The translations under genes were made by a program, and so were the position numbers. A stretch of DNA of 64,000 nucleotides. Source: a bacterium. GTDB taxonomy: Bacteria; Joyebacterota; Joyebacteria; Joyebacterales; Joyebacteraceae. A model generated the notes under the pieces. That model saw nothing but the letters and a program-made list of their open reading frames with translations. It searched no databases and was not told the origin of the DNA. Location of the stretch: positions 232,784 through 296,783 of the forward strand of contig JALGZK010000003.1 in NCBI GenBank assembly GCA_025774935.1, read 5' to 3'. Positions 1 through 64,000 of the stretch are shown piece after piece; the first letter of the stretch is position 1, and every line of letters starts with the position of its first letter.

Positions 1-3000
1 CGAACGAGGTCTCGACGATCCAGTCGCTCCCGATGACCTCACGCCGGGACGTGGACGCGGACGTGGCCTCGACGTAGTACTCGGTGGCGCCGGAAGGACT
101 CTCGTCCGTCCACGAGACGACGTTCGAGAGACTCGACGTGTAGGCCGGTTCGGGCTCCATGACAGGGACGTCCGGACCGATCACGTCGACCTCGGTGGAG
201 GCATCGGGGACCAGAGGGACGTTCTCGATATTCCCCACGCTGTCGGTGCCTACGGTGTAGAAGTCGTAGGACCCGTCGCCCGTGGCCGTGAACGAGATCG
301 GGCTCGTCGCGTGCGTTCCGGGGAAGAGCTCGAAGCCGCCCCCGTCCAACTGGTACCAGAGCTCCACGTACTCGACGCCGCTCGTCGCGTCGACAGCGGT
401 GAAGGGGACATCGAACGTGTACTCCGTGTGGAGGGCGCCCGGGTCCAGCGCCATCGTGATGGGCGGCGAGTCGTCCTGGATCGAGACGACCACATCGGAC
501 CAGCCGCTCTCGTTCTGCAGCGTGTCCCTGGCCATCACACGGAACAGGTAGGCCTCAGCGTCGGTGAGGTCCGTGAACTCGAACGACGTATCCGCGATCC
601 ACCCGCTCCCGATCACCTCGGCGCCGACGCGTTCGGGTGTCGCCGCCTCCGCGAAGTACTCGACCGCTCCGGAAGCGCTCTCATCCGTCCAGGAGACCGT
701 GTTGGCCAATCCGGCCGTGTAGACGGGCTCGCCGGCCATCGTCGGAACACTCGGTGGAGTCGTGTCCACCGCCGTCGAGGCGTCCGGGGTATCCGGGGCG
801 GCCTCCACGTTCCCGACGCCGTCCGTTCCGACCGTGTAGAAGTCGTAGACACCGTCGCCGGACGCCGTGAACGAGATCGGACTCAGCGAGTACGTGCCCG
901 GATGCTGCTCGTAGCTCCCCCCGTCCAGGCGATACCAGAGCTCGACGAACTCGACGCCACTCGTAGCGTCGTTCCCGGAGAACGGCACGCCGAATGTCAG
1001 CGATGCCTGCGAGGCGCCGGGGTCGTCCGCCGCCGTGGAGGGCGGCGAGTCGTCCTGCATCGATGACGTGTACTCCGACCAGTCTCCCTCGTTGAGGGCT
1101 TCGTCGCGCGCCCTCACGCGATAGCTGTACTCCTGGCCGTCCAGGAGATCCGCGAACTCATGGGAGGTGGCCGCGATCCAGCCGCTCGCCACGATCTCCC
1201 GTGAGCCTCCACCGTCGTCGCTCTCGACGTAGTACTCCACGGCACCGCTGGCCGCTTCGTCGGACCACGCCACCGAGTTCGCGAGACCCTGCGTGAACGT
1301 GGGCTCGGGCGTCATCGTCGGCGCGTCGGGTCCGGTCATGTCGACGATGGTCGTCGCGTCCGGGACCGTCGGCGCATCCTCGACGTTCCCGACGCTGTCA
1401 GCGCCGACGGTGTAGAAGTCGTACTCGCCCTCGACGGCCGCCGTGAAGGAGATCGGGCTCGTCGTGAACGCTCCTCCGTAGAGGGAGTAGCCTCCGCCGT
1501 CGACCTGATACCAGAGCTCGACGTACTCGACTCCGCTCGTGGCGTCGGCGGCGGCGAAGGGTACGTCGAAGGTGTCGACCGTCTGGTACGCCCCCGGGTC
1601 CTGGGCGAGCGTTATGGGCGGAGAGTCGTCCTGGGAGGAGTTCACGACGTTCGACCACTCGCTCTCGTTCCCCGCGACGTCCCGCGATCTCACGCGGTAG
1701 TGGTAGATCTGGCCGTCAGCGAGAAGCTCGAACTCGTTCGAGGTCAGGGCGAGCCACGCGCTCTCGGTGACGCCCGTCGTGAAATCGGCGTCCCACGCGT
1801 ATTGGACCTTGTACTCGGAGGCGCCTGAGGCGCTCTCGTCGGACCACTCGACCTCGTTTGAGAGCCCCTGCGTGTACGGCGGCTCGTCCACCATCGTCGG
1901 GGCATCCGGGGCCGTCACGTCGACGACCGTAGAGGCATCGGCTCCGGCGGGAGCGTCTTCGGCGTTCCCGACGCTGTCGGTGCCCGTTGTGTAGAACTCG
2001 TAGCTCCCCTCGACAGCCGCCGTGAACGAGATCGGGCTCGCGTCGAACGAGCCGGGGAACTGCTGGAACCCACCTGCGTCGACCTGATACCAGAGCTCCA
2101 CGAACTCGGTCCCGCTCGTGGCGTCGAGCGCGGTGAACGGAACAGGGAACGTGAAAGACGTCTGATAGGCACCAGGGTCCTGGGCTGCGGTCGAGGGCGG
2201 CGTGTCGTCCTGTATCGAGTTCGTGTAGTCCGACCACTCACTCTCGTTGAGGGCGGCGTCACGTGCCTTGACGCGGTAGCTGTATTCCTGGCCGTCGACC
2301 AGATCCGTGAACTCGAACGACGTCTCCGCGATCCACCCGCTCCCGACCGCGTCCATGAACGGGGGCACGTCCTCGCGCTCAGCGTAGTACTCGATCGCCT
2401 CGGACGCGCTCTCGTCCGACCAAGAGACGGTGTTGGAGAGGCCCTGCGTGTACGGCGGCTCGCTCACCATCGTCGGGGCGTCCGGGGCGATCGGGTCGAC
2501 GACCGTCACGGCGTCTGCCACCGAAGGCGGGTTCTCCACGTTCGCGGCGACGTCGGTGCCGATCGTATAGAACTGGTACGCCCCCAACGCCGGGGCCGTG
2601 AACGAGATGGGGCTCGTCGTGTAGGTTCCCGGGTCCTGCGTGTACCCACCGCCGTCCAGCTGATACCAGAGCTCCACGTGGTCGACACCGCTCGTTGCGT
2701 CCGTCGCGCTGAATGGAAGGTCGAACGTGTACGTCGACTGAACGGCGCCCGGATCCAGGGCCGCGCTCTCAGGAGGCGTGGCGTCCTGGGTCGAGATCGT
2801 GGATTCGGACCAACCGCTCTCGTTGAGCACGGCGTCGCGAGACCTGACGCGGTAGCTGTACTCCTGACCGTCGGCGAGGTCCACGAACTCGAACGAGGTC
2901 TCCGCGATCCACCCGCTCCCGACGACCTCCCGCCCTGCGAGGTCATCGTCACGCTCGACGTAGTACTCGACGGCACCGGAGGCACTCTCGTCCGACCAGG

Positions 3001-5400
3001 AGACCGTGTTCGAGGTCCCCTGCGTGTACGCGGGCTCGACGTCGATCTCCGGCGAGTCCGGCGGCGTTGCGTCGACGACCGTCGACGCGTCCGGAACGAG
3101 CGGAGGGTCTTCGACGTTCCCCACCGCGTCCGCGCCGACCGTGTAGAAGTCGTACGCCCCGTCGCCGGGAGCGGTGAACGAGATGGGGCTCGCCGCATAG
3201 GTCCCGGCGAACTGGACGTACCCGGCGCCGTCGGCCTGATACCAGAGCTCTACATAGTCGACGCCGCTCGTCGCGTCCGAGGCCGCGAATGGCACGTCGA
3301 ACGTCAGAGCCGTCTGAACCGCGCCGGGATCCTGCGCGGACGACACCGGAGGAGTCGCGTCCTGTGTCGAGACCACGGTGGCGGACCAGCCGCTCTCGTT
3401 CAGGGCCGCATCGCGTGCCTTCACCCGGTACGAGTACGCCTGCCCGTCGGCGAGGTCCTCGAACTCGAACTCCGTTCCGGCCACCCACCCGCTGCCTACG
3501 ACCTCCCGGACGCCGAGCCCGTCGTCGCGCTCGGCGTAGTACTCGGCGGCTCCCGACGCGCTCTCGTCCGTCCACGTGACGGTGTTGGCGAGTCCCTGGG
3601 TGTAGGGAGGTTCGAGCGCGATGGACGGCGCCGACGGAGCGGTCGTGTCGACGACCGTCGAGGCATCCGGCACCCCGGGAGCGGTCTCGACATTACCCAC
3701 GGCGTCGGTGCCGATCGTGTAGAAGTCGTACGCCCCTTCTACTGGCGCGTCGAACGAGATCGGGCTCGTCGTGAACGTCCCGGGGAACTGCACGTACCCG
3801 CCGGCGTCGACCTCGTACCAGAGCTCCACGTAGTCGACACCGCTCGTGGCGTCCAGGGCGGTGAAGGGAACGTCGAAGGTCGTGGCGGTCTGGAAGCCGT
3901 CTAGAGCTCCGGCGGCGGTCGTCGGCGCAGTCGCGTCCTGCGTCGAGCTCACGGCGTCCGACCACCCGCTCTCGTTCAGCGCGTCGTCCCGCGCCCGGAC
4001 GCGGTAGTAGTACATCTGCCCGCCGGCCAGTGTCGAGAACTCGTGCGTGAGACCGGCGACCCAACCGCTCGCAACGACGCCGACACTGAACCCGGCGTCC
4101 TCCGCCGCCTCCGCGTAGTAGTCGGCTGCGCCCGACACGCTCTCGTCCGACCACTCGACCGTGTTGGCCGTCCCTTGCGTGTACGTCGGCTCCGCCGCCA
4201 GCGTCGGGACGTCCGGCGCCGCCGTGTCCACGGTGGTCGAGGCGTCAGGCCCCCCCGGAGGATCTTCGATGTTGCCGAGGCTGTCGGTTCCGATCGTGTA
4301 GAAGTCGTACGCGCCGTCGGACGGCGCCGTGAACGCGACGGGACTCGTCGTGAACGTCCCGGGGAACTGCACGTAGCCGCCGGCGTCGACCTCGTACCAG
4401 AGCTCCACGTAGTCGACACCGCTCGTAGAGTCGGTCGCGGTGAAGGGCACGTCGAACGTCAGGCCCGTCTGGTAGGTCCCGGGGTCGGTCGCCTCCGTCA
4501 CCGGCGGCGACGCGTCCTGCGTGGACGACACCGAGGCCGACCAGCCGCTCTCGTTCAGCGCGGCGTCCCGAGCCTTCACGCGGTAGTGGTAGGTCTGCCC
4601 GTCAGCGAGAGTCGTGAACTCAAAGGAGAGACCGGTGATCCAGCCGCTCGAAGCGACGCCGACGGTGAAGAGCTCGTCCTCGGCCCGCTCCGCGAAGTAG
4701 GCGTTCGCGCCCGAGGCGCTCTCGTCCGACCAGAGGACCGTGTTGGCGGCGCCCTGCGTGTATGCGGGCTCCGCGGTGATCGTCGGGGCGTCCGGGGCGG
4801 AGGTGTCGACGACCGTCGAGGCGTCCGCGAGGGCGGGCGCGGCCTCGACGTTCCCGACGCTGTCGGTCCCGGTCGTGTAGAGGTCATACGCGCCATCCGA
4901 TGGCGCGGTGAACGAGATCGGGCTCGTCGTGAAGGTCCCGGGGAACTGCACGTACCCGCCGGCATCGACCTGGTACCAGAGCTCCACGAAGTCGACCCCG
5001 CTCGTCGCGTCAGACGCCACGAACGGCACGTCGAACGTGAGAGACGTCTGGGTCCCACCGGGGTCCTGCGCTGACGTCGCGGGGGCTGTGGTATCCTGAG
5101 TCGAGCTCTCGGTGCCCGACCAGCCACTCTCCCCCAGCGTGTCGTCACGGGCCTTCACTCGGTAATAGTAGACCTGCCCGTCGGCGAGGCCCGCGAATTC
5201 GTGCGAGAGGTCGGCGATCCAGCCGCTCGACGCGAGGTCCACGCTGAACGCGGCGTCCTGGGCGCGCTCCGCGTAGTACTCGGAGGCGCCGGTGCTGCTC
5301 TCGTCGGTCCAGGAGACTGTGTTGGTGAGGCCCTGGGTGTAGGCGGGCTCGGCCGTCATGGTGGGAGGGTCAGGAGCGAGCGGGACCCCCGAGCCGTCTC
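1..5400 (-). repeat. About nine tandem ~577-bp repeats coding FN3+Ig units
   Basis: The conserved stretch encoding ELWYQ recurs at about 355, 934, 1509, 2088, 2664, 3240, 3815, 4395 and 4974, a spacing of 574-580 bp. Neighbouring copies are close at DNA level: the blocks near 3775-3845, 4350-4425 and 4935-5000 differ at only a few bases. This indicates recent duplication or gene conversion and would let copy number change by recombination. Confidence 0.9.
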
Positions 5401-5488
5401 CCGATGGCGCTCCACCGGTGGGCAGCTGCCCCGTGGCGGCGCCCGGGACGAGCGTCAGGACTGCGAGCGACCATATGATGAGGAGCAT
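1..5488 (-). CDS. Secreted tandem FN3/Ig-like repeat protein (C-terminus beyond window)
   Basis: The reading frame is open from an ATG at 5488 to the left edge, about 1,829 codons, so the C-terminus is missing. It starts with a signal peptide (hydrophobic core LLIIWSLAVLTLV, small residues before GQ). The rest is about nine copies of a roughly 192-residue unit: a fibronectin type III half (YTQGL.NTVSW.DESASGA.EYY ... YYRVKARD..LNESGWS) followed by an Ig-like half (TFDVPF.A.DATSGV.YVELWYQ ... FYT.GTDSVGNVE). An in-frame GTG lies two codons upstream (5494). Such repeats form extended surface stalks or adhesins; no catalytic domain is visible. A sorting or anchoring domain probably lies beyond the window. 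The reading frame and repeats are certain; the function is inferred. Confidence 0.9.
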   Translation of the reverse strand, partial: MLLIIWSLAVLTLVPGAATGQLPTGGAPSGDGSGVPLAPDPPTMTAEPAYTQGLTNTVSWTDESSTGASEYYAERAQDAAFSVDLASSGWIADLSHEFAGLADGQVYYYRVKARDDTLGESGWSGTESSTQDTTAPATSAQDPGGTQTSLTFDVPFVASDATSGVDFVELWYQVDAGGYVQFPGTFTTSPISFTAPSDGAYDLYTTGTDSVGNVEAAPALADASTVVDTSAPDAPTITAEPAYTQGAANTVLWSDESASGANAYFAERAEDELFTVGVASSGWITGLSFEFTTLADGQTYHYRVKARDAALNESGWSASVSSTQDASPPVTEATDPGTYQTGLTFDVPFTATDSTSGVDYVELWYEVDAGGYVQFPGTFTTSPVAFTAPSDGAYDFYTIGTDSLGNIEDPPGGPDASTTVDTAAPDVPTLAAEPTYTQGTANTVEWSDESVSGAADYYAEAAEDAGFSVGVVASGWVAGLTHEFSTLAGGQMYYYRVRARDDALNESGWSDAVSSTQDATAPTTAAGALDGFQTATTFDVPFTALDATSGVDYVELWYEVDAGGYVQFPGTFTTSPISFDAPVEGAYDFYTIGTDAVGNVETAPGVPDASTVVDTTAPSAPSIALEPPYTQGLANTVTWTDESASGAAEYYAERDDGLGVREVVGSGWVAGTEFEFEDLADGQAYSYRVKARDAALNESGWSATVVSTQDATPPVSSAQDPGAVQTALTFDVPFAASDATSGVDYVELWYQADGAGYVQFAGTYAASPISFTAPGDGAYDFYTVGADAVGNVEDPPLVPDASTVVDATPPDSPEIDVEPAYTQGTSNTVSWSDESASGAVEYYVERDDDLAGREVVGSGWIAETSFEFVDLADGQEYSYRVRSRDAVLNESGWSESTISTQDATPPESAALDPGAVQSTYTFDLPFSATDATSGVDHVELWYQLDGGGYTQDPGTYTTSPISFTAPALGAYQFYTIGTDVAANVENPPSVADAVTVVDPIAPDAPTMVSEPPYTQGLSNTVSWSDESASEAIEYYAEREDVPPFMDAVGSGWIAETSFEFTDLVDGQEYSYRVKARDAALNESEWSDYTNSIQDDTPPSTAAQDPGAYQTSFTFPVPFTALDATSGTEFVELWYQVDAGGFQQFPGSFDASPISFTAAVEGSYEFYTTGTDSVGNAEDAPAGADASTVVDVTAPDAPTMVDEPPYTQGLSNEVEWSDESASGASEYKVQYAWDADFTTGVTESAWLALTSNEFELLADGQIYHYRVRSRDVAGNESEWSNVVNSSQDDSPPITLAQDPGAYQTVDTFDVPFAAADATSGVEYVELWYQVDGGGYSLYGGAFTTSPISFTAAVEGEYDFYTVGADSVGNVEDAPTVPDATTIVDMTGPDAPTMTPEPTFTQGLANSVAWSDEAASGAVEYYVESDDGGGSREIVASGWIAATSHEFADLLDGQEYSYRVRARDEALNEGDWSEYTSSMQDDSPPSTAADDPGASQASLTFGVPFSGNDATSGVEFVELWYRLDGGSYEQHPGTYSLSPISFTASGDGVYDFYTVGTDGVGNVEAAPDTPDASTAVDTTPPSVPTMAGEPVYTAGLANTVSWTDESASGAVEYFAEAATPERVGAEVIGSGWIADTSFEFTDLTDAEAYLFRVMARDTLQNESGWSDVVVSIQDDSPPITMALDPGALHTEYTFDVPFTAVDATSGVEYVELWYQLDGGGFELFPGTHATSPISFTATGDGSYDFYTVGTDSVGNIENVPLVPDASTEVDVIGPDVPVMEPEPAYTSSLSNVVSWTDESPSGATEYYVEATSASTSRREVIGSDWIVETSF

Positions 5489-5528
5489 TCTCACGGTCTT
5501 CGATCCGCCCTCTTCCACCACACGCGCA

Positions 5529-5600
5529 TCACGCGGCGTCAGGGCAAGCCCCGGGGCCGCGGGCGGGCACCCCTGCCCGCGCGCTACCATGATAACCCAT
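5529..5600 (-). CDS. Putative 23-residue leader ORF
   Basis: A short ORF (MGYHGSARAGVPARG..., ends ...CPDAA) begins at an ATG with a near-perfect Shine-Dalgarno, AAGGAGG, five bases upstream (5606-5612). It stops 35-41 bases before the repeat-protein start and is in a different frame. It lies inside the mRNA leader predicted from the promoter at 5644-5672. The ribosome-binding site is better than that of the main gene, so it may be translated and affect the downstream gene. No known leader-peptide family is recognised; a chance ORF is possible. Confidence 0.35.
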   Translation of the reverse strand: MGYHGSARAGVPARGPGACPDAA

Positions 5601-5643
5601 CCCGGCCTCCTTCGCCCGGCCCAGCTTGGAGGTGGGCGGCCGC

Positions 5644-5672
5644 ATTGTAGTACATGTTGCTCTGTATAGCAA
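5644..5672 (-). promoter_or_regulatory. Sigma70-type promoter of the FN3 repeat gene
   Basis: On the minus strand TTGCTA (5672-5667) and TACAAT (5649-5644) are separated by exactly 17 bases. This gives a leader of about 150 bases before the ATG at 5488. The -35 box overlaps the T-run of the preceding terminator. Confidence 0.65.
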
Positions 5673-5733
5673 GAAACCCCCACGCTGGGGGCTTTTCAGG
5701 ACGAAACGACGGCCCGAGGGCACCCCCGGGCCG
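5671..5733 (-). terminator. Rho-independent terminator after preA (two hairpins)
   Basis: Downstream of preA on the minus strand there is first a 7-bp CGGCCCG/CGGGCCG hairpin (5733-5710). It is followed by a 6-bp hairpin (5691-5677, CCCCCA-GCG-TGGGGG in the transcript) flanked by GAAAAG and a TTTCTT run. The second has the shape of a classical intrinsic terminator. Confidence 0.75.
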
Positions 5734-5784
5734 CCTTGTGTCAAGATCCCGCCGCCAATCTGGGTCCGCCGATCCGGATCCCGG

Positions 5785-7014
5785 TCAGGCCTCGCTCTCC
5801 CGCTCCTTCATGAGGATACACCCCGTGACGGGACACACAGTCCGGCAGAACCCGCATCCTATGCACTTCTCCTCGTCGACCCCCGGAATCCGCTCGTTTC
5901 CGGTCCCCGCGGCATCCTCCGGGAACTCGATCGCCTGGTGCCCCCCGTCCCGGCACGCGACGATGCAGGCGCCACATCCGACACAGAGGTCCCCGTCGAT
6001 TGATGCCACGACCTTGTAGTCGCGAGAGAGCGCCTCGTGGCTCACGACGTTCGGTAGCCCGCGGCCGACAAGATCAGCGGGCGTCCCCAGGCCCTTTTCC
6101 TCGAGGTAGTACCCGAGACCCTCGATCAGCTCCTCGACGATGTCGTAGCCGTACCGCATGACGGCCGTGCAGACCTGGACGATCCCGGCTCCCGCCAGAA
6201 GGAACTCGGCCGCATCCCTCCAGGTCACGACGCCGCCGACACCGGCCACGGGGATCCCGACGTCCTTCGCGACGTCCGAGACGAACCGGAGCGCGATGGG
6301 CTTGATCGCGGGGCCGGAGTATCCGCCGGCGGTCGACTTCCCGCCGACGTCCGGGATCGGCGCAAAGGTGTCGAGGTCGAAACCGAGGAGGCCCTTCAAG
6401 GTGTTGATGCACGTGATGCCCGCCGCACCGGCCTCTTTCACCTTCTGCGCGATGGGGCGGATGTCGGTCACGTTCGGCGTCAGCTTGATGAGCACCGGGA
6501 CGCTCGCAGCCTCCACCACCCACTTCGCGCGTTCGTACGTGAGAGCGGCATCCTGGCCGACCGCCGAGCCCATCCCCCGTTCGGGCATGCCGTGGGGGCA
6601 GGAGAAGCTGCACTCGATCATGTCGGCGCCCGCCTCCTGCACGCGCCGCGTGATCTCCTTCCACTCGTCCTCGGTACCGGCCATCATGCTCACGATCAGC
6701 ACCTGCTCCTGGTATCGCTTCTTGAGCTCGGAGACCTCCTGTAGGACTTCCGGAAGATGCCTGTTCGAGATGAGGTCGATGTTCTCGAGGCCGATCAGGT
6801 TCTTGTCCTCGTACGCGAGCCCGGCCATCATCGGCGAGACCAGGTTCACCTCGACGTGCTCGAGGCCGAGCGTCTTGACGACCGCCCCGCCCCAGCCCGC
6901 GTCGAAGCCCCGCGCGATCATCTCCGCGCTGTCCGTCGGAGGCGCAGCCGCAAGCACGAACGGGTTCGGGAACCTCACGCCGCAGAACTCGATCGAGAGA
7001 TCGGGCTTCCTCAT
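5785..7014 (-). CDS. preA: NAD-dependent dihydropyrimidine dehydrogenase subunit PreA
   Basis: 409 residues. The N-terminal ~300 residues form a dihydroorotate-dehydrogenase-type FMN barrel (start MRKPDLSIEFCGVRFPNPF, GGYSGPAIKPIALR). The C-terminus has two 4Fe-4S ferredoxin motifs, CVGCGACIVAC and CIGCGFCRTVC, from about residue 340. This is the catalytic subunit that reduces uracil or thymine to the dihydro form in reductive pyrimidine catabolism, paired with PreT, the NADH-side subunit. The ATG overlaps the preT stop (ATGA), so the two are translationally coupled. The next pathway enzymes (hydantoinase, beta-ureidopropionase) are not in this window. It could act on another cyclic substrate, but the subunit pairing makes the assignment solid. 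Confidence 0.93.
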   Translation of the reverse strand: MRKPDLSIEFCGVRFPNPFVLAAAPPTDSAEMIARGFDAGWGGAVVKTLGLEHVEVNLVSPMMAGLAYEDKNLIGLENIDLISNRHLPEVLQEVSELKKRYQEQVLIVSMMAGTEDEWKEITRRVQEAGADMIECSFSCPHGMPERGMGSAVGQDAALTYERAKWVVEAASVPVLIKLTPNVTDIRPIAQKVKEAGAAGITCINTLKGLLGFDLDTFAPIPDVGGKSTAGGYSGPAIKPIALRFVSDVAKDVGIPVAGVGGVVTWRDAAEFLLAGAGIVQVCTAVMRYGYDIVEELIEGLGYYLEEKGLGTPADLVGRGLPNVVSHEALSRDYKVVASIDGDLCVGCGACIVACRDGGHQAIEFPEDAAGTGNERIPGVDEEKCIGCGFCRTVCPVTGCILMKERESEA

Positions 7015-8348
7015 CGGCCATCACCCCCTCCCGACGCGCTGTCCCCGAGCGACCTGAGATACCGGTCTATCCCTTCCGCCGCCCGTTTGCCTTCTGCGAC
7101 GGCCTGAACGACCGTCGCGCCGCCGCTCGTGACGTCGCCGCACGCGAACACGCCCGCTCGCGAGGTCGCCATCGTCTCGGGCTCGGCGGCCACGAGTCCT
7201 CGCTCGTCCGTCTCGACTCCTTCGTAGCGATCTGCGACTCCCTGACCGATCGCCTCGATCACCGCGTCCGCCCCGAGGCGGAACTCCGTCCCCGGGATCC
7301 TCTCCGCGTTCGACGGCACTAGGAGTCCGGGCTCCTTCCAGCGAATCCCGATGCCTTCGTATCCGACGACCTTCCCGCCTTCGCCCGTGATAGCGACGGG
7401 GATCGTCCGCGTGTGGAACTCGACGCCCTCCGCCTGAGCCGTCTCGATCTCCGACCGGAAGGCCGGCATCTCGTCGTGGGACTCCAGGCAGCAGAGGTCG
7501 ACGCGCTCTGCTCCCAGCCGGAGCGCAGTCGTCGCCGCGTCGATCGCGACGTTCCCGCCTCCGATGACGACGACCCGTCTCCCGAGGTCCGGGCGCCCGC
7601 CGTCGGCGACCACGGCGAGGATGTCGCCCGCGACGTGTACCCCCTCGAGGTCCTCGCCGGGAAGGCCGATCGTGTAGGGCTTCCAGAGACCGACCGCGAC
7701 GAGGACGGCGTCGTAGCCCGACCTGAGGAGCCGGGCGGGGTCCTCGTCTCCCCTGCCGGGAAGCACGTTCGCGCCGAGCCGCTTCGCGTACTCGAGCTCG
7801 CTCTCGGCGAACGAGCGTTCGAGCCGGAACGGCGGAACCCCGCGCGTGAGAAGGCCGCCCGGGGTCCCTGACCGCTCGAGGACGTCGACCTGGTACCCGG
7901 CCTTTCTGAGCTCCACCGCCGCCGCCAGCCCTCCGGGTCCCGAGCCGAGAACCGCTACCCTCTGGCTCCGCTCGTCCGCAACCTCCGGCAGCGGCGCGAG
8001 CGTCCCGAGTTCGACGTCACCCGCGAATCTCTGCAGGCCGGCGATGTCGATCGGCGTGTCGAGCTCCGCGCGCGTGCAGTGCTCCATGCACAGGATCTCC
8101 TGAGGACACAGTCGTCCGCAGACCCCGACGAGGAGGTTCGCCTCCCGGACCAGTCTGCTCGCCCCCAGGAAGTTCCCGAACCGGATCTTCCGGATGAAGC
8201 GCCGCGCGTCGACGCCGGCGGGGCACCCGCGGTTGCAGGGCGGGTCCTCGCACATGAGACATCGCGACGCCTCGAGCACGGCTTCGTGTGGGGCGTACGT
8301 CCTGTCGAACTCGACGAGAGCGCCGCTCCCGGCTGTCCTGTCGCTCAT
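7011..8348 (-). CDS. preT: NAD-dependent dihydropyrimidine dehydrogenase subunit PreT (GltD-like)
   Basis: 445 residues from the ATG at 8348. The N-terminus carries the Cys-rich Fe-S region of the glutamate-synthase small-subunit family (CLMCEDPPCNRGCPAG, then CGRLCP and CMEHC). An FAD-binding motif (VLGSGPGGLAAAVEL) and an NAD(P)H-binding motif (VIGGGNVAID) follow. The protein passes electrons from NAD(P)H through FAD and Fe-S centres to PreA. The frame stays open upstream to 8678, but that extension is arginine-rich and antisense-like. The ATG at 8348 overlaps the upstream stop (ATGA), the same coupling seen between preT and preA. Without preA next door a GltD-like oxidoreductase would be the alternative. 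Confidence 0.92.
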   Translation of the reverse strand: MSDRTAGSGALVEFDRTYAPHEAVLEASRCLMCEDPPCNRGCPAGVDARRFIRKIRFGNFLGASRLVREANLLVGVCGRLCPQEILCMEHCTRAELDTPIDIAGLQRFAGDVELGTLAPLPEVADERSQRVAVLGSGPGGLAAAVELRKAGYQVDVLERSGTPGGLLTRGVPPFRLERSFAESELEYAKRLGANVLPGRGDEDPARLLRSGYDAVLVAVGLWKPYTIGLPGEDLEGVHVAGDILAVVADGGRPDLGRRVVVIGGGNVAIDAATTALRLGAERVDLCCLESHDEMPAFRSEIETAQAEGVEFHTRTIPVAITGEGGKVVGYEGIGIRWKEPGLLVPSNAERIPGTEFRLGADAVIEAIGQGVADRYEGVETDERGLVAAEPETMATSRAGVFACGDVTSGGATVVQAVAEGKRAAEGIDRYLRSLGDSASGGGDGR

Positions 8349-10366
8349 CGAATACCCCTCGCGTCGAACCCGACGGCGAACTCGATTTCGTCCCGCCCTG
8401 GGCCGCCCGCCAGTCGAATGGTGAGTCCTACCCCGGAGAAGAGCGCTGCCTGAGCGCGAATATACCACCTCGTTCCCGGCGCGTTCAAGGTCGCGAGCCC
8501 GAACTCCCCCGGAAGCCGCGGCTCGTACTTCACGACCGAGGGGGCGTCGTCGGTCTCCGCCACGGCCGTCACCCCCGCGTCGACGACCCACCGCTCTCCC
8601 AGCTCCTCGGTCACGCGCACGCCCACGGCGGAGAGCGTTCCGGTCTCGCGGCGGCCGAGAGTCTCCGAGATCCTCCACGCGGCGAGGCGGACTTCAGGTC
8701 GCCCCCGCGTTCGGAACTCCAGTTTGGTCTTCCGGACGGACTCCTCGTCGGTCGACTCCGGGGTCCCGGTCTCGACGGTGCGTGACCGAACGCGCGTTTC
8801 GGCGGTGAGGCGTCCCAGCCTGTCGATCGAGAGCGCGGCGCCCCCACCGAGCGCGCAGGAGCGGTCCGGCAGTTCCAGATGATAGGACCGCCAGGGCCGT
8901 CCCGACACCGACCCCTCGATCCAGACGTTTGCGGTCGGGGTGGCCCGGTAGTCGACGCGCAGCCACGCGACGGCTCCGTTCGAACCCCCGCCGTACCCAG
9001 GCACCCCCGCCCCCAGCGGAGACCAGTAGTTCCGGGAGAGGTAACCGACCCCGAACGCGGCCTTCGTGCCGTCGAATCGCACGCGCGCGCACGCGACCGC
9101 CGCTCGGCCCCCGTACGAAGTGCCCGCGAGCTCCGCCCCCACCCTCCACGCCCCGCGCTCGAGCCGCGCATCCACACCGAAGACGACGAGCCCGCCGCCC
9201 GCGAACCTGAAGTGCTGTCGCTCGAAGTCCCCCGGCGCGAAGGGCGGATCGTAACCGAACCGGGCAAGGGAGCACCCGAGCTCGGACCCGCGACCAGGAC
9301 GAACGGCGACCCGCCCGCCGAGGAGGATCTCCTTGAGCGCCCCGGCAGCCGTCCGTTCGCCCTCCGTCCGATGGAGGCCGGTGGAGCGGAGTGCGCTCAC
9401 CCGGCCGTCATCACCTATCGTCGCGTCGAGCCGGGTGCCGGCGCAGATCGCGATGGCTCTGACGATCGCGCGTGAGGCATCGACGATGAACCCACGGCGC
9501 GCCGCGGTCTCTCCCGCCCCGTCGTATCCGCGGACCCTGTCGCGCATCCGTGGGAACGCCGCCGCCGACGTGAATCCCCCACCTGCTGCGGCGAGGCCCT
9601 GTCCCCACCCCACCAAGAAGTCGCCGGCGCCGACCAGGAGGCGCGGCTGCCCGCGGTTCTCCCACGTGGCGAACGCGACCGTGTGATCGAGGAGCCGGGC
9701 TTCACCCGGGTCACGCTCGCACGCGAGTCCGAACGCCACCCCGGACGCGAGCTCGGCCCGGAGCCGGACGAAGCTCCCGCATCGGTCCGCGAGACTGCCG
9801 CGACTCACCTCCGGGGCGCCCGCGTCCCACGCGACGGCCGCGCGTGCCCTGATCGACCAGGAAGCGACGGCGGTGCCTGACATCGACGCGGGCCCCGCGT
9901 CCGAGGGCGCCGTCGCCCGACCGCCCGGCGGCTTGATCACGAGATACGGCCTCACCGACTCCAGGGTCCGCGCGTCGACGCCGGCCGCCGAGAGGTCCTC
10001 CAGGGCGGAGAACGCCCCGCGATCGGAGCGGTGTGCGAAGATCCGCGCCGCCGACGCCGGGTCGAGGAACGGGACGCTCAGGAGCTCCTGCAGGCTCGCC
10101 GCGTTCACGTCGACGGGGTTCGCTCTCAGGGCCGCCGCCGTCCTCAGCACCTCCTCGAGATCGAGGGCCGAGCCCGGGCCGGCGCTCTCGATGTCGCTGA
10201 CACGGAACGGCTCGTCGAAGACAGACGGATCCGGGACGTCGCGGTCAGCACCCTGGGCTCCGACCGACGCCGCCCGGCCCAGCAGGAGCCAGCCGACGAG
10301 GACGAGGACCACGAGCGCGCCCGTTCGCGAGCGGCGACGGTCACCCGCCGATGGACAACGACACAA
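8345..10366 (-). CDS. Helix-hairpin-helix outer-membrane beta-barrel protein
   Basis: About 673 residues from a TTG at 10366. The frame is open further upstream, but only this start gives a normal signal peptide: an Arg-rich n-region, then GALVVLVLVGWLLLG and a small-residue cleavage site. Next comes a ComEA-type helix-hairpin-helix region (VDVNAASLQELLSVPFLDP and a second hairpin ending SVRPYLVI). The remaining ~540 residues alternate polar and aromatic or hydrophobic residues like a beta-barrel and end in a strand (EIEFAVGFDARGIR). HhH-barrel proteins of this layout are annotated in Bacteroidetes-like genomes with unknown role. The gene overlaps its upstream neighbour by 26 bases and preT by 4. 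Function unknown; DNA binding at the surface is only a suggestion from the HhH. Confidence 0.7.
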   Translation of the reverse strand: MCRCPSAGDRRRSRTGALVVLVLVGWLLLGRAASVGAQGADRDVPDPSVFDEPFRVSDIESAGPGSALDLEEVLRTAAALRANPVDVNAASLQELLSVPFLDPASAARIFAHRSDRGAFSALEDLSAAGVDARTLESVRPYLVIKPPGGRATAPSDAGPASMSGTAVASWSIRARAAVAWDAGAPEVSRGSLADRCGSFVRLRAELASGVAFGLACERDPGEARLLDHTVAFATWENRGQPRLLVGAGDFLVGWGQGLAAAGGGFTSAAAFPRMRDRVRGYDGAGETAARRGFIVDASRAIVRAIAICAGTRLDATIGDDGRVSALRSTGLHRTEGERTAAGALKEILLGGRVAVRPGRGSELGCSLARFGYDPPFAPGDFERQHFRFAGGGLVVFGVDARLERGAWRVGAELAGTSYGGRAAVACARVRFDGTKAAFGVGYLSRNYWSPLGAGVPGYGGGSNGAVAWLRVDYRATPTANVWIEGSVSGRPWRSYHLELPDRSCALGGGAALSIDRLGRLTAETRVRSRTVETGTPESTDEESVRKTKLEFRTRGRPEVRLAAWRISETLGRRETGTLSAVGVRVTEELGERWVVDAGVTAVAETDDAPSVVKYEPRLPGEFGLATLNAPGTRWYIRAQAALFSGVGLTIRLAGGPGRDEIEFAVGFDARGIR

Positions 10367-11192
10367 AGGAACTCGCTCCCAGCACGGGGTGCCACTGCCA
10401 CGCAACGTCGACGACCGGGAGGGACGACCCGCGGCGCCTCCCGATTCCCGCTCCGAACCCGAACCGTCCGGGCTCGGTGCCGACTCCGGCACGAACCGAC
10501 ATCCAGGGCGACACGGCCGCCTCCACCGCGACCGTGGTAGACATCCGGAACCCAGGCTCCGAGACGAGGGCCGCCTCGATCGCCACGCCGTCGAGAGCGA
10601 GCTCGAGCGAGAACCGCGCCGATCTCGCAACGCCGGAACCGCCGAGGATGGGATCGTTCAGGTTCTCGAACGCGGCTCCGGCGACGAGTCGGCCGAGCAC
10701 GCGGGCACTCGCCCCCGCGTCGACACCGACAGTCCAGAGATCTGAGAGTCCGTCGGCGCTCAGGCCGAGGACTCGGACGGCGACCCACGGCACGAGACCC
10801 GATCCGAGCCGCCGGGCGACGGAGAGACCGAGGACGCGCTCGCGGTAGATCGGGGACCCGGTGGTTTCGACGTGTGCGGAGAACGAGGACGCGCCCCGCG
10901 GGAGAGACACCCGGGCCCCGCCCCCGGAAGCCTCGCGCAGCCCGAACAGCCGCCCCCCCGATGCCGATGCGGCGAGGGAGCCTGACGACTCACTCTCTTC
11001 GGCGGCCAGGAGTCCCCCGAGCCCAGGCGGCTCGATGCCCGGATCGAGCATCGCCGCCGCCCGCGCGTCGGGCCAGCGAACCTCGAACGCCGCCTCCGCG
11101 TGGGTACTCGCGAGAGCAAGGAGGGCGAGAGATGCGAGAACGGCGACGAGGCCGGGCCCGATGATCGGGACGACACGCTTCGCACGCGACAT
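10341..11192 (-). CDS. Predicted outer-membrane beta-barrel protein, unknown function
   Basis: 283 residues from an ATG at 11192 (MSRAKRVV), two bases after the stop of the lamin-tail gene. It begins with a signal peptide (positive start, GPGLVAVLASLALLALAST, cleavage near AEA). The mature part is Gly/Ala/Ser-rich with repeated alternating strands (RVSLPRGASSFSAHVETTG, FGFGAGIGRR) and ends VSLSIGG. This resembles small barrel proteins of the PorV/OmpA-barrel kind, but no family signature is clear. It is sandwiched between two other exported proteins in one overlapping transcription unit. Confidence 0.6.
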   Translation of the reverse strand: MSRAKRVVPIIGPGLVAVLASLALLALASTHAEAAFEVRWPDARAAAMLDPGIEPPGLGGLLAAEESESSGSLAASASGGRLFGLREASGGGARVSLPRGASSFSAHVETTGSPIYRERVLGLSVARRLGSGLVPWVAVRVLGLSADGLSDLWTVGVDAGASARVLGRLVAGAAFENLNDPILGGSGVARSARFSLELALDGVAIEAALVSEPGFRMSTTVAVEAAVSPWMSVRAGVGTEPGRFGFGAGIGRRRGSSLPVVDVAWQWHPVLGASSFVSLSIGG

Positions 11193-11194
11193 CG

Positions 11195-12895
11195 TCACCT
11201 CACGATCCCCACGGCCGCCCGGGCTGTCGCGAAGACGCCCTCTCTCGCCGAGAGCGCCTCCAGTGAGAGCACGTAGAGCCCGGAGGGAAGCAGGTCGCCG
11301 TCGAGACCGCGACCGTCCCACAGGAGTTCCCCGCGTCCCGCGACCTCAGCCTGGTCGAGGAGCACCGCGCGCACGCGCCCCCTGAGGTCGAAGACCGTGA
11401 GGCGTGCCACCGCTCGCGGCACCGGCAGCTCGAAGCGGACTACGGCCCGGTCGCCTACGCCGTCGCCGTCCGGCGTCAGGGGATTCGGGGCGACCGCTAG
11501 TGTCCCCGACGACGGCAGCGACGAGAGATGGATGCTGTTCGCTCGTCCCGGGGTGCTTCCCTCCTGCGACACGGAACTGCCCCAGTTGTTCGGGTCGTCG
11601 GGCGGCATGTCCGCGCGGACGCGTTCGAGCGAGACGCCCCGCGCGCCACCCCAGCGCCTGGCGTACGCGACCCGGTCGACCCGCGTGCCGTAGGAGTCGA
11701 GCAGCACCACAGTGTCGTCGGAGCTCAGGGCCTCCCAGCCGTCCGTCTCGACGACCGGAGCGGACGAAGCGCCGTCGAGGAGCGATGCTTCCCTCGCCAC
11801 TATGAGGTAGCCTCCAGGCGGCACGATGCAGAGGACGACCGTCTCCGGAACTGCGACCGCGAAGGCGTCGACGTCGTCCCCGAGCGCCCATCCCCGCACA
11901 TCAACCGAGTCCCGTGTCACGTTCACGAGCTCGACCCACTCCGTACGATCGTCCTCAGGCGAGTACATGACCTCGTTCACGGCCAGGGGCCCGGCCGGGG
12001 CTCCCACGGCCAGGCTCGTGCCGGCCGTGTTGTTCTCGAGATCGGAGTCCGGGGCGTACGCGAGGCGGGCGGCCGCGAGGTGGCGGCCCGGAACCGGGGC
12101 GTCCCACGCCAGCGCGACCTCGACGGAGTCACGGGGCGAGAGATCGGCGGTGATGAGTGCGGAGCTGGCGGGATCATCCGAGCCATTGACGAAGAGCTCG
12201 ATCGAGGCACCGTGTCCCTCGGTCGAGACGAATCCGACGTTCACAACAGCACACTCGACCTCGATCGGCTCGCCCTCTTCGAAGACCTGCCGTCCGGAGT
12301 GGCGAACCGCGAGCGCGAGGTCGTGAGCGAGCGAATTGCGCACGCCCGGCGTAGGGGCGTCGCACGCGGCGAGGTCCTCCGCGTTCAGGTCGTGGTCCCA
12401 GCAGTCGGGCGCGCGAGCGAGCGACCGCCCCGAAGACACGTCCGCAGCCGGCGCTCCTTCGTAGTATTCGGGGAAGAGCGGTTCGCCCCAGCCGACGAGG
12501 TCGAGGACGGCGGCGCCGTCGGTGAGCCGGACTGCATCGGGCCCGTTCTGCAGATCGAGCGACGTGACGTAGTCCGGGGTCGGCGCGACGTCCGCCTCGC
12601 CGACCAGGTAGATCTCTCCGGGGTCGAGGTGATCCAGGTCGCCCCCGATCCACTCGATCGTCCAGTCGTCCTGATTCGCGCCGTTCCCGGTCTCGAGCGT
12701 CCAGCCGCTCATGAGGACGACGACGTCGCCGCAGTTCACGATCTCCACGAACTCGAGCCCGGTGTCGGCCCCGTCCGGGTCGTAGAGGACCTCGTTGATG
12801 ACGACCGCCGCCGACGCCGGAGAGGGGACCGCGGAGAACCAGCAGAGCGGCGCCAGGCAGACGACCACGACCGCGCCGAAGCGGACCGATCCCAT
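11195..12895 (-). CDS. Secreted lamin-tail-domain protein with FlgD-like C-terminal sorting domain
   Basis: 566 residues. After a signal peptide there is a first lamin-tail domain (VVINEVLYDPDGADTGLEFV, LVGWGE) at about residues 30-190. A CARDB-like Ig region follows (about 195-300), then a second lamin-tail domain (LAVNEVMYSPEDDRTEWVEL, about 305-455). The C-terminus is a FlgD/T9SS type-A-like domain starting VAPNPLTPDGDGVGD and including LPSGLYVLSLEA. Lamin-tail domains occur in secreted nucleases and surface proteins; no nuclease motif is visible here. The start has GGGAG seven bases upstream of the ATG. It heads the overlapping chain that runs into preT/preA. Confidence 0.85.
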   Translation of the reverse strand: MGSVRFGAVVVVCLAPLCWFSAVPSPASAAVVINEVLYDPDGADTGLEFVEIVNCGDVVVLMSGWTLETGNGANQDDWTIEWIGGDLDHLDPGEIYLVGEADVAPTPDYVTSLDLQNGPDAVRLTDGAAVLDLVGWGEPLFPEYYEGAPAADVSSGRSLARAPDCWDHDLNAEDLAACDAPTPGVRNSLAHDLALAVRHSGRQVFEEGEPIEVECAVVNVGFVSTEGHGASIELFVNGSDDPASSALITADLSPRDSVEVALAWDAPVPGRHLAAARLAYAPDSDLENNTAGTSLAVGAPAGPLAVNEVMYSPEDDRTEWVELVNVTRDSVDVRGWALGDDVDAFAVAVPETVVLCIVPPGGYLIVAREASLLDGASSAPVVETDGWEALSSDDTVVLLDSYGTRVDRVAYARRWGGARGVSLERVRADMPPDDPNNWGSSVSQEGSTPGRANSIHLSSLPSSGTLAVAPNPLTPDGDGVGDRAVVRFELPVPRAVARLTVFDLRGRVRAVLLDQAEVAGRGELLWDGRGLDGDLLPSGLYVLSLEALSAREGVFATARAAVGIVR

Positions 12896-12961
12896 GCGCT
12901 GACTCCCGTGGGGGGAACGGGGGAAGGGTGCTTTCTTGGCTGGGGCGTCAGGGGGAATCTC

Positions 12962-12989
12962 GACGCCGCGAGCGTGATGTCGCGGCGTC
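12962..12989 (-). terminator. GC-rich hairpin after the VWA gene
   Basis: A perfect 10-bp stem (GACGCCGCGA / TCGCGGCGTC) with an 8-base loop begins 7 bases past the VWA stop. There is no T-run, so this may be a weak terminator or a 3'-end stabiliser. The remaining bases up to 12895 show no clear promoter. Confidence 0.4.
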
Positions 12990-12995
12990 AGGGGA

Positions 12996-15161
12996 CTAGG
13001 GCAGTCCCTTCCTTCTTCTCAGGGTCCACTCGACCGAGAGGAGCCCGACGAACCCGAGGAGGAGCCACGGCGAGTTCCAGACCTCGAACTCCCGCGACGA
13101 GAGCCGTTCCTTCCAGTCGAGATGCACCGTCGAGGGCATCGCGTCGGCCGTCTCCGGGGTGACGTACGCGCCGCCCGTGTCCTCGGCGATCCTCGTGAGA
13201 AGGGACGACCGCCGCCGGACCTCCGAGTCCTCGAGACTGAATTCCTCGACGGTGAACTCCGCGGTCGCCGTGCCGGTCTCCTCGCCGCCCCTCTCCGCCG
13301 TCGCCGCGATGAGGTAGCGTCCGGGCTCCAGCGGTCCGGTCTCGCCTCGGTGGAAGTCCCCGTCCGGCTCGAGCACGACGGAGGCGACGGGCGCGGCGCC
13401 CTCTCCTCTGGCGATCGCCACGGTCACGGTCGCGTCCTGGGCGAGTCGGAAGTCCTCGCGGTAGACCTGCGCGGAGATGCGCACGGGCTCGCCCGCCGCG
13501 TAGACGTCCTTGTCCGACGACACGACCACGCGCTCGAGCTCGCCGCGGGCGGTGAGCCAGCGGGCCGCGTTCGCGAGGAACCGGTCGTAGGCGTCGACCT
13601 CCTCGGGACCCGCCATCTTCCACCGCCAGAGTCCTTCCGCGAGAACCGCCATCGTGCTTCCGGCTCCCGCGCGTCCGACCACGACAACGGGCAGTTCCTC
13701 ACCGCCCGGCGGGCTCGCGGTCACGAGCGTCCGCGCGTCGGGCTTAGCCGCCCACCGCAGCGCGGTTGCGGTCCAGACCGGCGGGAGCGAACGCCACATC
13801 TCCGCGTTCGCGAACCGGTCGCCGACGAACCTCGTCGTCGGGTCGGTCTCCCCGACCGCGGTCAGCGCGACCCTCGCCTCGCGTGCGGAGGCGCTGCCGG
13901 CAACGAGAACGACCGGGGCGATCGACGCGAGATCGTCTGAGGAGGCCCGTCCCGGAACACCGACGAGCAGGAGTCCTCCTCCCCTGTCCCTGACGAAGTC
14001 CGCCAACCAGTCCGACGGTATCGGCGGGGTGGCCCAGTCGGCTTCGACGAGGACGATGAGGTCGTAGGAGAAGAGACCCTCCCGGGAGCCCGGGAGCGGC
14101 CGGCCACGGGACGTCGGCGCTCCTTCCTTGAGAGCGACGGCGGTCACCTCCACGTTCTGATCCGCCTCGAACTCGCGCCTGACGAACGCGAAGTCCGAGC
14201 TGGGGCGCGGCGCTACGACGAGCGCACGGATCTTCCCCTTGAACACGTTCGTCGCTACGATGCGCACATTGTTCGCGGTGGTGAGCTCTCCGTGCGCCGG
14301 CGGCACCGAGATCGAGTAGCGGTGGATCCCCGGCGTGGCGGGGATCACCCTGAACGTGACCTCCGTCTCCTCGCCGGAGCCGGAGAGGCGGACCGGCACC
14401 GACTCGAGAAGCACGCCCTCTTCGGACAGCTCGACCGTGGTCTCCGAGTCCCCGTACCCGGCGCTCGAGATCCTCACCTCGATCGGGAGCACCTCCCCCG
14501 CATAGGAGATCCTGTTGGTGATGGCTTCTCGGACCGCGATGTCCGTCCTCGGTTCGGCGCTTCCCACACCGAGGACGAAGACGGGGACGCCGAGTTCGAC
14601 CGATGCCTCGTACGGGCTCCCGCCCCGGTTGTTCGCTCCGTCGGTCGCGAGCACGACGGCACCGAGGTTCTCGCCCGCAAGCTCGCGCTCGAGCGCGTCG
14701 AACGCCTCGCCGATGTCGGTCGACTCGCCGTCGAGCGGGAGCGTGCCGGGGATCCTCTTCCTTTCGGTCTCGAGCGGCTCCACTCCCGGCGAGAAGACGA
14801 ACGCGCGCACGTCGGCGTCGCGTCCGATACGCGGGAGGACGAGCTCGTTCGCGAGCGTCAGCGCCTCGTCACCGCGGCGAGCGCCACCCGTTCCGTCCCC
14901 GATCGCCATGCTCCGCGACCCGTCGACGAGCACGGCGATGACCGGGCGCTGTGCGATGACCCTCGTCAGCGCAATGACCGGCTCGATGAGCGCGAGGAAG
15001 AGGAGCACGAGCGCCGCCGAGCGGAGCGCGGCGAGAAGGAGCCTGAGACCGCGCCCGACGGTCGGCGGGACGCGGCGGTAGAACCACGCGACCGAGACGA
15101 CCGCGGCCGCTAGCAGAACGAGGAACACCCATCCGTATGGCTGGTTGATGAAGACGGTCAA
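12996..15161 (-). CDS. Membrane-anchored VWA-domain protein
   Basis: 721 residues. Two N-terminal transmembrane helices (WVFLVLLAAAVVSVAWFY and LRSAALVLLFLALIEPVIAL) precede a von Willebrand A domain with an intact MIDAS (VLVDGSRSMAIGD, later ATDGANNRGG) at about residues 75-205. Ig-like and glutamine-amidotransferase-like regions follow, and a last helix (SPWLLLGFVGLLSVEWTLRR) ends in a basic tail. The architecture matches BatA-like and related VWA membrane proteins of unknown role. The start is TTG with GAGG seven bases upstream. The gene begins 10 bases after the debranching-enzyme stop, so it can share that transcript, but its function need not be glucan-related. Confidence 0.8.
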   Translation of the reverse strand: MTVFINQPYGWVFLVLLAAAVVSVAWFYRRVPPTVGRGLRLLLAALRSAALVLLFLALIEPVIALTRVIAQRPVIAVLVDGSRSMAIGDGTGGARRGDEALTLANELVLPRIGRDADVRAFVFSPGVEPLETERKRIPGTLPLDGESTDIGEAFDALERELAGENLGAVVLATDGANNRGGSPYEASVELGVPVFVLGVGSAEPRTDIAVREAITNRISYAGEVLPIEVRISSAGYGDSETTVELSEEGVLLESVPVRLSGSGEETEVTFRVIPATPGIHRYSISVPPAHGELTTANNVRIVATNVFKGKIRALVVAPRPSSDFAFVRREFEADQNVEVTAVALKEGAPTSRGRPLPGSREGLFSYDLIVLVEADWATPPIPSDWLADFVRDRGGGLLLVGVPGRASSDDLASIAPVVLVAGSASAREARVALTAVGETDPTTRFVGDRFANAEMWRSLPPVWTATALRWAAKPDARTLVTASPPGGEELPVVVVGRAGAGSTMAVLAEGLWRWKMAGPEEVDAYDRFLANAARWLTARGELERVVVSSDKDVYAAGEPVRISAQVYREDFRLAQDATVTVAIARGEGAAPVASVVLEPDGDFHRGETGPLEPGRYLIAATAERGGEETGTATAEFTVEEFSLEDSEVRRRSSLLTRIAEDTGGAYVTPETADAMPSTVHLDWKERLSSREFEVWNSPWLLLGFVGLLSVEWTLRRRKGLP

Positions 15162-15171
15162 CGCTGGTCCT

Positions 15172-17508
15172 CTAGTCTCTGGTCACGTCCGCTGCCGTCG
15201 CGGACCAGCTGCCGTGAGCCTCCTCGACGATGAACTCGAGCGAGTGGCACGGTTCGAGGATGGCCTCCACCTCCGCCACGTCCGTGCGGACGTCGGCGTC
15301 GAGCGGCACCTTCGCGCCGAAGCGCACCGTGAGGGAAGGAAGCGACGCGCTCGCGGTCACCCGATAGGACGCCCGCGAGGCCGCCTCGTCGACCTCGCAG
15401 AACACGACGAGCGACCCGGTACCGAGTCGGATGGGTGCGGTCACCCACGAGAGGTCCCGGGGAAGCGCGGGACGGAAGTCGAGCGTCCCCTCGAGGAGGT
15501 CCGGCTGGAGGCCGAGGTAGTCCTGGTAGAAGTTGCGGAGGAACTCGGCGTTGCTCCAGGCCTGTGAGACGGCGCCCGCTACGTTCTCCTCGCCCTCCTG
15601 TGGGACGCCGTTCCTGAGCTCAGGGAGCGTTCCCGCCGCCCCTTCGTAGAAGAAGAGGTCCCTCAGCACCTTCGTCTGCTCCCATGCGGCCTCGACATGG
15701 CCGTGCTTCACGAGCGCGCTCACGACCGGGCCGGTCAGCCAGACCCAGACGTCGCCGTTGTGGTAGGCCTCGTCGAAGTGGTAGCGCTCGAGGTCGAGGT
15801 GCTTCGGGTGGAAGTCGGGGTCGTCCGGGTCGAGCGACGTGACGCCGTGCGGCAGTACGCACCTCTCGCGGACCTGGTCCAGTACTCCGGCCTCACGTTC
15901 CCGGGAGAGGATGTCCGTCCACGGCACCGTCAGGGCGAGGATCTGGTTCGGCCGGATCCTCCTGTCGGGTTCGCTGTCCGGCGCGAGGTGATCGTAGAGC
16001 GCCGACCTCTCCGCGTCCCAGAACATCCGACCGAACGACTCGCGGGCCCTGCCCGCCGCGTCGGCCCAACGCTCGACCCGCGACGACTCGCCGGCCAGCT
16101 CCGCCAGGGCGACGCCGGACTCGAGGCCGGTGATCCAGAGAACCTGGATCTCGACCGCGCGGCTCCCTCGCGGGGAGAACGGGTGTGCCTCGCCGCCGGC
16201 GTCCATCCAGGTCTCGGCCTCGCCGTGCAGCAGCAGACCCGACGAGTCCACCCTCTTCGTGAGGGCCCCCTCGATCGCGCGTTCGACCGCGGGGTAGACC
16301 CGGCGGGCGAAGTCGCTGTCTCCGGAGTATCGCATGTACTCGTAGCACTCTCTGAGGAACCACCAGGTCCCGTCGGCGGTGTTGTAGTACCTCGTGCCGG
16401 GCATCGCCAGGTTCGGGATCCTCCCGTAGAACAGGCTGTCTCCGCAGGTCTCCTGGAGATCCGCGAACGTCTCGAGCACCTCCCTCGCAACGCCGAACTC
16501 GCCCCTGACGAGACAGGCGCCCGGAAGACTGATGAAGCTGTCACGCCCCCAGTAGTTGGGGAACCAGTGCAGTCCCGCGAAGATCCCACGACCCATGACG
16601 TTCATGACGAGCGAGTCGACCGACGAGGATGCCCAGAGGAGTGCGTATCTGTAGTCGTTGTCGCGCGTGACTACCCCGATCCCGTCGAGGACCTTGGACA
16701 TGCGCCGCATCTTCTCGTCGTAGAGCGCGAACTCGTCCTCGACACCGCGGAGCGCGAGGGCGATGGTCTCCTCCAGATCGTCGCCCACTGCGATCCCGAA
16801 CGTGACGCTCGAGGCGAACGCCTCGTCGCCCGTGAAGCTGAACTCTATCCTGCCCGGCCAGAACGGCACCGCGGAGGCCATGGCGCGCCGGGCCGCGTCC
16901 TTCGTGTACGTCGTGGGACGATGGTCCGCCTCGGAAACGTAGAACGCGGGCCGGTCGCAGGCGATCGCTACCCAGACGGGGAAGTCGTCCTTCTCCGTCC
17001 TCGCGTCGTGATCGGTTCGGCGGAGCGCGAGGACGCGGCGGTCGGCGTCCCACTGCGACTCGTACTCGAACTTCCCTTCTTCCCAGATGCTCCGGATGTC
17101 GACCCGCGGGACGAAGGCGGCCCTCCCGCGGCTGTTCGTGCCGTACGTGAGAACGAGGAGGTTCTCGCTGTCGGCCAGGAAGACGGTCTCGGTCGTCTGC
17201 CCGATGACGTACTCTCGCGTCATGCTCTGCGGGAGCACGCACGCGCTCTTCACGCCCCACGAGGACAGGGGAACGTCACCGAGGAAGAGATCCCACCCCT
17301 CGAGGAACTTGTGGAGCTCGACGATGAGCCCCTCGTAGCTTCTCGTGTTAGTCGTGCCGGTCTCACCCGCGAAGTAGGCCTTCTCCTTGTTGGTGAGGAT
17401 GTACTCGCGGGACTGGTTCCGTCCGACGACGACCTGGAGACCCTCACGCTTCCCGACGATGGGGAGCCTGCGATCGCCCTGCCTCACGGTCGAGCTCTTC
17501 GTCTCCAT
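15172..17508 (-). CDS. Amylo-alpha-1,6-glucosidase / glycogen debranching enzyme
   Basis: 778 residues from the ATG at 17508, which has AGGGGAG upstream; the frame is open to 17577 but lacks a good site there. An N-terminal beta-sandwich domain (about 1-270) precedes the (alpha/alpha)6 catalytic domain typical of the GDE C family. Motifs are WFPNYWGRDSFISLPG near residue 345, GETWMDA and YHNGDVWVWLTGP near the end. The enzyme removes alpha-1,6-linked glucose from limit dextrins. No signal peptide is visible, so it is probably cytoplasmic and acts on imported maltodextrin or stored glycogen. The 209 bases upstream to the GH57 stop hold GC-rich hairpins but no obvious promoter. Confidence 0.88.
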   Translation of the reverse strand: METKSSTVRQGDRRLPIVGKREGLQVVVGRNQSREYILTNKEKAYFAGETGTTNTRSYEGLIVELHKFLEGWDLFLGDVPLSSWGVKSACVLPQSMTREYVIGQTTETVFLADSENLLVLTYGTNSRGRAAFVPRVDIRSIWEEGKFEYESQWDADRRVLALRRTDHDARTEKDDFPVWVAIACDRPAFYVSEADHRPTTYTKDAARRAMASAVPFWPGRIEFSFTGDEAFASSVTFGIAVGDDLEETIALALRGVEDEFALYDEKMRRMSKVLDGIGVVTRDNDYRYALLWASSSVDSLVMNVMGRGIFAGLHWFPNYWGRDSFISLPGACLVRGEFGVAREVLETFADLQETCGDSLFYGRIPNLAMPGTRYYNTADGTWWFLRECYEYMRYSGDSDFARRVYPAVERAIEGALTKRVDSSGLLLHGEAETWMDAGGEAHPFSPRGSRAVEIQVLWITGLESGVALAELAGESSRVERWADAAGRARESFGRMFWDAERSALYDHLAPDSEPDRRIRPNQILALTVPWTDILSREREAGVLDQVRERCVLPHGVTSLDPDDPDFHPKHLDLERYHFDEAYHNGDVWVWLTGPVVSALVKHGHVEAAWEQTKVLRDLFFYEGAAGTLPELRNGVPQEGEENVAGAVSQAWSNAEFLRNFYQDYLGLQPDLLEGTLDFRPALPRDLSWVTAPIRLGTGSLVVFCEVDEAASRASYRVTASASLPSLTVRFGAKVPLDADVRTDVAEVEAILEPCHSLEFIVEEAHGSWSATAADVTRD

Positions 17509-17717
17509 GCCACTCCCCTGCAACTCCCCGACCACTCCTGACGAACCGCGTTCCCGCGCGTCCCGACCCCGAAACACACCGCTTCGGCTTCCAGGTCCGC
17601 GGTGCGGCGTCGCTGGCGTTCACACTCGCGGACCAGCTCGAAGCCCGCTCGGTCGACGCGGTTGACGATGCGGACGCCCGGTGCGGGCGCCTTTGGCGGC
17701 TCGCGGCCGCCCGCCGT

Positions 17718-20243
17718 CTACTCCACCACGATGAGCGAGTTCCGGCCGCCGTAGGGGTCGGCCACGCCCTCGGGATTGCCCGGGTCCTCGATCCAGCGCG
17801 CCCCGCCGTCGACCACGAACTTGTACTCGTACCGGCCGGGGGCCAGCTCGATCACGACCGTCCAGACCCCGTCGCCGTCCTCGTCCTCCATCGGCGTCGC
17901 GTCGGTGCTCCAGTCGTTGAACCCCCCCGCAAGATGGACGCTTCCCGCTTCCGGCTCCTTCACGCTGAACAGGTACCCGCCCTCGACCCGCGCGGGCCCG
18001 GCGAGAAGACCGCCTTCGCCCTCCGCCCTGGCCATGACGCCCGCGCCGGCACCGGTCGCGCCGGGAGCCGTGCCCTCTCCCGCACCCAGGATGCTCTCGG
18101 AGAGGAACGACGGAGGCTCCTTCCCGATCTCAGTGTACACGTTCGCGAGCATGCCCCGGAAGCTCTCATCGAAGCCGCCCTCGAGGGAAGATGTCTGGTC
18201 GTTCCCGTACCACCAGAACCAGTCGCTCCCCTCCGCCGCGAGAATCTCCCCGAACGCCCGGGCGATGGCATCGTCGTCGGCGTCGCCCTTCGTCCGGCAG
18301 TCCTCGAGGTCGGCCCGAACCGCCGCGAGGTAGTCCCACGCGAGGTTCTCCTCGGGCTCGCCGATCCACGTCGTGAGGTCGTGCCCGATCCACGAACCGG
18401 CCCAGAGCCGCTCAATCGACTTGGTCGGCGGGTGCTGGGCGAGGTACTCCGAGACGGTCACCGTCCCCAGGAATGAGGCGCGGCTCATCTGGTCGTACCA
18501 CGAGCGGAAGAACTCCTTGCCGTCGTGGCGGAACCACTCCCACGCGTTCTCGCCGTCGAGGATGATCGGCACGACGTAGCTCCGCTCGTCCCCCGCGAGT
18601 TCCTGGTGGATCGCGTGGAGGCTCCGCATCATGGAGTTCGCCGCGTCGACGCCGTCCATCTTCCCGAAGTTGAACCCGATGTCGTCCGAGAGCCGGTGGT
18701 CGCGGAAGATCGCGGCGACACGGGCGTCGCCGGCGCCTGCCCAGTACATCTGGTATCGCTGGCGGGAGCTCAGGCGGCCGGCGCCGAGCGACCGCTCGAG
18801 GATCTGGTCGTCCGACGCGATCCACTCGAACCCGGCGTCCGCTACCATTCCGACGATCTCCTGCGCGACGGCGCCCTCGCCCGGCCACATCCCGGCGGGC
18901 CTTCGCCCGAAGAGTCCCTCGTAGTACTCGACGGCGAGTTCGACGTGCCGACGCGCGTCGTCAGGGTAGCTGAAACGGTGCTCAGGGAGCCGGATTCCCG
19001 GAGACGCCACGCGCGCCAGGTCGGTGTCGTACACGAGCGGGAGAATCGGGTGGTAGAACGGTGTCGTAATCACCTCGAGCTGCCCACGGTCCTGCATCTC
19101 CTTGTGAACCGCGACCACGTTCCGAGCGATCGCCATCTGCGCCTCTATGATCTCCCGCTTGTCGGCCTCGGTGTACCCACGCTCCTTCTCGATGAGCGCC
19201 TTCACGCTGCCGACCGTTCCGTCGGGGAGCGTGACGTCTCCCTTCTGGAAGTCAGGGTCGAACCAAGCGAGGTTGAACCACGCCTGGAGGTCGCGCCAGT
19301 CCTGCTCGGTGAACCTCGCCGCCGCCGCGAGGAGCTGGACCTGCGTGTCGCCGCCCTTCTTGCCCTTGAGCTCGCCGTACCGGGGCCAGACGTGAATCAT
19401 GTTGTCCCAGTGGGCGTTGAAGAAGTGCGTGAGGAGATAGACCTGGTCCTCCGCGGTGAGCTCGGCCGCGTCCTTGAGCGTCATCCGAAGGTACGCGTCG
19501 GTCCCCGTCCCGTTCTCGTAGCCCGCGATGATGTCATCGAGCTGCGTGAGAAGAACGGGCGTCAGGTTGACCGTGAAGTGGATCTCCGGGAACTCCGCGA
19601 GGATCGCGACCATGTCGTAGTAGTCCTTGATCGCGTGCATCCTCACCCACGGATCCATGTACTCGCCCGTCTCGGCGTCCCTGAAGTACTTCGGCTGGTG
19701 CTGGTGCCAGACGATCGCCACGGAGAGCGGCGTGCCGAGCGACGGGAGTTCGTCGACGACGGGCTCCGCGGGGCCGAGGTCGGCGGCGAGCGGGCCGAGC
19801 ACAACCGACCCGTCGGAGTCGACCGAGACGACCGTGTTCACCCCGCCGTGGTTGTCGTCCACGGTGTGCGGATTCAGCGGGTCTTCCCTCCACGCGACCC
19901 CCCCGTCGACCACGAACTTGTACTCGTACGTCCTGCCCGCCTGGAGCTCCGTCACCACCTCCCACACACCGTCACCGTCGTCGTCGGACATCGGGAGCGC
20001 CGCTGGGTCCCACCCGTTGAACTCGCCGGCGAGGTGCACGCTCGAGGCGTCCGGCGCCGAGAACGCGAACCGTACCCCGCCGTCGGCAATCGTCGGCGGC
20101 GTGGCATCCGCGGCGCGGGCGACGTGGGGCGCAACGCACGCGAGCGCCAGCGCCGCGGCCGCCCAGAGCGCGAATCGTCTGTTCGTGACGAGCACGGTAC
20201 CTCCTCGCGTCGCGTCGGGGATCGTCGGCCGTACCCGACCCAT
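17718..20243 (-). CDS. Exported GH57 alpha-glucan hydrolase with two CBM48/E-set modules
   Basis: 841 residues from the ATG at 20243 (GAGGAG upstream). A GTG at 20195 with GAGGAGG upstream is an equally good start and gives a cleaner signal peptide (MLVTNRRFALWAAAALALA, cleavage at ARA). Domain order: N-terminal CBM48-type module (FNGWDP ... YEYKFVVDGG, about 50-145), a GH57 barrel (VAIVWHQHQPKYF near 178, MWPGEGAVAQE, RDHRLSDDIGF), and a C-terminal CBM48 (FNDWSTD ... GRYEYKFVVDGG, about 755-841). The GH57 family includes alpha-amylases and amylopullulanases; the exported, double-CBM48 form suggests periplasmic or surface starch/pullulan cleavage. It lies in the sugar-importer locus. Confidence 0.9.
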   Translation of the reverse strand: MGRVRPTIPDATRGGTVLVTNRRFALWAAAALALACVAPHVARAADATPPTIADGGVRFAFSAPDASSVHLAGEFNGWDPAALPMSDDDGDGVWEVVTELQAGRTYEYKFVVDGGVAWREDPLNPHTVDDNHGGVNTVVSVDSDGSVVLGPLAADLGPAEPVVDELPSLGTPLSVAIVWHQHQPKYFRDAETGEYMDPWVRMHAIKDYYDMVAILAEFPEIHFTVNLTPVLLTQLDDIIAGYENGTGTDAYLRMTLKDAAELTAEDQVYLLTHFFNAHWDNMIHVWPRYGELKGKKGGDTQVQLLAAAARFTEQDWRDLQAWFNLAWFDPDFQKGDVTLPDGTVGSVKALIEKERGYTEADKREIIEAQMAIARNVVAVHKEMQDRGQLEVITTPFYHPILPLVYDTDLARVASPGIRLPEHRFSYPDDARRHVELAVEYYEGLFGRRPAGMWPGEGAVAQEIVGMVADAGFEWIASDDQILERSLGAGRLSSRQRYQMYWAGAGDARVAAIFRDHRLSDDIGFNFGKMDGVDAANSMMRSLHAIHQELAGDERSYVVPIILDGENAWEWFRHDGKEFFRSWYDQMSRASFLGTVTVSEYLAQHPPTKSIERLWAGSWIGHDLTTWIGEPEENLAWDYLAAVRADLEDCRTKGDADDDAIARAFGEILAAEGSDWFWWYGNDQTSSLEGGFDESFRGMLANVYTEIGKEPPSFLSESILGAGEGTAPGATGAGAGVMARAEGEGGLLAGPARVEGGYLFSVKEPEAGSVHLAGGFNDWSTDATPMEDEDGDGVWTVVIELAPGRYEYKFVVDGGARWIEDPGNPEGVADPYGGRNSLIVVE

Positions 20244-20265
20244 GATTCTCCTCTATAGTAGTGGC

Positions 20266-20292
20266 TCGCCCGGCGTGCCTTCCGCCGGGCGA
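20266..20292 (-). terminator. 10-bp hairpin between binding-module gene and GH57 gene
   Basis: TCGCCCGGCG and CGCCGGGCGA pair perfectly around a 7-base loop, 53 bases past the upstream stop and just before the GH57 ribosome-binding site. There is no T-run, so it may attenuate or process the transcript. Confidence 0.4.
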
Positions 20293-20344
20293 CACGGTGT
20301 CGTATGGGAGGGCGCTCCTGCCGGGGAGCGCGGGGGCTGCGTCG

Positions 20345-21127
20345 CTACTCGATCTCGAGCGCCGGTATCGTGGCCATCTCGCCCGTCTCGAGATCGTAGT
20401 CGCCGAGGATCTCCTCCTGCGGAATCTCGTCGCCGCCGAAGATCACGAGCACGCGCTTCGCCTTCGGCGCGATGATGTCGTACACGTTCGGGTCGATGGC
20501 GAGATCGTGTCCGCCGCCGCCCCGCCACTCTTCCGGTTCGGCCTTGACGTCGCGGAAGTCGCCCAGCCCACCCGCGCCGTAGTCGTCCTGAAGGCCGACG
20601 GCCGGAGTGAAGCGCCAGTCGGCTGCCGCGCCGTCGATCGCGTCGATCGGAACGGTGATCCTGATGGTCCCGGCCTCGATGTCGGTCTCGACGGTCGCCT
20701 CGACGTCGACGGGTTCCGAGTTCGCGTCGATCATCTGCACGGTCTCGCCCGCCGCGAAGATCTGGTACTCCGACGGCGCCTCGAGGAGGCAGTTGGCATT
20801 GCGCCGGAGCTCCTTGTCGCCGCCCTCCTCGGTGTCGATCGCGACGCAGACCATCGTCAGGCGGTTCCCGACGCCCCACGGGTCGACCAGGTTCCTGATC
20901 TTGTACTCGAAGATGAGGTTCCCGTTCTCCTTCTCGATCGCGAACGACAGGAGATCGGCCTCGCCCCCCTCGCCGAAGGACTCGTTCAACGGATAGACGT
21001 AGTCCCCGTCGCCGTAGTCGTCCCCCTCGGGGTCGATCCAGATCGCCAGGACCTCACCCGACGCGGCGGCGGCCGTGCCGAGGATCGCGCCGACCAGAAG
21101 CAGTACCAGAGCGCTTCTCATGTTCAT
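20345..21127 (-). CDS. Secreted glucodextranase C-domain-like carbohydrate-binding protein
   Basis: 260 residues with a signal peptide (RSALVLLLVGAILGTAAAASG). The mature protein matches the pattern of the C-terminal binding module of glucodextranase and GH57 amylopullulanases: IDPEGDDYGDGDYVYP at its start, FEYKIRNL.DPWG, AVGLQDDYG, and a long stretch ending with VYDIIAPKAKRVL. In the family this domain binds alpha-glucan or the cell surface. It stands alone here, between the GH57 gene and the solute-binding protein, and a larger relative forms part of the protein at 29943-35315. Probably an extracytoplasmic glucan-binding helper. Confidence 0.75.
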   Translation of the reverse strand: MNMRSALVLLLVGAILGTAAAASGEVLAIWIDPEGDDYGDGDYVYPLNESFGEGGEADLLSFAIEKENGNLIFEYKIRNLVDPWGVGNRLTMVCVAIDTEEGGDKELRRNANCLLEAPSEYQIFAAGETVQMIDANSEPVDVEATVETDIEAGTIRITVPIDAIDGAAADWRFTPAVGLQDDYGAGGLGDFRDVKAEPEEWRGGGGHDLAIDPNVYDIIAPKAKRVLVIFGGDEIPQEEILGDYDLETGEMATIPALEIE

Positions 21128-21149
21128 CCCCCCGCGCTGGACGGTCCGC

Positions 21150-22382
21150 CTACTCGCCGGCCAGAAGCTTGTCGATCTCGGCGACGGCGGTGTCGAGCGC
21201 GTCCTTGACAGATTTCGTGTTATCCAGGGCCGCCTGCATCTCCGGGTTCATGATGTTCTCCATCTCAGGGTAGTACGGAGTCTGCGGCCGCGCAATCGCG
21301 GTCCTCATCTGCTCCACGAAGACCGCGAGATACGGATGCTCTTCAGACGTGATGGCGTCCATGGCCTTCACGTTCACCGGGATCTGCCCGAGGCTCGTCG
21401 CCCACATCCGCTGGACGTCCTCGCTCGCCACGAACATCAGGAACTCGGCCGCGAGCTCCGGGTTCTTCGAACTACGGAAGACGACGAGGTCGTTCCCCCC
21501 GACGTTGGTCCTGGTACCGGCGGGCCCGGTCGGAATGAGACCGACCCCGAAGTCGAGCCCGGTCTTCTTCAGGCTCTCGACCGCCCAGGGCCCGTTCATG
21601 ATCATCGCGTAGCGTCCGTTCTGGAACCCGAGGTCGTTCTGGATGCCTCCCGACCTCCACGCGCCGCCCTCGATCCGGTGCCTCGCGTACAGGTCGACCT
21701 TGAGCTGGAACGCCTCGACGCCCTCGGGGCTGTTCAGGACACAGCGCGTTCCGTCCCCGGAGAGGAACTCGGCGCCGAACGTGTAGAAGAACGGGAGCGA
21801 CCACCAGAGCGAGTTCCGGACACCGATGCCGAAGACGCCCTGCTCCTCGTCGGTGAGCCTCGTTCCGTACTCGATGAGCTCGTCCCACGTCGCGGGCGGA
21901 CGGTCCGGATCGAGCCCCGCCTGCCGAAAGAGCTCTCTATTATAGAAGAGGCACAGACCGTTCGTCTGGTCCGGGAGTCCCCAGAGCGTTCCGTCGTAGA
22001 CGCAGCTCTGGAGCGCCACCGGCAGGACCTCGTCCCGGAACGCCGCGGGCACGTGCTCCTCGAGCGACAGGAGCGCGTTCTTGCTCGCGAGCTTGGAGAG
22101 GAACGAGACGTCGACCCTCGCTATGTCCGGCTCGGTCCTCGTCGTGAGCGCCGTCTGGATCTTGGGCTCCGCTCCCGCGAACGGCAGCCGGACGATGTCG
22201 ATCGTGATCCCCGGGTGCGCCTCCTCGAACTGACGCACGATCTCCTTGAAGACGGGGTGCTCCTCGTCGTTGTACGTCTGCCAGATGGTGAGCGACGCCG
22301 CCTCCTCCTCCTTCCCGCATCCCCCGAGAGCGACGAGCGCGCAGAGCGACGCGGCGATCAGCCAGACGATGGTCCTTCTCAT
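21150..22382 (-). CDS. ABC sugar transporter solute-binding lipoprotein (CUT1, MalE-like)
   Basis: 410 residues. The lipoprotein signal MRRTIVWLIAASLCALVALG is followed directly by the lipobox Cys. The body is a family-1 extracellular solute-binding protein: LTIWQTYNDEEHP at the start, EPDIARVDVSFL, LPDQTNGLCLFYNRELF, NGPWAVESL. It would deliver maltodextrin or another oligosaccharide to the permeases encoded immediately downstream. Neighbouring amylolytic and CBM48 proteins point to alpha-glucan oligosaccharides; the exact ligand cannot be read from sequence. Confidence 0.9.
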   Translation of the reverse strand: MRRTIVWLIAASLCALVALGGCGKEEEAASLTIWQTYNDEEHPVFKEIVRQFEEAHPGITIDIVRLPFAGAEPKIQTALTTRTEPDIARVDVSFLSKLASKNALLSLEEHVPAAFRDEVLPVALQSCVYDGTLWGLPDQTNGLCLFYNRELFRQAGLDPDRPPATWDELIEYGTRLTDEEQGVFGIGVRNSLWWSLPFFYTFGAEFLSGDGTRCVLNSPEGVEAFQLKVDLYARHRIEGGAWRSGGIQNDLGFQNGRYAMIMNGPWAVESLKKTGLDFGVGLIPTGPAGTRTNVGGNDLVVFRSSKNPELAAEFLMFVASEDVQRMWATSLGQIPVNVKAMDAITSEEHPYLAVFVEQMRTAIARPQTPYYPEMENIMNPEMQAALDNTKSVKDALDTAVAEIDKLLAGE

Positions 22383-22458
22383 TCCTGGTTCCCCCGTTCC
22401 AGTTCGCGGTGTGTCGGTCGCGCGACGCCCCGTTCCGAGCGCCTTCGCGGGCTGACGC

Positions 22459-23295
22459 CTAGCCCTTGAGCGCGCCCATCGTCATGCCTTCGATGAAGTA
22501 CCGCTGCGCGAAGAAGAAGATCGCGGCGATCGGAAGGACCGAGATGCACGAGCCCGCCATTATGAGCGTGTACGACGCTTCGTGCTGACTCCGGAAGAGC
22601 GCGAGCCCGACCGGGACCGTGTACAGTCTCTCGATGTTCACGACAATGAGCTGCCACAGGAAGTTATTCCAATGGAACTGGAAAGTCAGCAGAAAAAGGG
22701 TCGCGAGGATCGGGATCGAGAGCGGGACCATGATCGTCCGGAATACCTGCCATTCCCCCGCGCCGTCGATCCTCGCGGCCTCAAGGAGCTCGTTCGGGAT
22801 CGTCGTCATGTACTGCCTCATGAGGAAGAGCCCGAAGACGTTGGCGAGGTGCGGCACGATCATCGCCCGGTAGCTGTTCATCCACCCGAGCTTGTTGATG
22901 ATCGCGAACTGGGGAACGACGTACATCATCCCGGGGATCATGAGCGACGCGAGCAGGAACCCGAACAGCTTGTCGCGACCGATGAAGTCCTTCTTGGCGA
23001 ACACGTATCCAGCGAGCGCTGCGAAGAGTGTCGCGAACAGCGCGGCCGTCGTCGCGACGATGACGCTGTTCACGAAGTAACGGCCGAAGCCGAACTCGGT
23101 CAGGACGCGCGTGAAGTTCTCGAGGGTCGGGTTCTTCGGGAAGATCTCTGCCGTGAACGCCTGACCCGGCTCCTTGAAGGCCGTCACGACCATCCAGAAG
23201 AACGGGAAGAGGACCACGACCGCCGCGGCGGTGAGCCCGGCGTAGACGAGCGCGCGCTTCCACCCGCCCGCTCTTGTGCGTCCTCCCACGCTCAT
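22459..23295 (-). CDS. ABC sugar transporter permease (MalG-like)
   Basis: 278 residues from the ATG at 23295, the usual MalG length; the frame is open to 23457 but the extension is not membrane-like. Six hydrophobic helices are visible (first: ALVYAGLTAAAVVVLFPFFW). The EAA loop that contacts the ATPase is EAARIDGAGEWQVFRTIMVP, followed by LSIP. It works with the permease encoded directly upstream and the lipoprotein gene downstream. No ATPase gene (malK/msmX type) is present anywhere in the window, so the importer must borrow one. Confidence 0.92.
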   Translation of the reverse strand: MSVGGRTRAGGWKRALVYAGLTAAAVVVLFPFFWMVVTAFKEPGQAFTAEIFPKNPTLENFTRVLTEFGFGRYFVNSVIVATTAALFATLFAALAGYVFAKKDFIGRDKLFGFLLASLMIPGMMYVVPQFAIINKLGWMNSYRAMIVPHLANVFGLFLMRQYMTTIPNELLEAARIDGAGEWQVFRTIMVPLSIPILATLFLLTFQFHWNNFLWQLIVVNIERLYTVPVGLALFRSQHEASYTLIMAGSCISVLPIAAIFFFAQRYFIEGMTMGALKG

Positions 23296-23312
23296 CGGGT
23301 GAACTCCATCCG

Positions 23313-24329
23313 TCAGACCTCCTCGGCTCTCAGGAAACGCCTGTTGACGAACGTGACCACGAGCGTCAGCCCGAGGAGCACGTACGACATCGCGGCCGCG
23401 TAGCCGAGCTTGAACTGCGTGTAGAACGTGTCGAAGACGTAGTAGCCCGTGACCCACGTCGCGCCGAGCGCCCTCCCGCCGACATCGACGTTAGGCCCGC
23501 CGCCCGTCATCGCGTAGACCTCTACGAAGGCGTTGAGCGCCGCGATCGTGCCGATGATAACCATGAAGAACGTGATTGGCTTGACGAGCGGAAGAGTGAT
23601 CGAGCGGAACTGCTGCCACGGCGTCGCGCCGTCGATCTCTGCCGCCTCGTAGAGCGAGCCCGGGATGTTCTGGATCGCCGAGAGGTAGAGGATCATGCCG
23701 AACCCCGCGCCCTTCAGGACGTTCGCGACGACGACGGACGGCATCGCCCACGCCGGCATGCCGAGGAATCCCTTCTCCGAGAACGCGGTGATGCCCACGC
23801 TCTCGAGAATCCTCACGAGGACACCCACGTGAGGGCTGTAGATGAGCGTCCAGACGATGCCGACGACGAGCATGTCCAGAACGTAGGGCATGAAGAACGC
23901 GCTCCGATAGGCGGCCACCGCCTTGAGGCGGTTGTTCAGGAGGAGCGCGAGCAGGAGCGACGCCGCGATCCCCGAGGGTATGATGAGTGCGGCGTAGTAG
24001 AGGGTCATGAGGACTGACCACCAGAACTTCACGTCCGCGAAGAGCTTCGCGAAGTTCGCGAAACCGACGAAGGTGAGTCCGCCGAAGATGTCGAACGAGT
24101 CGACGGGAACCCGGTGCAGGGCCAGATAGAGCGAGTAGAAGACCGGGAACGCGAGGAAGACGACGAAGATGATCAGAAACGGTGCGAGGAACGTGTAGGC
24201 GGTCAGGTTGTCGCTGCCTCGGAGAAGCCGAAGACCCGGCTTCCGGGGCCGGGTCTTCCTCCATTCTCTCGTCGGGCGCGCGTCGTGCGCGTCCGCCTGT
24301 CCCGCCTGTGAGGGTCCGGTCGCCGGCAT
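23313..24329 (-). CDS. ABC sugar transporter permease (MalF-like)
   Basis: 338 residues. A hydrophilic N-terminus of about 40 residues is followed by six predicted helices (first: TAYTFLAPFLIIFVVFLAFP). The EAA loop is EAAEIDGATPWQQFRSITLP. This is the larger CUT1 permease, forming a heterodimer with the product of the next gene 17 bases downstream. The start has GGTGGAG overlapping the stop of the CBM48 lipoprotein gene, so the importer genes are co-transcribed with the glucan-binding proteins. Confidence 0.92.
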   Translation of the reverse strand: MPATGPSQAGQADAHDARPTREWRKTRPRKPGLRLLRGSDNLTAYTFLAPFLIIFVVFLAFPVFYSLYLALHRVPVDSFDIFGGLTFVGFANFAKLFADVKFWWSVLMTLYYAALIIPSGIAASLLLALLLNNRLKAVAAYRSAFFMPYVLDMLVVGIVWTLIYSPHVGVLVRILESVGITAFSEKGFLGMPAWAMPSVVVANVLKGAGFGMILYLSAIQNIPGSLYEAAEIDGATPWQQFRSITLPLVKPITFFMVIIGTIAALNAFVEVYAMTGGGPNVDVGGRALGATWVTGYYVFDTFYTQFKLGYAAAMSYVLLGLTLVVTFVNRRFLRAEEV

Positions 24330-24335
24330 CGGCGA

Positions 24336-25109
24336 TCACTCCACCGTCAGGACGGAGTTCTTCCCGCCGTACGGATCGTCCATGGTGTCGGGATTGGCGG
24401 GGTCCTCGACCCACGTCCCGTCGACGACGAACTTGTACTCGTATTTGCCGGGCGCGAGTTCGAGCGTCACGCGGAAGATCCCGTCGTCACCCTTCTCGAA
24501 ACGGAGCACGCTCGGATCCCAGTCGTTGAACGTGCCGGCGATGTAGACTTCCCCCGCCGAGTCGTTCTCGTACTCGAAGGAGACCTCGACCATCTCCTGA
24601 GCCGCGGCCTCCGCGGCCTCGTCCCTCTTCGCGCGCTCGCCAGGCAGGTCGTCCGTCGTTCCGATCATCGTGCCGGTGATGATGGCCGGTTCGTACTGGA
24701 TGTTCTGCGGGACGATGACGAGCGAGTTCTCGAATCCGCCCTCGAAGTCCGTGTCGGGGTTGTTCGGATCGAGCTCCCAGACCACGCCTCCGTCGAGCAC
24801 GAACTTGTACTGGTATCTCCCCGAAGGCAGTGGCACGACTATCACCCACACGCCGTCGCCGTCCTCGTCGGTCATGATCCCGATGGTCGGGTCGTAGCGT
24901 CCGACGAGCGTCCCGCCCCAGTTGTTGAAGTTCCCGGCGAGGGTCACGTATCGCGAAGAGGGCGCGAAGTAGCTGAACTTGTAGCCGCCCTCGACCTCGT
25001 GGGGCGGGGGGAGCCTGTCCTTCACGACGTCCAGAATGCTCGTCGTGCACGACGAGAGGACGACGGCCGCGAGCAGAACCACCGTCAGAGTGCGCCACCT
25101 CGATGTCAT
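24336..25109 (-). CDS. Lipoprotein with two CBM48-type glucan-binding modules
   Basis: 257 residues from the ATG at 25109 (an in-frame GTG lies just upstream). The signal TLTVVLLAAVVLSSC ends in a lipobox Cys. There are two E-set/CBM48-like modules: one with NFNNWGG ... GRYQYKFVLDGG (about 35-140) and one with TFNDWDP ... GKYEYKFVVDG (about 170-257). No catalytic domain is present. It is probably a periplasmic or surface glucan-binding lipoprotein, functionally comparable to SusE/F-type starch-binding lipoproteins but from a different fold family. It sits directly upstream of the permease genes. Confidence 0.85.
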   Translation of the reverse strand: MTSRWRTLTVVLLAAVVLSSCTTSILDVVKDRLPPPHEVEGGYKFSYFAPSSRYVTLAGNFNNWGGTLVGRYDPTIGIMTDEDGDGVWVIVVPLPSGRYQYKFVLDGGVVWELDPNNPDTDFEGGFENSLVIVPQNIQYEPAIITGTMIGTTDDLPGERAKRDEAAEAAAQEMVEVSFEYENDSAGEVYIAGTFNDWDPSVLRFEKGDDGIFRVTLELAPGKYEYKFVVDGTWVEDPANPDTMDDPYGGKNSVLTVE

Positions 25110-25182
25110 CACGTCTCTCACCTTCCCCACACCTTCCGTTCCGGAAGAGGACGGCGCGGCCGCCCACCCGGACCCCCGTCCA

Positions 25183-27318
25183 TCAGAATGTCAGCACGGC
25201 CATGATGCCGAGCGTCTGTGCGTCCTCGAGCGCCTTCTCGGCGCCGACCTCGCCGACCAGGCTGTGCGTCCATTGGTAGTGGGAACGCCAGCGCTCGCGA
25301 CCGTTGCCGTGGCCTTCGACCGGGGTGTCGATGTAGTTCGTGGGGTTCACCCCGTAGCTGAACAGCACCTTGATGTTCGTCCGGAGGTCCCACACGACCC
25401 CGACGAAGGGAGCGAAGAAGGTGTCGGTGTAGGTCTCGTCGCTCCGCGCGGCCGAGTTTCCGTCACCGTTCTCTTCTTCCTCCTCTTCCCTCGGGATGTC
25501 GTAGTAGGTCATCCAGCGCAGGTCGCCCACGAGGCTCCACTGCGTCACGAACTCCCACCGCCCGAGCAGGATGATCTCCCATGTGTCGAGCGGGTCGTAG
25601 ACGCCGCCGCCGTCGACCGAGAACCCCATGTACTCCGTGTCCAGGCCGAACCACAGTTTGTCGGCCTCGCGAAGGTCAACGCGCGACTGAAGGGCCAGTC
25701 TCGAGCGGGTGCCGCTCCAGTCGAGCTTCGTGTTCTCCGGGGCCTCCTCGTCGAAGAACGTGGCGTAGTACTCCCAGTTGTACTTCCCCCAGTCGTACTC
25801 GAGGAGCGCGTCGAAGATCCCGAACTTGACCCCCGCGTCGAACTCGGTCTCCCAGTCGTCGCGCGTGGGTGCCGGTCCCCAGACGCCGACCACGAGCGAG
25901 GACCCCGCCGAGCCCACGTCGGTGTAGTTGCGCCTCGGGTCGCCTCCCCAGACGGGGGTTTCGTAGGACACCCACTCCTCGTCCTCGTCCATCCCGTCGA
26001 TGCCGGTGTGCTGAACGTCAAGCCGGAGGCTCAGAGGCGGGACCGGGTCGCTGAAGAGGATGAGCTTCGGGACCCAGCCGGCGGTGTCCCCTACCGGAAC
26101 GTTGATCCTGCCGTTCGTGTAGTCGGTGCCCTCGATCCTCTCCTTGTTCCCGACGTCCCACCTCGCTCTGTACGACGCGTAGCCAATCTCGGCCTTGACT
26201 CTCAGAAGCTCCTGCATTGCAGGCCAGTCGACGTCGACGCCGCCTATCTGCTGTGCGATCGCTAGCTCGAACCAGTCGCTCTCGCTTCCGGTCTCCGCTA
26301 CGAACTCGTCGAGCTCCGGCATCTCGTTGCCCTCGGCGAGGTAGTTGATCCACCAGCCGTCCCTGAGCGATGTCCAGGTCGCGCCGAGAGTCACCGTGTC
26401 CGTCGGCCACTTGAGGCGTCCGGCCAGGAGGTCGGTGCCCGTGTTGTCGTAGATCTCCGGGTCGTTGTAGATGTCCCAGTCGTAGATGTTGGCGTAGACG
26501 AACACGAGGCTGGTAGGCCCGATGTTCGCATCGAGGCCGACGCCCTGCGACCCGCGGCCGTAGTAAATCCGCTCCTGGAGGATCGTGCCATCGAGGTTGT
26601 AGTGACCGAGCTGCTCGATCGGGTTGTCGAACTGATAGCGCTCCTCGTTGTAGTAGCCGAGTACCCCGAACGCGCTGCCGGAGAGGACCACGTTCCCGCT
26701 GTAGAACTCCGCGAAGAGCTTGTTGATGTCACCCACACCCGTGTCCAAGCGGAGTGTGACGTCCCCGGTCACGTTCTCGTTTACGGTCGGCTTGATGGCG
26801 AGGTAGACCTCGTGCGCCGGTCTCTCCAGCCGCCACCTGGGGTCGCTCGGCACGTTAGACACCGTGTTGTACGTCGCCCGGTACCACCCGTCGAGCTTCA
26901 CCCTCGAGCTCAGCGCCGTGTTCGAGACGGGCTCAGCCGTCCCGGCCTCCGCGGTCTCCGTCGGCATCCCGTCGTCACCGACGACGAGCTCGGAGTTCCC
27001 GTAGTCGCCGACGACCTTCGGGTTGTCGGGGTCGGCCATCCACTGGGACCCGTTCACGACGAACTTGTACTCGTACCGGCCCGGCTCGAGATCCAGCACC
27101 ACCCTCCACACACCTTCCTCGTCCATCTCGAGCGGGTCCGCGTCCATGCTCCAGCCGTTGAAGTCGCCGGCAACCGCCACGCTTCCGGCGTACGGATCGG
27201 AATACAGGAACTCAACGTCGCCCTCCACCCCGGCTAGACCGGCGAGCGAAGGGCATGCGCCGAGGAACACGACCGCCGTCGCGATCAATGCTGCCCCGGT
27301 GTGACTCCGAGTCTTCAT
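25183..27318 (-). CDS. CBM48 module fused to an outer-membrane beta-barrel (putative glucan porin)
   Basis: 711 residues from the ATG at 27318 (GGAGACGGAGA upstream). A signal peptide is followed by one CBM48-type module (DFNGWSMD ... GRYEYKFVVNG, about 30-110). After a short linker comes a ~580-residue region of alternating strands rich in Tyr/Trp/Asp (WYRATYNTVSNVPSDPRWRL, LLEYDWGKYNWEYY) ending AQTLGIMAVLTF, a barrel-like terminal strand with a last Phe. The pattern fits a large porin or amylosaccharide channel carrying its own starch-binding domain. It follows the second porin gene and precedes the CBM48 lipoprotein. Substrate and pore activity are inferred. Confidence 0.75.
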   Translation of the reverse strand: MKTRSHTGAALIATAVVFLGACPSLAGLAGVEGDVEFLYSDPYAGSVAVAGDFNGWSMDADPLEMDEEGVWRVVLDLEPGRYEYKFVVNGSQWMADPDNPKVVGDYGNSELVVGDDGMPTETAEAGTAEPVSNTALSSRVKLDGWYRATYNTVSNVPSDPRWRLERPAHEVYLAIKPTVNENVTGDVTLRLDTGVGDINKLFAEFYSGNVVLSGSAFGVLGYYNEERYQFDNPIEQLGHYNLDGTILQERIYYGRGSQGVGLDANIGPTSLVFVYANIYDWDIYNDPEIYDNTGTDLLAGRLKWPTDTVTLGATWTSLRDGWWINYLAEGNEMPELDEFVAETGSESDWFELAIAQQIGGVDVDWPAMQELLRVKAEIGYASYRARWDVGNKERIEGTDYTNGRINVPVGDTAGWVPKLILFSDPVPPLSLRLDVQHTGIDGMDEDEEWVSYETPVWGGDPRRNYTDVGSAGSSLVVGVWGPAPTRDDWETEFDAGVKFGIFDALLEYDWGKYNWEYYATFFDEEAPENTKLDWSGTRSRLALQSRVDLREADKLWFGLDTEYMGFSVDGGGVYDPLDTWEIILLGRWEFVTQWSLVGDLRWMTYYDIPREEEEEENGDGNSAARSDETYTDTFFAPFVGVVWDLRTNIKVLFSYGVNPTNYIDTPVEGHGNGRERWRSHYQWTHSLVGEVGAEKALEDAQTLGIMAVLTF

Positions 27319-27409
27319 TCTCCGTCTCCGTGTCGGGCGCCCTAAGCGCCACCTTCGTACCGTGCGGCCCGGCGCCACCGCGACGGACCGTCTCCTGCCT
27401 AACCGTCCC

Positions 27410-28996
27410 CTAGTAGTAGATCCTGAGGAACGTCTTGAACACCAGCTCCGTCGTCGAGCTCGAATCTCGGTTCACGAAGTCGCCGTCGCGGGTCAGGTCG
27501 TTCGAGTGGCCCTCGTTTCCGAACTCGATGAAGAACTCGGCGCCCTGCCAGCCCAGATACCTGAGCTGCATGAACGCCGTCTGCCGCGACTCGGTCTTCT
27601 CGTCGACATTCATGACGCGGCTGTAGAACTTCCATCTGTCGGTGAGGTTCACGTTCGCTTCGAACGCGAACGCCAGGATCTCGTAGGGTGAGTCGATGTC
27701 CTTGATCGCGAACTGCGACCTCAGCCGGACGAGTCGATTCTCCCCGGTCACCTCAAAGAAGAGCGCGGGCCAGGTCCCGTTCTTGTCCTGGTAAACCTTG
27801 TACTCGGCCGTGCCGGTGAACCCGTGGAGGAACTCGATGTAGGTCCAGACGCCCCACTCGTCGATCGTCCCGACGGTCTGCGAGTAGCTCGTGAGTCCGG
27901 GGTGCTCCGGCTCGGCGTGCGTGACCCACCCCGTCACGTTGATCGCTTCGACGGGCACGCGGTACCGCGCCTCGAGGTAAAGCCTCGAGTAGTCGTTCAG
28001 ATCCCGACGATTACCGGACGCGAGTCCGTCGGTATAGAACTCGGCGCCGTACTTCTCGTAGGAGCCTATGAACCGCCAGGCGTTGCCGATCCCGAAGTCC
28101 CTGATCTCGGTCTTGAATCCGTTCGGCTGCGGGTCCTCCAAGGCGGAGAGCCAGCCCGAGATGTTGCGCCCGTACTCGCTCAGCCACGTCACTCGCCCGA
28201 ACCGCGCGAGCGGCGACCAGAGCTCCCCGAGCGCGAGCTCGAGGTCGGCGGCGATGGTCTCGTCGTAGTCGATCGATCTCCCGTGGTACAGGCCGTCGCT
28301 GTAGCGGATGTAGTCCTTGCGGCCGTAGGTCACGCCGTAGAACCCGCGCCTCTTCGGGAACGCCCCCGTGACCCGAAACGCGCGGTAATCGTCGGTCCGG
28401 CCGGTAATGGTGTCCCCCGGCGCCATCCCGGGGTAGTACGACTGCTCCGACTCCGGGATCTCGTCGTAGGCGCGCGTGAAGTAGTCGCTCCGCTCGCTGA
28501 TGAACGCCGCACCGGAGAGCGTGTAGACGTTCCAGAAGTCGAGCCGGATGCCCTGCGCTCGGGGCCCGAAGTTGTCGTGCTTGACGACGTCCGGGTTGAC
28601 GATGTCGAGGAGGGGTTCGTTCAGCCAGAACCGGTTCTGTCCGAAGAAGAGGTGGCCCTCCAGGTTCGACCACCTGTAGCGCATGTGCCCTTCGCGGAGG
28701 AAGAGGAGCGTCTCCTTGACGTCGGTGTCGGCGAGCCTGACCCAGCGGTTCGACTCCGACCACAACTTGAGGAAGGCTTCCAGGTCCATGAGCGGCGTCG
28801 ACCTGAGCGACAGCTCCGCGTAGAGCTGAGGGTTCGACAGCTCCCAGGTCGGGTCGTCGATCGATGAGGTCCGGGTCTCCGCCACGAACGAGGAATAGCC
28901 CTCGATCGTCGTCTGGGCGCGTGCAGGTGGCGCGACCGCGAGAACCGCGAGAACCGCGGCCGGCAGCAGACAGGCTTGTGTGATCGATCGACTCAT
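27410..28996 (-). CDS. Predicted outer-membrane porin-like beta-barrel
   Basis: 528 residues with a signal peptide ending PPARAQ. The mature protein is made of alternating strands rich in Tyr, Trp and Arg (YSSFVAETRTSSIDD, MRYRWSNLEGHLFFGQNRFW, LYLEARYRVPVEAINVTGWV) and closes with LVFKTFLRIYY, a typical C-terminal barrel strand. No known specificity motif is recognised. The gene starts four bases after the PorV-like stop and lies upstream of the CBM48-porin gene. It is probably a second channel or scaffold of the same glucan-uptake system. Confidence 0.7.
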   Translation of the reverse strand: MSRSITQACLLPAAVLAVLAVAPPARAQTTIEGYSSFVAETRTSSIDDPTWELSNPQLYAELSLRSTPLMDLEAFLKLWSESNRWVRLADTDVKETLLFLREGHMRYRWSNLEGHLFFGQNRFWLNEPLLDIVNPDVVKHDNFGPRAQGIRLDFWNVYTLSGAAFISERSDYFTRAYDEIPESEQSYYPGMAPGDTITGRTDDYRAFRVTGAFPKRRGFYGVTYGRKDYIRYSDGLYHGRSIDYDETIAADLELALGELWSPLARFGRVTWLSEYGRNISGWLSALEDPQPNGFKTEIRDFGIGNAWRFIGSYEKYGAEFYTDGLASGNRRDLNDYSRLYLEARYRVPVEAINVTGWVTHAEPEHPGLTSYSQTVGTIDEWGVWTYIEFLHGFTGTAEYKVYQDKNGTWPALFFEVTGENRLVRLRSQFAIKDIDSPYEILAFAFEANVNLTDRWKFYSRVMNVDEKTESRQTAFMQLRYLGWQGAEFFIEFGNEGHSNDLTRDGDFVNRDSSSTTELVFKTFLRIYY

Positions 28997-29000
28997 CTAC

Positions 29001-29879
29001 CTACCAGACGAACATTGCGGAGAGCCTGTAGAGGCTCCCGATCCTGCGCTCCGAGAGGAGCGCGACGTCGACTCTGATGTGTCTGCTCTTGATGCCGACG
29101 CCGGCGGCGATCCGGTCCCGGTTGATGCCGGTCCGGAGGGCGAAGGCGTCGTAGAACCAGAGCTCGATCCCCGCGTTCAGCGTCGTCGAGCCGTCGTAGT
29201 ACTCCGGGACCTCTCTCGGAACCCGCCACTCGACGGAGAAGAGCATGACTTCCCGGAAGAGGTACGTGCCCCCCAGTCTAAACTCGGTGTAGACGGGGTC
29301 GGTCTCGACGGTCGTCGACAGGAGCTTGAGCTTGGGCTCGCCGAGGTTCCGGATCACCGCCGCCGCGCTCCACTGCCCCGAGCGCCAGAGCGCCCCGATG
29401 TCGGCGGCGTACGCGTCGTCCCCGCCCGAGTTGAAGGCAGGGTCGTTGTAGTAGTCGTATCCGGGCGCGTCGATCGCGAACCGCTTGATCGAGAGCCCGG
29501 CGTCCAGGCCTTCGATGGGCGTCCTGCGTCCGTATCCGGCGACGATGGTGTCTTCGTAGTAGAGATCCCGCGCGGCTGTGCGCATCCAGCCGACGCCGAA
29601 GCCCTGTCCTTCCATACCGTACGCGGCCAGCACGGCGTCCTCGTCGAGTCCGTCCACGCTGTACACGCTCGTGCGCTCGCCGAGCACCTGAATCCCCCGG
29701 AAGCTCGCGAGTCCCGCGGGGTTCCAGTGGAGCGCGGAGGCGTCGTCCGCGACCGCGATGAACGCGCCTCCCATGCCGAGCGCCCGGGCCCCGATCTCGA
29801 CCTCCACGAAGTTCGCCGACGCGGCGCCCGCGAGGACGACGATGAGGAGAGGGACGAGAGTGAGCTTCACCGTGCGCAT
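29001..29879 (-). CDS. PorV/PorQ family outer-membrane protein
   Basis: 292 residues. After the signal peptide (LTLVPLLIVVLAGAASA) the mature start has the family hallmark ARALGMGGAFIAVADD followed by A-LHWNPAGLA. The rest is a FadL-like barrel ending RLSAMFVW. PorV is an outer-membrane component that hands type IX cargo to surface attachment in Bacteroidetes. In candidate phyla relatives accompany proteins with sorting-type C-terminal domains, as here, where the giant protein immediately upstream carries one. No other type IX secretion gene is present in the window. Confidence 0.82.
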   Translation of the reverse strand: MRTVKLTLVPLLIVVLAGAASANFVEVEIGARALGMGGAFIAVADDASALHWNPAGLASFRGIQVLGERTSVYSVDGLDEDAVLAAYGMEGQGFGVGWMRTAARDLYYEDTIVAGYGRRTPIEGLDAGLSIKRFAIDAPGYDYYNDPAFNSGGDDAYAADIGALWRSGQWSAAAVIRNLGEPKLKLLSTTVETDPVYTEFRLGGTYLFREVMLFSVEWRVPREVPEYYDGSTTLNAGIELWFYDAFALRTGINRDRIAAGVGIKSRHIRVDVALLSERRIGSLYRLSAMFVW

Positions 29880-29942
29880 GGTCTGCCTGTCAGAGCGTCT
29901 CCCGCCGCCCGGCGGCGAGGACCACGGCGCCGGAGCGCGCCG

Positions 29943-32900
29943 CTACTTGATGACCACGACCGGCCGGTTCACGCGTTCGTAGATCGGCGCGGTCTTGAAC
30001 TTCGCCTCGAGTCGCATGATGTAGATGCCGTACGGAACGACGTTCCCGTTCTCGTCGGTGCCGTCCCAGACGATCTGCATCGGCGTGCGGCCCGTGTCGG
30101 TCGACGCCAGCTGGAACTCGAGCCGGTTGACGAGCCTTCCGGTCAGATCGAAGAACTCGACGTTCACGTAGTCGGCCTCCCGGCCGAGCCAGAACGTCAC
30201 GCGCGTCTCTTCGTAGAGGCCGTCGCCGTTCGGCGAGAACGGGTTCGGCTCGACTCCGACGCCGGACAGGCCCTGTGAGCCGCCGACGTCGAGCTGCTCC
30301 CAGTAGAAGACGCCGAAACGCCCGAAATCGTCTACGAAATTGAGGATGTTCCGTCCGGACGTGTTGGAGTTGCCGCCGACCATGATCCACCGGTCAGTCG
30401 TGTCGTTCCATCTGAAGAGCCCGAACGAGTTCTCGTCGAGCCCTCGCACCTCGTACGGCGGGTAGTGAACGAACAGCCAGGAGAGGTAGTCGAGGCCGGT
30501 GAACGTACCCTGGTCGGTCTCGAGCCAGATGTCCCGGGTGACACCGATGTACTCCATGTCACTCCGGATGTTGTCGATGTCGACCTGCGTGTTCGCGATG
30601 GGATCGAGCACCAGGTCGATCGGTCCCCGCACGTCGGGAAGCGAGTTCGGCTCGAGGACGATGATCGTCCCGTCCTGGAAGATGAACAGCTCGTCCTCGC
30701 CCTCGGTCATGAGGCTGTCGACCTCGGCGAACGTCTGCGTGTCGGACCACGGTTCCGGCACGCCGAGCTCGTAGGGACCAGCCCAGATCTCGTTCTCGTT
30801 CGAGGAGGCATCTCTCGCGTACACCTCCCCCACGATCACGCGCGCGGGCCCCGTCCTAACGAGGTCGACGACGTTCGTCTCCGAGGTGATCTGCTCGCGC
30901 GAGAGGTCCGCCGCCCAGTACGGATCGGCGAGCTCGACCATCTCCGTCACGCGCGTCGCCGTGTCGCCGAGCGTCTGCCAGTGGAATTCCGCCACCTCGA
31001 CGCCCGAGAAGTCGTCGATGGTCGTCCAGAAGACGGCCGGCGCGTCGAGGAGTGCCCTCCAGGGGATGTGCTGGAGATCCGGGTCACCTTCGAACCCGCT
31101 GATCAGAGGCGGCGAGAAGTCCTCGGCGAAGCTCGCCTCGACGACGCACGCGATCTTGCTGTTCAGGAAGCGCGCCTCGGCATCGGGCGTCGTGTAGTCG
31201 AGCATCTCGGACTGCGGGCGGCCCGGCTCGTGCCCGAACCCCGGCGAGGCGGCTACGTCGATGATGTTCGCGTCGCGGTCGCGGCCCACCTCGCTGTCCC
31301 GCCCGCCGCCGAACTGCCACTCAGCCGTGTTCGCGTTCACCCAGCGGATGGCGCCGAGGTTCTGGTCGTTCGAGTCTCCGTCGTGCGATGAGAGACAGAC
31401 GATGATGTCCCACTTCAGGATGGCGGTCCGGATCTCCTCCTCGTCGATCTCGTCTCCCTCGAATCCAAGGAGCTCGCGGTCGACCGCCACGTCGACGTAG
31501 TTCTCGACGTGGTCGTCGCACATCCGGATGTCGGAGTCGCCCTTGAAGAGATCCCACGCCGCGATCGAGGGCGAGTCGTTCGAGACCACGAACCACTTGC
31601 CCCACCCTTCGACGGAAATGCCGTAGTCCCACGCGTCGACGGGGGCAACGTCGACGTACCTGTTCGGGAACCCGGCCGTAGAACCCTTGCCCTCCACGGC
31701 GTCGATGTAGATGTCGATCTTCTGGAGGTTGAGGTCCGTCCTGTTCGGGTTGTCGCACGTCGCGGCGCTCGGCTGGGGGGCGCCCCAGTCGGCGGCGCCC
31801 GCCTCCTGGTGACTCACGAGATCCTGAAGGTGGGTCCTGAAGACGATCCAGTCTCCGTCGGTGAAGATGTCGACACCAGTGATGTCGAACGATCCCGGAC
31901 CGAAGACGAAGTTCGTCGGGTAGAAGTAGTAGAGCCCGGTCACCGGGACGTCGCTGTCGTCGAGCTGGTTCGGACCGTGGTCGTCCCCTATGTCGTCCTC
32001 GAACGACCTGAGCGCCGTCGCCGGGTTGTCGACGTCGAGGAGGATGCCGAGGGCGGTCGGCCAGATGTTGGCGGCGTCCCGCGCGGTCACGGTAAGCGTG
32101 TGCTCGCCGTCCGACGCCGCTCGAGTGAGCGTGTCCCCCGCCGTGTACGTGAAGTCGCCCGCGGTACCGTCGGGAAAGACGCCGTCGTCGGTCATCCTGA
32201 CGAGCGACGAGCCCCCGATGTCCGACAGGTCGATGAAGACGTCGCCGACTCCCCCGCCTCCGTCGCCGACGTCGACCGTGTACGTGACGAAGGCGCCCGG
32301 CTGCGCCGGGGACGGACTCGCGAGCCCGTCCGAGAGATCGGGCGGGAAGCCCTCCTCGAGCATGAGCGCCTTCGCGTAGTTCGATAGATAGACGGAGTCG
32401 GTCGCGGTCTCCCACCAGTCGCCCTCGTCGGGCAGCATGTCGTGCGTCGCGTCGTGAGGCACCGAGTCGAGGGCGTTGTACTTCGTGCCCTCGGCCGTCT
32501 CCTGCATGATGTACCCCTGCACCCGCACGGTCTCGCCCACGGCGGTCTCGAGCGGCGCGAAGGGGAGGCGGAACGCGACCTTCTCGTCGGTCTTCGTGAC
32601 GTAGCCTTCGGCCCGCACGCCCTCGTTCCAGTCGCTCACCCAGGTCTCGCCGACGAAGTCGTAGAACTGCCAGGCGTTGATGTTCCAGCGTCTGAGGTCG
32701 GCGTACTCCTCGCCGGCGTGATCGCTGTACTTGTACGTGAACGCATAATCGGGCTTGTAGGGATGTGTGTAGCCGATCGGGAACGTGAAGGGATCATCAG
32801 ACGCGCCGGTGTCATTCGCGTGCGTCTCGAGCACCACGGCCAGGTGCATGCCCGCCCACGCCGAGTAGAAGTCGTGGGTCACGACGAGAGTGTCGGCGGA

Positions 32901-35315
32901 GTTCGCGACCCGGAGGATCGTGAGATCGGCGCCGGGGTCGCTGTTATGGTCGGGGTCCGACTCGGGAGCCTGCTCATCGGTCGCGATGATCGTGGCGTCG
33001 ATCGGCACGAAGAGCGACTCGACCGTGAGCGCCCCCCCGCTGCCCGCGATCTCAAGCATGCCGTAGTCCGAGCCGACCACTAGCTCACCCGTCGCCACGC
33101 CCTCCGCGTTCGTCACGATCGGCGAATCGAGCGATTCGACGAGGCCGGCGGGGACCGCCTCGAGGAAGACCGAGAGCCCGGCAAGCTCGACGCCGTTCCC
33201 CCAGTCGTCCTGCACCCTCGCCGTGATCTCGGAGACGCCTCCGTCAGTGAGCGCGGCGGGGTTCGCCGAGAGCACGACCGTCGAAGCGTCGCCCGGCAGG
33301 AGCGTCATCTCGAGCGTGTCGACAGGGAGGTTCGCGTACGCCGACGACTGGTCGATGATCCCCGTCACGTACGCGACGCCGGCGTTGAGCCCTCCGAAGT
33401 CGACTCCGAACCGGCCGTTCGCGTCCGTCTCCGGCGAGCTGACGCTGAAGGCTCCTCCGACACCGAGCGCCTGCATGTCTACGCCCACGCCCTGGACCTT
33501 CGCGTCGTTATCGCTGGCGTCCTTGAGCTGGCCGATGATGCGCGCCACGTCCTCGAAGACCTCGAGGGTGTCGACGTCCGAGATGAGTTCGAGCCGGACC
33601 GGCTCGGGTTCCTTGATGCCGACCTCGAAGACGCCCACGATCGCGTCACGCGTAGCCTGGACGTCGCGCGACGCCTGGACTCGAAGTACCTCGATCGCAT
33701 CGTTCGCCGTCAGGAACTCGGCGCGCGCATCGTCGAACATGTCCGCGGTGATCATCGAGTCCGCGAGGAGGACCGTGTCGCCGTCTGCGAAGACGACCGT
33801 CCCATTCGGGGGATACGCCGGGTCGAGTCTCGTCGCAGTGAGCAGGACGCTGTCCTGCGCCGTCTCGTCCCAGTATGCGATCCGGTCGTCGTCGTCCCGC
33901 GGTTGGAGCCACGCCTCGGCGAAGTAGAAGAGTGTGTCGTCCGGGATGCTCACGGTCGTCGCAGAGCTCAGGATCGTGTTCCCGAGCGAGTCCGTAAAAG
34001 CGTACTGCGTTGCGACGACGACGGGGAGCTCCATGGTCCCGACCTCGGTCGTATCGCCGTTCGCCACGATCGTGTCGACCGAGGCCTCAACGTAGCCCTT
34101 GCCCTCGGCCACGACCTCGTAGGGACCGTCGAGAAGCGTCCCGATCGAGAACGGGCCGGTTCCCCCCACGACGAGGAACGGACCCGTGCCCCCGATCTCC
34201 CCCGTGACAGCGTCGTAAGCGGTGACCGTCACGTCGACGGCGGGACCGCCTCCAGTGAGCGCTACGTCGCCTTCGATCCGGCCCGTCACGAACTGGATTA
34301 CGAAGTCCTGGCCGGTCACTTCGGTCGTGTCGGTGGCGACGACCACACCTTCGATCGAGTCCGAGAGATACGACGGAGCCGTGGCGATCAGATCGTACGT
34401 CCCGGCCGCGAGGCTCGTGACGGAGTACGGTCCGCCTCCGGGAGGGGTCTCGGCGGACGCGTACTCGACGTCGCCAACGTAGGCGGTGACCGTCGCCACG
34501 GTCGTGAGGTCGCCGGGCTCGTCGAGCGTCACCGTGCCGGAGATCCTGCCCTGGGGCGGGTACCCTCGATCGGGGATCCCGTCGCCGTTCGCGTCGACCG
34601 GGACCTCCGCGTAGAGATCGAGATCCGTCACCGCGTCCCATGGATACCCCGGGTCCGTCTCGATCTCCGTGCTCGTCGTCGGGACGGCGTCGAACGCGCC
34701 GGACCCGTCGCCTCCGACGGTCGCCGCGACCGCGCGGACCCGCGTCCCCGCCGGCACCACGCCGTGGCCGAGCCCGTAGAGGCCGTTCCACGAGATCGCG
34801 AACTCGTGCTCCCGCCATCCGGGGTTCCACTGCGAGAAGAACTCGTCGATCGGGACCGTACTCGTGACGTCCGTGCAGTCCCTGGCTTCGAAAGGGATCG
34901 TGCTCCCGCCGTCCCAGCCGGCGACGATAACGTCGACGCCCATCGTACTGAAGGTGATGTTCCTGCCGTAGAAGTCAGAGTCGTTGAAGTCGGTAGCGCC
35001 CGTGATCCCGTTCTGTGCGTCCGTGTCGAGGTAGACCACGAGCCCGTTCCCGAAGCCGCCGGGGCCGCCGTCGGTCCTGAACCCGACGTAGAGGCTGTCC
35101 GCACTCCAGGTCATATAGAGATCGTAGAGATCCGTGTCGCCGCCGTAGCGGCAGTCGTCGGTCGGGTCCTCGGCGGCGAGTTCGTCCGCGTCCCAGTCGG
35201 CAGGCTCGACCACGATGTGGCCGTCGACGTCTGGTGAATTGTAGCTGGTGGAGACCGCGAGTCCCGCGGAGAGAAGGACAGTGAGAACGGCGATGAGCGG
35301 AGGACGTCTCGGCAT
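29943..35315 (-). CDS. Giant multidomain surface protein with sugar-binding-like, CarboxypepD, invasin-Ig and sorting domains
   Basis: 1790 residues. Order seen: signal peptide (PPLIAVLTVLLSAGLAVS); a CBM9/DOMON-like N-terminal domain (about 25-245, YDLYMTWSADSLYVGF); two carboxypeptidase-regulatory-like beta-sandwiches (about 255-435, GRISGTVTLDEPG, EGDVALTGG); a bacterial Ig-1 region (VVLSANPAALTDGG); two glucodextranase-type or DOMON-like segments (DSDPGADLTILRVANSADT-like, and RSFEDDIGDDHGPNQLDD); then Ig-like parts. It ends in a FlgD/T9SS-type domain (VEPNPFSPNGDG, VPYGIYIMRLEA). No glycosidase domain is seen. It heads the glucan locus behind the promoter at 35441-35469 and is probably a surface glucan-binding scaffold sorted with the PorV-like protein encoded next. 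Domain borders are estimates. Confidence 0.82.
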   Translation of the reverse strand: MPRRPPLIAVLTVLLSAGLAVSTSYNSPDVDGHIVVEPADWDADELAAEDPTDDCRYGGDTDLYDLYMTWSADSLYVGFRTDGGPGGFGNGLVVYLDTDAQNGITGATDFNDSDFYGRNITFSTMGVDVIVAGWDGGSTIPFEARDCTDVTSTVPIDEFFSQWNPGWREHEFAISWNGLYGLGHGVVPAGTRVRAVAATVGGDGSGAFDAVPTTSTEIETDPGYPWDAVTDLDLYAEVPVDANGDGIPDRGYPPQGRISGTVTLDEPGDLTTVATVTAYVGDVEYASAETPPGGGPYSVTSLAAGTYDLIATAPSYLSDSIEGVVVATDTTEVTGQDFVIQFVTGRIEGDVALTGGGPAVDVTVTAYDAVTGEIGGTGPFLVVGGTGPFSIGTLLDGPYEVVAEGKGYVEASVDTIVANGDTTEVGTMELPVVVATQYAFTDSLGNTILSSATTVSIPDDTLFYFAEAWLQPRDDDDRIAYWDETAQDSVLLTATRLDPAYPPNGTVVFADGDTVLLADSMITADMFDDARAEFLTANDAIEVLRVQASRDVQATRDAIVGVFEVGIKEPEPVRLELISDVDTLEVFEDVARIIGQLKDASDNDAKVQGVGVDMQALGVGGAFSVSSPETDANGRFGVDFGGLNAGVAYVTGIIDQSSAYANLPVDTLEMTLLPGDASTVVLSANPAALTDGGVSEITARVQDDWGNGVELAGLSVFLEAVPAGLVESLDSPIVTNAEGVATGELVVGSDYGMLEIAGSGGALTVESLFVPIDATIIATDEQAPESDPDHNSDPGADLTILRVANSADTLVVTHDFYSAWAGMHLAVVLETHANDTGASDDPFTFPIGYTHPYKPDYAFTYKYSDHAGEEYADLRRWNINAWQFYDFVGETWVSDWNEGVRAEGYVTKTDEKVAFRLPFAPLETAVGETVRVQGYIMQETAEGTKYNALDSVPHDATHDMLPDEGDWWETATDSVYLSNYAKALMLEEGFPPDLSDGLASPSPAQPGAFVTYTVDVGDGGGGVGDVFIDLSDIGGSSLVRMTDDGVFPDGTAGDFTYTAGDTLTRAASDGEHTLTVTARDAANIWPTALGILLDVDNPATALRSFEDDIGDDHGPNQLDDSDVPVTGLYYFYPTNFVFGPGSFDITGVDIFTDGDWIVFRTHLQDLVSHQEAGAADWGAPQPSAATCDNPNRTDLNLQKIDIYIDAVEGKGSTAGFPNRYVDVAPVDAWDYGISVEGWGKWFVVSNDSPSIAAWDLFKGDSDIRMCDDHVENYVDVAVDRELLGFEGDEIDEEEIRTAILKWDIIVCLSSHDGDSNDQNLGAIRWVNANTAEWQFGGGRDSEVGRDRDANIIDVAASPGFGHEPGRPQSEMLDYTTPDAEARFLNSKIACVVEASFAEDFSPPLISGFEGDPDLQHIPWRALLDAPAVFWTTIDDFSGVEVAEFHWQTLGDTATRVTEMVELADPYWAADLSREQITSETNVVDLVRTGPARVIVGEVYARDASSNENEIWAGPYELGVPEPWSDTQTFAEVDSLMTEGEDELFIFQDGTIIVLEPNSLPDVRGPIDLVLDPIANTQVDIDNIRSDMEYIGVTRDIWLETDQGTFTGLDYLSWLFVHYPPYEVRGLDENSFGLFRWNDTTDRWIMVGGNSNTSGRNILNFVDDFGRFGVFYWEQLDVGGSQGLSGVGVEPNPFSPNGDGLYEETRVTFWLGREADYVNVEFFDLTGRLVNRLEFQLASTDTGRTPMQIVWDGTDENGNVVPYGIYIMRLEAKFKTAPIYERVNRPVVVIK

Positions 35316-35440
35316 CAGCGGTCCCTGAAGGCCCGTACGGCTGCCTCGCGGGCCTCGAAGTGTCTCTCGGCTGCAACCGCCCGGTGGACACTCGCTTCCG
35401 AGCGCTCCCTCCGAATCCGGCAGCTGCGTGGATGTCGGGA

Positions 35441-35469
35441 AGGTTAGCAGAATCGGGGCCCCGAATCAA
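35441..35469 (-). promoter_or_regulatory. Sigma70-type promoter of the alpha-glucan locus
   Basis: On the minus strand TTGATT (35469-35464) and TAACCT (35446-35441) lie 17 bases apart, giving a leader of about 120 bases before the giant-protein ATG. It is the only clear promoter found between here and 12996, so the genes down to the debranching enzyme may form one long transcription unit. Confidence 0.55.
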
Positions 35470-35485
35470 GACAACGCGAGGGCCC

Positions 35486-36310
35486 TCAGGAGGCGGTGGG
35501 CTCCCGGACCCCGTTCTCCGCCTCGGCGTCCTGATGGTCGTTCCCGGATCTCATCCCTGACCGGCGGTCGAGCAAGGCGTCGACGAGCTTCGGCAGCACG
35601 TCTCCCGCCTTCCCGATGAGCGTGGCGTCGATGAGCGCGGAGATGGGCGTGTAGGTCATGTTCACCTCCACCACGAACGCGCCGTTGTGCTTCGCCACGA
35701 GCGGGAGCGACGCCGCCGGCCGCACCACGGCCGACGTCCCCACGACGAGCATCGCGTCGCACGTCGAGGCTGCTTGATGCGAGGTCTCGTAGGCCTCCAT
35801 CGGCAGCGGCTCACCGAACCACACGACGTCGGGCCGGAGGAGCGAACCGCACACCGTGCACTTGGGCGGGATTCGCGCAAGAGGATTCCCTGGGAGGTCG
35901 ACGGTCGTGAGCTCCTTCGTGCAGCGCGCTCGCCAGATGTTCCCGTGCAGCTCGACGGGCCCGCCACTCCCGGCCCGTTCGTGCAGGCCGTCGACATTCT
36001 GCGTCACGAGCGTGAAGTCGTCGAAGTCGCCTTCGAGCCGCGCGATCGCTCTGTGGGCCTTGTTCGGTTCCGCGTCGGCAATGATCCTCCGTCGGTAGTC
36101 GTACCAGCTCCAGACGAGCACCGGGTCCCTATCGAACGCCTCCCACGTCGCTAGATCCTCGGGCCTGTGCTGACGCCAGAGCCCCTCTTCACCCCTGAAG
36201 GTCGGTATACCGCTCTCCCTCGAAACCCCGGACCCGGTAAGCACCACCAGGCGCGACGACCGGCCGAGCCGCTCGATCAGCCCATGCGCTATTCCGCTCG
36301 CGGGTTTCAT
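35486..36310 (-). CDS. cobB: SIR2-family NAD-dependent deacylase (sirtuin, CobB-like)
   Basis: 274 residues from the ATG at 36310 (GAAGGGGG upstream). The NAD-binding start is VVLTGSGVSRESGIPTFRG, with Ser replacing Ala of the common GAGIS. TQNVDGLHERAG and the catalytic His in VELHGN follow. WYDYRRR matches the Tyr-x-x-Arg signature of class III sirtuins that remove succinyl or malonyl groups. The zinc region has one Cys in the first position (RCTKE) and a CTVC pair, so one ligand of the usual four is missing; E. coli CobB shows a similar loss. The enzyme deacylates lysines using NAD+. It follows a polyferredoxin gene by 76 bases and may share its promoter. Confidence 0.92.
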   Translation of the reverse strand: MKPASGIAHGLIERLGRSSRLVVLTGSGVSRESGIPTFRGEEGLWRQHRPEDLATWEAFDRDPVLVWSWYDYRRRIIADAEPNKAHRAIARLEGDFDDFTLVTQNVDGLHERAGSGGPVELHGNIWRARCTKELTTVDLPGNPLARIPPKCTVCGSLLRPDVVWFGEPLPMEAYETSHQAASTCDAMLVVGTSAVVRPAASLPLVAKHNGAFVVEVNMTYTPISALIDATLIGKAGDVLPKLVDALLDRRSGMRSGNDHQDAEAENGVREPTAS

Positions 36311-36386
36311 GTGTTCCCCCTTCCGGGACAACGCAGCGGGACCCTCCCGTTACTTCGTTCCTCTCGCCGCCGACGGAACGGCGGCG

Positions 36387-37286
36387 CTAGTCGAGCTCGG
36401 ACTCGGCCGCCCGTGCCGCTGCGGCCTTGTGCCGCGCCGGATCCCAGAGCGGACCGAAGTGCATCCGCCACTTCACCGAGCCGTAGCTCGTGCAGTTCAT
36501 ACACCGGATGCAGTCGACGCTGCCGATCTGCTCGGGCACCTTGAGATCCATCGGGCAGTGCTCCGAGCAGTAGTTGCACGACGCGCAGTTCTCGAACTCC
36601 GACCCCTTCGCGAACGCGATGGCACAGCTGTCGAGATCGATCTCGAGCTGGAGCATGCTGAACTTGTTCGTCAGGCCGAAGAGCGCCCCGAGGGGGCAGA
36701 TGAATCGGCAGAACGGCCGCCTCATCATGCCGGAGAAGAGAACGAGTCCACCCAGAAGCACCATCTTGAGGCCGAAGAAGACGGTCGCGAACTGCATCCC
36801 CTCGGCCGACTCGGACCCGCGCGCGGACCAGAGAAGCCACGGAAGCCCGCCCTCGAGCGAGCCCGCCGGACACAGCTTGCAGAACCACGAATCGAGCGTG
36901 ACCCACGCGACCGCGAGAGTCGCTGCGAGCACGACGTACTTGGAGTGCCTCAGCCAGTCCGGCGCGGAGAACTTCGGCAGCTTGAGCTTGTAGATCGCCT
37001 CCTGAAACCACCCGAACGGACACAGCCACCCGCAGGGGAACCGCCCGATGAACACGCCGACGATCCCGACGAGCCCCAGCACGTAGAACGGAAGCTGTCT
37101 GATGATGACGAAATGCTGGAGCGCGCCGATGGGGCAGGAACCCCACGCGAGCGGGCACGCGTAGCAGTTCAGCGCCGGAACGCAGACGCCCTTGAGGGGA
37201 CCCTGGTAGAAGTGCGCGGTCGGGATGGCCGCGTAGTAGGCGTTGATGGCCAGGGTCGAGATGAGTTGCCCGATCCGTCGGTTCAA
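36387..37286 (-). CDS. Membrane 4Fe-4S polyferredoxin (NapH/CcoG-like)
   Basis: 299 residues. Hydrophobic helices alternate with Cys clusters: CPLAWGSCPIGALQ, GRFPCGWLCPFG, WFCKLCPAGSLEG and FCRFICPLGALFG. C-terminal ferredoxin motifs follow (CASCNYCSEHCPMD and CIRCMNCTSYG). This layout is that of NapH/NosR-type membrane ferredoxins that move electrons between quinol and periplasmic or assembly partners; the partner is unknown here. The start is a TTG at 37286: an in-frame TAG lies two codons upstream, and AAGGCGGG is seven bases before it. It belongs to a short unit with the tiny membrane protein upstream and the sirtuin downstream. Confidence 0.85.
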   Translation of the reverse strand: MNRRIGQLISTLAINAYYAAIPTAHFYQGPLKGVCVPALNCYACPLAWGSCPIGALQHFVIIRQLPFYVLGLVGIVGVFIGRFPCGWLCPFGWFQEAIYKLKLPKFSAPDWLRHSKYVVLAATLAVAWVTLDSWFCKLCPAGSLEGGLPWLLWSARGSESAEGMQFATVFFGLKMVLLGGLVLFSGMMRRPFCRFICPLGALFGLTNKFSMLQLEIDLDSCAIAFAKGSEFENCASCNYCSEHCPMDLKVPEQIGSVDCIRCMNCTSYGSVKWRMHFGPLWDPARHKAAAARAAESELD

Positions 37287-37402
37287 GAACTAGCCCCGCC
37301 TTCACTCACGTCCGCCGCCCGCTCGCCCGTGGCGGGGGTGCATCAGACCACAGTGGCCGGTGGTCGCGCCTGACGGTGTCACCCGACACCGATGCACGAC
37401 AG

Positions 37403-37522
37403 TCATATCATCGAGCCGTTCAGGCTCGTCGTCAGGAAGTCGTAGTTCCGGATACCGACGATGAGGATGACGGCGAAGAAGACGAGGAAGAGGATGAAGG
37501 CGAGCTTCCTCAAGGCAACCAC
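37403..37522 (-). CDS. Small single-span membrane protein (about 39 aa)
   Basis: A GTG at 37522 with GGGAGG upstream opens a 39-residue frame: a short basic start (VVALRKLA), one transmembrane helix (FILFLVFFAVILIVGIRNY) and a tail ending NGSMI. The frame stays open to 37618, but that part overlaps the promoter boxes at 37589-37618, which fixes the start downstream. It precedes the polyferredoxin gene by 116 bases and could be a small partner of it. No family recognised. Confidence 0.5.
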   Translation of the reverse strand: MVALRKLAFILFLVFFAVILIVGIRNYDFLTTSLNGSMI

Positions 37523-37588
37523 CGATCCGCTGGACCTCCCGGCGGCGGACCGCCGGGGGCGCTCTTCCGCATTGGACTTGACGAGTGC

Positions 37589-37618
37589 ATTGTAGGGGGT
37601 TCTCAGGCCGACCGTCAA
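37589..37618 (-). promoter_or_regulatory. Sigma70-type promoter of the small protein-polyferredoxin-sirtuin unit
   Basis: On the minus strand TTGACG (37618-37613) and TACAAT (37594-37589) are separated by 18 bases. Transcription would start about 60 bases before the 39-residue ORF. Confidence 0.65.
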
Positions 37619-37658
37619 GCGTAAACGCCTGAGTTTGCGGCCGGTTATGCCGCCGGAA

Positions 37659-37677
37659 CGGCGTGGAAGGTACGCCG
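37659..37677 (-). terminator. Short hairpin after the LVIVD gene
   Basis: CGGCGT and ACGCCG pair around a 7-base loop five bases past the stop of the LVIVD gene. There is no T-run; this is a weak terminator candidate only. Confidence 0.3.
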
Positions 37678-37681
37678 GAGA

Positions 37682-40600
37682 CTACCTGAGAAGGACCATC
37701 TTGTGGAAGATGTTCCTTCCGTCCGACTCGAGCCGCACGAAGTAGACCCCGCTCGGGAGAGCGCTCCCGGATGGGTCGCGCGCGTGCCACGATGCGACGT
37801 GCCGCCCGGCGGGCATTGGGCCGTCGACGAGGGTCGCTACGTGCCCCCCTCGCGCCGAGTATACGCTGAGACGCACCCGGGCCATTCTGGGCAGATCGAA
37901 CGTCACGCGAGTGACGGGATTGAACGGATTCGGGCTGTTGCCGCGAATTGCGAGCTCCTGGGGGACGGCGTCTTCGACCCCCGTCACGACCTCCGCGGAC
38001 ACCTCCTCCGACGCCTCGCCCTCGTTCCCGTGAACGTCGACGCCGGTGACGACGTAGTACCACGTACCCTCGCCCGCGTCGGCGTGCGTGTATGTCGTCC
38101 CTCCCGTCGAGTCGAGGAACGTCTCCTCGCCCGGCGGGAACCCTGACTCGTCGCTCGTGTAGACGTTGTAGTGCGCGAGGTCCTCGTCGTTCTCCCCGCT
38201 CGGCGACCACGCGAGCTCCACCTCCCAGACGATGACCTCGGCCTCGAGACCGAGCGGAGCCCCGGGAGCCAGGTTGTCGATCGAGGAACCGCTGTCCGGC
38301 GGGCTCGAAGCCCAGTCGCCGGGCGGGAACGTGCTCACGGTTACGCAATACACGCTGCCCGGGAGCGAGTCGACGTCCGCGGGAACGCGAACCGAGTACG
38401 ATTCCTGGTTCGTGGCCGCGACCGTGTCGACCGCCGCCCACACCCCGGGCGGGAGGTTCCGACCGGACCAGCGCACCTCGCGGTCACGGCCGGATGGGAG
38501 GGCGCGTCCGGGGACCCCGATTGGAGGCTGTCTCCGCCACACGGTGTACTCGGTGGCGGGATGCTCGGGCTCATCGCTGAAGTCGAAGCCGGAGCGTTCG
38601 AACTCGAGATCGACCCAGCCTCCCTGGTCACCGGGGACGTCCTGAACGGACTCGATGACGGGGAACGCATTGAGCCACTCGAGCTCGAGCCGCGTGCAGA
38701 GCGGCGAGAGCTGCCTGCCCGTGTAGAAGAGGCCAGATCTCCAACGGAGATCGCTGCCCGGCGACGCGAACCTCAACCACGCACCGCCCGGCGCGGCATC
38801 CGCCCAGCCGCCTCCACCGTCGACGCTCAGTTCCCAGCGGATGGAATCGGTCTGCGAGGAGTTGAGCCTCGCCCGGACGACGTCGGCGCCGTAGGGCTCG
38901 ACGTCGAGAGACCGCGCGACGTTGGCCTGTGAGTCCACGACCCTCTGGAAAACCTCGATCACGTGAACTCCCGAGAGCTCGTCTGCGACGAAAGCGTGAT
39001 CACCCGCCATCACGACGCCGCTGGCGTACCCCGGCGTGTCGCAGCTTCCCGCCCACACGGGGTTCGTCGGGTCGCTGATGTCGACAACTTCGAGACCGGA
39101 CGAACCGGTCACGACGAACGCGCGGTCGCCGGAGACGGCAACGCCCCGGGCCGAGCTCGGAGTCGTGTAGCTCCCGACGATGGCCGGGCTCGTTGGATCC
39201 GTGACATCGACGACCTGGAGTCCCCCGCCCCAGTCCGCCACGTAGGCACGGTCACCGGAGATCGCGAGGCCGCGCGCGGAGCTCGGGGTGTCGCAGCTCC
39301 CCACGCTCACCGGGCTCGTCGGCTCGGTGATGTCGAGAACCTGGAGTCCGGACGAGCCGTCAGCGACGTAGAGCGAATTCCCGGAGACCACGACGTCACG
39401 GGCGGAGCCCGGAGTGTCGAAGCTCCCCGCCGCCACCGGGGCCGATGGGGCGCCGACATCGATCACCTGGAGACCGGAGTCTCCATCCGCTACGTACGCG
39501 TAGCTGCCGCCGACGGCGACGCCGCGAGCGTCGCCCGGAGTGTCGAAGGCGCCGACGAACTCGGGCGTCGCCGAATCGCCGATGCCGATAACCTGAAGCC
39601 CGGAGGACCCGTCGGCCACGAAGGCGTTGCTACCGACGACGGCCACAGCGAGGGCCGCGCCGGGCGTGTCGTACCCTCCCACGAGAGCGGGACCCGCAGG
39701 GTCGGTGATGTCGAGCACCTGGAGTCCGGACGAACCGTCCGCGACGTAGAAGTGGTCGCCGGCAGCGGCCGCCGCGCGCGCTTCGCCGGGCGTCTCGGCG
39801 TTCCCCACGCGCACCGGGCTCACGTGCTCCGCGATGTCGATCACCTGGAGGCCGTCGCGCCAGTTCGCTACCCATGCGTGGCCGCCGGTGATCGCGACCC
39901 CTCGCGCGTAACCGGGCGTCTCGCAGCTCCCCACCAACACCGGAGCCGTCGGGTCGCTCACGTCGATCACCTGAAGACCGCTCCCCCAGTCCGCCACGCA
40001 GGCGTAGTCGCCCGCGAGGGCGACGCCGCAGCCGAGGTTGGGCGTGTTGCAGCTGCCAACCGACACCGGATCGGTCGGATCGCTCACGTCGATCACCTGG
40101 AGGCCGGAATACTCGTCCGCCACGTAGGCGAGGCCACCCGCGACCACCACGCCCCGCGCCGTGCTGGGCGTCGGACAGCTTCCCGCGTAGACCGGGTCAG
40201 ACGGGTCGCTGATGTCGATCACCTGGAGCCCCGACGCGCCGTCCGCCACGTATGCGCAGTCGCCCGCCACGGCGATGCCCCGAGAAGAGCCCGGTGTGTC
40301 GTAACTGCCCACCCACACCGGGTTCGACGGATCACTGACGTCGAGCACCTGCGGTCCCGAGGTCCAGTCCGCCACGATCGCGTAGTCGCCCGCGACGGCG
40401 ACAGCCCGAGCAAGGCTCGGCGTCTCGTGCCCTACGATCCACACAGGGCTTGTCGGATCGCTGATGTCGACCACCTGAAGACCTGCGTAGTCGCCCGTCA
40501 CGTAGGCATGGTCACCGGCGATGGCGACGCCGTTGGCCCAGCCGGGCACGGCGCAGCTCCCGGCGGGCTCGGGCGTCGTCGGATCGCTGATGTCGAAGAC

Positions 40601-40882
40601 GTGCAGACCCGCGTAGCCGTCCGGCACGTATGCGTGGTCGCCCGCGACCGCAACGGCGCAGGCATCTCCAGGCGTGTCGCTGCTCCCTATCACCTCAGGC
40701 TCGAACGGGAAGAGCCTGGTCTCTCCCGCCAGCGTGTCCCAGTTGGCGGTCGTGCCGGATGTGTCGCAGTACTCATGCGTCTCGAATTCCTCCACGTGCA
40801 GACGTGCAGCTGCCGCGGAGCACACGAGCCCCGCCAGAATGAGGGCGAACAGACAACGTGTTCTATCGAGACGCCACCGCAT
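37682..40882 (-). CDS. Secreted LVIVD-repeat protein with FN3 and sorting-type C-terminal domain
   Basis: 1066 residues. A signal peptide (CLFALILAGLVCSAAAA) is followed by 14 repeats of 42 residues (about 70-657), each of the form TPG.ARGVAVAGD.AYVAD..SGLQV then IDISDPT.PV.VGSCD. This is the LVIVD beta-propeller repeat, enough for two seven-bladed propellers. A beta-sandwich with a jelly-roll look, an FN3 domain (VELAWSPSGENDEDLAHYNV) and a T9SS type-A-like domain (NSPNPFNPVTRVTFDLP ... LPSGVYFVRLES, ending KMVLLR) follow. RBS CAGGAG six bases before the ATG. Probably a cell-surface binding protein; ligand unknown. Confidence 0.88.
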   Translation of the reverse strand: MRWRLDRTRCLFALILAGLVCSAAAARLHVEEFETHEYCDTSGTTANWDTLAGETRLFPFEPEVIGSSDTPGDACAVAVAGDHAYVPDGYAGLHVFDISDPTTPEPAGSCAVPGWANGVAIAGDHAYVTGDYAGLQVVDISDPTSPVWIVGHETPSLARAVAVAGDYAIVADWTSGPQVLDVSDPSNPVWVGSYDTPGSSRGIAVAGDCAYVADGASGLQVIDISDPSDPVYAGSCPTPSTARGVVVAGGLAYVADEYSGLQVIDVSDPTDPVSVGSCNTPNLGCGVALAGDYACVADWGSGLQVIDVSDPTAPVLVGSCETPGYARGVAITGGHAWVANWRDGLQVIDIAEHVSPVRVGNAETPGEARAAAAAGDHFYVADGSSGLQVLDITDPAGPALVGGYDTPGAALAVAVVGSNAFVADGSSGLQVIGIGDSATPEFVGAFDTPGDARGVAVGGSYAYVADGDSGLQVIDVGAPSAPVAAGSFDTPGSARDVVVSGNSLYVADGSSGLQVLDITEPTSPVSVGSCDTPSSARGLAISGDRAYVADWGGGLQVVDVTDPTSPAIVGSYTTPSSARGVAVSGDRAFVVTGSSGLEVVDISDPTNPVWAGSCDTPGYASGVVMAGDHAFVADELSGVHVIEVFQRVVDSQANVARSLDVEPYGADVVRARLNSSQTDSIRWELSVDGGGGWADAAPGGAWLRFASPGSDLRWRSGLFYTGRQLSPLCTRLELEWLNAFPVIESVQDVPGDQGGWVDLEFERSGFDFSDEPEHPATEYTVWRRQPPIGVPGRALPSGRDREVRWSGRNLPPGVWAAVDTVAATNQESYSVRVPADVDSLPGSVYCVTVSTFPPGDWASSPPDSGSSIDNLAPGAPLGLEAEVIVWEVELAWSPSGENDEDLAHYNVYTSDESGFPPGEETFLDSTGGTTYTHADAGEGTWYYVVTGVDVHGNEGEASEEVSAEVVTGVEDAVPQELAIRGNSPNPFNPVTRVTFDLPRMARVRLSVYSARGGHVATLVDGPMPAGRHVASWHARDPSGSALPSGVYFVRLESDGRNIFHKMVLLR
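38930..40675 (-). repeat. Fourteen tandem 126-bp LVIVD-coding repeats
   Basis: Fourteen in-frame units of 42 codons without gaps encode the propeller blades. DNA similarity between units is high (repeated gatcacctggag and cgccacgtaggc blocks on the plus strand), which suggests growth by tandem duplication. Confidence 0.85.
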
Positions 40883-40954
40883 CCCCGGCTCCTGTCACGC
40901 AGCACGTGCGGCGGGACACTGCGCCACCGCGGCCGCCTCCTCCATCTGCGCGAC

Positions 40955-40984
40955 GGGGCCCCCGTGGAGACCCACAGGGGCCCC
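40955..40984 (-). terminator. Strong GC hairpin after the VWA gene
   Basis: GGGGCCCCCGTGG (40955-40967) pairs with CCACAGGGGCCCC (40972-40984) with one mismatch and a four-base loop, 31 bases past the stop of the VWA gene. There is no T-run. It may end or stabilise that transcript. Confidence 0.5.
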
Positions 40985-41015
40985 GATGGGCCGACGAAGC
41001 GCTGGCGGCCGAGTG

Positions 41016-42251
41016 CTACTTGTACTCGTGCTTGATCTTGCCCCACGAAGACCGTTCCGCAGGCACCGGCCCGGCGACATCGACGCACACGTGCTGACGG
41101 GCATACTCCACGTCGTCGCCCATCGCGCAGATGTCGAAGCAGTACAGGCCTTCCTCGACGTTCATGGGTACCGTGATCGTGATCTCGAATGGCAGGTAAT
41201 GGTCCTCGTCGAGGACGATGTTCGAGTAGCCAGCCGGCACGACGTTCGTCAGCCACGCCTCGTACCCGGGCGTGCAGACCTCGAGGGTCATGTACTCGAT
41301 CTCCTCACCGATCTCCAGCCCGATGATGGAGGCGATGAAGTCGGCGATGTTCGACCCTCCGGGGATGGTCCCGTCGTAGTTGATGAAGAACGCCTGTCCT
41401 CCCGTGATGAAGGCGTAGCAGTCCCAGAGAGTCAGGTACTGACCGCTGTGGAGGGGGAGCAGCGTGATGTCCGCCGCCGCCATCCCGAACAGCACGTTGA
41501 GAATCTCGAGGTCGTCGGCGTTGTTGTCGACCCCGTCCCGTCCGGGGTCGGGTCCGTAGGTCTGCTGCCCACCGAGACACGCGTCCCACTCGCAGTCGTG
41601 GGGCACGTTGTCGCCCCACTGCAGGACGATCTTCTTCGCGCCGTCGCGCCACCCGATGCCTGGGTCGCTGTACGTCTCGTACAGGGCGCGGGAGTAGTCC
41701 TCGGGCAGATCCCACCCGTCGGTGTTCCCCAGCGCGTTGATGGCCGTGGTCACGACGCCGGTGTCGTCCGTCAACGGCTGATCCAGGCTGTAGTCGTAGT
41801 CGCCGTCGGACGCGAGACCGTACGTCGCGCTGTAGCCGCAGCCGGAGTGGACTCCGTCGTAGTCCATGTGGGAGATCACGCCGAAATTGGTGTCGGGGAT
41901 GAGAGCCCTCACGGCGTTCATGATGTTCACCGAGTTGTTCTTTACGTTGTTCAGCTCCTGGTTCATGCTGGCCGTCAGGTCGAAGCAGATGAGAACGTCG
42001 CCTTTCGAAGGTGTCACGCTGGCCGGGATGAAGAGCATCTTGTCCTCGGTGAACGACGCACCGGGGTATATGTCCTCCACGTAGAGCGAGTCGGGCTCGA
42101 GGGTCGCCTCCTGCCGCGTCACGTAGTTGATCAGCGGTACCGTGGCCGGCATCGGAGGTCCCGTGTACTGGCTCCTGGTCGCGTGCGCCTCCGCCGGTAC
42201 GAACACGACGGAGCAGACGAGCAACACGCACAGTATCAGTGGTCTACGCAT
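41016..42251 (-). CDS. Secreted VWA-domain protein
   Basis: 411 residues with a signal peptide (MRRPLILCVLLVCSVVFVPA, cleavage near AHA). A von Willebrand A-like domain spans about residues 80-310. Its metal site reads CFDLTASMNQEL, that is DxTxS in place of the usual DxSxS; later NYDGT and a Cys-rich part (CGYS, CEWDACLGG) follow. The last 90 residues form an Ig-like domain with Cys pairs (LYCFDICAMGDD, HVCVDV). No sorting-type C-terminal domain is present, unlike its neighbours. GGAGG lies nine bases before the ATG. Function unknown; probably a metal-dependent surface adhesion module. Confidence 0.8.
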   Translation of the reverse strand: MRRPLILCVLLVCSVVFVPAEAHATRSQYTGPPMPATVPLINYVTRQEATLEPDSLYVEDIYPGASFTEDKMLFIPASVTPSKGDVLICFDLTASMNQELNNVKNNSVNIMNAVRALIPDTNFGVISHMDYDGVHSGCGYSATYGLASDGDYDYSLDQPLTDDTGVVTTAINALGNTDGWDLPEDYSRALYETYSDPGIGWRDGAKKIVLQWGDNVPHDCEWDACLGGQQTYGPDPGRDGVDNNADDLEILNVLFGMAAADITLLPLHSGQYLTLWDCYAFITGGQAFFINYDGTIPGGSNIADFIASIIGLEIGEEIEYMTLEVCTPGYEAWLTNVVPAGYSNIVLDEDHYLPFEITITVPMNVEEGLYCFDICAMGDDVEYARQHVCVDVAGPVPAERSSWGKIKHEYK

Positions 42252-42543
42252 GATCTGAGTCCTCCGGGTGGTGCTCCTTTCGGGTGGGACTGGGGCCTCA
42301 ACGGACAGCGCTCGAATGCACGCCTCAAGCGGCCTCGCGGTCAGGCCTCGACGCTGTCCGATGCCGTGCGGCTTCTTCAGTGGTCCTCCTTTCCCTGTGG
42401 ACGTTCATGCCTGCGTGTCACCGCTAGAACCTGGCTTCGCGTCAGACCTGGACAGGTTCCGGTCTATCTCAGGACTCCCTCGTCAGGCGCGGCCGGCTGT
42501 GTCGGTCTGCCCCCCGCGCAGCGCCACTCCCCTGGCGCGGTTC
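42252..42543 (-). other. 292-bp leader region upstream of the VWA gene
   Basis: No gene is seen. Just past the mannanase stop a GCGCCA/TGGCGC hairpin may be a terminator. Further on the minus strand there is a structured segment (about 42470-42415) with an AGACC/GGTCT stem followed by GACGCGAAGCC. A strong AAAGGAGG lies near 42383-42390 without an ATG behind it. No convincing promoter hexamer pair was found. Confidence 0.4.
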
Positions 42544-45500
42544 CTACTTCAAGAGGACCATCTTCAGACGGTGATGAGATCCTCCTGCTTCCATGAAGCA
42601 CAGATAGACGCCGCTCCCCACGAATCGCCCCCCGCTGTCGCGCCCGTTCCACATCACCTCGTGCCGTCCGGGATCGACCTCGTCGTCGACGAGTGTCCGG
42701 ACGAGCCGACCCGTCGGGCTGTAGACGCGAACGGTCACGTGCGAGACTTCCGGGACGTCGAAGGAGATGTTCGTCGCGGGGTTGAACGGGTTCGGCACGT
42801 TGCCAACCAGGCGGTACGACGTCGGACGTTCGTTGGACGGAGCGCAGCCCGTGATCACGGCGGTCAGGTCCTCGTTCTCCGCTCCGCGGAGCGCCGCCCG
42901 CACGAAGCTCAGACCACCGTCGTCCGAGAGGGCGCGGAACCTGAGGACGGCCAGCTCTCCCGGTCCGCCGATCGTCGCCCCGCGCCCGAGGACCGCGAGG
43001 TCGACCCCGACTGTGCCGACACCGGCCCCGTACCAGAAGAAGACCTTGTCCGGAGCCCCGGACAGATCCTCCGAGAGCTCTGCACTCACGAACTCGAGTC
43101 CGCCGGGGTCGAAGGCGACGGTCGTGGACACACCCTTCACCTGAGCCGCGTTCCCCTCGAGAACGACCGCCACCTCCACCTCACCCCCGGCGTCGGTCTG
43201 GTGCTCCGCGAGCGACAGAGCGAGGTCCCGCCCGGCGTCCGGCGCGGGCAGGACCGGGGTCCCTCGCGGCCCCACGACCGAGTAGTTCATCGCGAATGCC
43301 ATCAGATCCTCAAACTCGACGAGACCGTCCGGAAGAGGGAGTCCCTGCGAACTCCCCTCCGGGTTCACCGTCGGCCCCACGTCGCACTGGTTGTCCGGTG
43401 CGGGGGGTGCGATCGCCGCATAGGCGCCACCGAGCTTGTCGATGTCGGGATCGCCCACGAAGCCGTTGTAGCCCCACGACCCCATCGTGGAGGAGACGTC
43501 GCCGAGCCAGTAGTTCGTGGCCGCGCCCCGCGCGGTCTCGTCCGCCGCGCCGTAGTTCCGCGCCGCGTCGTAGCAGAAGGCCTGGTAGTAGTAGATGTTC
43601 CGGTCGGCCACGGCGTCCGTCCAGCTGGTCCCGGAACCGGTGTAGGTCTCGGTCCCGTCGGCATGGTCGCCCGGGAAGAACGAGTCGAAGGAGGGCCAGC
43701 TCGCGACCAGCAGTGGGTACTCCGGATACTCGTCCGCGTCGGACGTTCTCCTGACCGTGACCCCCGCGAGCTGCAAATCCGTTCCCATCGTCCACGACAG
43801 GCCGCACTGCTCGTGACCGGGGACCGCCTCGAAGTCCGTCACGGCCGTCGGTGGCGTGTTGTCCGCCGTGATCGTGTCGCTTCCCGGAGCCGCGGGGTTC
43901 CCGAGGAGGTCGAGGGCCGAGACGGTCACCGACACCGTCCCGTCGGCCGGGGAGCACGCGACGCTCCCGACGGTACCCGTCCACGTCGCGAGGTTGCCGG
44001 CGTACGTGTCCGGGTTGACGGCGGCCCCGCCACCCAGACCCGAGAGATCGGCCGTGATGTTCGAGATCCCGAAGGCCGGGTTGTTGTCGGTGACGGTCGC
44101 CGTGATTCTCGCGGCGTCGCCGTCCTTAATGTAGTCGTCCGTGTGCCCGAGCGTCAGGTTCTCGATGAGAACGCCGGACACGACCGGGGGGATCGGTCCG
44201 TTGATCCTCTCGGCCTCGTTGATGATGATCGAGATGGTGCTCGTGTGCTCCGGGCAGTAGACCCCGAACCCGTCATAGTCGGGGTAGTCGTCGTGGTAGA
44301 GGATCCAGAGGTTCGAGCCGCCGGCCGCCTCGCCCGCCTGTGCGGCGGAGTAGATCTCGTCGTACCAGCCCTGATAGAAGAGGTCGCGCGTCACGAGGGG
44401 CTGCTGCTTCCCGAACTCCTCGAGGATCACCGGCTTGCCGAGGAGGTCGTCGCTGTCGTCGATGTGGTCCCGGATCCAGGCCATCGACTGGGTGTAGTTC
44501 GTCCCCCACCAGTCCGGCCAGATGTGGGCGCATGCGAAGTCGATCGACGACACGTCGTGGTTCGGGATGAAGTCGACCCCGACCCACTGCATCCAGCTGA
44601 CGGGATTGTGGTTCGGCCCGGACGGACCGTAGAACCCCTCAGACCCGGTGGTCACCATGTGCCACGGGTCGATGCCCTTCACGTAGGCTGACATCTCTGC
44701 GATCCACGCCTGCAGGGTCGCGCCCGAGGTGTCCGATTCGCAGCGCGGCTCGTTCGCGAGCTCCCACGCGAAGACGGTGGGGTCCTCCTTGTAGACGCGG
44801 CCGTTGAAGGTGTTCACGCGGTTGAGGACCGTGGAAATGTGGTTCTTGTACCAGGTCCTGCAGTTCGCGTCGGTGTAGAAGTGGTCGTGGCTCGAGGCCG
44901 TGCCGCTCCACGACACGTACTGGTTCATGCCGCCGTAGTCGTCCCAGTTGTTGACGAAGGCGAGAACCACCTTGAGCCCGTTCTGGTCCGCGAGGTGGAG
45001 CGCGTAGTCGAGTCCCTGGAAGACGTACTCCTGGTAGACTCCGGGGGCGGTCTGGAGCGCGTTCCACTGCCCGGCTCCGTCGTTGAAGGCCCACGTCCTG
45101 AGGACGGTGAGCCCCATGTCCGCGCCCTCCGTCTGCACCTCCTCGACGTAGTGCCTCAGGCCGAGGTCGGCCGCGTAGACCATCTGGTAGTAGTTGTTGA
45201 AGCCGGCGTAGAGGTAGGGCTCGCCGTCGAGGACGAAGTGGTTCCCCGAGACGGTCACGAACCCTTCGGGCGGTACGAGGTCCGCGAGTTCGTCGACGTG
45301 TGACGACATGACCGCGAGGGTGGAGCTGTCGCTGTCGTAGACGCTGTACCAGCCCTGGTGCTCGTGGGGCGGGTCGCCGATCCAGTCGTCGCCGGCCGCC
45401 CACAGGCTACCGTACGGGACCGACGGCCGCCCCTCTCCGCCCCACGCCCAGATGTTGTCCCCCACCGCTCCGCCGCCTGCCGCCGCCGAGGCGTGCACCT

Positions 45501-46578
45501 CGTCGTACATGGCCCCGTAGAACGTGTCCTTCCAGACGGTCGACGACGCGGGATCGTAGCTCCCCCCGTCTCTCGCGAGTCCGAACTCCTCCAGAACGAA
45601 CGGCTTGCCGAGAACACCGGACGCCTCCGCCTCGTGCGCGTTGAAGTAGGCGCGAGCGTTCGCCTCCGACGTCGCGTAGGTGCCGCCCGGGTTCGCCGGG
45701 TCGTACCACCCCCAGTTCTGCGGCCAGATGTGTACCGTCGCGTAGTCGATGTCCGGTCCGTCGTGGTTCGCAATGAAGTCGAGCCCGTTCCACGACGGCC
45801 ACGGGGTGTCCCCCTCGCACCCCGTTGTCACGAGGTGGTTCGAGTCGAGTGACTTGATGTACGCCGCGGTGTCGTCGACCCACTGGTTGAAGGCGACCGC
45901 GTTGTTGTTGTACCCGCGCGGCTCGTTGCCGAGCTCCCACGACATGATCGTGGGATCGTCCCGGTACGCGACGCCTGTGTGGGGATTGACGCGGTTGACG
46001 ATGAAGGTGATGTGATCGCGGAAGTCCTGCTTCGCTCCCGCGTTCGAGTAGAAGTCGGACGCGTAATCCTGATAGACGTTCCAGTCGCCGCCCGGCTCCG
46101 GCGGCGGATACGGGATCGGTCCACCACCGTTCCAGCTCACGTACTGCGCCATCCCGCCGGACCACTGCCAGAAGTTCGTGAGGCACATCACCGCGCGGAG
46201 CTCGCGATCGTCCATCGCCTTCAGGAGGTAGTCGAGCCCGTCGAGGACGTCGGCGTCGTAGACGCCGGGGCTCGTCTGCAGTGAAGGGATCATCCGCCAC
46301 GGTTCGGTGTCGGGCCCTTCCGATCCGGCCATGATCCTGAGGTTCGTGACCCCGAGGGAACTCAGGGAGTCGAGCTCGCGCTCGAGACGGGCCCGGTCTC
46401 CACCGGGACCGTTCGAGGCCAGATTGAGCCCGTACCAGAAGTTGACTCCCACGAAGTAGTGCGGCTGCCCTGCCACGGTGAGCGTCAGGCCGTCGACCTC
46501 GACGTAGCCCACGTTCTCCGCCCGGCACGTCCAGCACGGAATCACGAGCAACACAGCCAGAACGAGCGTCAGTCGCAT
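42544..46578 (-). CDS. Two-module GH5 beta-mannanase-like enzyme with dockerin-like, cohesin-like and sorting domains
   Basis: 1344 residues with a signal peptide. Two GH5 (mannanase-type) barrels are in tandem. Module 1 (about 25-430) has the acid/base in SWELGNEPRG (E219) and the nucleophile in PFVLEEFG (E331). Module 2 (about 440-800) has AWELANEPRC (E610) and PVILEEFG (E721). Both look active. Ig-like domains follow (about 800-990). Then come a dockerin-like Asp-rich stretch (CDVGPTVN ... LPDGLVEFEDLMAFAMNY, about 1065-1105), a cohesin-like beta-sandwich (about 1125-1245), and a T9SS-type end (VGNVPNPFNPATNISFDVP ... KMVLLK). It should cleave beta-1,4-mannan outside the cell. GH5 subfamily assignment is by eye. 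Confidence 0.85.
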   Translation of the reverse strand: MRLTLVLAVLLVIPCWTCRAENVGYVEVDGLTLTVAGQPHYFVGVNFWYGLNLASNGPGGDRARLERELDSLSSLGVTNLRIMAGSEGPDTEPWRMIPSLQTSPGVYDADVLDGLDYLLKAMDDRELRAVMCLTNFWQWSGGMAQYVSWNGGGPIPYPPPEPGGDWNVYQDYASDFYSNAGAKQDFRDHITFIVNRVNPHTGVAYRDDPTIMSWELGNEPRGYNNNAVAFNQWVDDTAAYIKSLDSNHLVTTGCEGDTPWPSWNGLDFIANHDGPDIDYATVHIWPQNWGWYDPANPGGTYATSEANARAYFNAHEAEASGVLGKPFVLEEFGLARDGGSYDPASSTVWKDTFYGAMYDEVHASAAAGGGAVGDNIWAWGGEGRPSVPYGSLWAAGDDWIGDPPHEHQGWYSVYDSDSSTLAVMSSHVDELADLVPPEGFVTVSGNHFVLDGEPYLYAGFNNYYQMVYAADLGLRHYVEEVQTEGADMGLTVLRTWAFNDGAGQWNALQTAPGVYQEYVFQGLDYALHLADQNGLKVVLAFVNNWDDYGGMNQYVSWSGTASSHDHFYTDANCRTWYKNHISTVLNRVNTFNGRVYKEDPTVFAWELANEPRCESDTSGATLQAWIAEMSAYVKGIDPWHMVTTGSEGFYGPSGPNHNPVSWMQWVGVDFIPNHDVSSIDFACAHIWPDWWGTNYTQSMAWIRDHIDDSDDLLGKPVILEEFGKQQPLVTRDLFYQGWYDEIYSAAQAGEAAGGSNLWILYHDDYPDYDGFGVYCPEHTSTISIIINEAERINGPIPPVVSGVLIENLTLGHTDDYIKDGDAARITATVTDNNPAFGISNITADLSGLGGGAAVNPDTYAGNLATWTGTVGSVACSPADGTVSVTVSALDLLGNPAAPGSDTITADNTPPTAVTDFEAVPGHEQCGLSWTMGTDLQLAGVTVRRTSDADEYPEYPLLVASWPSFDSFFPGDHADGTETYTGSGTSWTDAVADRNIYYYQAFCYDAARNYGAADETARGAATNYWLGDVSSTMGSWGYNGFVGDPDIDKLGGAYAAIAPPAPDNQCDVGPTVNPEGSSQGLPLPDGLVEFEDLMAFAMNYSVVGPRGTPVLPAPDAGRDLALSLAEHQTDAGGEVEVAVVLEGNAAQVKGVSTTVAFDPGGLEFVSAELSEDLSGAPDKVFFWYGAGVGTVGVDLAVLGRGATIGGPGELAVLRFRALSDDGGLSFVRAALRGAENEDLTAVITGCAPSNERPTSYRLVGNVPNPFNPATNISFDVPEVSHVTVRVYSPTGRLVRTLVDDEVDPGRHEVMWNGRDSGGRFVGSGVYLCFMEAGGSHHRLKMVLLK

Positions 46579-46929
46579 GATGTTCCGCCTTCAGGTGTCG
46601 CCGCTTGAGACTCGTCATGCGGACAGCCGGTGTGGGCGGCCCCGCGCGACAAGGCCCGGCACCGAGCCGGGCCCCTCCGCACGCTGAACGCGCACTCGGC
46701 GTCTTTGGGGTAGGCCCGGATGTCAATGCCGGCCGGGGAGACAGAGCAGAGACAATCCGGGCCTCCCTTAGGACCTTCCCGGAGAGCGGTACGGGAGAGG
46801 TCCACCACATCCTGTCAGTTCATTGCTCGTAAGAACGCTCGATCGCCCCGCGACCTCGCCGTCCGCCGTCGAGACCCAGCCGACTTGACGACGACGGCGA
46901 TGGCGCGCGGCGTTCGCTCCCCCGATCGA
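46579..46929 (-). other. 351-bp intergenic region with a GC hairpin
   Basis: No convincing gene. An 8-bp hairpin (GGCCCGGC, 5-base loop, GCCGGGCC) lies at 46653-46673. A TTGACA at about 46727-46722 has no good -10 partner at 16-18 bases. AAGGCGG precedes the mannanase ATG by nine bases. An AAGGGAGG block without an ATG also occurs on the minus strand. Confidence 0.4.
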
Positions 46930-47565
46930 CTATCGAGCCGTCTCGTCGACCCAGCCCTCGAGCTCGATGGTCAACTTGGGAATCGCGCCCGCGTCCGCCT
47001 CGGACGGATCCTCGGTAGCCAGCCCATCGGGCTGCACCGTGCGAGAACCGGCCGCACGGGCCGATACGTCTGCAACCTCGAGATAGAGCGTGTGCGTGCC
47101 GCGCTGCCCGTTGCCCTGTAGGAACGTCTCGTCCGCGACGACGGGCGACTCATGGACGATCGCACCACCTTCGTCGCGGAGACGGCACACCACCGCTCCC
47201 GACACGAGCGACGGCTTGCCTCCTCCCGGCAGACCGAGTCGCACGTTCAGCCCCCAGTCGGTAGCGTTCGAAGAGACCGTCAGCTGAACGACGTCCCCGA
47301 GCACCTCTCCGTCGTTGCCACCTCGACGGAGGGGCGGCTCCACGGGGCTCTCCACGACGATGACCCTGATCTTGCGCGGGATGAAGAGGCTCATGCCAGC
47401 CTGTCCCTCGTTGGGCGGCTCCGGGTCGCCTTCGACGATCATCGCGCCGCCGAGCAGAACAGCGACGAGGATGCCGGCGAACAGGCAGAACCGGATTCCC
47501 CTCCGAAGGCGGCGGGCGCCCACTCGCTCCGTCCGTCCTCTCATCTTTCTGCGAAGCTCAAGCAT
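46930..47565 (-). CDS. Membrane-anchored subunit-like protein of the secretin cluster
   Basis: 211 residues. A basic N-terminus (RRKMRGRTERVGARRLRRG) precedes one hydrophobic segment (FCLFAGILVAVLLGGAMIV), followed by a ~150-residue all-beta domain. The domain carries VQLTVSSNATDWGLNVRLG, which resembles VYVQSNNALTMNV in the Cys-rich protein at 51014 and VLLASNEMQWALRL in the protein at 52045, and ends IPKLTIELEGWVDETAR. No family is recognised with confidence; the pattern recalls WxL or spore-coat-U-type beta-sandwiches. It is last in the operon, 64 bases after the secretin, with GGGAG before the ATG. Possibly the base or tip of the surface structure. Confidence 0.6.
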   Translation of the reverse strand: MLELRRKMRGRTERVGARRLRRGIRFCLFAGILVAVLLGGAMIVEGDPEPPNEGQAGMSLFIPRKIRVIVVESPVEPPLRRGGNDGEVLGDVVQLTVSSNATDWGLNVRLGLPGGGKPSLVSGAVVCRLRDEGGAIVHESPVVADETFLQGNGQRGTHTLYLEVADVSARAAGSRTVQPDGLATEDPSEADAGAIPKLTIELEGWVDETAR

Positions 47566-47629
47566 CTACTCACTCCCCCTGCTCTCCTTCGCGCCTGACC
47601 TCACCCCTCCCGGACCCGATAGCCCCCTG

Positions 47630-49297
47630 CTACTGAATGAGACTGGCGAGTTCGGTGGGGTGAATCATGATGTGAGGAGTCACGAGCACGAACATCTCGC
47701 TCTCCTCTTTCTCAATGCTGGTGTATCCGAAGAGTCCCCCAATGATCGGAATCCGACCGAGGATGGGGATGCGATTCTCCTCCGTTCTCTCCCTTTCAGC
47801 CAATAGGCCTCCAATGATGACTGATTCCCCGTTGTCAACCCTTGCGGTTGTCTCCACTTCTCGCACACTTGTGACCGGCAGATCGTCGACGCCGAACGAG
47901 CGGACGTCGCTGACCTCGACCGAGATGTCCGTCACGATCTCGGAGGAGTCCATGATGTAGGGTGTTATCCTCAGTGTCGTCCCCGTGGCGATCTTCTCGA
48001 GTGTGTAGTAGGCGTACGTGACCGACCCGCTCAGGAGCGAGTAGTACGCCTCAGTACCCACCCGTATCCGCGCTTCCTGCCCGTCGAGCGTGGCGACGTG
48101 CGGATTCGCCTTCACGCTCGCCCCGCCCGACGCTTCGAGCGCCCGTACCGCGACCCTCACGCTCGCCACCCCTCCGAAGAGATCGACGCCGGTCTGGAGC
48201 AGCTGCCCGATGAAAGCGGAGTCGATGAGTGCCGGCGTCAGCTTGGCGATCCTGAAGATGTCGCCGTTCGTAGTTCCGAGAACGCCCCAGTCGATTCCCC
48301 ACTCCCTCGCCATGTCGCTGTCTACCTCGACGACAAGGGCCTCGATCATCACCTGCTGGGGCGGCCGGTCTATGATCGCGAGGTCCCTGAGGAAGGCCCT
48401 CAGGACCTCGGGCGGTCCTGCCACCGACAGGGTGTTGCCCCCGGTAGCGTCGAATCTGACGTACTGCCCGTACCCCTCCGGCAGCATCTTGAGGGCGTCC
48501 TTGGCGAGAAGGTGCCTGGGGCGGATCTCCACGACCTCGCTCAGGAGCACCGACCCGGGGTCGCCCGGATCCGCAACCCCGACGAGGTAGTACCCGTCCA
48601 TCCAGCGGTAGCCGAGGCCGAGCGGAACAGCGAGTCGGCGCAGACACTCCTCGAGCGGCAGATCGATGAACTCCATTGTGATGTAGCCCCGGAGGCCCTC
48701 CGCTCCGATGATCGGGATTCCCACCTGGCTCGAGATGTCAGCCAAGGTCTGGTAGATGTCCGTCTCGTAGAACACGTTCGTGACGAGAGGATTGGGGTGC
48801 GGATTGCCTGAGACGTACTGCGTCGCGGCGCTCGCTCCCGGCTCCTCGGAGCCTTCGATGCCGAAGGGGGTCCCAGGACCGGATCCGCGGCCGGCCAGCC
48901 CGTGGCTCGTTCGTGTCCGCCAGTCTTCCACGACTGCTGTGAACCTTTCTCTCTCCGGAAGCACCGCCCAGCGTCTCGGGTAGTAGTACATCAGAAGATC
49001 GAGACTGAGAGCGGCCTCCTCTTCATTCCCCAGCGCCAGCTCTGACGCGCCAATGAGGTACAGAAGTTCGGGCGTGACACGGAATGCGGTCGCGCCCATG
49101 AGGCCCGCACGAGCGAGAGCCGCGGCCTCCGCGTACTCGCCCGCCTCGTATCGGGCTGCCGCGTCCTCGAGGTATGCCTCGGAGGACGGGGCTCCTCCCT
49201 CGATGGGCTCCGGTAGCGCATCCTCCGTCTCCGAGGCGCACCCGACGACAGACAGCAGGCAGCCCATCAGGAACACAACGTAGAAGCGATGTCTCAT
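47630..49297 (-). CDS. Lipoprotein secretin (GspD/PilQ superfamily)
   Basis: 555 residues from the ATG at 49297; the frame opens earlier, but only this start gives the lipoprotein signal YVVFLMGCLLSVVGC. Order: a TPR-like region (about 30-105), an STN-type domain (VFYETDIYQTLADISSQVG ... LPLEECLRRLAVPLG, about 175-240), an N1-like domain (RPRHLLAKDALKMLPEGYG, about 255-320), then the secretin barrel with DNGESVIIGGLLAERE and GRIPIIGGLFGYTS near the end. Secretins form outer-membrane gated channels for type II or III secretion, type IV pili or phage. No ATPase, pilin or inner-membrane platform gene is next to it; its neighbours are beta-sandwich subunits and a chaperone-like protein, which is unusual. 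Confidence 0.9.
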   Translation of the reverse strand: MRHRFYVVFLMGCLLSVVGCASETEDALPEPIEGGAPSSEAYLEDAAARYEAGEYAEAAALARAGLMGATAFRVTPELLYLIGASELALGNEEEAALSLDLLMYYYPRRWAVLPERERFTAVVEDWRTRTSHGLAGRGSGPGTPFGIEGSEEPGASAATQYVSGNPHPNPLVTNVFYETDIYQTLADISSQVGIPIIGAEGLRGYITMEFIDLPLEECLRRLAVPLGLGYRWMDGYYLVGVADPGDPGSVLLSEVVEIRPRHLLAKDALKMLPEGYGQYVRFDATGGNTLSVAGPPEVLRAFLRDLAIIDRPPQQVMIEALVVEVDSDMAREWGIDWGVLGTTNGDIFRIAKLTPALIDSAFIGQLLQTGVDLFGGVASVRVAVRALEASGGASVKANPHVATLDGQEARIRVGTEAYYSLLSGSVTYAYYTLEKIATGTTLRITPYIMDSSEIVTDISVEVSDVRSFGVDDLPVTSVREVETTARVDNGESVIIGGLLAERERTEENRIPILGRIPIIGGLFGYTSIEKEESEMFVLVTPHIMIHPTELASLIQ

Positions 49298-49313
49298 CCC
49301 GGCCGTACTCCCT

Positions 49314-50933
49314 TCATCGAAGCCCCTCAGGCGTGACCGTCGCGCTCGTGAAGAGGGCATCTGCGTAGCGAGGTCCGACAGACGAGTCCTTCTGAACGAT
49401 CTCTGCCTCGACGATGAAGTCTCCTTCGTCCACCACCGGGAGGGGCATCCGGAACTCTCGTTTCCCGCCCGGCGCTACGGGTACCCAGTTGTCCTTTCCG
49501 ATCGTCATGGTCGCGATGGCCTGTCCGGTCGTTCTCTTGAGGACGATGGTCCCCTTCACATGCCCCGCCGCCCCTCCGGTGTTGCCGACCGTGAGGACCG
49601 CACCTCCGGGGTTCAGCTCGGGGTCCGACCTGATGAGCTTGAGGCTGACGATGTCCACGTTCGCCTCGCCTCGGGTGGGCGGCGCGATTACGAGCAGCGC
49701 GCCCATGTCGTACAGGGTCTCCCATCCTTCCTGGGACGGATCACCGTCCGCGCTCCCGACGAGACGCACTCCCTTGACTACTGTGGACTCGAGGGTCTCG
49801 ACCCGCTCCATCTTCACCATCGCCCTGAAGAGCGCCGTCCTCTTCGGCCCCACCTCGAGGCTGTCCGGCGAGACCTCGACGCTGAGACCAGGAACGGAAT
49901 CGCCCGACTGCCCGAAGGTCCAGGCGCCGTCGCTCTCCATTCGCACGTCCTCGACCGTCGCCTTGAGCACGATGGACGTGTCCCCGGTGTTCCGCACGCG
50001 GACCGGTACCGATCTCGCCGCCCCGGAAGGGAGAGTCAGCTCGAACATCGACTCCTCCAGCCAGAGGTCGGTGCCCAGCTCGCCCCGGAGGTCCCGGTCG
50101 CTCCCGGCGATGCGATCCCCCAGGCTCACCAGGAACTGCGCCCGGGATTCGCGTCCTCTGCCGAGATCGAGCCTCACGAGTGCCGTGTACGCCCCCGGGG
50201 GGAGCTGTCGCGCGAACGTGCAGTCCATCCGCACGAGCTGCCCGGGATAGATCGCCATGGGGTGTCCTGTAGTCCTGACGGGTATCTCCGCTCTCTCCGG
50301 AAATCCACCGGCTTCCGGGTACAGGAGCACGTCTCCCTTCACGTCGGTCACCCAGACGCCCGTGTTCCGAACGTCGATGGTCAGCGTCGGGCTCCTTGCG
50401 TTCCCGTGGAGCTCCACACCCTCTACGTCGAGCTGAAGCGATCCGCTGGAACGGACTCTGATGAGAAGCTCTACGTTGATGGCCGCAATGAGCTGGGTCA
50501 CCATCGCGGCCGCTGGTTCCTCCGGACGTAGCTTGACGAGAACGAACGCAGAGTACGAGCCGAACGCCCCCTCCGGGCACTTCACGACCAAAGGAACAGT
50601 CTGTCTCTCACCTCCGCTCATCGTGATCTCCGGGAGGGTCTCGATCCACCCCGTCGCTGACCTCACGCCAGCGCCGGAATCGGTCGGGATCTTCGCGCCG
50701 CTCGTCTTCTGGAAGAGGTCCTTGAGCTCGAGGTCGATGACGACTCTACCTTGACCAGTGGCGATGACAGCGAACTCGCCCTGCCACGTCCCCCCGGGAG
50801 CGATGTCGATCTCTATGAACGTCGGACCCACTGCGACCCCGCCCATGTCCGGCCCAGGCTCCTGGGCGCAAGCGTAAGGAGCGAGCAGGGCGATCGCCGC
50901 GATGAACCACAAGACAAGAAGTAGGGCTTTCAT
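49314..50933 (-). CDS. Periplasmic multi-Ig chaperone-like protein
   Basis: 539 residues from the ATG at 50933. Signal peptide LLLVLWFIAAIALLAPYACA. The N-terminal domain runs VAVGPTFIEIDIAPGGTWQ ... VVIDLELKDLFQ ... LPEITMSGGERQTVPLVVKC ... GSYSAFVLVKLRP. This is the pattern of fimbrial-chaperone-like or DUF916-like domains that bind surface beta-sandwich proteins. Further Ig-like domains follow (MFELTLPSGAARSVPVRV; ANVDIVSLKLIRSDPELNPG), giving three or four beta-sandwiches. No transmembrane tail is seen. It lies between the hairpin after the Cys-rich subunit gene and the secretin, 16 bases apart, so a role in guiding subunits to the secretin is plausible. Family assignment is tentative. 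Confidence 0.6.
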   Translation of the reverse strand: MKALLLVLWFIAAIALLAPYACAQEPGPDMGGVAVGPTFIEIDIAPGGTWQGEFAVIATGQGRVVIDLELKDLFQKTSGAKIPTDSGAGVRSATGWIETLPEITMSGGERQTVPLVVKCPEGAFGSYSAFVLVKLRPEEPAAAMVTQLIAAINVELLIRVRSSGSLQLDVEGVELHGNARSPTLTIDVRNTGVWVTDVKGDVLLYPEAGGFPERAEIPVRTTGHPMAIYPGQLVRMDCTFARQLPPGAYTALVRLDLGRGRESRAQFLVSLGDRIAGSDRDLRGELGTDLWLEESMFELTLPSGAARSVPVRVRNTGDTSIVLKATVEDVRMESDGAWTFGQSGDSVPGLSVEVSPDSLEVGPKRTALFRAMVKMERVETLESTVVKGVRLVGSADGDPSQEGWETLYDMGALLVIAPPTRGEANVDIVSLKLIRSDPELNPGGAVLTVGNTGGAAGHVKGTIVLKRTTGQAIATMTIGKDNWVPVAPGGKREFRMPLPVVDEGDFIVEAEIVQKDSSVGPRYADALFTSATVTPEGLR

Positions 50934-50968
50934 GATGTTCTCCCCGGCAGTCTGCACAGCAACTCGGC

Positions 50969-51000
50969 GGCACTGGAGGCTCCGAAGAGCCTCCAGTGCC
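50969..51000 (-). promoter_or_regulatory. Very stable UUCG hairpin after the subunit gene
   Basis: A perfect 14-bp stem (GGCACTGGAGGCTC / GAGCCTCCAGTGCC) closes a CUUCGG tetraloop on the minus strand, 14 bases past the stop of the 51014 gene. There is no T-run. Position and strength suit a 3' stabiliser or partial terminator that makes the upstream subunit more abundant than the downstream assembly genes, as in pilus operons. Confidence 0.65.
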
Positions 51001-51013
51001 AGTCCGTGCTACA

Positions 51014-51745
51014 TCACGGTGACGTGAAGTCGACGTCGAGCCACGTGGTGTAGAGGTCCCCGCCGTCCATCATGCCATTACGATGGATACGACAGAGGAA
51101 CTTGATGGTCCCAAAGACCTGCGGTGCCATGGACCCAGTCGTGTAGACCTGGCTCGCCGGCGCGCAGGGGAACATATGCTGGTTGGGGAAGTCCCCCGCG
51201 CCGCAGATCGTCATCAGGCCACCGCCCGCCGGCCCGCTCAGATAGCAGCCGGGGTTCCCGCAGAACGGGACCGTGTGGCCCGCGACCGGAACGCCGCCAA
51301 TCGTGAACGGACACATCGCGATGGTGAACCACGTCGGGATCGTGCCGAAGGGCGAGTTGAGCGTCCCCGTCAGATCTCCGTTCGTGTGCACGTTCATCGT
51401 CAACGCGTTGTTCGACTGGACGTAGATCACCGCTCCGTCGTCGGACTCGTAGTACATCCCCGTGGGAGCGTACCAGTGGTCACCTGCCCACGGGTACATC
51501 GGGTGCTGGTTGTCAGTGTCCGGGCACTTCGTGTACGCGCCAGTCGGCGACGTGTTGTACCAATCGAACGGCGACTGGTCGGTGAAGTGGATCTCGGCGT
51601 CCTGACGCAGAACCTGGATCCAGCAGTCGATCTGGAGTTCGATCGTGATGTCGCCCTCCGGATCTCCGTCCCACGTGGTGTTGTAGGCCATGGCCGGCAG
51701 TGCGAGCGCGGCCATCGTCATGATTGCCACGAATACCCGCAACAT
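51014..51745 (-). CDS. Small Cys-rich secreted protein, putative major surface subunit
   Basis: 243 residues with a signal peptide (VFVAIMTMAALALPAMA) and start YNTTWDGDPEGDI. The mature protein has eight Cys (CWIQ, KCPD, MCPF, FCGNPGCYL, ICGAG, FPCAP, FLCRIH), many Thr/Gly/Asn and few charges, as in extracellular beta-structured subunits. The segment VIYVQSNNALTMNVHTNGDL matches the 'SN ... L.V' signature of the proteins at 46930 and 52045. It has the best ribosome-binding site in the cluster (AGGAGG ten bases before the ATG) and is followed by a strong hairpin, both typical of a highly made subunit. No family recognised; a spore-coat-U/Csu-like fold is a guess. Confidence 0.65.
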   Translation of the reverse strand: MLRVFVAIMTMAALALPAMAYNTTWDGDPEGDITIELQIDCWIQVLRQDAEIHFTDQSPFDWYNTSPTGAYTKCPDTDNQHPMYPWAGDHWYAPTGMYYESDDGAVIYVQSNNALTMNVHTNGDLTGTLNSPFGTIPTWFTIAMCPFTIGGVPVAGHTVPFCGNPGCYLSGPAGGGLMTICGAGDFPNQHMFPCAPASQVYTTGSMAPQVFGTIKFLCRIHRNGMMDGGDLYTTWLDVDFTSP

Positions 51746-51856
51746 GATAAGGTTTCCTCCTACTCTCGCTGACCGTGGGTGGTCGGTCCGCCGCAGTGCC
51801 CAAACAGGGAGAGGGAGTGTCGTCTCATGCGTCCTCCCCTCGCCGGGGTTGGCGGA

Positions 51857-51937
51857 TCACCGCGGCTCCCTTGCCCGGCCTTCGTTCCTCGGGGAGCCGC
51901 TCACTTCAGCGCGGCATAGGGCCGCGGATTCCCCCAT
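51857..51937 (-). CDS. Putative 26-residue leader ORF upstream of the surface subunit
   Basis: An ATG at 51937 has GGAAGGAGGTG four bases upstream, close to the perfect anti-SD complement. The ORF (MGESAALCRAEVSGSPR..., ends EPR) runs 26 codons to a TGA at 51859-51857. Its RNA can fold into a CGCGGC/GCCGCG hairpin (51910-51926) and a 9-bp GCGGCTCCC/GGGAGCCGC stem (51862-51900). It sits 112 bases before the subunit ATG in a 299-base gap that holds no other gene. It may regulate translation, or be a chance ORF. Confidence 0.35.
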   Translation of the reverse strand: MGESAALCRAEVSGSPRNEGRAREPR

Positions 51938-52044
51938 GGCACCTCCTTCCTGAAGCACCGATCCCGGGCCAGCGGCGATTCGCATCCCCCTCGCTCGCCG
52001 GTCTCCATGATCCCAGGATCAACCTACTGAGTTTCATCGCCGGG

Positions 52045-53076
52045 CTAGCCCGGCGACCCGACCAACAGAACCTGACTGGCGTACGCACCGGGACGGTCTC
52101 CCAGTGTCACGTCGAGCTCCAGTCGGAAGCGCGCCATGAACACGCCGCGCTCCCCGTACCCCGACATGAGGACGTCGCTCTCACCTACCGCCATCCAGTC
52201 ACCGGGTTCTCCGTCCGCGCCGAGCCTCGTCCACTCCACCCTCTCCAGGGGAATCTCGCCGTTCTCGGATACGAAGGGCGTTCCGGATAGCCTGAGCGCC
52301 CACTGCATCTCGTTGCTGGCAAGGAGCACCTCCACGTCGGGCTCGAGGACGTACCGCCCCGGGCCCGGCCCCCCCTGGATCGCGAACTCGGACTGCGACG
52401 CCACCACGAGGCTGAAGCTCCCGACTGACATCTCCACGGGAATGGACACCCCGCCACCACTCCCCGCGACGATCTCCTCAGGTGACGTGGTCCCGAGCCC
52501 TTCGTCCGTGCCGGGAGCGACGAGCCGTGCCGGAGGCGCGAACTCCGAGGACGGTTCCGACGTCCCGGGCGGCCTGACGGGCACGAGCCGAAGAACTCCC
52601 TCTCGGGGTCCCGGCGCGTCCTCCCAGGACGGCCTCACCTGAAGGAGCACCGTGAGTCCCTCTGCGGGCTGGGGCCCTGTGCCCCGCGCGATGATCGGCC
52701 TGTCCACCGCAGGAACGAACTGCCCGCCCGTCTCAGGTGAACTCACGAGCACCGCGTGAGGATCGAGGACGCCCCCCTCTCCTTCCATCCCACCGACCTC
52801 GATGGCGACGGCCCACTCCGGCAGGGGCGATGCTACGGCGAAGGTGAGGAGCCCCTGGGAAGCCGGCACCATCGGGATTCCTTCCTCTGGAGAGAGAGGC
52901 ACCACCTCATCGAGGATCAGCTGATCTGCATCAGGGGTAATCTGCATGGTGATCGTCAGAGGCGTGCCCAGACTTCCGGAGTCCGTCTCGACCTGCACGC
53001 GCCCGGAAGCCATCGTCGTCGGCTGGAGCATCAGCACCAGAGGAACAAGCCCGCACACAACCAGTCGCCAACACAT
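52045..53076 (-). CDS. Large secreted subunit/adhesin-like protein of the secretin cluster
   Basis: 343 residues from the ATG at 53076 (AAGG nine bases upstream); another ATG lies two codons earlier, and the frame is open to a GTG at 53226. Signal peptide MCWRLVVCGLVPLVLML with cleavage near MAS. The N-terminal ~180 residues look beta-rich with a Pro-rich linker (VRPPGTSEPSSEFAPP). The C-terminal ~125 residues form a separate domain, VEMSVGSFSLVVASQSEFAI ... VEVLLASNEMQWALRLSG ... PLERVEWTRLG ... YASQVLLVGSPG. The ASNEMQWALRL part matches the signature in the two other subunit-like proteins. First gene behind the strong promoter at 53385-53413. No known family; possibly tip adhesin. Confidence 0.6.
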   Translation of the reverse strand: MCWRLVVCGLVPLVLMLQPTTMASGRVQVETDSGSLGTPLTITMQITPDADQLILDEVVPLSPEEGIPMVPASQGLLTFAVASPLPEWAVAIEVGGMEGEGGVLDPHAVLVSSPETGGQFVPAVDRPIIARGTGPQPAEGLTVLLQVRPSWEDAPGPREGVLRLVPVRPPGTSEPSSEFAPPARLVAPGTDEGLGTTSPEEIVAGSGGGVSIPVEMSVGSFSLVVASQSEFAIQGGPGPGRYVLEPDVEVLLASNEMQWALRLSGTPFVSENGEIPLERVEWTRLGADGEPGDWMAVGESDVLMSGYGERGVFMARFRLELDVTLGDRPGAYASQVLLVGSPG

Positions 53077-53384
53077 TGTCATCCGCCTTCTCGCTAGTGA
53101 CGCGTTTCGTGCTTGCTGCCCTCCACTCCGCACGCCGGTCCCTCCCTTCTCAGTGGATTCCCCGCCGCGCGGCGAACTCGCACGCGGTGGCGATCTCCCG
53201 CTCTTGTGAAAGCTCTCGGGGTTCACGACATCCCGCTCCTTCCGCGCCTCTCATGACACGCGCGCACGGAGTTATGCAGCGGACGATTCCGCCATTCGAC
53301 CAAGGTGCATTCCATCGTGCTTGTCCATCCGCGATGTGAGATGCCCCGGGTCACGCTACCATGACGATGTTGAAAGGATGTGTC
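53077..53384 (-). other. ~300-base mRNA leader of the secretin cluster
   Basis: From the predicted start near 53378 to the ATG at 53076 the leader is unusually long. It holds a good AAGGAGCGGG followed by a start-stop triplet pair (ATG TCG TGA, about 53234-53226); the GTG overlapping that stop opens an arginine-rich extension of the downstream gene that is unlikely to be used. No known riboswitch was recognised. Confidence 0.4.
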
Positions 53385-53413
53385 ATTATATAACGAGCGC
53401 AGGATGCCGTCAA
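53385..53413 (-). promoter_or_regulatory. Strong sigma70-type promoter of the secretin/subunit cluster
   Basis: On the minus strand TTGACG (53413-53408) and a perfect TATAAT (53390-53385) are 17 bases apart, preceded by an A/T-rich UP-like stretch (GCAAAATATTC). It is the best promoter in the window and lies in its most A/T-rich patch. Confidence 0.8.
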
Positions 53414-53594
53414 GAATATTTTGCTAACCGGATAGAGCCAGAAATGACGGTCTGTTCACTGAGTAAACGCTCATGATCCCACATATTGACCGTGCGCTCA
53501 CCCACATTCCCAATGTTCTGCCGCTTGAACGCTTCCCCCTTGCGCTCTTGGCCCCTTAACCGCCCGTTTCGCCTGCTCGTGTCGCCTGAAACGC

Positions 53595-53628
53595 AAAGCG
53601 GGAACAGCCTTCGGGCTGTTCCCGCTTT
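53595..53628. terminator. Terminator after ppdK (15-bp stem, tetraloop)
   Basis: AAAGCGGGAACAGCC pairs perfectly with GGCTGTTCCCGCTTT around TTCG (CGAA on the minus strand). It starts 42 bases past the ppdK stop and the flanking A/T bases make it work in both directions. It separates ppdK from the next promoter. Between it and 53413 (about 180 bases) nothing else is seen. Confidence 0.85.
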
Positions 53629-53669
53629 CCTTTCAGCTCCGCCGCCGTGGCGAATCTGTCACTCGGTGT

Positions 53670-56351
53670 CTAGTGGAATCCCCTCATCCGTGCCTTCAGA
53701 ACCGCGTGGGACGCAGCGAGGCGGGCTACTGGCACCCGGAACGGCGAGCAGCTGACGTACGCGAGGCCGGCATGGTGGCAGAAGTTGATCGAGTCCGGGT
53801 CGCCCCCGTGCTCTCCGCAGATGCCGATGTGGAGATCCGGGTTGGCCTGGCTGCCCTTCTCGGCCGCCATCTTGACGAGCTGGCCGACGCCCCGCTGGTC
53901 GAGCGACTGGAAGGGGTCTCTCCGGAGGATGCCCTGCTTCACGTACTCCTTGATGAACGGACCCGCGTCGTCCCGGCTGTAGCCGTACGCCATCTGGGTC
54001 AGGTCGTTCGTTCCGAACGAGAAGAAGTCCGCGTGCACCGCGACCTCATCCGCCGTGAGCGCCGCGCGCGGAATCTCGATCATGGTGCCGATTCGGATGT
54101 CGACGCTCGCCTTCTCACGCGCGATAACCTCGCGTGCCACGCGGTCGACCAGCTCCCGGAGGATCGAGAGCTCCTTCGCCTCGCCGACGAGCGGGATCAT
54201 CACCTCGGGCTTGACGTTCACGCCTCGCTTCGACAGCGCGCAAGCCGCCTCGTAGATCGCCCTCGCCTGCATCTCGTAGACCTCCGGGTACGTGATCCCG
54301 AGCCTGCACCCGCGGTGTCCGAGCATCGGGTTCGACTCGCGCAGCTCCTCCGCGCGGGCCTTCATCATCTCGGCGTCCTTGCCGAGGTCCGCCGCGAGCT
54401 GACCGATCTCCTCGTCCGGCGGGATGAACTCGTGGAGTGGAGGATCGAGGAGCCTGATCGTGACCGGGAGACCCTCCATGGCTTCCAGGATCCCCTCGAA
54501 GTCTTCCCGCTGGAACGGGAGGAGATTGCCGAGCGCCTCGCGCCGTTCCCCCTCGTCGCTCGCCATGATCATGGCTCGGATGTGTTTGATCCGCTCCTCG
54601 CCGAAGAACATGTGCTCCGTCCTGCAGAGACCGATTCCCTCGGCGCCGAAGCTCCGGGCCCGCGCCGCGTCCTGAGGATTGTCGGCATTCGTGCGGACGC
54701 CGAGCTGCCTGAACTCGTCCGCCCACTCGAGGAGCGTCGCGAAGTTGCCGGAGAGTTCCGGATCCACGGTCGCCACCTGGCCGAGAATGACCTCGCCGGT
54801 CGCGCCGTTCAGAGTGACCCAGTCACCTTCCTTGACGACCGTCCCGTCGACGGTGAAAGTCCTGGCGGCGTAGTCGATCTTGATGTCGCCCGCGCCCGCG
54901 ATGCAGCACTTCCCCATCCCGCGCGCGACGACCGCGGCGTGAGACGTCATGCCGCCCCTCGCAGTCAGTACGCCCTGCGCTACGTTCATTCCGTCGATGT
55001 CCTCCGGCGAGGTCTCCTCGCGCACGAGGACCGTCTTGCTCTTCTCCGGATCGCCACTCTCCGCCCAGCCCATGGCGTCCTCGGCCGTGAACACGACTCG
55101 CCCTACGCCCGCACCTGGAGAAGCGGGGAGTCCTTTCGTCAGGACGTCGTAGTCCGCCGCGGGGTCGAGGCGCTTGTGGAGAAGCTGCTCGATCTGATCG
55201 GGCTCGACCCTGAGGACTGCGGTCTTCCGGTCGATCAGGCCCTCGGCCTCCATCTCGACGGCGATCCTGACGGCAGCCTCGGCCGTGCGCTTGCCCGTCC
55301 GGGTCTGGAGCATCCAGAGCTTGCCGTCCTGGATCGTGAACTCGATGTCCTGGGTGTCGGTGTAGTGGCGCTCGAGCTTCTGTCGAATTGTCTCGAGCTC
55401 CCGGTAGATCGGCGGCATCGTCTCTTCGAGCGACTCCTCCGCTCCCTTCTTCTTCTGCGCGAGGTTGATCGGACGCGGAGTTCTCACGCCGGCCACGACG
55501 TCCTCGCCCTGCGCGTTCGGAAGGTACTCGCCGTAGAAGACTCGCTCGCCCGTCGCGGGGTCCCTCGTGAATGCGACCCCGGTCGCGCTGTCGGTGCCCA
55601 TGTTCCCGAAGACCATCGCCTGCACGTTGACCGCGGTGCCCCAATCGTCGGGTATCTCGTTCAGTCTCCGGTACGAGATCGCGCGCGGGATGTTCCACGA
55701 ATCGAAGACCGCCCGGATCGCACCCCAGAGCTGCTCCATGGGGTCGTCGGGGAAGTCCCTGCCGGAGAGCTCCTTCACCTTCGTCTTGTAGTCGGCCGTG
55801 ATGCTCTTGAGGTCATCCGCGTCGAGGTCGAGGTCGTGCCAGGCGCCCTTCTCCTTCTTCCGGGCATCGAGGATCGCGTGGAACGCCTCGATGTCGAGCC
55901 CCATCACGACGTCGGCGTACATCTGGATGAGACGCCTGTAGCTGTCGTAGACGAAGCGCTCGTCGCTCGTCTTCTTGATGAGACCCGCGGCCGTCTTCTC
56001 GTTGAGCCCGATGTTCAGTACGGTGTCCATCATGCCGGGCATTGATACCCGCGCACCGGAGCGAACGGAGAAGAGGAGCGGATTCTCTGGGTCGCCGAAT
56101 CCCGTGCCCATGGCCGCTTCGACCTTCCTGATGGCCGCCGTAACCTCGTCCTCGAGCCCATCCGGAAACACCCCGTCACGCTCCATGAAGTACGTGCAGA
56201 CCTTCGTCGAGATCGAGAATCCCGCCGGAACCGGGATCCCGAGGTTCGTCATCTCGGCGAGATTGGCGCCCTTGCCGCCGAGGATGTTCTTCATCTCCCC
56301 GCGACCGTCGGCTTTCCCCTCTCCGAAGAAGTAGACGCGCCTGTTAGGCAT
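53670..56351 (-). CDS. ppdK: Pyruvate, phosphate dikinase
   Basis: 893 residues, full length for the family. The N-terminal ATP-grasp domain starts VYFFGEGKADGRGEMKNILG with GGKGANLAEM. The swivelling phosphohistidine domain has GGMTSHAAVVARGMGKCC (catalytic His471). The C-terminal PEP/pyruvate barrel has GLCRTEHMFF, GHRGCRLGITYPE, FGTNDLTQM and ICGEHGGDP. It interconverts pyruvate, ATP and phosphate with phosphoenolpyruvate, AMP and pyrophosphate in the cytoplasm, serving gluconeogenesis or PPi-linked glycolysis. It is a single-gene unit: own promoter at 56446-56474, AAAGGAG six bases before the ATG, and a strong terminator after the stop. Confidence 0.97.
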   Translation of the reverse strand: MPNRRVYFFGEGKADGRGEMKNILGGKGANLAEMTNLGIPVPAGFSISTKVCTYFMERDGVFPDGLEDEVTAAIRKVEAAMGTGFGDPENPLLFSVRSGARVSMPGMMDTVLNIGLNEKTAAGLIKKTSDERFVYDSYRRLIQMYADVVMGLDIEAFHAILDARKKEKGAWHDLDLDADDLKSITADYKTKVKELSGRDFPDDPMEQLWGAIRAVFDSWNIPRAISYRRLNEIPDDWGTAVNVQAMVFGNMGTDSATGVAFTRDPATGERVFYGEYLPNAQGEDVVAGVRTPRPINLAQKKKGAEESLEETMPPIYRELETIRQKLERHYTDTQDIEFTIQDGKLWMLQTRTGKRTAEAAVRIAVEMEAEGLIDRKTAVLRVEPDQIEQLLHKRLDPAADYDVLTKGLPASPGAGVGRVVFTAEDAMGWAESGDPEKSKTVLVREETSPEDIDGMNVAQGVLTARGGMTSHAAVVARGMGKCCIAGAGDIKIDYAARTFTVDGTVVKEGDWVTLNGATGEVILGQVATVDPELSGNFATLLEWADEFRQLGVRTNADNPQDAARARSFGAEGIGLCRTEHMFFGEERIKHIRAMIMASDEGERREALGNLLPFQREDFEGILEAMEGLPVTIRLLDPPLHEFIPPDEEIGQLAADLGKDAEMMKARAEELRESNPMLGHRGCRLGITYPEVYEMQARAIYEAACALSKRGVNVKPEVMIPLVGEAKELSILRELVDRVAREVIAREKASVDIRIGTMIEIPRAALTADEVAVHADFFSFGTNDLTQMAYGYSRDDAGPFIKEYVKQGILRRDPFQSLDQRGVGQLVKMAAEKGSQANPDLHIGICGEHGGDPDSINFCHHAGLAYVSCSPFRVPVARLAASHAVLKARMRGFH

Positions 56352-56445
56352 CCGAAACTCCTTTCAACTGTGCTTCTGCTCTGTGTTCCCCGTGTGGTCC
56401 GCCTCCGAGGCGGCTCTCGGGAATCAATCCCATCCAGAATCAGAG

Positions 56446-56474
56446 AGTATACCACCCCTCAGCGAGTCAGGCAA
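56446..56474 (-). promoter_or_regulatory. Sigma70-type promoter of ppdK
   Basis: On the minus strand TTGCCT (56474-56469) and TATACT (56451-56446) are 17 bases apart, giving a leader of about 90 bases. Confidence 0.65.
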
Positions 56475-56576
56475 ACGTGATTGCCCGTGACGGCTCGTTC
56501 GAATGAGGTTACGGGGAAACGGTGGGGCGTTCGGAGGGTCGGTCGTGGGTGGGCGGCACTCAGAAAGCAGGCGACG

Positions 56577-57878
56577 CTACCGGGTTGGCACCGTCTCCTT
56601 CTCACTCTCGCGTTCCGGAGCGGCCTCGGGCGCGGGAGCGTCCTGCCCCGGACCGTCGGAGGCCGCCTCGACTGCGGTCTCGTCCGCGGAGTCCCTTGCG
56701 ATCCGGCGGTACTCGACCTCCCGGCGGAGCTGCGCGGTGATGATCTGACGAAGGGTCGGCTCCTCGTCCTCGCCGTCGTCCGCGTCACGTGCCCCCAGGA
56801 GGTAGGCGAACTCCTGCCCGGGTGGACGCTCTGTCGTGACGGCGTTCTTGCGCTGCTGCTCGAAGATGACCCGCGCGACGAGGGCCGCCACGGCGTAGCT
56901 CCCGAGGATGTAGACGAGTCCGTGGGGAGCGACGAGCCCGAGCATCTGGCCTCCGAAGAAGACGGTGACTCCCCAGAGGACGAGAACGGTCATCTTCGGA
57001 TGGAGCCCGAACCGGATGAGGCGGTGGTGCACGTGCGACCTGTCGGCCGTCATCATGCCGCGCCGGGCCCGGGCGCGCCGCAGCATCGTCGTGACGACGT
57101 CGAAGGCCGGAACGACCATACAGGCGGCGACGACGAGGAGCGCGGTGCTGGCGGCGTCGTGGCGGGCCCCGATGATCGCGCCGCCACCCAGGAAGAACCC
57201 GAGGACCATGCTCCCGCCGTCCCCCAGGTAGATGTTGCCCTTCCGGAAGTTGTGGAGGAGGAACCCGAGCGAGCTGCCGAGGAGCCCGGCTGCCACTATA
57301 TAGAGGAGGGGCTGCCCGGAGAGGACGCCCGCTGCGAAGAGGCCGATCGCGGCGATCGCGGAGATTCCGCCGGCCAGTCCGTCCAGGCCGTCGATCAGGT
57401 TCACGGCGTTCATGAACCCCACCAGCCAGAACGCGGTGATCGGGTATCGGATCCAGCCGAGCCAGACCGACGGGCTGTCGATGAACCGAAAGCGCTCGAT
57501 GCCCACCCCGCCCGCCGTCACTCCGACCGCGACGACCGTTTGTGCTATGAGCTTCACCCACGGCCTCAGGTTGACCCGGTCGTCGATCATGCCGAGCACG
57601 AGGACCGCCGATCCTCCCGCCAGGAGAACGACGAGCTCCCTCGCCACCTCCGGCGACACGCCGGGGCACAGCCGCTGGGTCAGGAGCAAGGAGACGGCGA
57701 CCGTCCCGAAGATCACGAGACCGCCGGTCGTCGGGACCGGCCGCGCCCGCGTCCGCCGCGAGCTGGGATGATCGGCGAGGCGGAGCTTGAGACCGAGCCA
57801 CGCCGCTGGCCGCACCAGGAGCCACGAGGCGCCGAGCGCGAAGACGAAGATCAGGAGCGAGCACGCGAACGGATTCAG
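56577..57878 (-). CDS. WecA/TagO/MraY-type undecaprenyl-phosphate sugar-1-phosphate transferase
   Basis: About 433 residues if begun at the CTG at 57878. A GTG at 57815 is the next start but would lose most of the first transmembrane helix (FACSLLIFVFALGASWLLV). An ATG at 57882 is out of frame, so a non-standard start or a sequence error is likely. Family motifs are intact: VPTTGGLVIF, MIDDRVNLRPW, NLIDGLDGLAGG, YLGDGGSMVLG and the HxxHR loop SHVHHRLIRFG. About eleven helices and a charged cytoplasmic tail of about 90 residues (GEDEEPTLRQ..., AAPERESEKE) that is longer than usual. It loads the first sugar phosphate, typically GlcNAc-1-P, on the lipid carrier and so starts the polysaccharide region. 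Confidence 0.88.
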   Translation of the reverse strand: MNPFACSLLIFVFALGASWLLVRPAAWLGLKLRLADHPSSRRTRARPVPTTGGLVIFGTVAVSLLLTQRLCPGVSPEVARELVVLLAGGSAVLVLGMIDDRVNLRPWVKLIAQTVVAVGVTAGGVGIERFRFIDSPSVWLGWIRYPITAFWLVGFMNAVNLIDGLDGLAGGISAIAAIGLFAAGVLSGQPLLYIVAAGLLGSSLGFLLHNFRKGNIYLGDGGSMVLGFFLGGGAIIGARHDAASTALLVVAACMVVPAFDVVTTMLRRARARRGMMTADRSHVHHRLIRFGLHPKMTVLVLWGVTVFFGGQMLGLVAPHGLVYILGSYAVAALVARVIFEQQRKNAVTTERPPGQEFAYLLGARDADDGEDEEPTLRQIITAQLRREVEYRRIARDSADETAVEAASDGPGQDAPAPEAAPERESEKETVPTR

Positions 57879-58019
57879 ACATCACCTCACGGGCGGGGCC
57901 CCATCGCGCGGGGCCAGAGTGAAACCACGTCCAGCGAAGCTACCACACGCACGCGGCGTTGGGAAGGCTGGTGCATGACAGTTTGAGTAGGTGGGGTCTT
58001 CGCGGGGAGCGTGGGTGTC

Positions 58020-58958
58020 TCACCGTACGAGGGGGTTCCTGAGGCCGAACGCCAGGCGCCGGGCAGATGCCGTGAAACGACCGCGGAGACGGGCCTCGTA
58101 GCCGCGCCAGCGGCGGGCCGTGTCGCGGAGGGCCTTCGTCCCGGACATCTCGTGGACGGTCTCGAGACCGAGGATGTGTTCGCGGTGCGTCTCCTGGTCG
58201 GCGAGCCGCTCGCCGCTCCAGGTCTCGTCGAGGTCGTGCCGCGACCAGTACCCGGTGTCGTAGCGGTCCAGCGAGAAGACGAGCCCGCGGACGCAGCGCT
58301 CGAACAGGTCGGGCGCCCCCTCCTCGGACATCGCGCGCGCGACGTCGAAGATCGCCCAGAGGGCTCGCAGGTGCCCGCCGAGCGCCAGCGACGGCCGCCG
58401 CGGCATCGGGTGTTCCTCGATGAAGGCGAGCGTGGCGAGTCCGGCCTCGTCGCCCGTGTCTCCGATCTCCCGGAGGAATCCGCCGTCCTCGACGGTCGTG
58501 CAGAAGCCCGGGAATGCGACACGCACGGCCTCGTCTGCCCCGTCGAGCCTTACCAGCGAGGCCGCCCGGACGAGGGCACTGACGCACTCCGCGTGCACGG
58601 CGCCCCCGAACCACCCGTGGCCCAGTTCTCGCCTCAGCGCTCGCGGCGGGTCCGGGACCGACCAGCTGGCGAAGCTCCCGGGGACGCTCTCCTGGCTTCC
58701 GACGAGCCACCGGCACGCCCTCTCGAAGCGCTCGCGGCGGCCAGAGCTCCCGCCCTCAAGGTAGATCTCGAGGTTCCCGAGCGCATAACGCGCGACGCGC
58801 CTCGGTGATTCCACCAGGGCGCCGTCGTTCGATCTTGCGAGGGGCAGACCCGCGTCGTCCACGTCGCGGCGAGGGTCGCTCCACTTTGAGTAGTCCAGGT
58901 AGTAGCCGCGGGGGGACTCGAGGTCGATGTGCTTCCCCCGCATCACCCCACGCTTCAC
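58020..58958 (-). CDS. D-glucuronyl C5-epimerase family protein
   Basis: 312 residues from a GTG at 58958 with GGAGG eight bases upstream. Family features are the start GYYLDYSKWSD, the repeated alpha/alpha-toroid helices with YALGNLEIYL, the DGGFLREIGDTGDEAG segment, and the C-terminal block LDRYDTGYWSRHDL ... HREHILGLETVHEMSG. In animals the family epimerises glucuronate to iduronate in heparan sulfate; bacterial members are mostly uncharacterised. No signal peptide is present, so it may act on a precursor in the cytoplasm. It lies between the initiating transferase and a sugar aminotransferase gene, suggesting a uronic-acid-containing surface glycan. Confidence 0.75.
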   Translation of the reverse strand: MKRGVMRGKHIDLESPRGYYLDYSKWSDPRRDVDDAGLPLARSNDGALVESPRRVARYALGNLEIYLEGGSSGRRERFERACRWLVGSQESVPGSFASWSVPDPPRALRRELGHGWFGGAVHAECVSALVRAASLVRLDGADEAVRVAFPGFCTTVEDGGFLREIGDTGDEAGLATLAFIEEHPMPRRPSLALGGHLRALWAIFDVARAMSEEGAPDLFERCVRGLVFSLDRYDTGYWSRHDLDETWSGERLADQETHREHILGLETVHEMSGTKALRDTARRWRGYEARLRGRFTASARRLAFGLRNPLVR

Positions 58959-59024
58959 GGGCGGTCCCTCCGGTTGTCTCTCCCGGCGCGCTCCCCGGCA
59001 GCGCCTCCCTACAGCCCGGCAACG

Positions 59025-60137
59025 CTACCGCACGTTCCCGGCGACGTACGCGAGAACCGTCGATGCCACGTAGTCCCTCTCCTCCTCGGTCAGGAGCGAG
59101 AAGATCGGGAGCGAGAGCGTCTCCTTCGACGCGCGCTCGGACTCGGGAAGGTCGCCCTCCTTGTATCCGAGCTTCGCGAAGCACTTCTGGAGGTGCAGCG
59201 ACAGCGGGTAGTAGATCGCGCAGCCGACGTCGTTCGCCTTGAGGTGCTCCTTTAGTCCGTCGCGGTCGGGAACGCGGATCACGTACTGGTTGTAGATGTG
59301 ACGCGCCCCGTCCATCTTGAATGGCGTCACGATCTCCGTGTCCTTGAACCGTTCGTTGTAGTAGTCGGCGTTGCGCGAACGGCCGTCGCTCCACTCGTCG
59401 AGGTGGTTCATCTTGACATCGAGGACCGCCGCCTGCAGTGCGTCGAGGCGGCTGTTCATGCCGATCGTCCAGTGGTGATAGAGTTCCGACTGACCGTGTT
59501 CGCGAAGACTGATGAGGAGGTCCGCGAGCTTCTCGTCATCCGTCGTAAGCATGCCGCCGTCGCCGTAGCCACCGAGGTTCTTGCTCGGGAAGAAACTGAA
59601 GCACCCGACGTCCGCGAGCGACCCCGCCCGTCTTCCCTTGTACTCGGAACCGATTGCCTGCGCGGCGTCCTCGATCACGACAAGGCCGTGCCTCTTTGCG
59701 ATCTCGTTGATCGGGTCCATGTCGGCGCACTGCCCGAACAGATGAACCGGCATGATCGCCTTCGTCTTCTCGGTGATCGCGGCTTCGATCTTCGCAGGGT
59801 CGATGTTGTACGTCGCAGCGTCGATGTCGACGTAGACCGGAACCGCGCCGGCCCGCCAGATCGATCCCCCGGTCGCGAAGAACGTGTACGGCGTCGTGAT
59901 GACCTCGTCGCCCTCGCCCACTCCCCAGGCCATGAGCGCGAGGAGGAGTGCATCGGTGCCCGAGGCGCATCCCACGGCCCGCTTCGTCCCGCAGTACTCG
60001 GCCACGCGCTCCTCGAACGCCGCGACCTTCGGTCCGAGCTTGAAGTACTGGGTCTCGACGACTCCGGCGATCGCCGGGTCGATCTCGCCTTTGATGATGC
60101 GGTACTGCCTGACCAAATCGAGCAGAGGGACCTTCAT
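59025..60137 (-). CDS. DegT/DnrJ/EryC1/StrS sugar aminotransferase (WbpE-like)
   Basis: 370 residues from the ATG at 60137 (AAGGCGG upstream). PLP fold type I: CASGTDALLLALMAWGVG, DEVITTPYTFFATG, PVHLFGQCADMDPI, VIEDAAQAIGSEYKG and the Schiff-base lysine in SFFPSKNLGGYGDGG (near residue 190). MNSRLDALQAAVL is typical of the VioA/WbpE group, which aminates a 3-keto or 4-keto nucleotide sugar. The close resemblance to WbpE suggests a UDP-3-keto-GlcNAcA substrate, but this cannot be fixed by eye. It has its own promoter facing the divergent glycosyltransferase promoter. Confidence 0.92.
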   Translation of the reverse strand: MKVPLLDLVRQYRIIKGEIDPAIAGVVETQYFKLGPKVAAFEERVAEYCGTKRAVGCASGTDALLLALMAWGVGEGDEVITTPYTFFATGGSIWRAGAVPVYVDIDAATYNIDPAKIEAAITEKTKAIMPVHLFGQCADMDPINEIAKRHGLVVIEDAAQAIGSEYKGRRAGSLADVGCFSFFPSKNLGGYGDGGMLTTDDEKLADLLISLREHGQSELYHHWTIGMNSRLDALQAAVLDVKMNHLDEWSDGRSRNADYYNERFKDTEIVTPFKMDGARHIYNQYVIRVPDRDGLKEHLKANDVGCAIYYPLSLHLQKCFAKLGYKEGDLPESERASKETLSLPIFSLLTEEERDYVASTVLAYVAGNVR

Positions 60138-60223
60138 CGATGTCCGCCTTTCGTCCGTGCATTCAGAGTCCCGCAATCCCGCGACGCGATGACGCGCTCC
60201 GCCGTCACGGGCACGTCCCCCAT

Positions 60224-60252
60224 CTCATATCAGCTTTACGAGGCCGTTTCAA
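60224..60252 (-). promoter_or_regulatory. Promoter of the aminotransferase/C5-epimerase unit
   Basis: Minus-strand TTGAAA (60252-60247) and TATGAG (60229-60224), spacer 17 bases. It is back to back with the plus-strand promoter at 60278. Confidence 0.5.
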
Positions 60253-60277
60253 CGGCATTCCCGGCCGCCCGTTCGGG

Positions 60278-60306
60278 TTGACACGTCCGGGACGGCCCCA
60301 TACCCT
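60278..60306 (+). promoter_or_regulatory. Promoter of the two plus-strand glycosyltransferases
   Basis: A perfect TTGACA (60278-60283) and TACCCT (60301-60306) with a 17-base spacer, 56 bases before the ATG. The 224-base divergent region holds no gene. Confidence 0.55.
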
Positions 60307-60361
60307 CGACTCATTGCACTTCGCGTGCCCACCCGACGCACCAAGGAAAGAACCTCGGGGA

Positions 60362-61531
60362 ATGACCGGAGACCACTCACTGCGCGACCGCCGCATCGTC
60401 CTCGTGTCGAACACGTCGTGGTATCTCTGGAACTTCAGGGGCGACACCATACGCGCGCTCATCCGGCTCGGAGCCGAAGTGACCACGGTCGCGCCGGAGG
60501 ACGCGTACCGCGAGCGCCTCGAGGGACTCGGCGCCGCGCACGTCGTCTGGCGGTTCGACCGAAGGAGCGTGGCTCCGTGGACGAGCCTCGGTCCCCTCCG
60601 CCGCCTGCGCGGCCTCTACCGGAGGCTGTCCCCCGACGTCGTCCACCACTTCACGATCAAGCCGGTCATCCTCGGCGGCATCGCCGCGAGGCTCGAACGC
60701 GTCCCCGGAATCGTCCAGTCCGTGCCCGGGCTCGGGCTCGCGTTCGCCGAGTCGAACGTTCTCCACGTCCCGGCGCTCCTCGGGTACCGCCTCGCGCTCG
60801 GGGGACGGGCCAGGACCATCTTCCAGAACGCCGACGACATGGAGCGCCTGATCGCTAGCGGAGTCGCCGCGCGGGAACGGAGCGTCCTGATCCGGAGTTC
60901 GGGGGTCGATGTGGAGCGCCTCGGCGCGGTATCGCACCCGGCCGACTCGGGAGCCGCCTCGCCGGCGCGGCCGATCACGTTCCTGATGGCATGCAGGATG
61001 CTGTGGGCGAAGGGCGTCCGCGAGTACGCCGAGGCCGCAGCGGCGCTGCACAATCGTGGGATGAACGCGCGGTTCGTGCTTCTGGGCGACCCGGACGAGG
61101 GCAATCCGGACGCCGTCCCGCGTGACTGGCTCGAGAACCTCCGTCTATCCGGCGACGTCGAGTGGCGCGGGTTCCAGGACGACGTCACGGGGGAACTCGC
61201 GGAGGCGGATGTCGTGATCCTCCCTTCCTACTATGGAGAAGGGGTGCCGAAGTCGCTCCTCGAAGGAGGAGCAGCGGGTAGGGCTCTCGTCGCCGCCGAC
61301 GCCCCGGGTTCCCGTGACGTCGTGATCGACACCGAGACCGGGCTGCTCGTACCCCCGAAGGACGGAACGGCGCTCGCGGAAGCCATGGAGAAGCTCATCC
61401 GGGATCCGGAACTCCGACAGGAGCTCGGACGCCGTGCGCAGGAGCTGGTCCGAGCCGAGTTCTCGAGCGACGCGGTCGTCGACCGCACCATCGAGGTCTA
61501 CGAGAGCGCGCTCGCGGAGGGGTCGAAGTGA
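60362..61531 (+). CDS. GT4-family glycosyltransferase
   Basis: 389 residues from the ATG at 60362; the frame is open to 60140 but that part covers the promoter. GT-B fold: an N-terminal domain with VLVSNTSWYLWNFRGDTIR and DVVHHFTIKPVILG, and a C-terminal nucleotide-binding domain with FLMACRMLWAKGVREY, GDVEWRGFQDD and the EX7E-like ILPSYYGEGVPKSLLEGGA. The N-terminal pattern resembles WbnH/PglA/CapM-type transferases that extend lipid-linked glycans. It is cytoplasmic or peripheral to the inner membrane. Its stop overlaps the next start by four bases. Confidence 0.9.
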   Translation: MTGDHSLRDRRIVLVSNTSWYLWNFRGDTIRALIRLGAEVTTVAPEDAYRERLEGLGAAHVVWRFDRRSVAPWTSLGPLRRLRGLYRRLSPDVVHHFTIKPVILGGIAARLERVPGIVQSVPGLGLAFAESNVLHVPALLGYRLALGGRARTIFQNADDMERLIASGVAARERSVLIRSSGVDVERLGAVSHPADSGAASPARPITFLMACRMLWAKGVREYAEAAAALHNRGMNARFVLLGDPDEGNPDAVPRDWLENLRLSGDVEWRGFQDDVTGELAEADVVILPSYYGEGVPKSLLEGGAAGRALVAADAPGSRDVVIDTETGLLVPPKDGTALAEAMEKLIRDPELRQELGRRAQELVRAEFSSDAVVDRTIEVYESALAEGSK

Positions 61532-62673
61532 GCTCTCCGGTTCGAATCATGCACGTCATCACGGGACTCGAGATCGGCGGGGCCGAGCAGTCTCTCCACC
61601 AGCTCCTGAGCGTCACCGACAGGAACGAGTTCGATCCCGTCGTCGTCTCACTCACCACGGCCGGTCGGGTGGCCGCGCGTATCGAGCGGCTCGGTGTCGA
61701 GGTCCGCGCGCTCGGCCTCTCTCGTTCGCTCCCGAACCCGTGGGGGATTCTGTCGCTGGCCGGTGAGATCCGTCGGGGCCGGCCCGAAGTGATCCAAACG
61801 TGGATGTACCACGCGGATCTCCTCGGCGGAGTCGCGGCGTGGCTCGCAGGCGGTGTTCCCGTCGCATGGGGAATCCGGCACTCCGACTTCGACTGGAAGG
61901 CGACGAGCGCGCGAACACGCTACGTGGTCAGAGCGTGCGCCCGGCTATCGAGAGTCCTTCCCACGAAGATCGTGTCGAACTCGCACGTCGCGAGGGAGTT
62001 CCACGGCTCGATCGGCTACGACGCCTCCAAGATCGTCGTGATTCCGAACGGGTTCGATCTCGTGGCCTTCCGGCCCGATCCCCGCGCGCGACGGGAGGTG
62101 CGCGAAGAGATCGGAGTACCTGACGATGCCGTCCTCATCGGGGCGGCAGGTCGGTTCCACCCGCAGAAGGACCACGCGACGCTCGCGGCCGCGGCCGCGA
62201 TCCTAGCGGAGCGGGACCCCGGCGTCCGATTCGCGCTCTGCGGTGAGGGAATCGAAGAGGGGAATCCCCAGCTCGCGGGCCTCTTCGAACGCGACGCCCT
62301 CCAGGGTCGGGTCAGTCTCCTGGGACGACGCGACGACATGCCGCGTATCCTCGCGGCGCTCGACGTCGCGACATCCTCCTCCTCCTACGGCGAGGCGTTC
62401 CCGCGAGTCCTTGGAGAGGCCATGGCTTGCGGCGTGCCGTGCGTCGCGACCGACGTGGGCGATTCGGCGATCATCGTCGAGGACACGGGAATCATCGTGC
62501 CCCCGCGGAACGCCGGAGCGCTCGCGGACGCGTGGTCCAAGATGATCTCGATGGGAGCTGCCGGAAGGGCGAGGCTGGGCAAAGCCGGAAGAGCGAGGAT
62601 CCGGGAGCACTACGAGGCAGGAGCGGTCGGACGCCGGTTCGCCGCACTTCACAAGGAGCTCGCAGGGCGCTGA
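61528..62673 (+). CDS. GT4-family glycosyltransferase
   Basis: 381 residues from a GTG at 61528 overlapping the preceding stop (GTGA), hence translationally coupled. GT-B fold: HVITGLEIGGAEQSLHQLL at the start, VIQTWMYHADLLGGVAAW, VVIPNGFDLVAFRP, GAAGRFHPQKDHATL, and the donor-binding TSSSSYGEAFPRVLGEAMAC. The GEAFPRVLGEAMA block is the EX7E motif of retaining GT4 enzymes. It probably adds another sugar to the same lipid-linked surface glycan; donor unknown. Confidence 0.92.
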   Translation: MSSPVRIMHVITGLEIGGAEQSLHQLLSVTDRNEFDPVVVSLTTAGRVAARIERLGVEVRALGLSRSLPNPWGILSLAGEIRRGRPEVIQTWMYHADLLGGVAAWLAGGVPVAWGIRHSDFDWKATSARTRYVVRACARLSRVLPTKIVSNSHVAREFHGSIGYDASKIVVIPNGFDLVAFRPDPRARREVREEIGVPDDAVLIGAAGRFHPQKDHATLAAAAAILAERDPGVRFALCGEGIEEGNPQLAGLFERDALQGRVSLLGRRDDMPRILAALDVATSSSSYGEAFPRVLGEAMACGVPCVATDVGDSAIIVEDTGIIVPPRNAGALADAWSKMISMGAAGRARLGKAGRARIREHYEAGAVGRRFAALHKELAGR

Positions 62674-62690
62674 GCGCATGTCGAGCTGGC

Positions 62691-62717
62691 CCCCGAACCG
62701 GCCAGCCGGTTCAGGGG
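62691..62717. terminator. Bidirectional hairpin between convergent genes
   Basis: CCCC-GAACCGG (62691-62701), loop CCAG, CCGGTTC-A-GGGG (62706-62717). The stem overlaps the flippase stop codon and follows the glycosyltransferase stop by 17 bases. It is likely shared by both converging transcripts; no T-run. Confidence 0.5.
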
Positions 62718-64000
62718 TTACCGCCCCCCACCCTCTCTCCGCCCGAACGATGCCCGAACCCGCGCTCCCGAAGATCCCGGAGCGCCTCTCTGACCCTTCG
62801 CACGTCATCCATCCTCGGCCGCCACGCCTCGGACAGACTCATCCCCGTCACGCGCCGGAACGCCGCCACGAGAATGACGCTGCTCGTGAGGAACCCGAGC
62901 GTCATTGCGAGCGCCGCGCCGGCGAGACCCATGACGGGAAGCAGAACGAGAAGCGCGGTGATGTTGACGACGATGCTGGAACCGACGGCCCACGAACAGA
63001 TGCCGGGGCGGTCCGTTCCCATGAAGAACGGAACGAGCACCTTCGACGTCGCGCGCATGAGCACGCCCGGAGCCATGATCCAGATGAGCGGTACCGCATC
63101 CAGGAACCGAGGGGAGAGGAGCACCGCAACGATGGGCCAGGCGAGCGCGCAGAGAACGGCTAGACCCGCCGCCGCGACCACGGCCGTGATCCTCGCGGAC
63201 TGACTCACGACGTCCGGTCGGCCGGCGGCGTCAGAAGCAACACGATGGAAGAGCGCGTTCGCGACGGAGTTCGGAAGCAGCAGGAGTTGCGACATGAGTC
63301 CCGAGGCCGCAGCGAAGATGCCGATCTCGCCTGCCGTCACGAAGAAGGCAAGGACCATTGTCCCAACGCGCACGTTGACGGTGTTGCCGACTCTCTCGAT
63401 GTAGGACCGGAGACCGTACGACAGGAGCAGCCGGTAGTGCTCGAGTCTCAGACGCACGCGCCGATACGCGCCCTCCTGGCGAAGCGCTACCGCGGCAAAC
63501 ACGACTCTGGTGGCGCCGCCCGCGGCGAGTGCGAGGAGCGCGCCCTCGACGCCCATGTGGAGCACCCTCACGAAGATGAGCACCGCTATGAGCTGTGCCA
63601 GGAACCCGGCGACCACCATGACGGCCATCCATGCGATGCGACCCAGACCGACCAGAAGCGAGACGCATCCACGACCGAACAGCGTGAACGGGATCACGGC
63701 GAGAGCGACCACGAACGCGGAGTGCGATGCCTTCTCGAAGATCGGGAGGCCCGTCTCCATCAGGAGTCTCCCGACCACTATCGCCACAGCTGACGAGAAG
63801 AGCAGCGCCGACGCCGTGCTCCAGACAGCCTCCGGCTTCGACAGGCGACCAGAGGCCACGGCGTAGCGGCCGGCGAGGTCCATCGCGAAGTGGAGCCCGA
63901 GCCCGAGGAGATTCCCGTAGAGAAGGCAGACCGCGTACGACCCTCGTCCTGCGGGTCCGAGGAACCACGCCAGACTCGCCTGGATGCCGAGGGTAATCAG
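62711..64000 (-). CDS. Polysaccharide flippase (Wzx/MATE-like), N-terminus beyond window
   Basis: At least 429 residues; the frame is open to the right edge, so the start is missing. The first visible residues (SLAWFLGPAGRGSYAVCLL, then LLGLGLHFAMDLAGRYA) match the second helix region of oligosaccharide flippases. About eleven further hydrophobic helices follow (VWSTASALLFSSAVAIVVG, AGAALAMTLGFLTSSVILVA), ending in a basic cytoplasmic tail. It would flip the lipid-linked glycan built by the neighbouring transferases across the inner membrane. It converges with the glycosyltransferase genes. Confidence 0.88.
   Translation of the reverse strand: MITLGIQASLAWFLGPAGRGSYAVCLLYGNLLGLGLHFAMDLAGRYAVASGRLSKPEAVWSTASALLFSSAVAIVVGRLLMETGLPIFEKASHSAFVVALAVIPFTLFGRGCVSLLVGLGRIAWMAVMVVAGFLAQLIAVLIFVRVLHMGVEGALLALAAGGATRVVFAAVALRQEGAYRRVRLRLEHYRLLLSYGLRSYIERVGNTVNVRVGTMVLAFFVTAGEIGIFAAASGLMSQLLLLPNSVANALFHRVASDAAGRPDVVSQSARITAVVAAAGLAVLCALAWPIVAVLLSPRFLDAVPLIWIMAPGVLMRATSKVLVPFFMGTDRPGICSWAVGSSIVVNITALLVLLPVMGLAGAALAMTLGFLTSSVILVAAFRRVTGMSLSEAWRPRMDDVRRVREALRDLRERGFGHRSGGERVGGGNP

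Follow-up and report, generated by a model that had tools for sequence, protein, structure and literature searches.

Secretins are known as the gates of ATP-driven machines, and ushers serve chaperoned fibres both as gate and as assembly catalyst. The presence of a secretin gene among genes for a chaperone-like protein and for subunit-like proteins, in the window considered here (the whole stretch of 64,000 nucleotides that was analysed), raises the question of how the products of such a locus leave the cell. We propose that the cassette encodes a chaperone-secretin pathway in which the chaperone-like protein P3 would hold the subunits and the dedicated secretin P4 would be their exit in the usher's place, a reading to which we give a probability of about 0.6. 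A search of the open PMC papers found no description of a secretin-plus-chaperone fibre system (PMC10599100, PMC7616799 and PMC12537917 are among the literature cited).

The cassette consists of five co-directional genes, P1-P2-P3-P4-P5, spanning 46930-53082 on the minus strand of the window, the strand on which all features given below also lie. P1 (52045..53082, from an ATG start, the longest ORF beginning at a GTG at 53226) is a secreted two-domain subunit-like protein and P2 (51014..51745) a putative major subunit predicted to form a beta-sandwich; P3 (49314..50933) is a four-domain chaperone-like protein with a tandem DUF916/PapD-like two-domain unit, and P4 (47630..49297) a lipoprotein secretin whose ATG lies 16 bp past the P3 stop, the longest ORF starting at 49360. 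The last gene, P5 (46930..47565), encodes a small subunit-like protein, either secreted or anchored, that shows homology with the C-terminal domain of P1 (P1C). A sigma-70-like promoter, TTGACG-17-TATAAT (53385..53413), agrees with 11 of 12 consensus bases and is the sole promoter match within 46560-53700, where shuffled sequences average 0.7 matches at the limit of 9 of 12; the sequence-only reading had placed five collinear genes behind one strong promoter, and both the ORFs and the promoter are indeed present. Signal peptides are recognised by eye at the start of P1, P2 and P3, as is a lipobox on P4, while P5 begins with a long basic stretch followed by a hydrophobic segment which, judged by eye, could be a membrane anchor or equally a signal peptide. 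P4 (Secretin) is the only one of the five proteins that Pfam recognises above its cut-offs. The statement that ATPase, platform, pilin and usher are all missing likewise holds, for the five genes (by inspection and Pfam) and for the ten further window ORFs scanned: inspection of the five translated genes revealed no class III pilin or pseudopilin, the cluster has no linked assembly ATPase, the three PF00437 (T2SSE-family) matches of the same genome lying on other contigs, C28 and C33, and no PF00577 usher is found in this genome at E 0.001.

This gene set is not peculiar to the window but occurs as four or five adjoining genes in uncultured bacteria of three phyla. Within the own family, whose 20 genomes make up the whole own-phylum sample, P2 is found in six genomes, and in each of them the other four genes accompany it in unchanged order; in G014 the reading frames of P1 and P3 are disrupted and the contig ends within P5. 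Outside the phylum, G041 (Krumholzibacteriota, locus L028) has the complete set, and so does its fellow phylum member G208 (locus L110), where the order is P2-P3-P4-P1-P5; P1 to P4 are present in G042 (Hydrothermota, locus L029). Maintenance of the set in relatives, as had been anticipated, is thus seen in 6 of 20 family members and in other phyla, and its persistence despite reordering argues for a working set. Scanning genome contigs with the P2 alignment gave seven loci, and the relatives of P2 amount to 59 proteins, the window's own counted; the protein-level counts of relatives, 13 and 12, are lower bounds, only the candidates sharing most words having been scored. Among the named relatives are Candidatus Eisenbacteria.

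The comparison of P3 relatives carries most weight for the role of the secretin. A single P3 protein used as query gave no match in the genome-contig scan and none in 21 genomes outside the own family; a profile search detected relatives in 29 of 247 genomes (9 of 20 in the own phylum, 15 of 147 in the phylum of G042 and 5 of 80 in that of G041), and 30 loci were examined, the window among them. The four-domain, doubled form (512-560 aa; broken in G014) occurs at 16 loci in 15 genomes and the two-domain form (236-290 aa) at 14 loci in 14 genomes, the G011 protein being a 348-aa ORF with 306 aa from its likely start. Every one of the 15 four-domain genomes possesses a cassette-type secretin. 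At 15 of 16 loci this secretin is part of the cluster; it follows the chaperone gene directly at 14 of 16, and the spacing, measured at 12 loci, ranges from -4 to +45 bp; the exceptions are G010, in which the secretin lies upstream of the chaperone with a subunit gene between, and G143, in which it is found on another contig. At the two-domain loci, by contrast, there is no secretin (0 of 14) and none of the 14 genomes contains one of the cassette type, while a protein of 598-1107 aa is encoded in each of the 14 clusters, directly downstream (-4 to +9 bp) in 12 and after intervening genes in G162 (another ORF) and G011 (two subunit genes). Fisher's test of linked secretin against chaperone form gives 2e-7, a value that is no independent probability, since the loci are related. 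Nine cassette secretins went into the profile A11, whose best scores reach 438 bits or higher in all seven four-domain genomes searched with it (one of which, G010, contributed to the profile) and do not exceed 197.3 bits in any of the 14 two-domain genomes; in the other eight four-domain genomes the cassette secretin is in place.

What the large proteins encoded at the two-domain loci may be bears on the same question. They carry C-terminal transthyretin-like/SdrD_B domains (by Pfam in 11 of 14, by hhalign at L112 and L113 and by HMM at L111), a transthyretin-like fold being also that of usher C-terminal domains, and their middle regions hardly align beyond eight close members. In G001, which belongs to the window's genus, the two-domain chaperone is followed by a large protein with a weak PF00577 match (6e-5 and 22.5 bits, the cut-off being 27.1; 0.001 in the whole-genome search); among the 18 further genomes searched with PF00577 it is the sole match, and it stays below the cut-off. 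We call these proteins putatively usher-like by position, size and this one weak match; because their likeness beyond the eight close members is mainly that of the C-terminal domains, the term is a label. Given that the secretin accompanies the four-domain chaperone and the large protein the two-domain one, we conclude that the secretin occupies the position of an usher in the cluster, and that the chaperone is doubled wherever it does so. The earlier proposal of a secretin in place of an usher thereby gains strong comparative support, while fibre formation and passage through the secretin are inferred. A tree of the chaperones gave no resolution on the number of duplications.

P4 itself has a Secretin domain (PF00263, E 7e-41), and by NCBIfam it stays below the cut-offs of all named secretin types listed, GspD, PilQ, SctC and MshL among them. 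Its lipobox Cys (49238..49240; C20 counted from the ATG at 49297, C41 of the longest ORF) is invariant in alignments A4 and A11, and the lipobox pattern recurs in 7 of 7 examined members of the window's secretin branch and in G010 too; four of the five secretins of G135, G136, G140 and G142 are without it by pattern. TPR models match the N-terminal region of three of nine P4 family members, the window protein not among them. TPR lipoproteins that act as pilotins of secretins are known beyond TadD. For TadD, a TPR-containing lipoprotein, the role of pilotin of the Tad secretin RcpA is given in PMC10499894. As P4 has a lipobox and is TPR-like in its relatives, it may pilot itself. Such self-piloting is exemplified by the liposecretin HxcQ, in which the lipidated N-terminus is on the secretin itself, as in P4; HxcQ, unlike P4, is part of a type II system.

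The phylogeny of the secretins separates 15 cassette secretins (14 genomes, three phyla) from 14 others, drawn from eight of the same genomes, by a branch with support 100/99; the tree leaves out the G143 cassette secretin, the third G041 secretin and named GspD/PilQ references, and its midpoint root serves for drawing only. An earlier tree of 24 rows, which included a G017 fragment nearly identical to the G005 sequence, gave the same split at 99/97. One non-cassette secretin of G042 stands on a very long branch nearest the cassette group (88/86). The cassette secretins are therefore set apart from the other secretins of their genomes, which agrees with the expectation that P4 would not fall inside a T2SS/T4P group.

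P3 contains a two-domain unit twice in tandem and is predicted to adopt a PapD-like periplasmic chaperone fold twice: in the AlphaFold model each half resembles PapD/Caf1M-type fimbrial chaperones and also WxLIP, with 36 chaperone-usher chaperones and two WxLIP entries among the 50 fold matches listed. At its C-terminus the model shows a strand followed by a short tail, and no membrane helix. To WxLIP (DUF916 + DUF3324) the two-domain unit shows a fold match and a weak sequence match.

The subunit-like proteins had been said to share a short signature. The three signatures are found at the places expected, and each is conserved (the counts take in window sequences): SNEMQWALRL in P1C (52288..52317) corresponds to [TSN]N-x(2,3)-W in 17 of 17 P1 sequences, SNNALTMNV in P2 (51389..51415) to [STA]N-x2-[LM]-x-[MVI]-x-V in 56 of 64 P2 sequences, and SNATDWGLNVR in P5 (47239..47271) to [TS]N-x3-W in 6 of 6 P5 sequences. 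Profile kinship is narrower. The two domains of P1, P1N and P1C, are homologous by hhalign (92%, 6e-7; none with a reversed control), and so are P1C and P5 (91%, 1e-6; alignments A7-A8, 79%, 1.6e-5), but P2 matches neither P1 nor P5, and a common origin of all three, which was considered, is for that reason not claimed. The structural expectations thus held for the predicted folds of P2 (a beta-sandwich near fibre subunits) and P3 (two PapD-like units) and for the homology of P1C and P5, and failed for a profile kinship of P2 with the other two. Of the three outcomes named beforehand as refuting the sequence-only reading, none came about in full. The AF2 model of P2 (pLDDT 91.9, pTM 0.81) has its nearest PDB folds among fibre subunits, TasA and CanA included. 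Described beforehand as an eight-Cys protein, P2 has only Cys41, Cys74 and Cys194 in common with its relatives (58, 50 and 60 of 64 sequences). Near its mature N-terminus an alternating strand, ITIELQI (residues 33-39; 51629..51649), is donor-strand-like: residues 33, 35, 37 and 39 are hydrophobic in 100, 100, 91 and 100% of 64 sequences, residues 34, 36, 38 and 40 in 0-14%, and the region forms no DSSP strand in the monomer model. As regards the two-domain loci, the P1 HMM matches single subunits at three of them (L100, 2e-6; L101, 2e-4; L102, 0.003), for which P1C reaches only 36-50% probability in profile comparison; P2 has no hhalign match to the usual subunits of these loci, and its HMM gives weak matches at L092, a four-domain locus (4e-5), and at L104 (0.001).

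Could the secretin instead be an extra outer-membrane channel for a T4P or type II-like machine encoded elsewhere, which would supply the energy, with the cassette neighbours as its substrates or accessories? PilB/GspE-family ATPases and at least one other secretin are present in all eight cassette genomes searched (of 15), so that an inner-membrane platform may exist in trans. Seven of these eight, the own genome among them, nevertheless already carry two further secretins beside the cassette-type one (G017 has one other and the fragment), and in the own genome PilM and PilO accompany one of the two, and some 1.7 kb separate the other from a PilM gene. Since the cassette secretins, moreover, branch apart from these and track the four-domain chaperone, we regard a borrowed channel as unlikely. 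We hold it equally improbable that the cassette is a diderm counterpart of the WxL cluster, in which P3 would be a WxLIP-like scaffold and P1 and P5 WxL-like partners displaying proteins on the surface or on peptidoglycan, with export of single subunits through the secretin and no fibre. P1 and P5 do have a conserved W-x-[LV] motif, and the P3 unit resembles WxLIP; yet P3 is doubled and ends without the membrane helix, chaperone-usher chaperones fit it equally well, the Pfam WxL domain has no match in P1, P2 or P5, and the donor-type strand of P2 has no counterpart in the portion of the published WxL description on which we rely. That functionally unrelated genes adjoin by chance is a thought that draft genomes in many contigs and the detached secretin of G143 might encourage, but a set kept in three phyla, rearranged in G208 and tightly spaced, already disfavours it, and we consider it extremely improbable.

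Returning to the chaperone-secretin pathway, its steps may be pictured as follows. Doubled PapD-like P3 would keep the beta-sandwich subunits P2, P1 and P5 in the periplasm; P4, whose gene takes the position of the putative usher-like protein in related clusters, would pass them out, its lipid anchor and TPR-like region bringing it to the outer membrane without a separate pilotin. Subunits would be joined by donor-strand exchange, for which the N-terminal alternating strand of P2, partnerless in the monomer model, might serve, with P2 as main subunit, P1 as tip or adhesive and P5 as a small subunit that ends or anchors the fibre. That the doubled chaperone and the secretin go so strictly together suggests that the second chaperone unit might take over the usher's assembly task by bringing two chaperoned subunits together. 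It is tempting, if somewhat more speculative than the pathway as such, to go further and imagine a separate export route in which a two-headed chaperone, carrying two subunits simultaneously, drives donor-strand exchange and supplants the usher as platform for assembly, and a dedicated secretin, free of ATPase and inner-membrane platform, is a mere gate for the growing fibre, the whole having arisen by exchange of an usher-like gene and doubling of the chaperone; we put this forward tentatively.

Set beside known systems, the cassette resembles chaperone-usher loci (Csu, CupE, Caf1, Fim) in its PapD-like units, twice present in the predicted fold of P3, in the predicted P2 beta-sandwich with N-terminal alternating strand, in encoding no energy source and in forming one operon, but differs in lacking a PF00577 usher, in the secretin directly after the chaperone gene and in the tandem four-domain chaperone. 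With T2SS, T4P and Tad it shares an outer-membrane secretin, P4 fusing to the secretin a TPR-like lipoprotein region comparable to the TadD pilotin of Tad; its cluster, however, has no ATPase, platform or pilin, and its secretin stands apart from the others of the same genomes. The WxL cluster of monoderm bacteria (small and large WxL) has in common with it the P3-type unit and the W-x-[LV] partners, whereas the cassette is diderm, with a doubled unit lacking the membrane helix, a secretin and the extra subunit P2. TasA/TapA and the archaeal fibres or tubes, which are usher-free donor-strand fibres, are close to it through the nearest folds of P2 but have no outer membrane to cross via a secretin; TasA filaments rely on donor-strand complementation with TapA as chaperone, according to PMC10151520. 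A secretin in the usher's position, joined by a doubled chaperone in all cases found here, makes it testable whether a secretin can function without an inner-membrane motor and how the work of an usher divides between assembly and passage. One chaperone family, furthermore, links monoderm WxL clusters, chaperone-usher fimbriae and secretins.

A last observation concerns G010, G013 and G017, three genomes of one genus compared at a shared chromosomal slot. The upstream flank of G010 comprises a 374-aa protein 83% identical to that of G013 and a 441-aa protein 89-90% identical to those of G013 and G017, the gene between them being 72-73% identical in an antisense frame, and the downstream protein is 94% identical to that of G017 and 33% to that of G013. 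Inside the slot, identity is 36% between the secretins and 24% between the chaperones, the G010 subunit has no detectable similarity, and the G010 chaperone still aligns by profile comparison (481 columns, 99%, 6e-18). Divergence of this kind at a constant chromosomal position is in keeping with a product exposed on the surface. In the window, genes related to those of the upstream flank are found some 40 kb off, at 5785-9400.

The gene that follows the five-gene cassette encodes a glycosyl-hydrolase-like protein of 1344 aa with a C-terminal FlgD_ig domain (42544-46578, minus strand), and relatives of its residues 1-430 are likewise found downstream of the cassette in the genomes G013, G017, G006, and G005. 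The cassette-flanking genes of these four genomes and of G010 have relatives in the window as well, at 5785-9400 on the minus strand, about 40 kb away from the window cassette. Judged by eye from their sequences, this gene pair looks like the dihydropyrimidine-dehydrogenase type. Elsewhere in the window, domain scans detected an LVIVD-repeat protein of 1066 aa, which also ends in a FlgD_ig domain (37682-40882, minus strand), and a set of polysaccharide biosynthesis genes distributed over both strands (56577-63883), namely glycosyltransferases, a DegT aminotransferase, and a polysaccharide-synthesis membrane protein.

In G010, the chromosomal slot occupied by the cassette in the sister genomes is filled by a strongly diverged chaperone/secretin cassette (L048, contig C230), the subunit of which is Cys-rich and unrelated. 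A contig of 4.1 kb in G017 (C332; loci L061 and L070) carries a 338-aa fragment that is near-identical to the cassette secretin of G005, possibly reflecting contamination of the G017 genome. On a short contig of G014 (C330, locus L015), the frame is broken in the genes of both the subunit-like P1 and the chaperone-like P3, either through decay or through sequencing error.

As for the two-domain chaperone clusters devoid of secretin, four of them, each from a different genome (L097, L101, L102, and L104), adjoin, as far as inspection by eye can tell, two genes, one response-regulator-like and the other small and receiver-like, in an order that is identical at all four loci.
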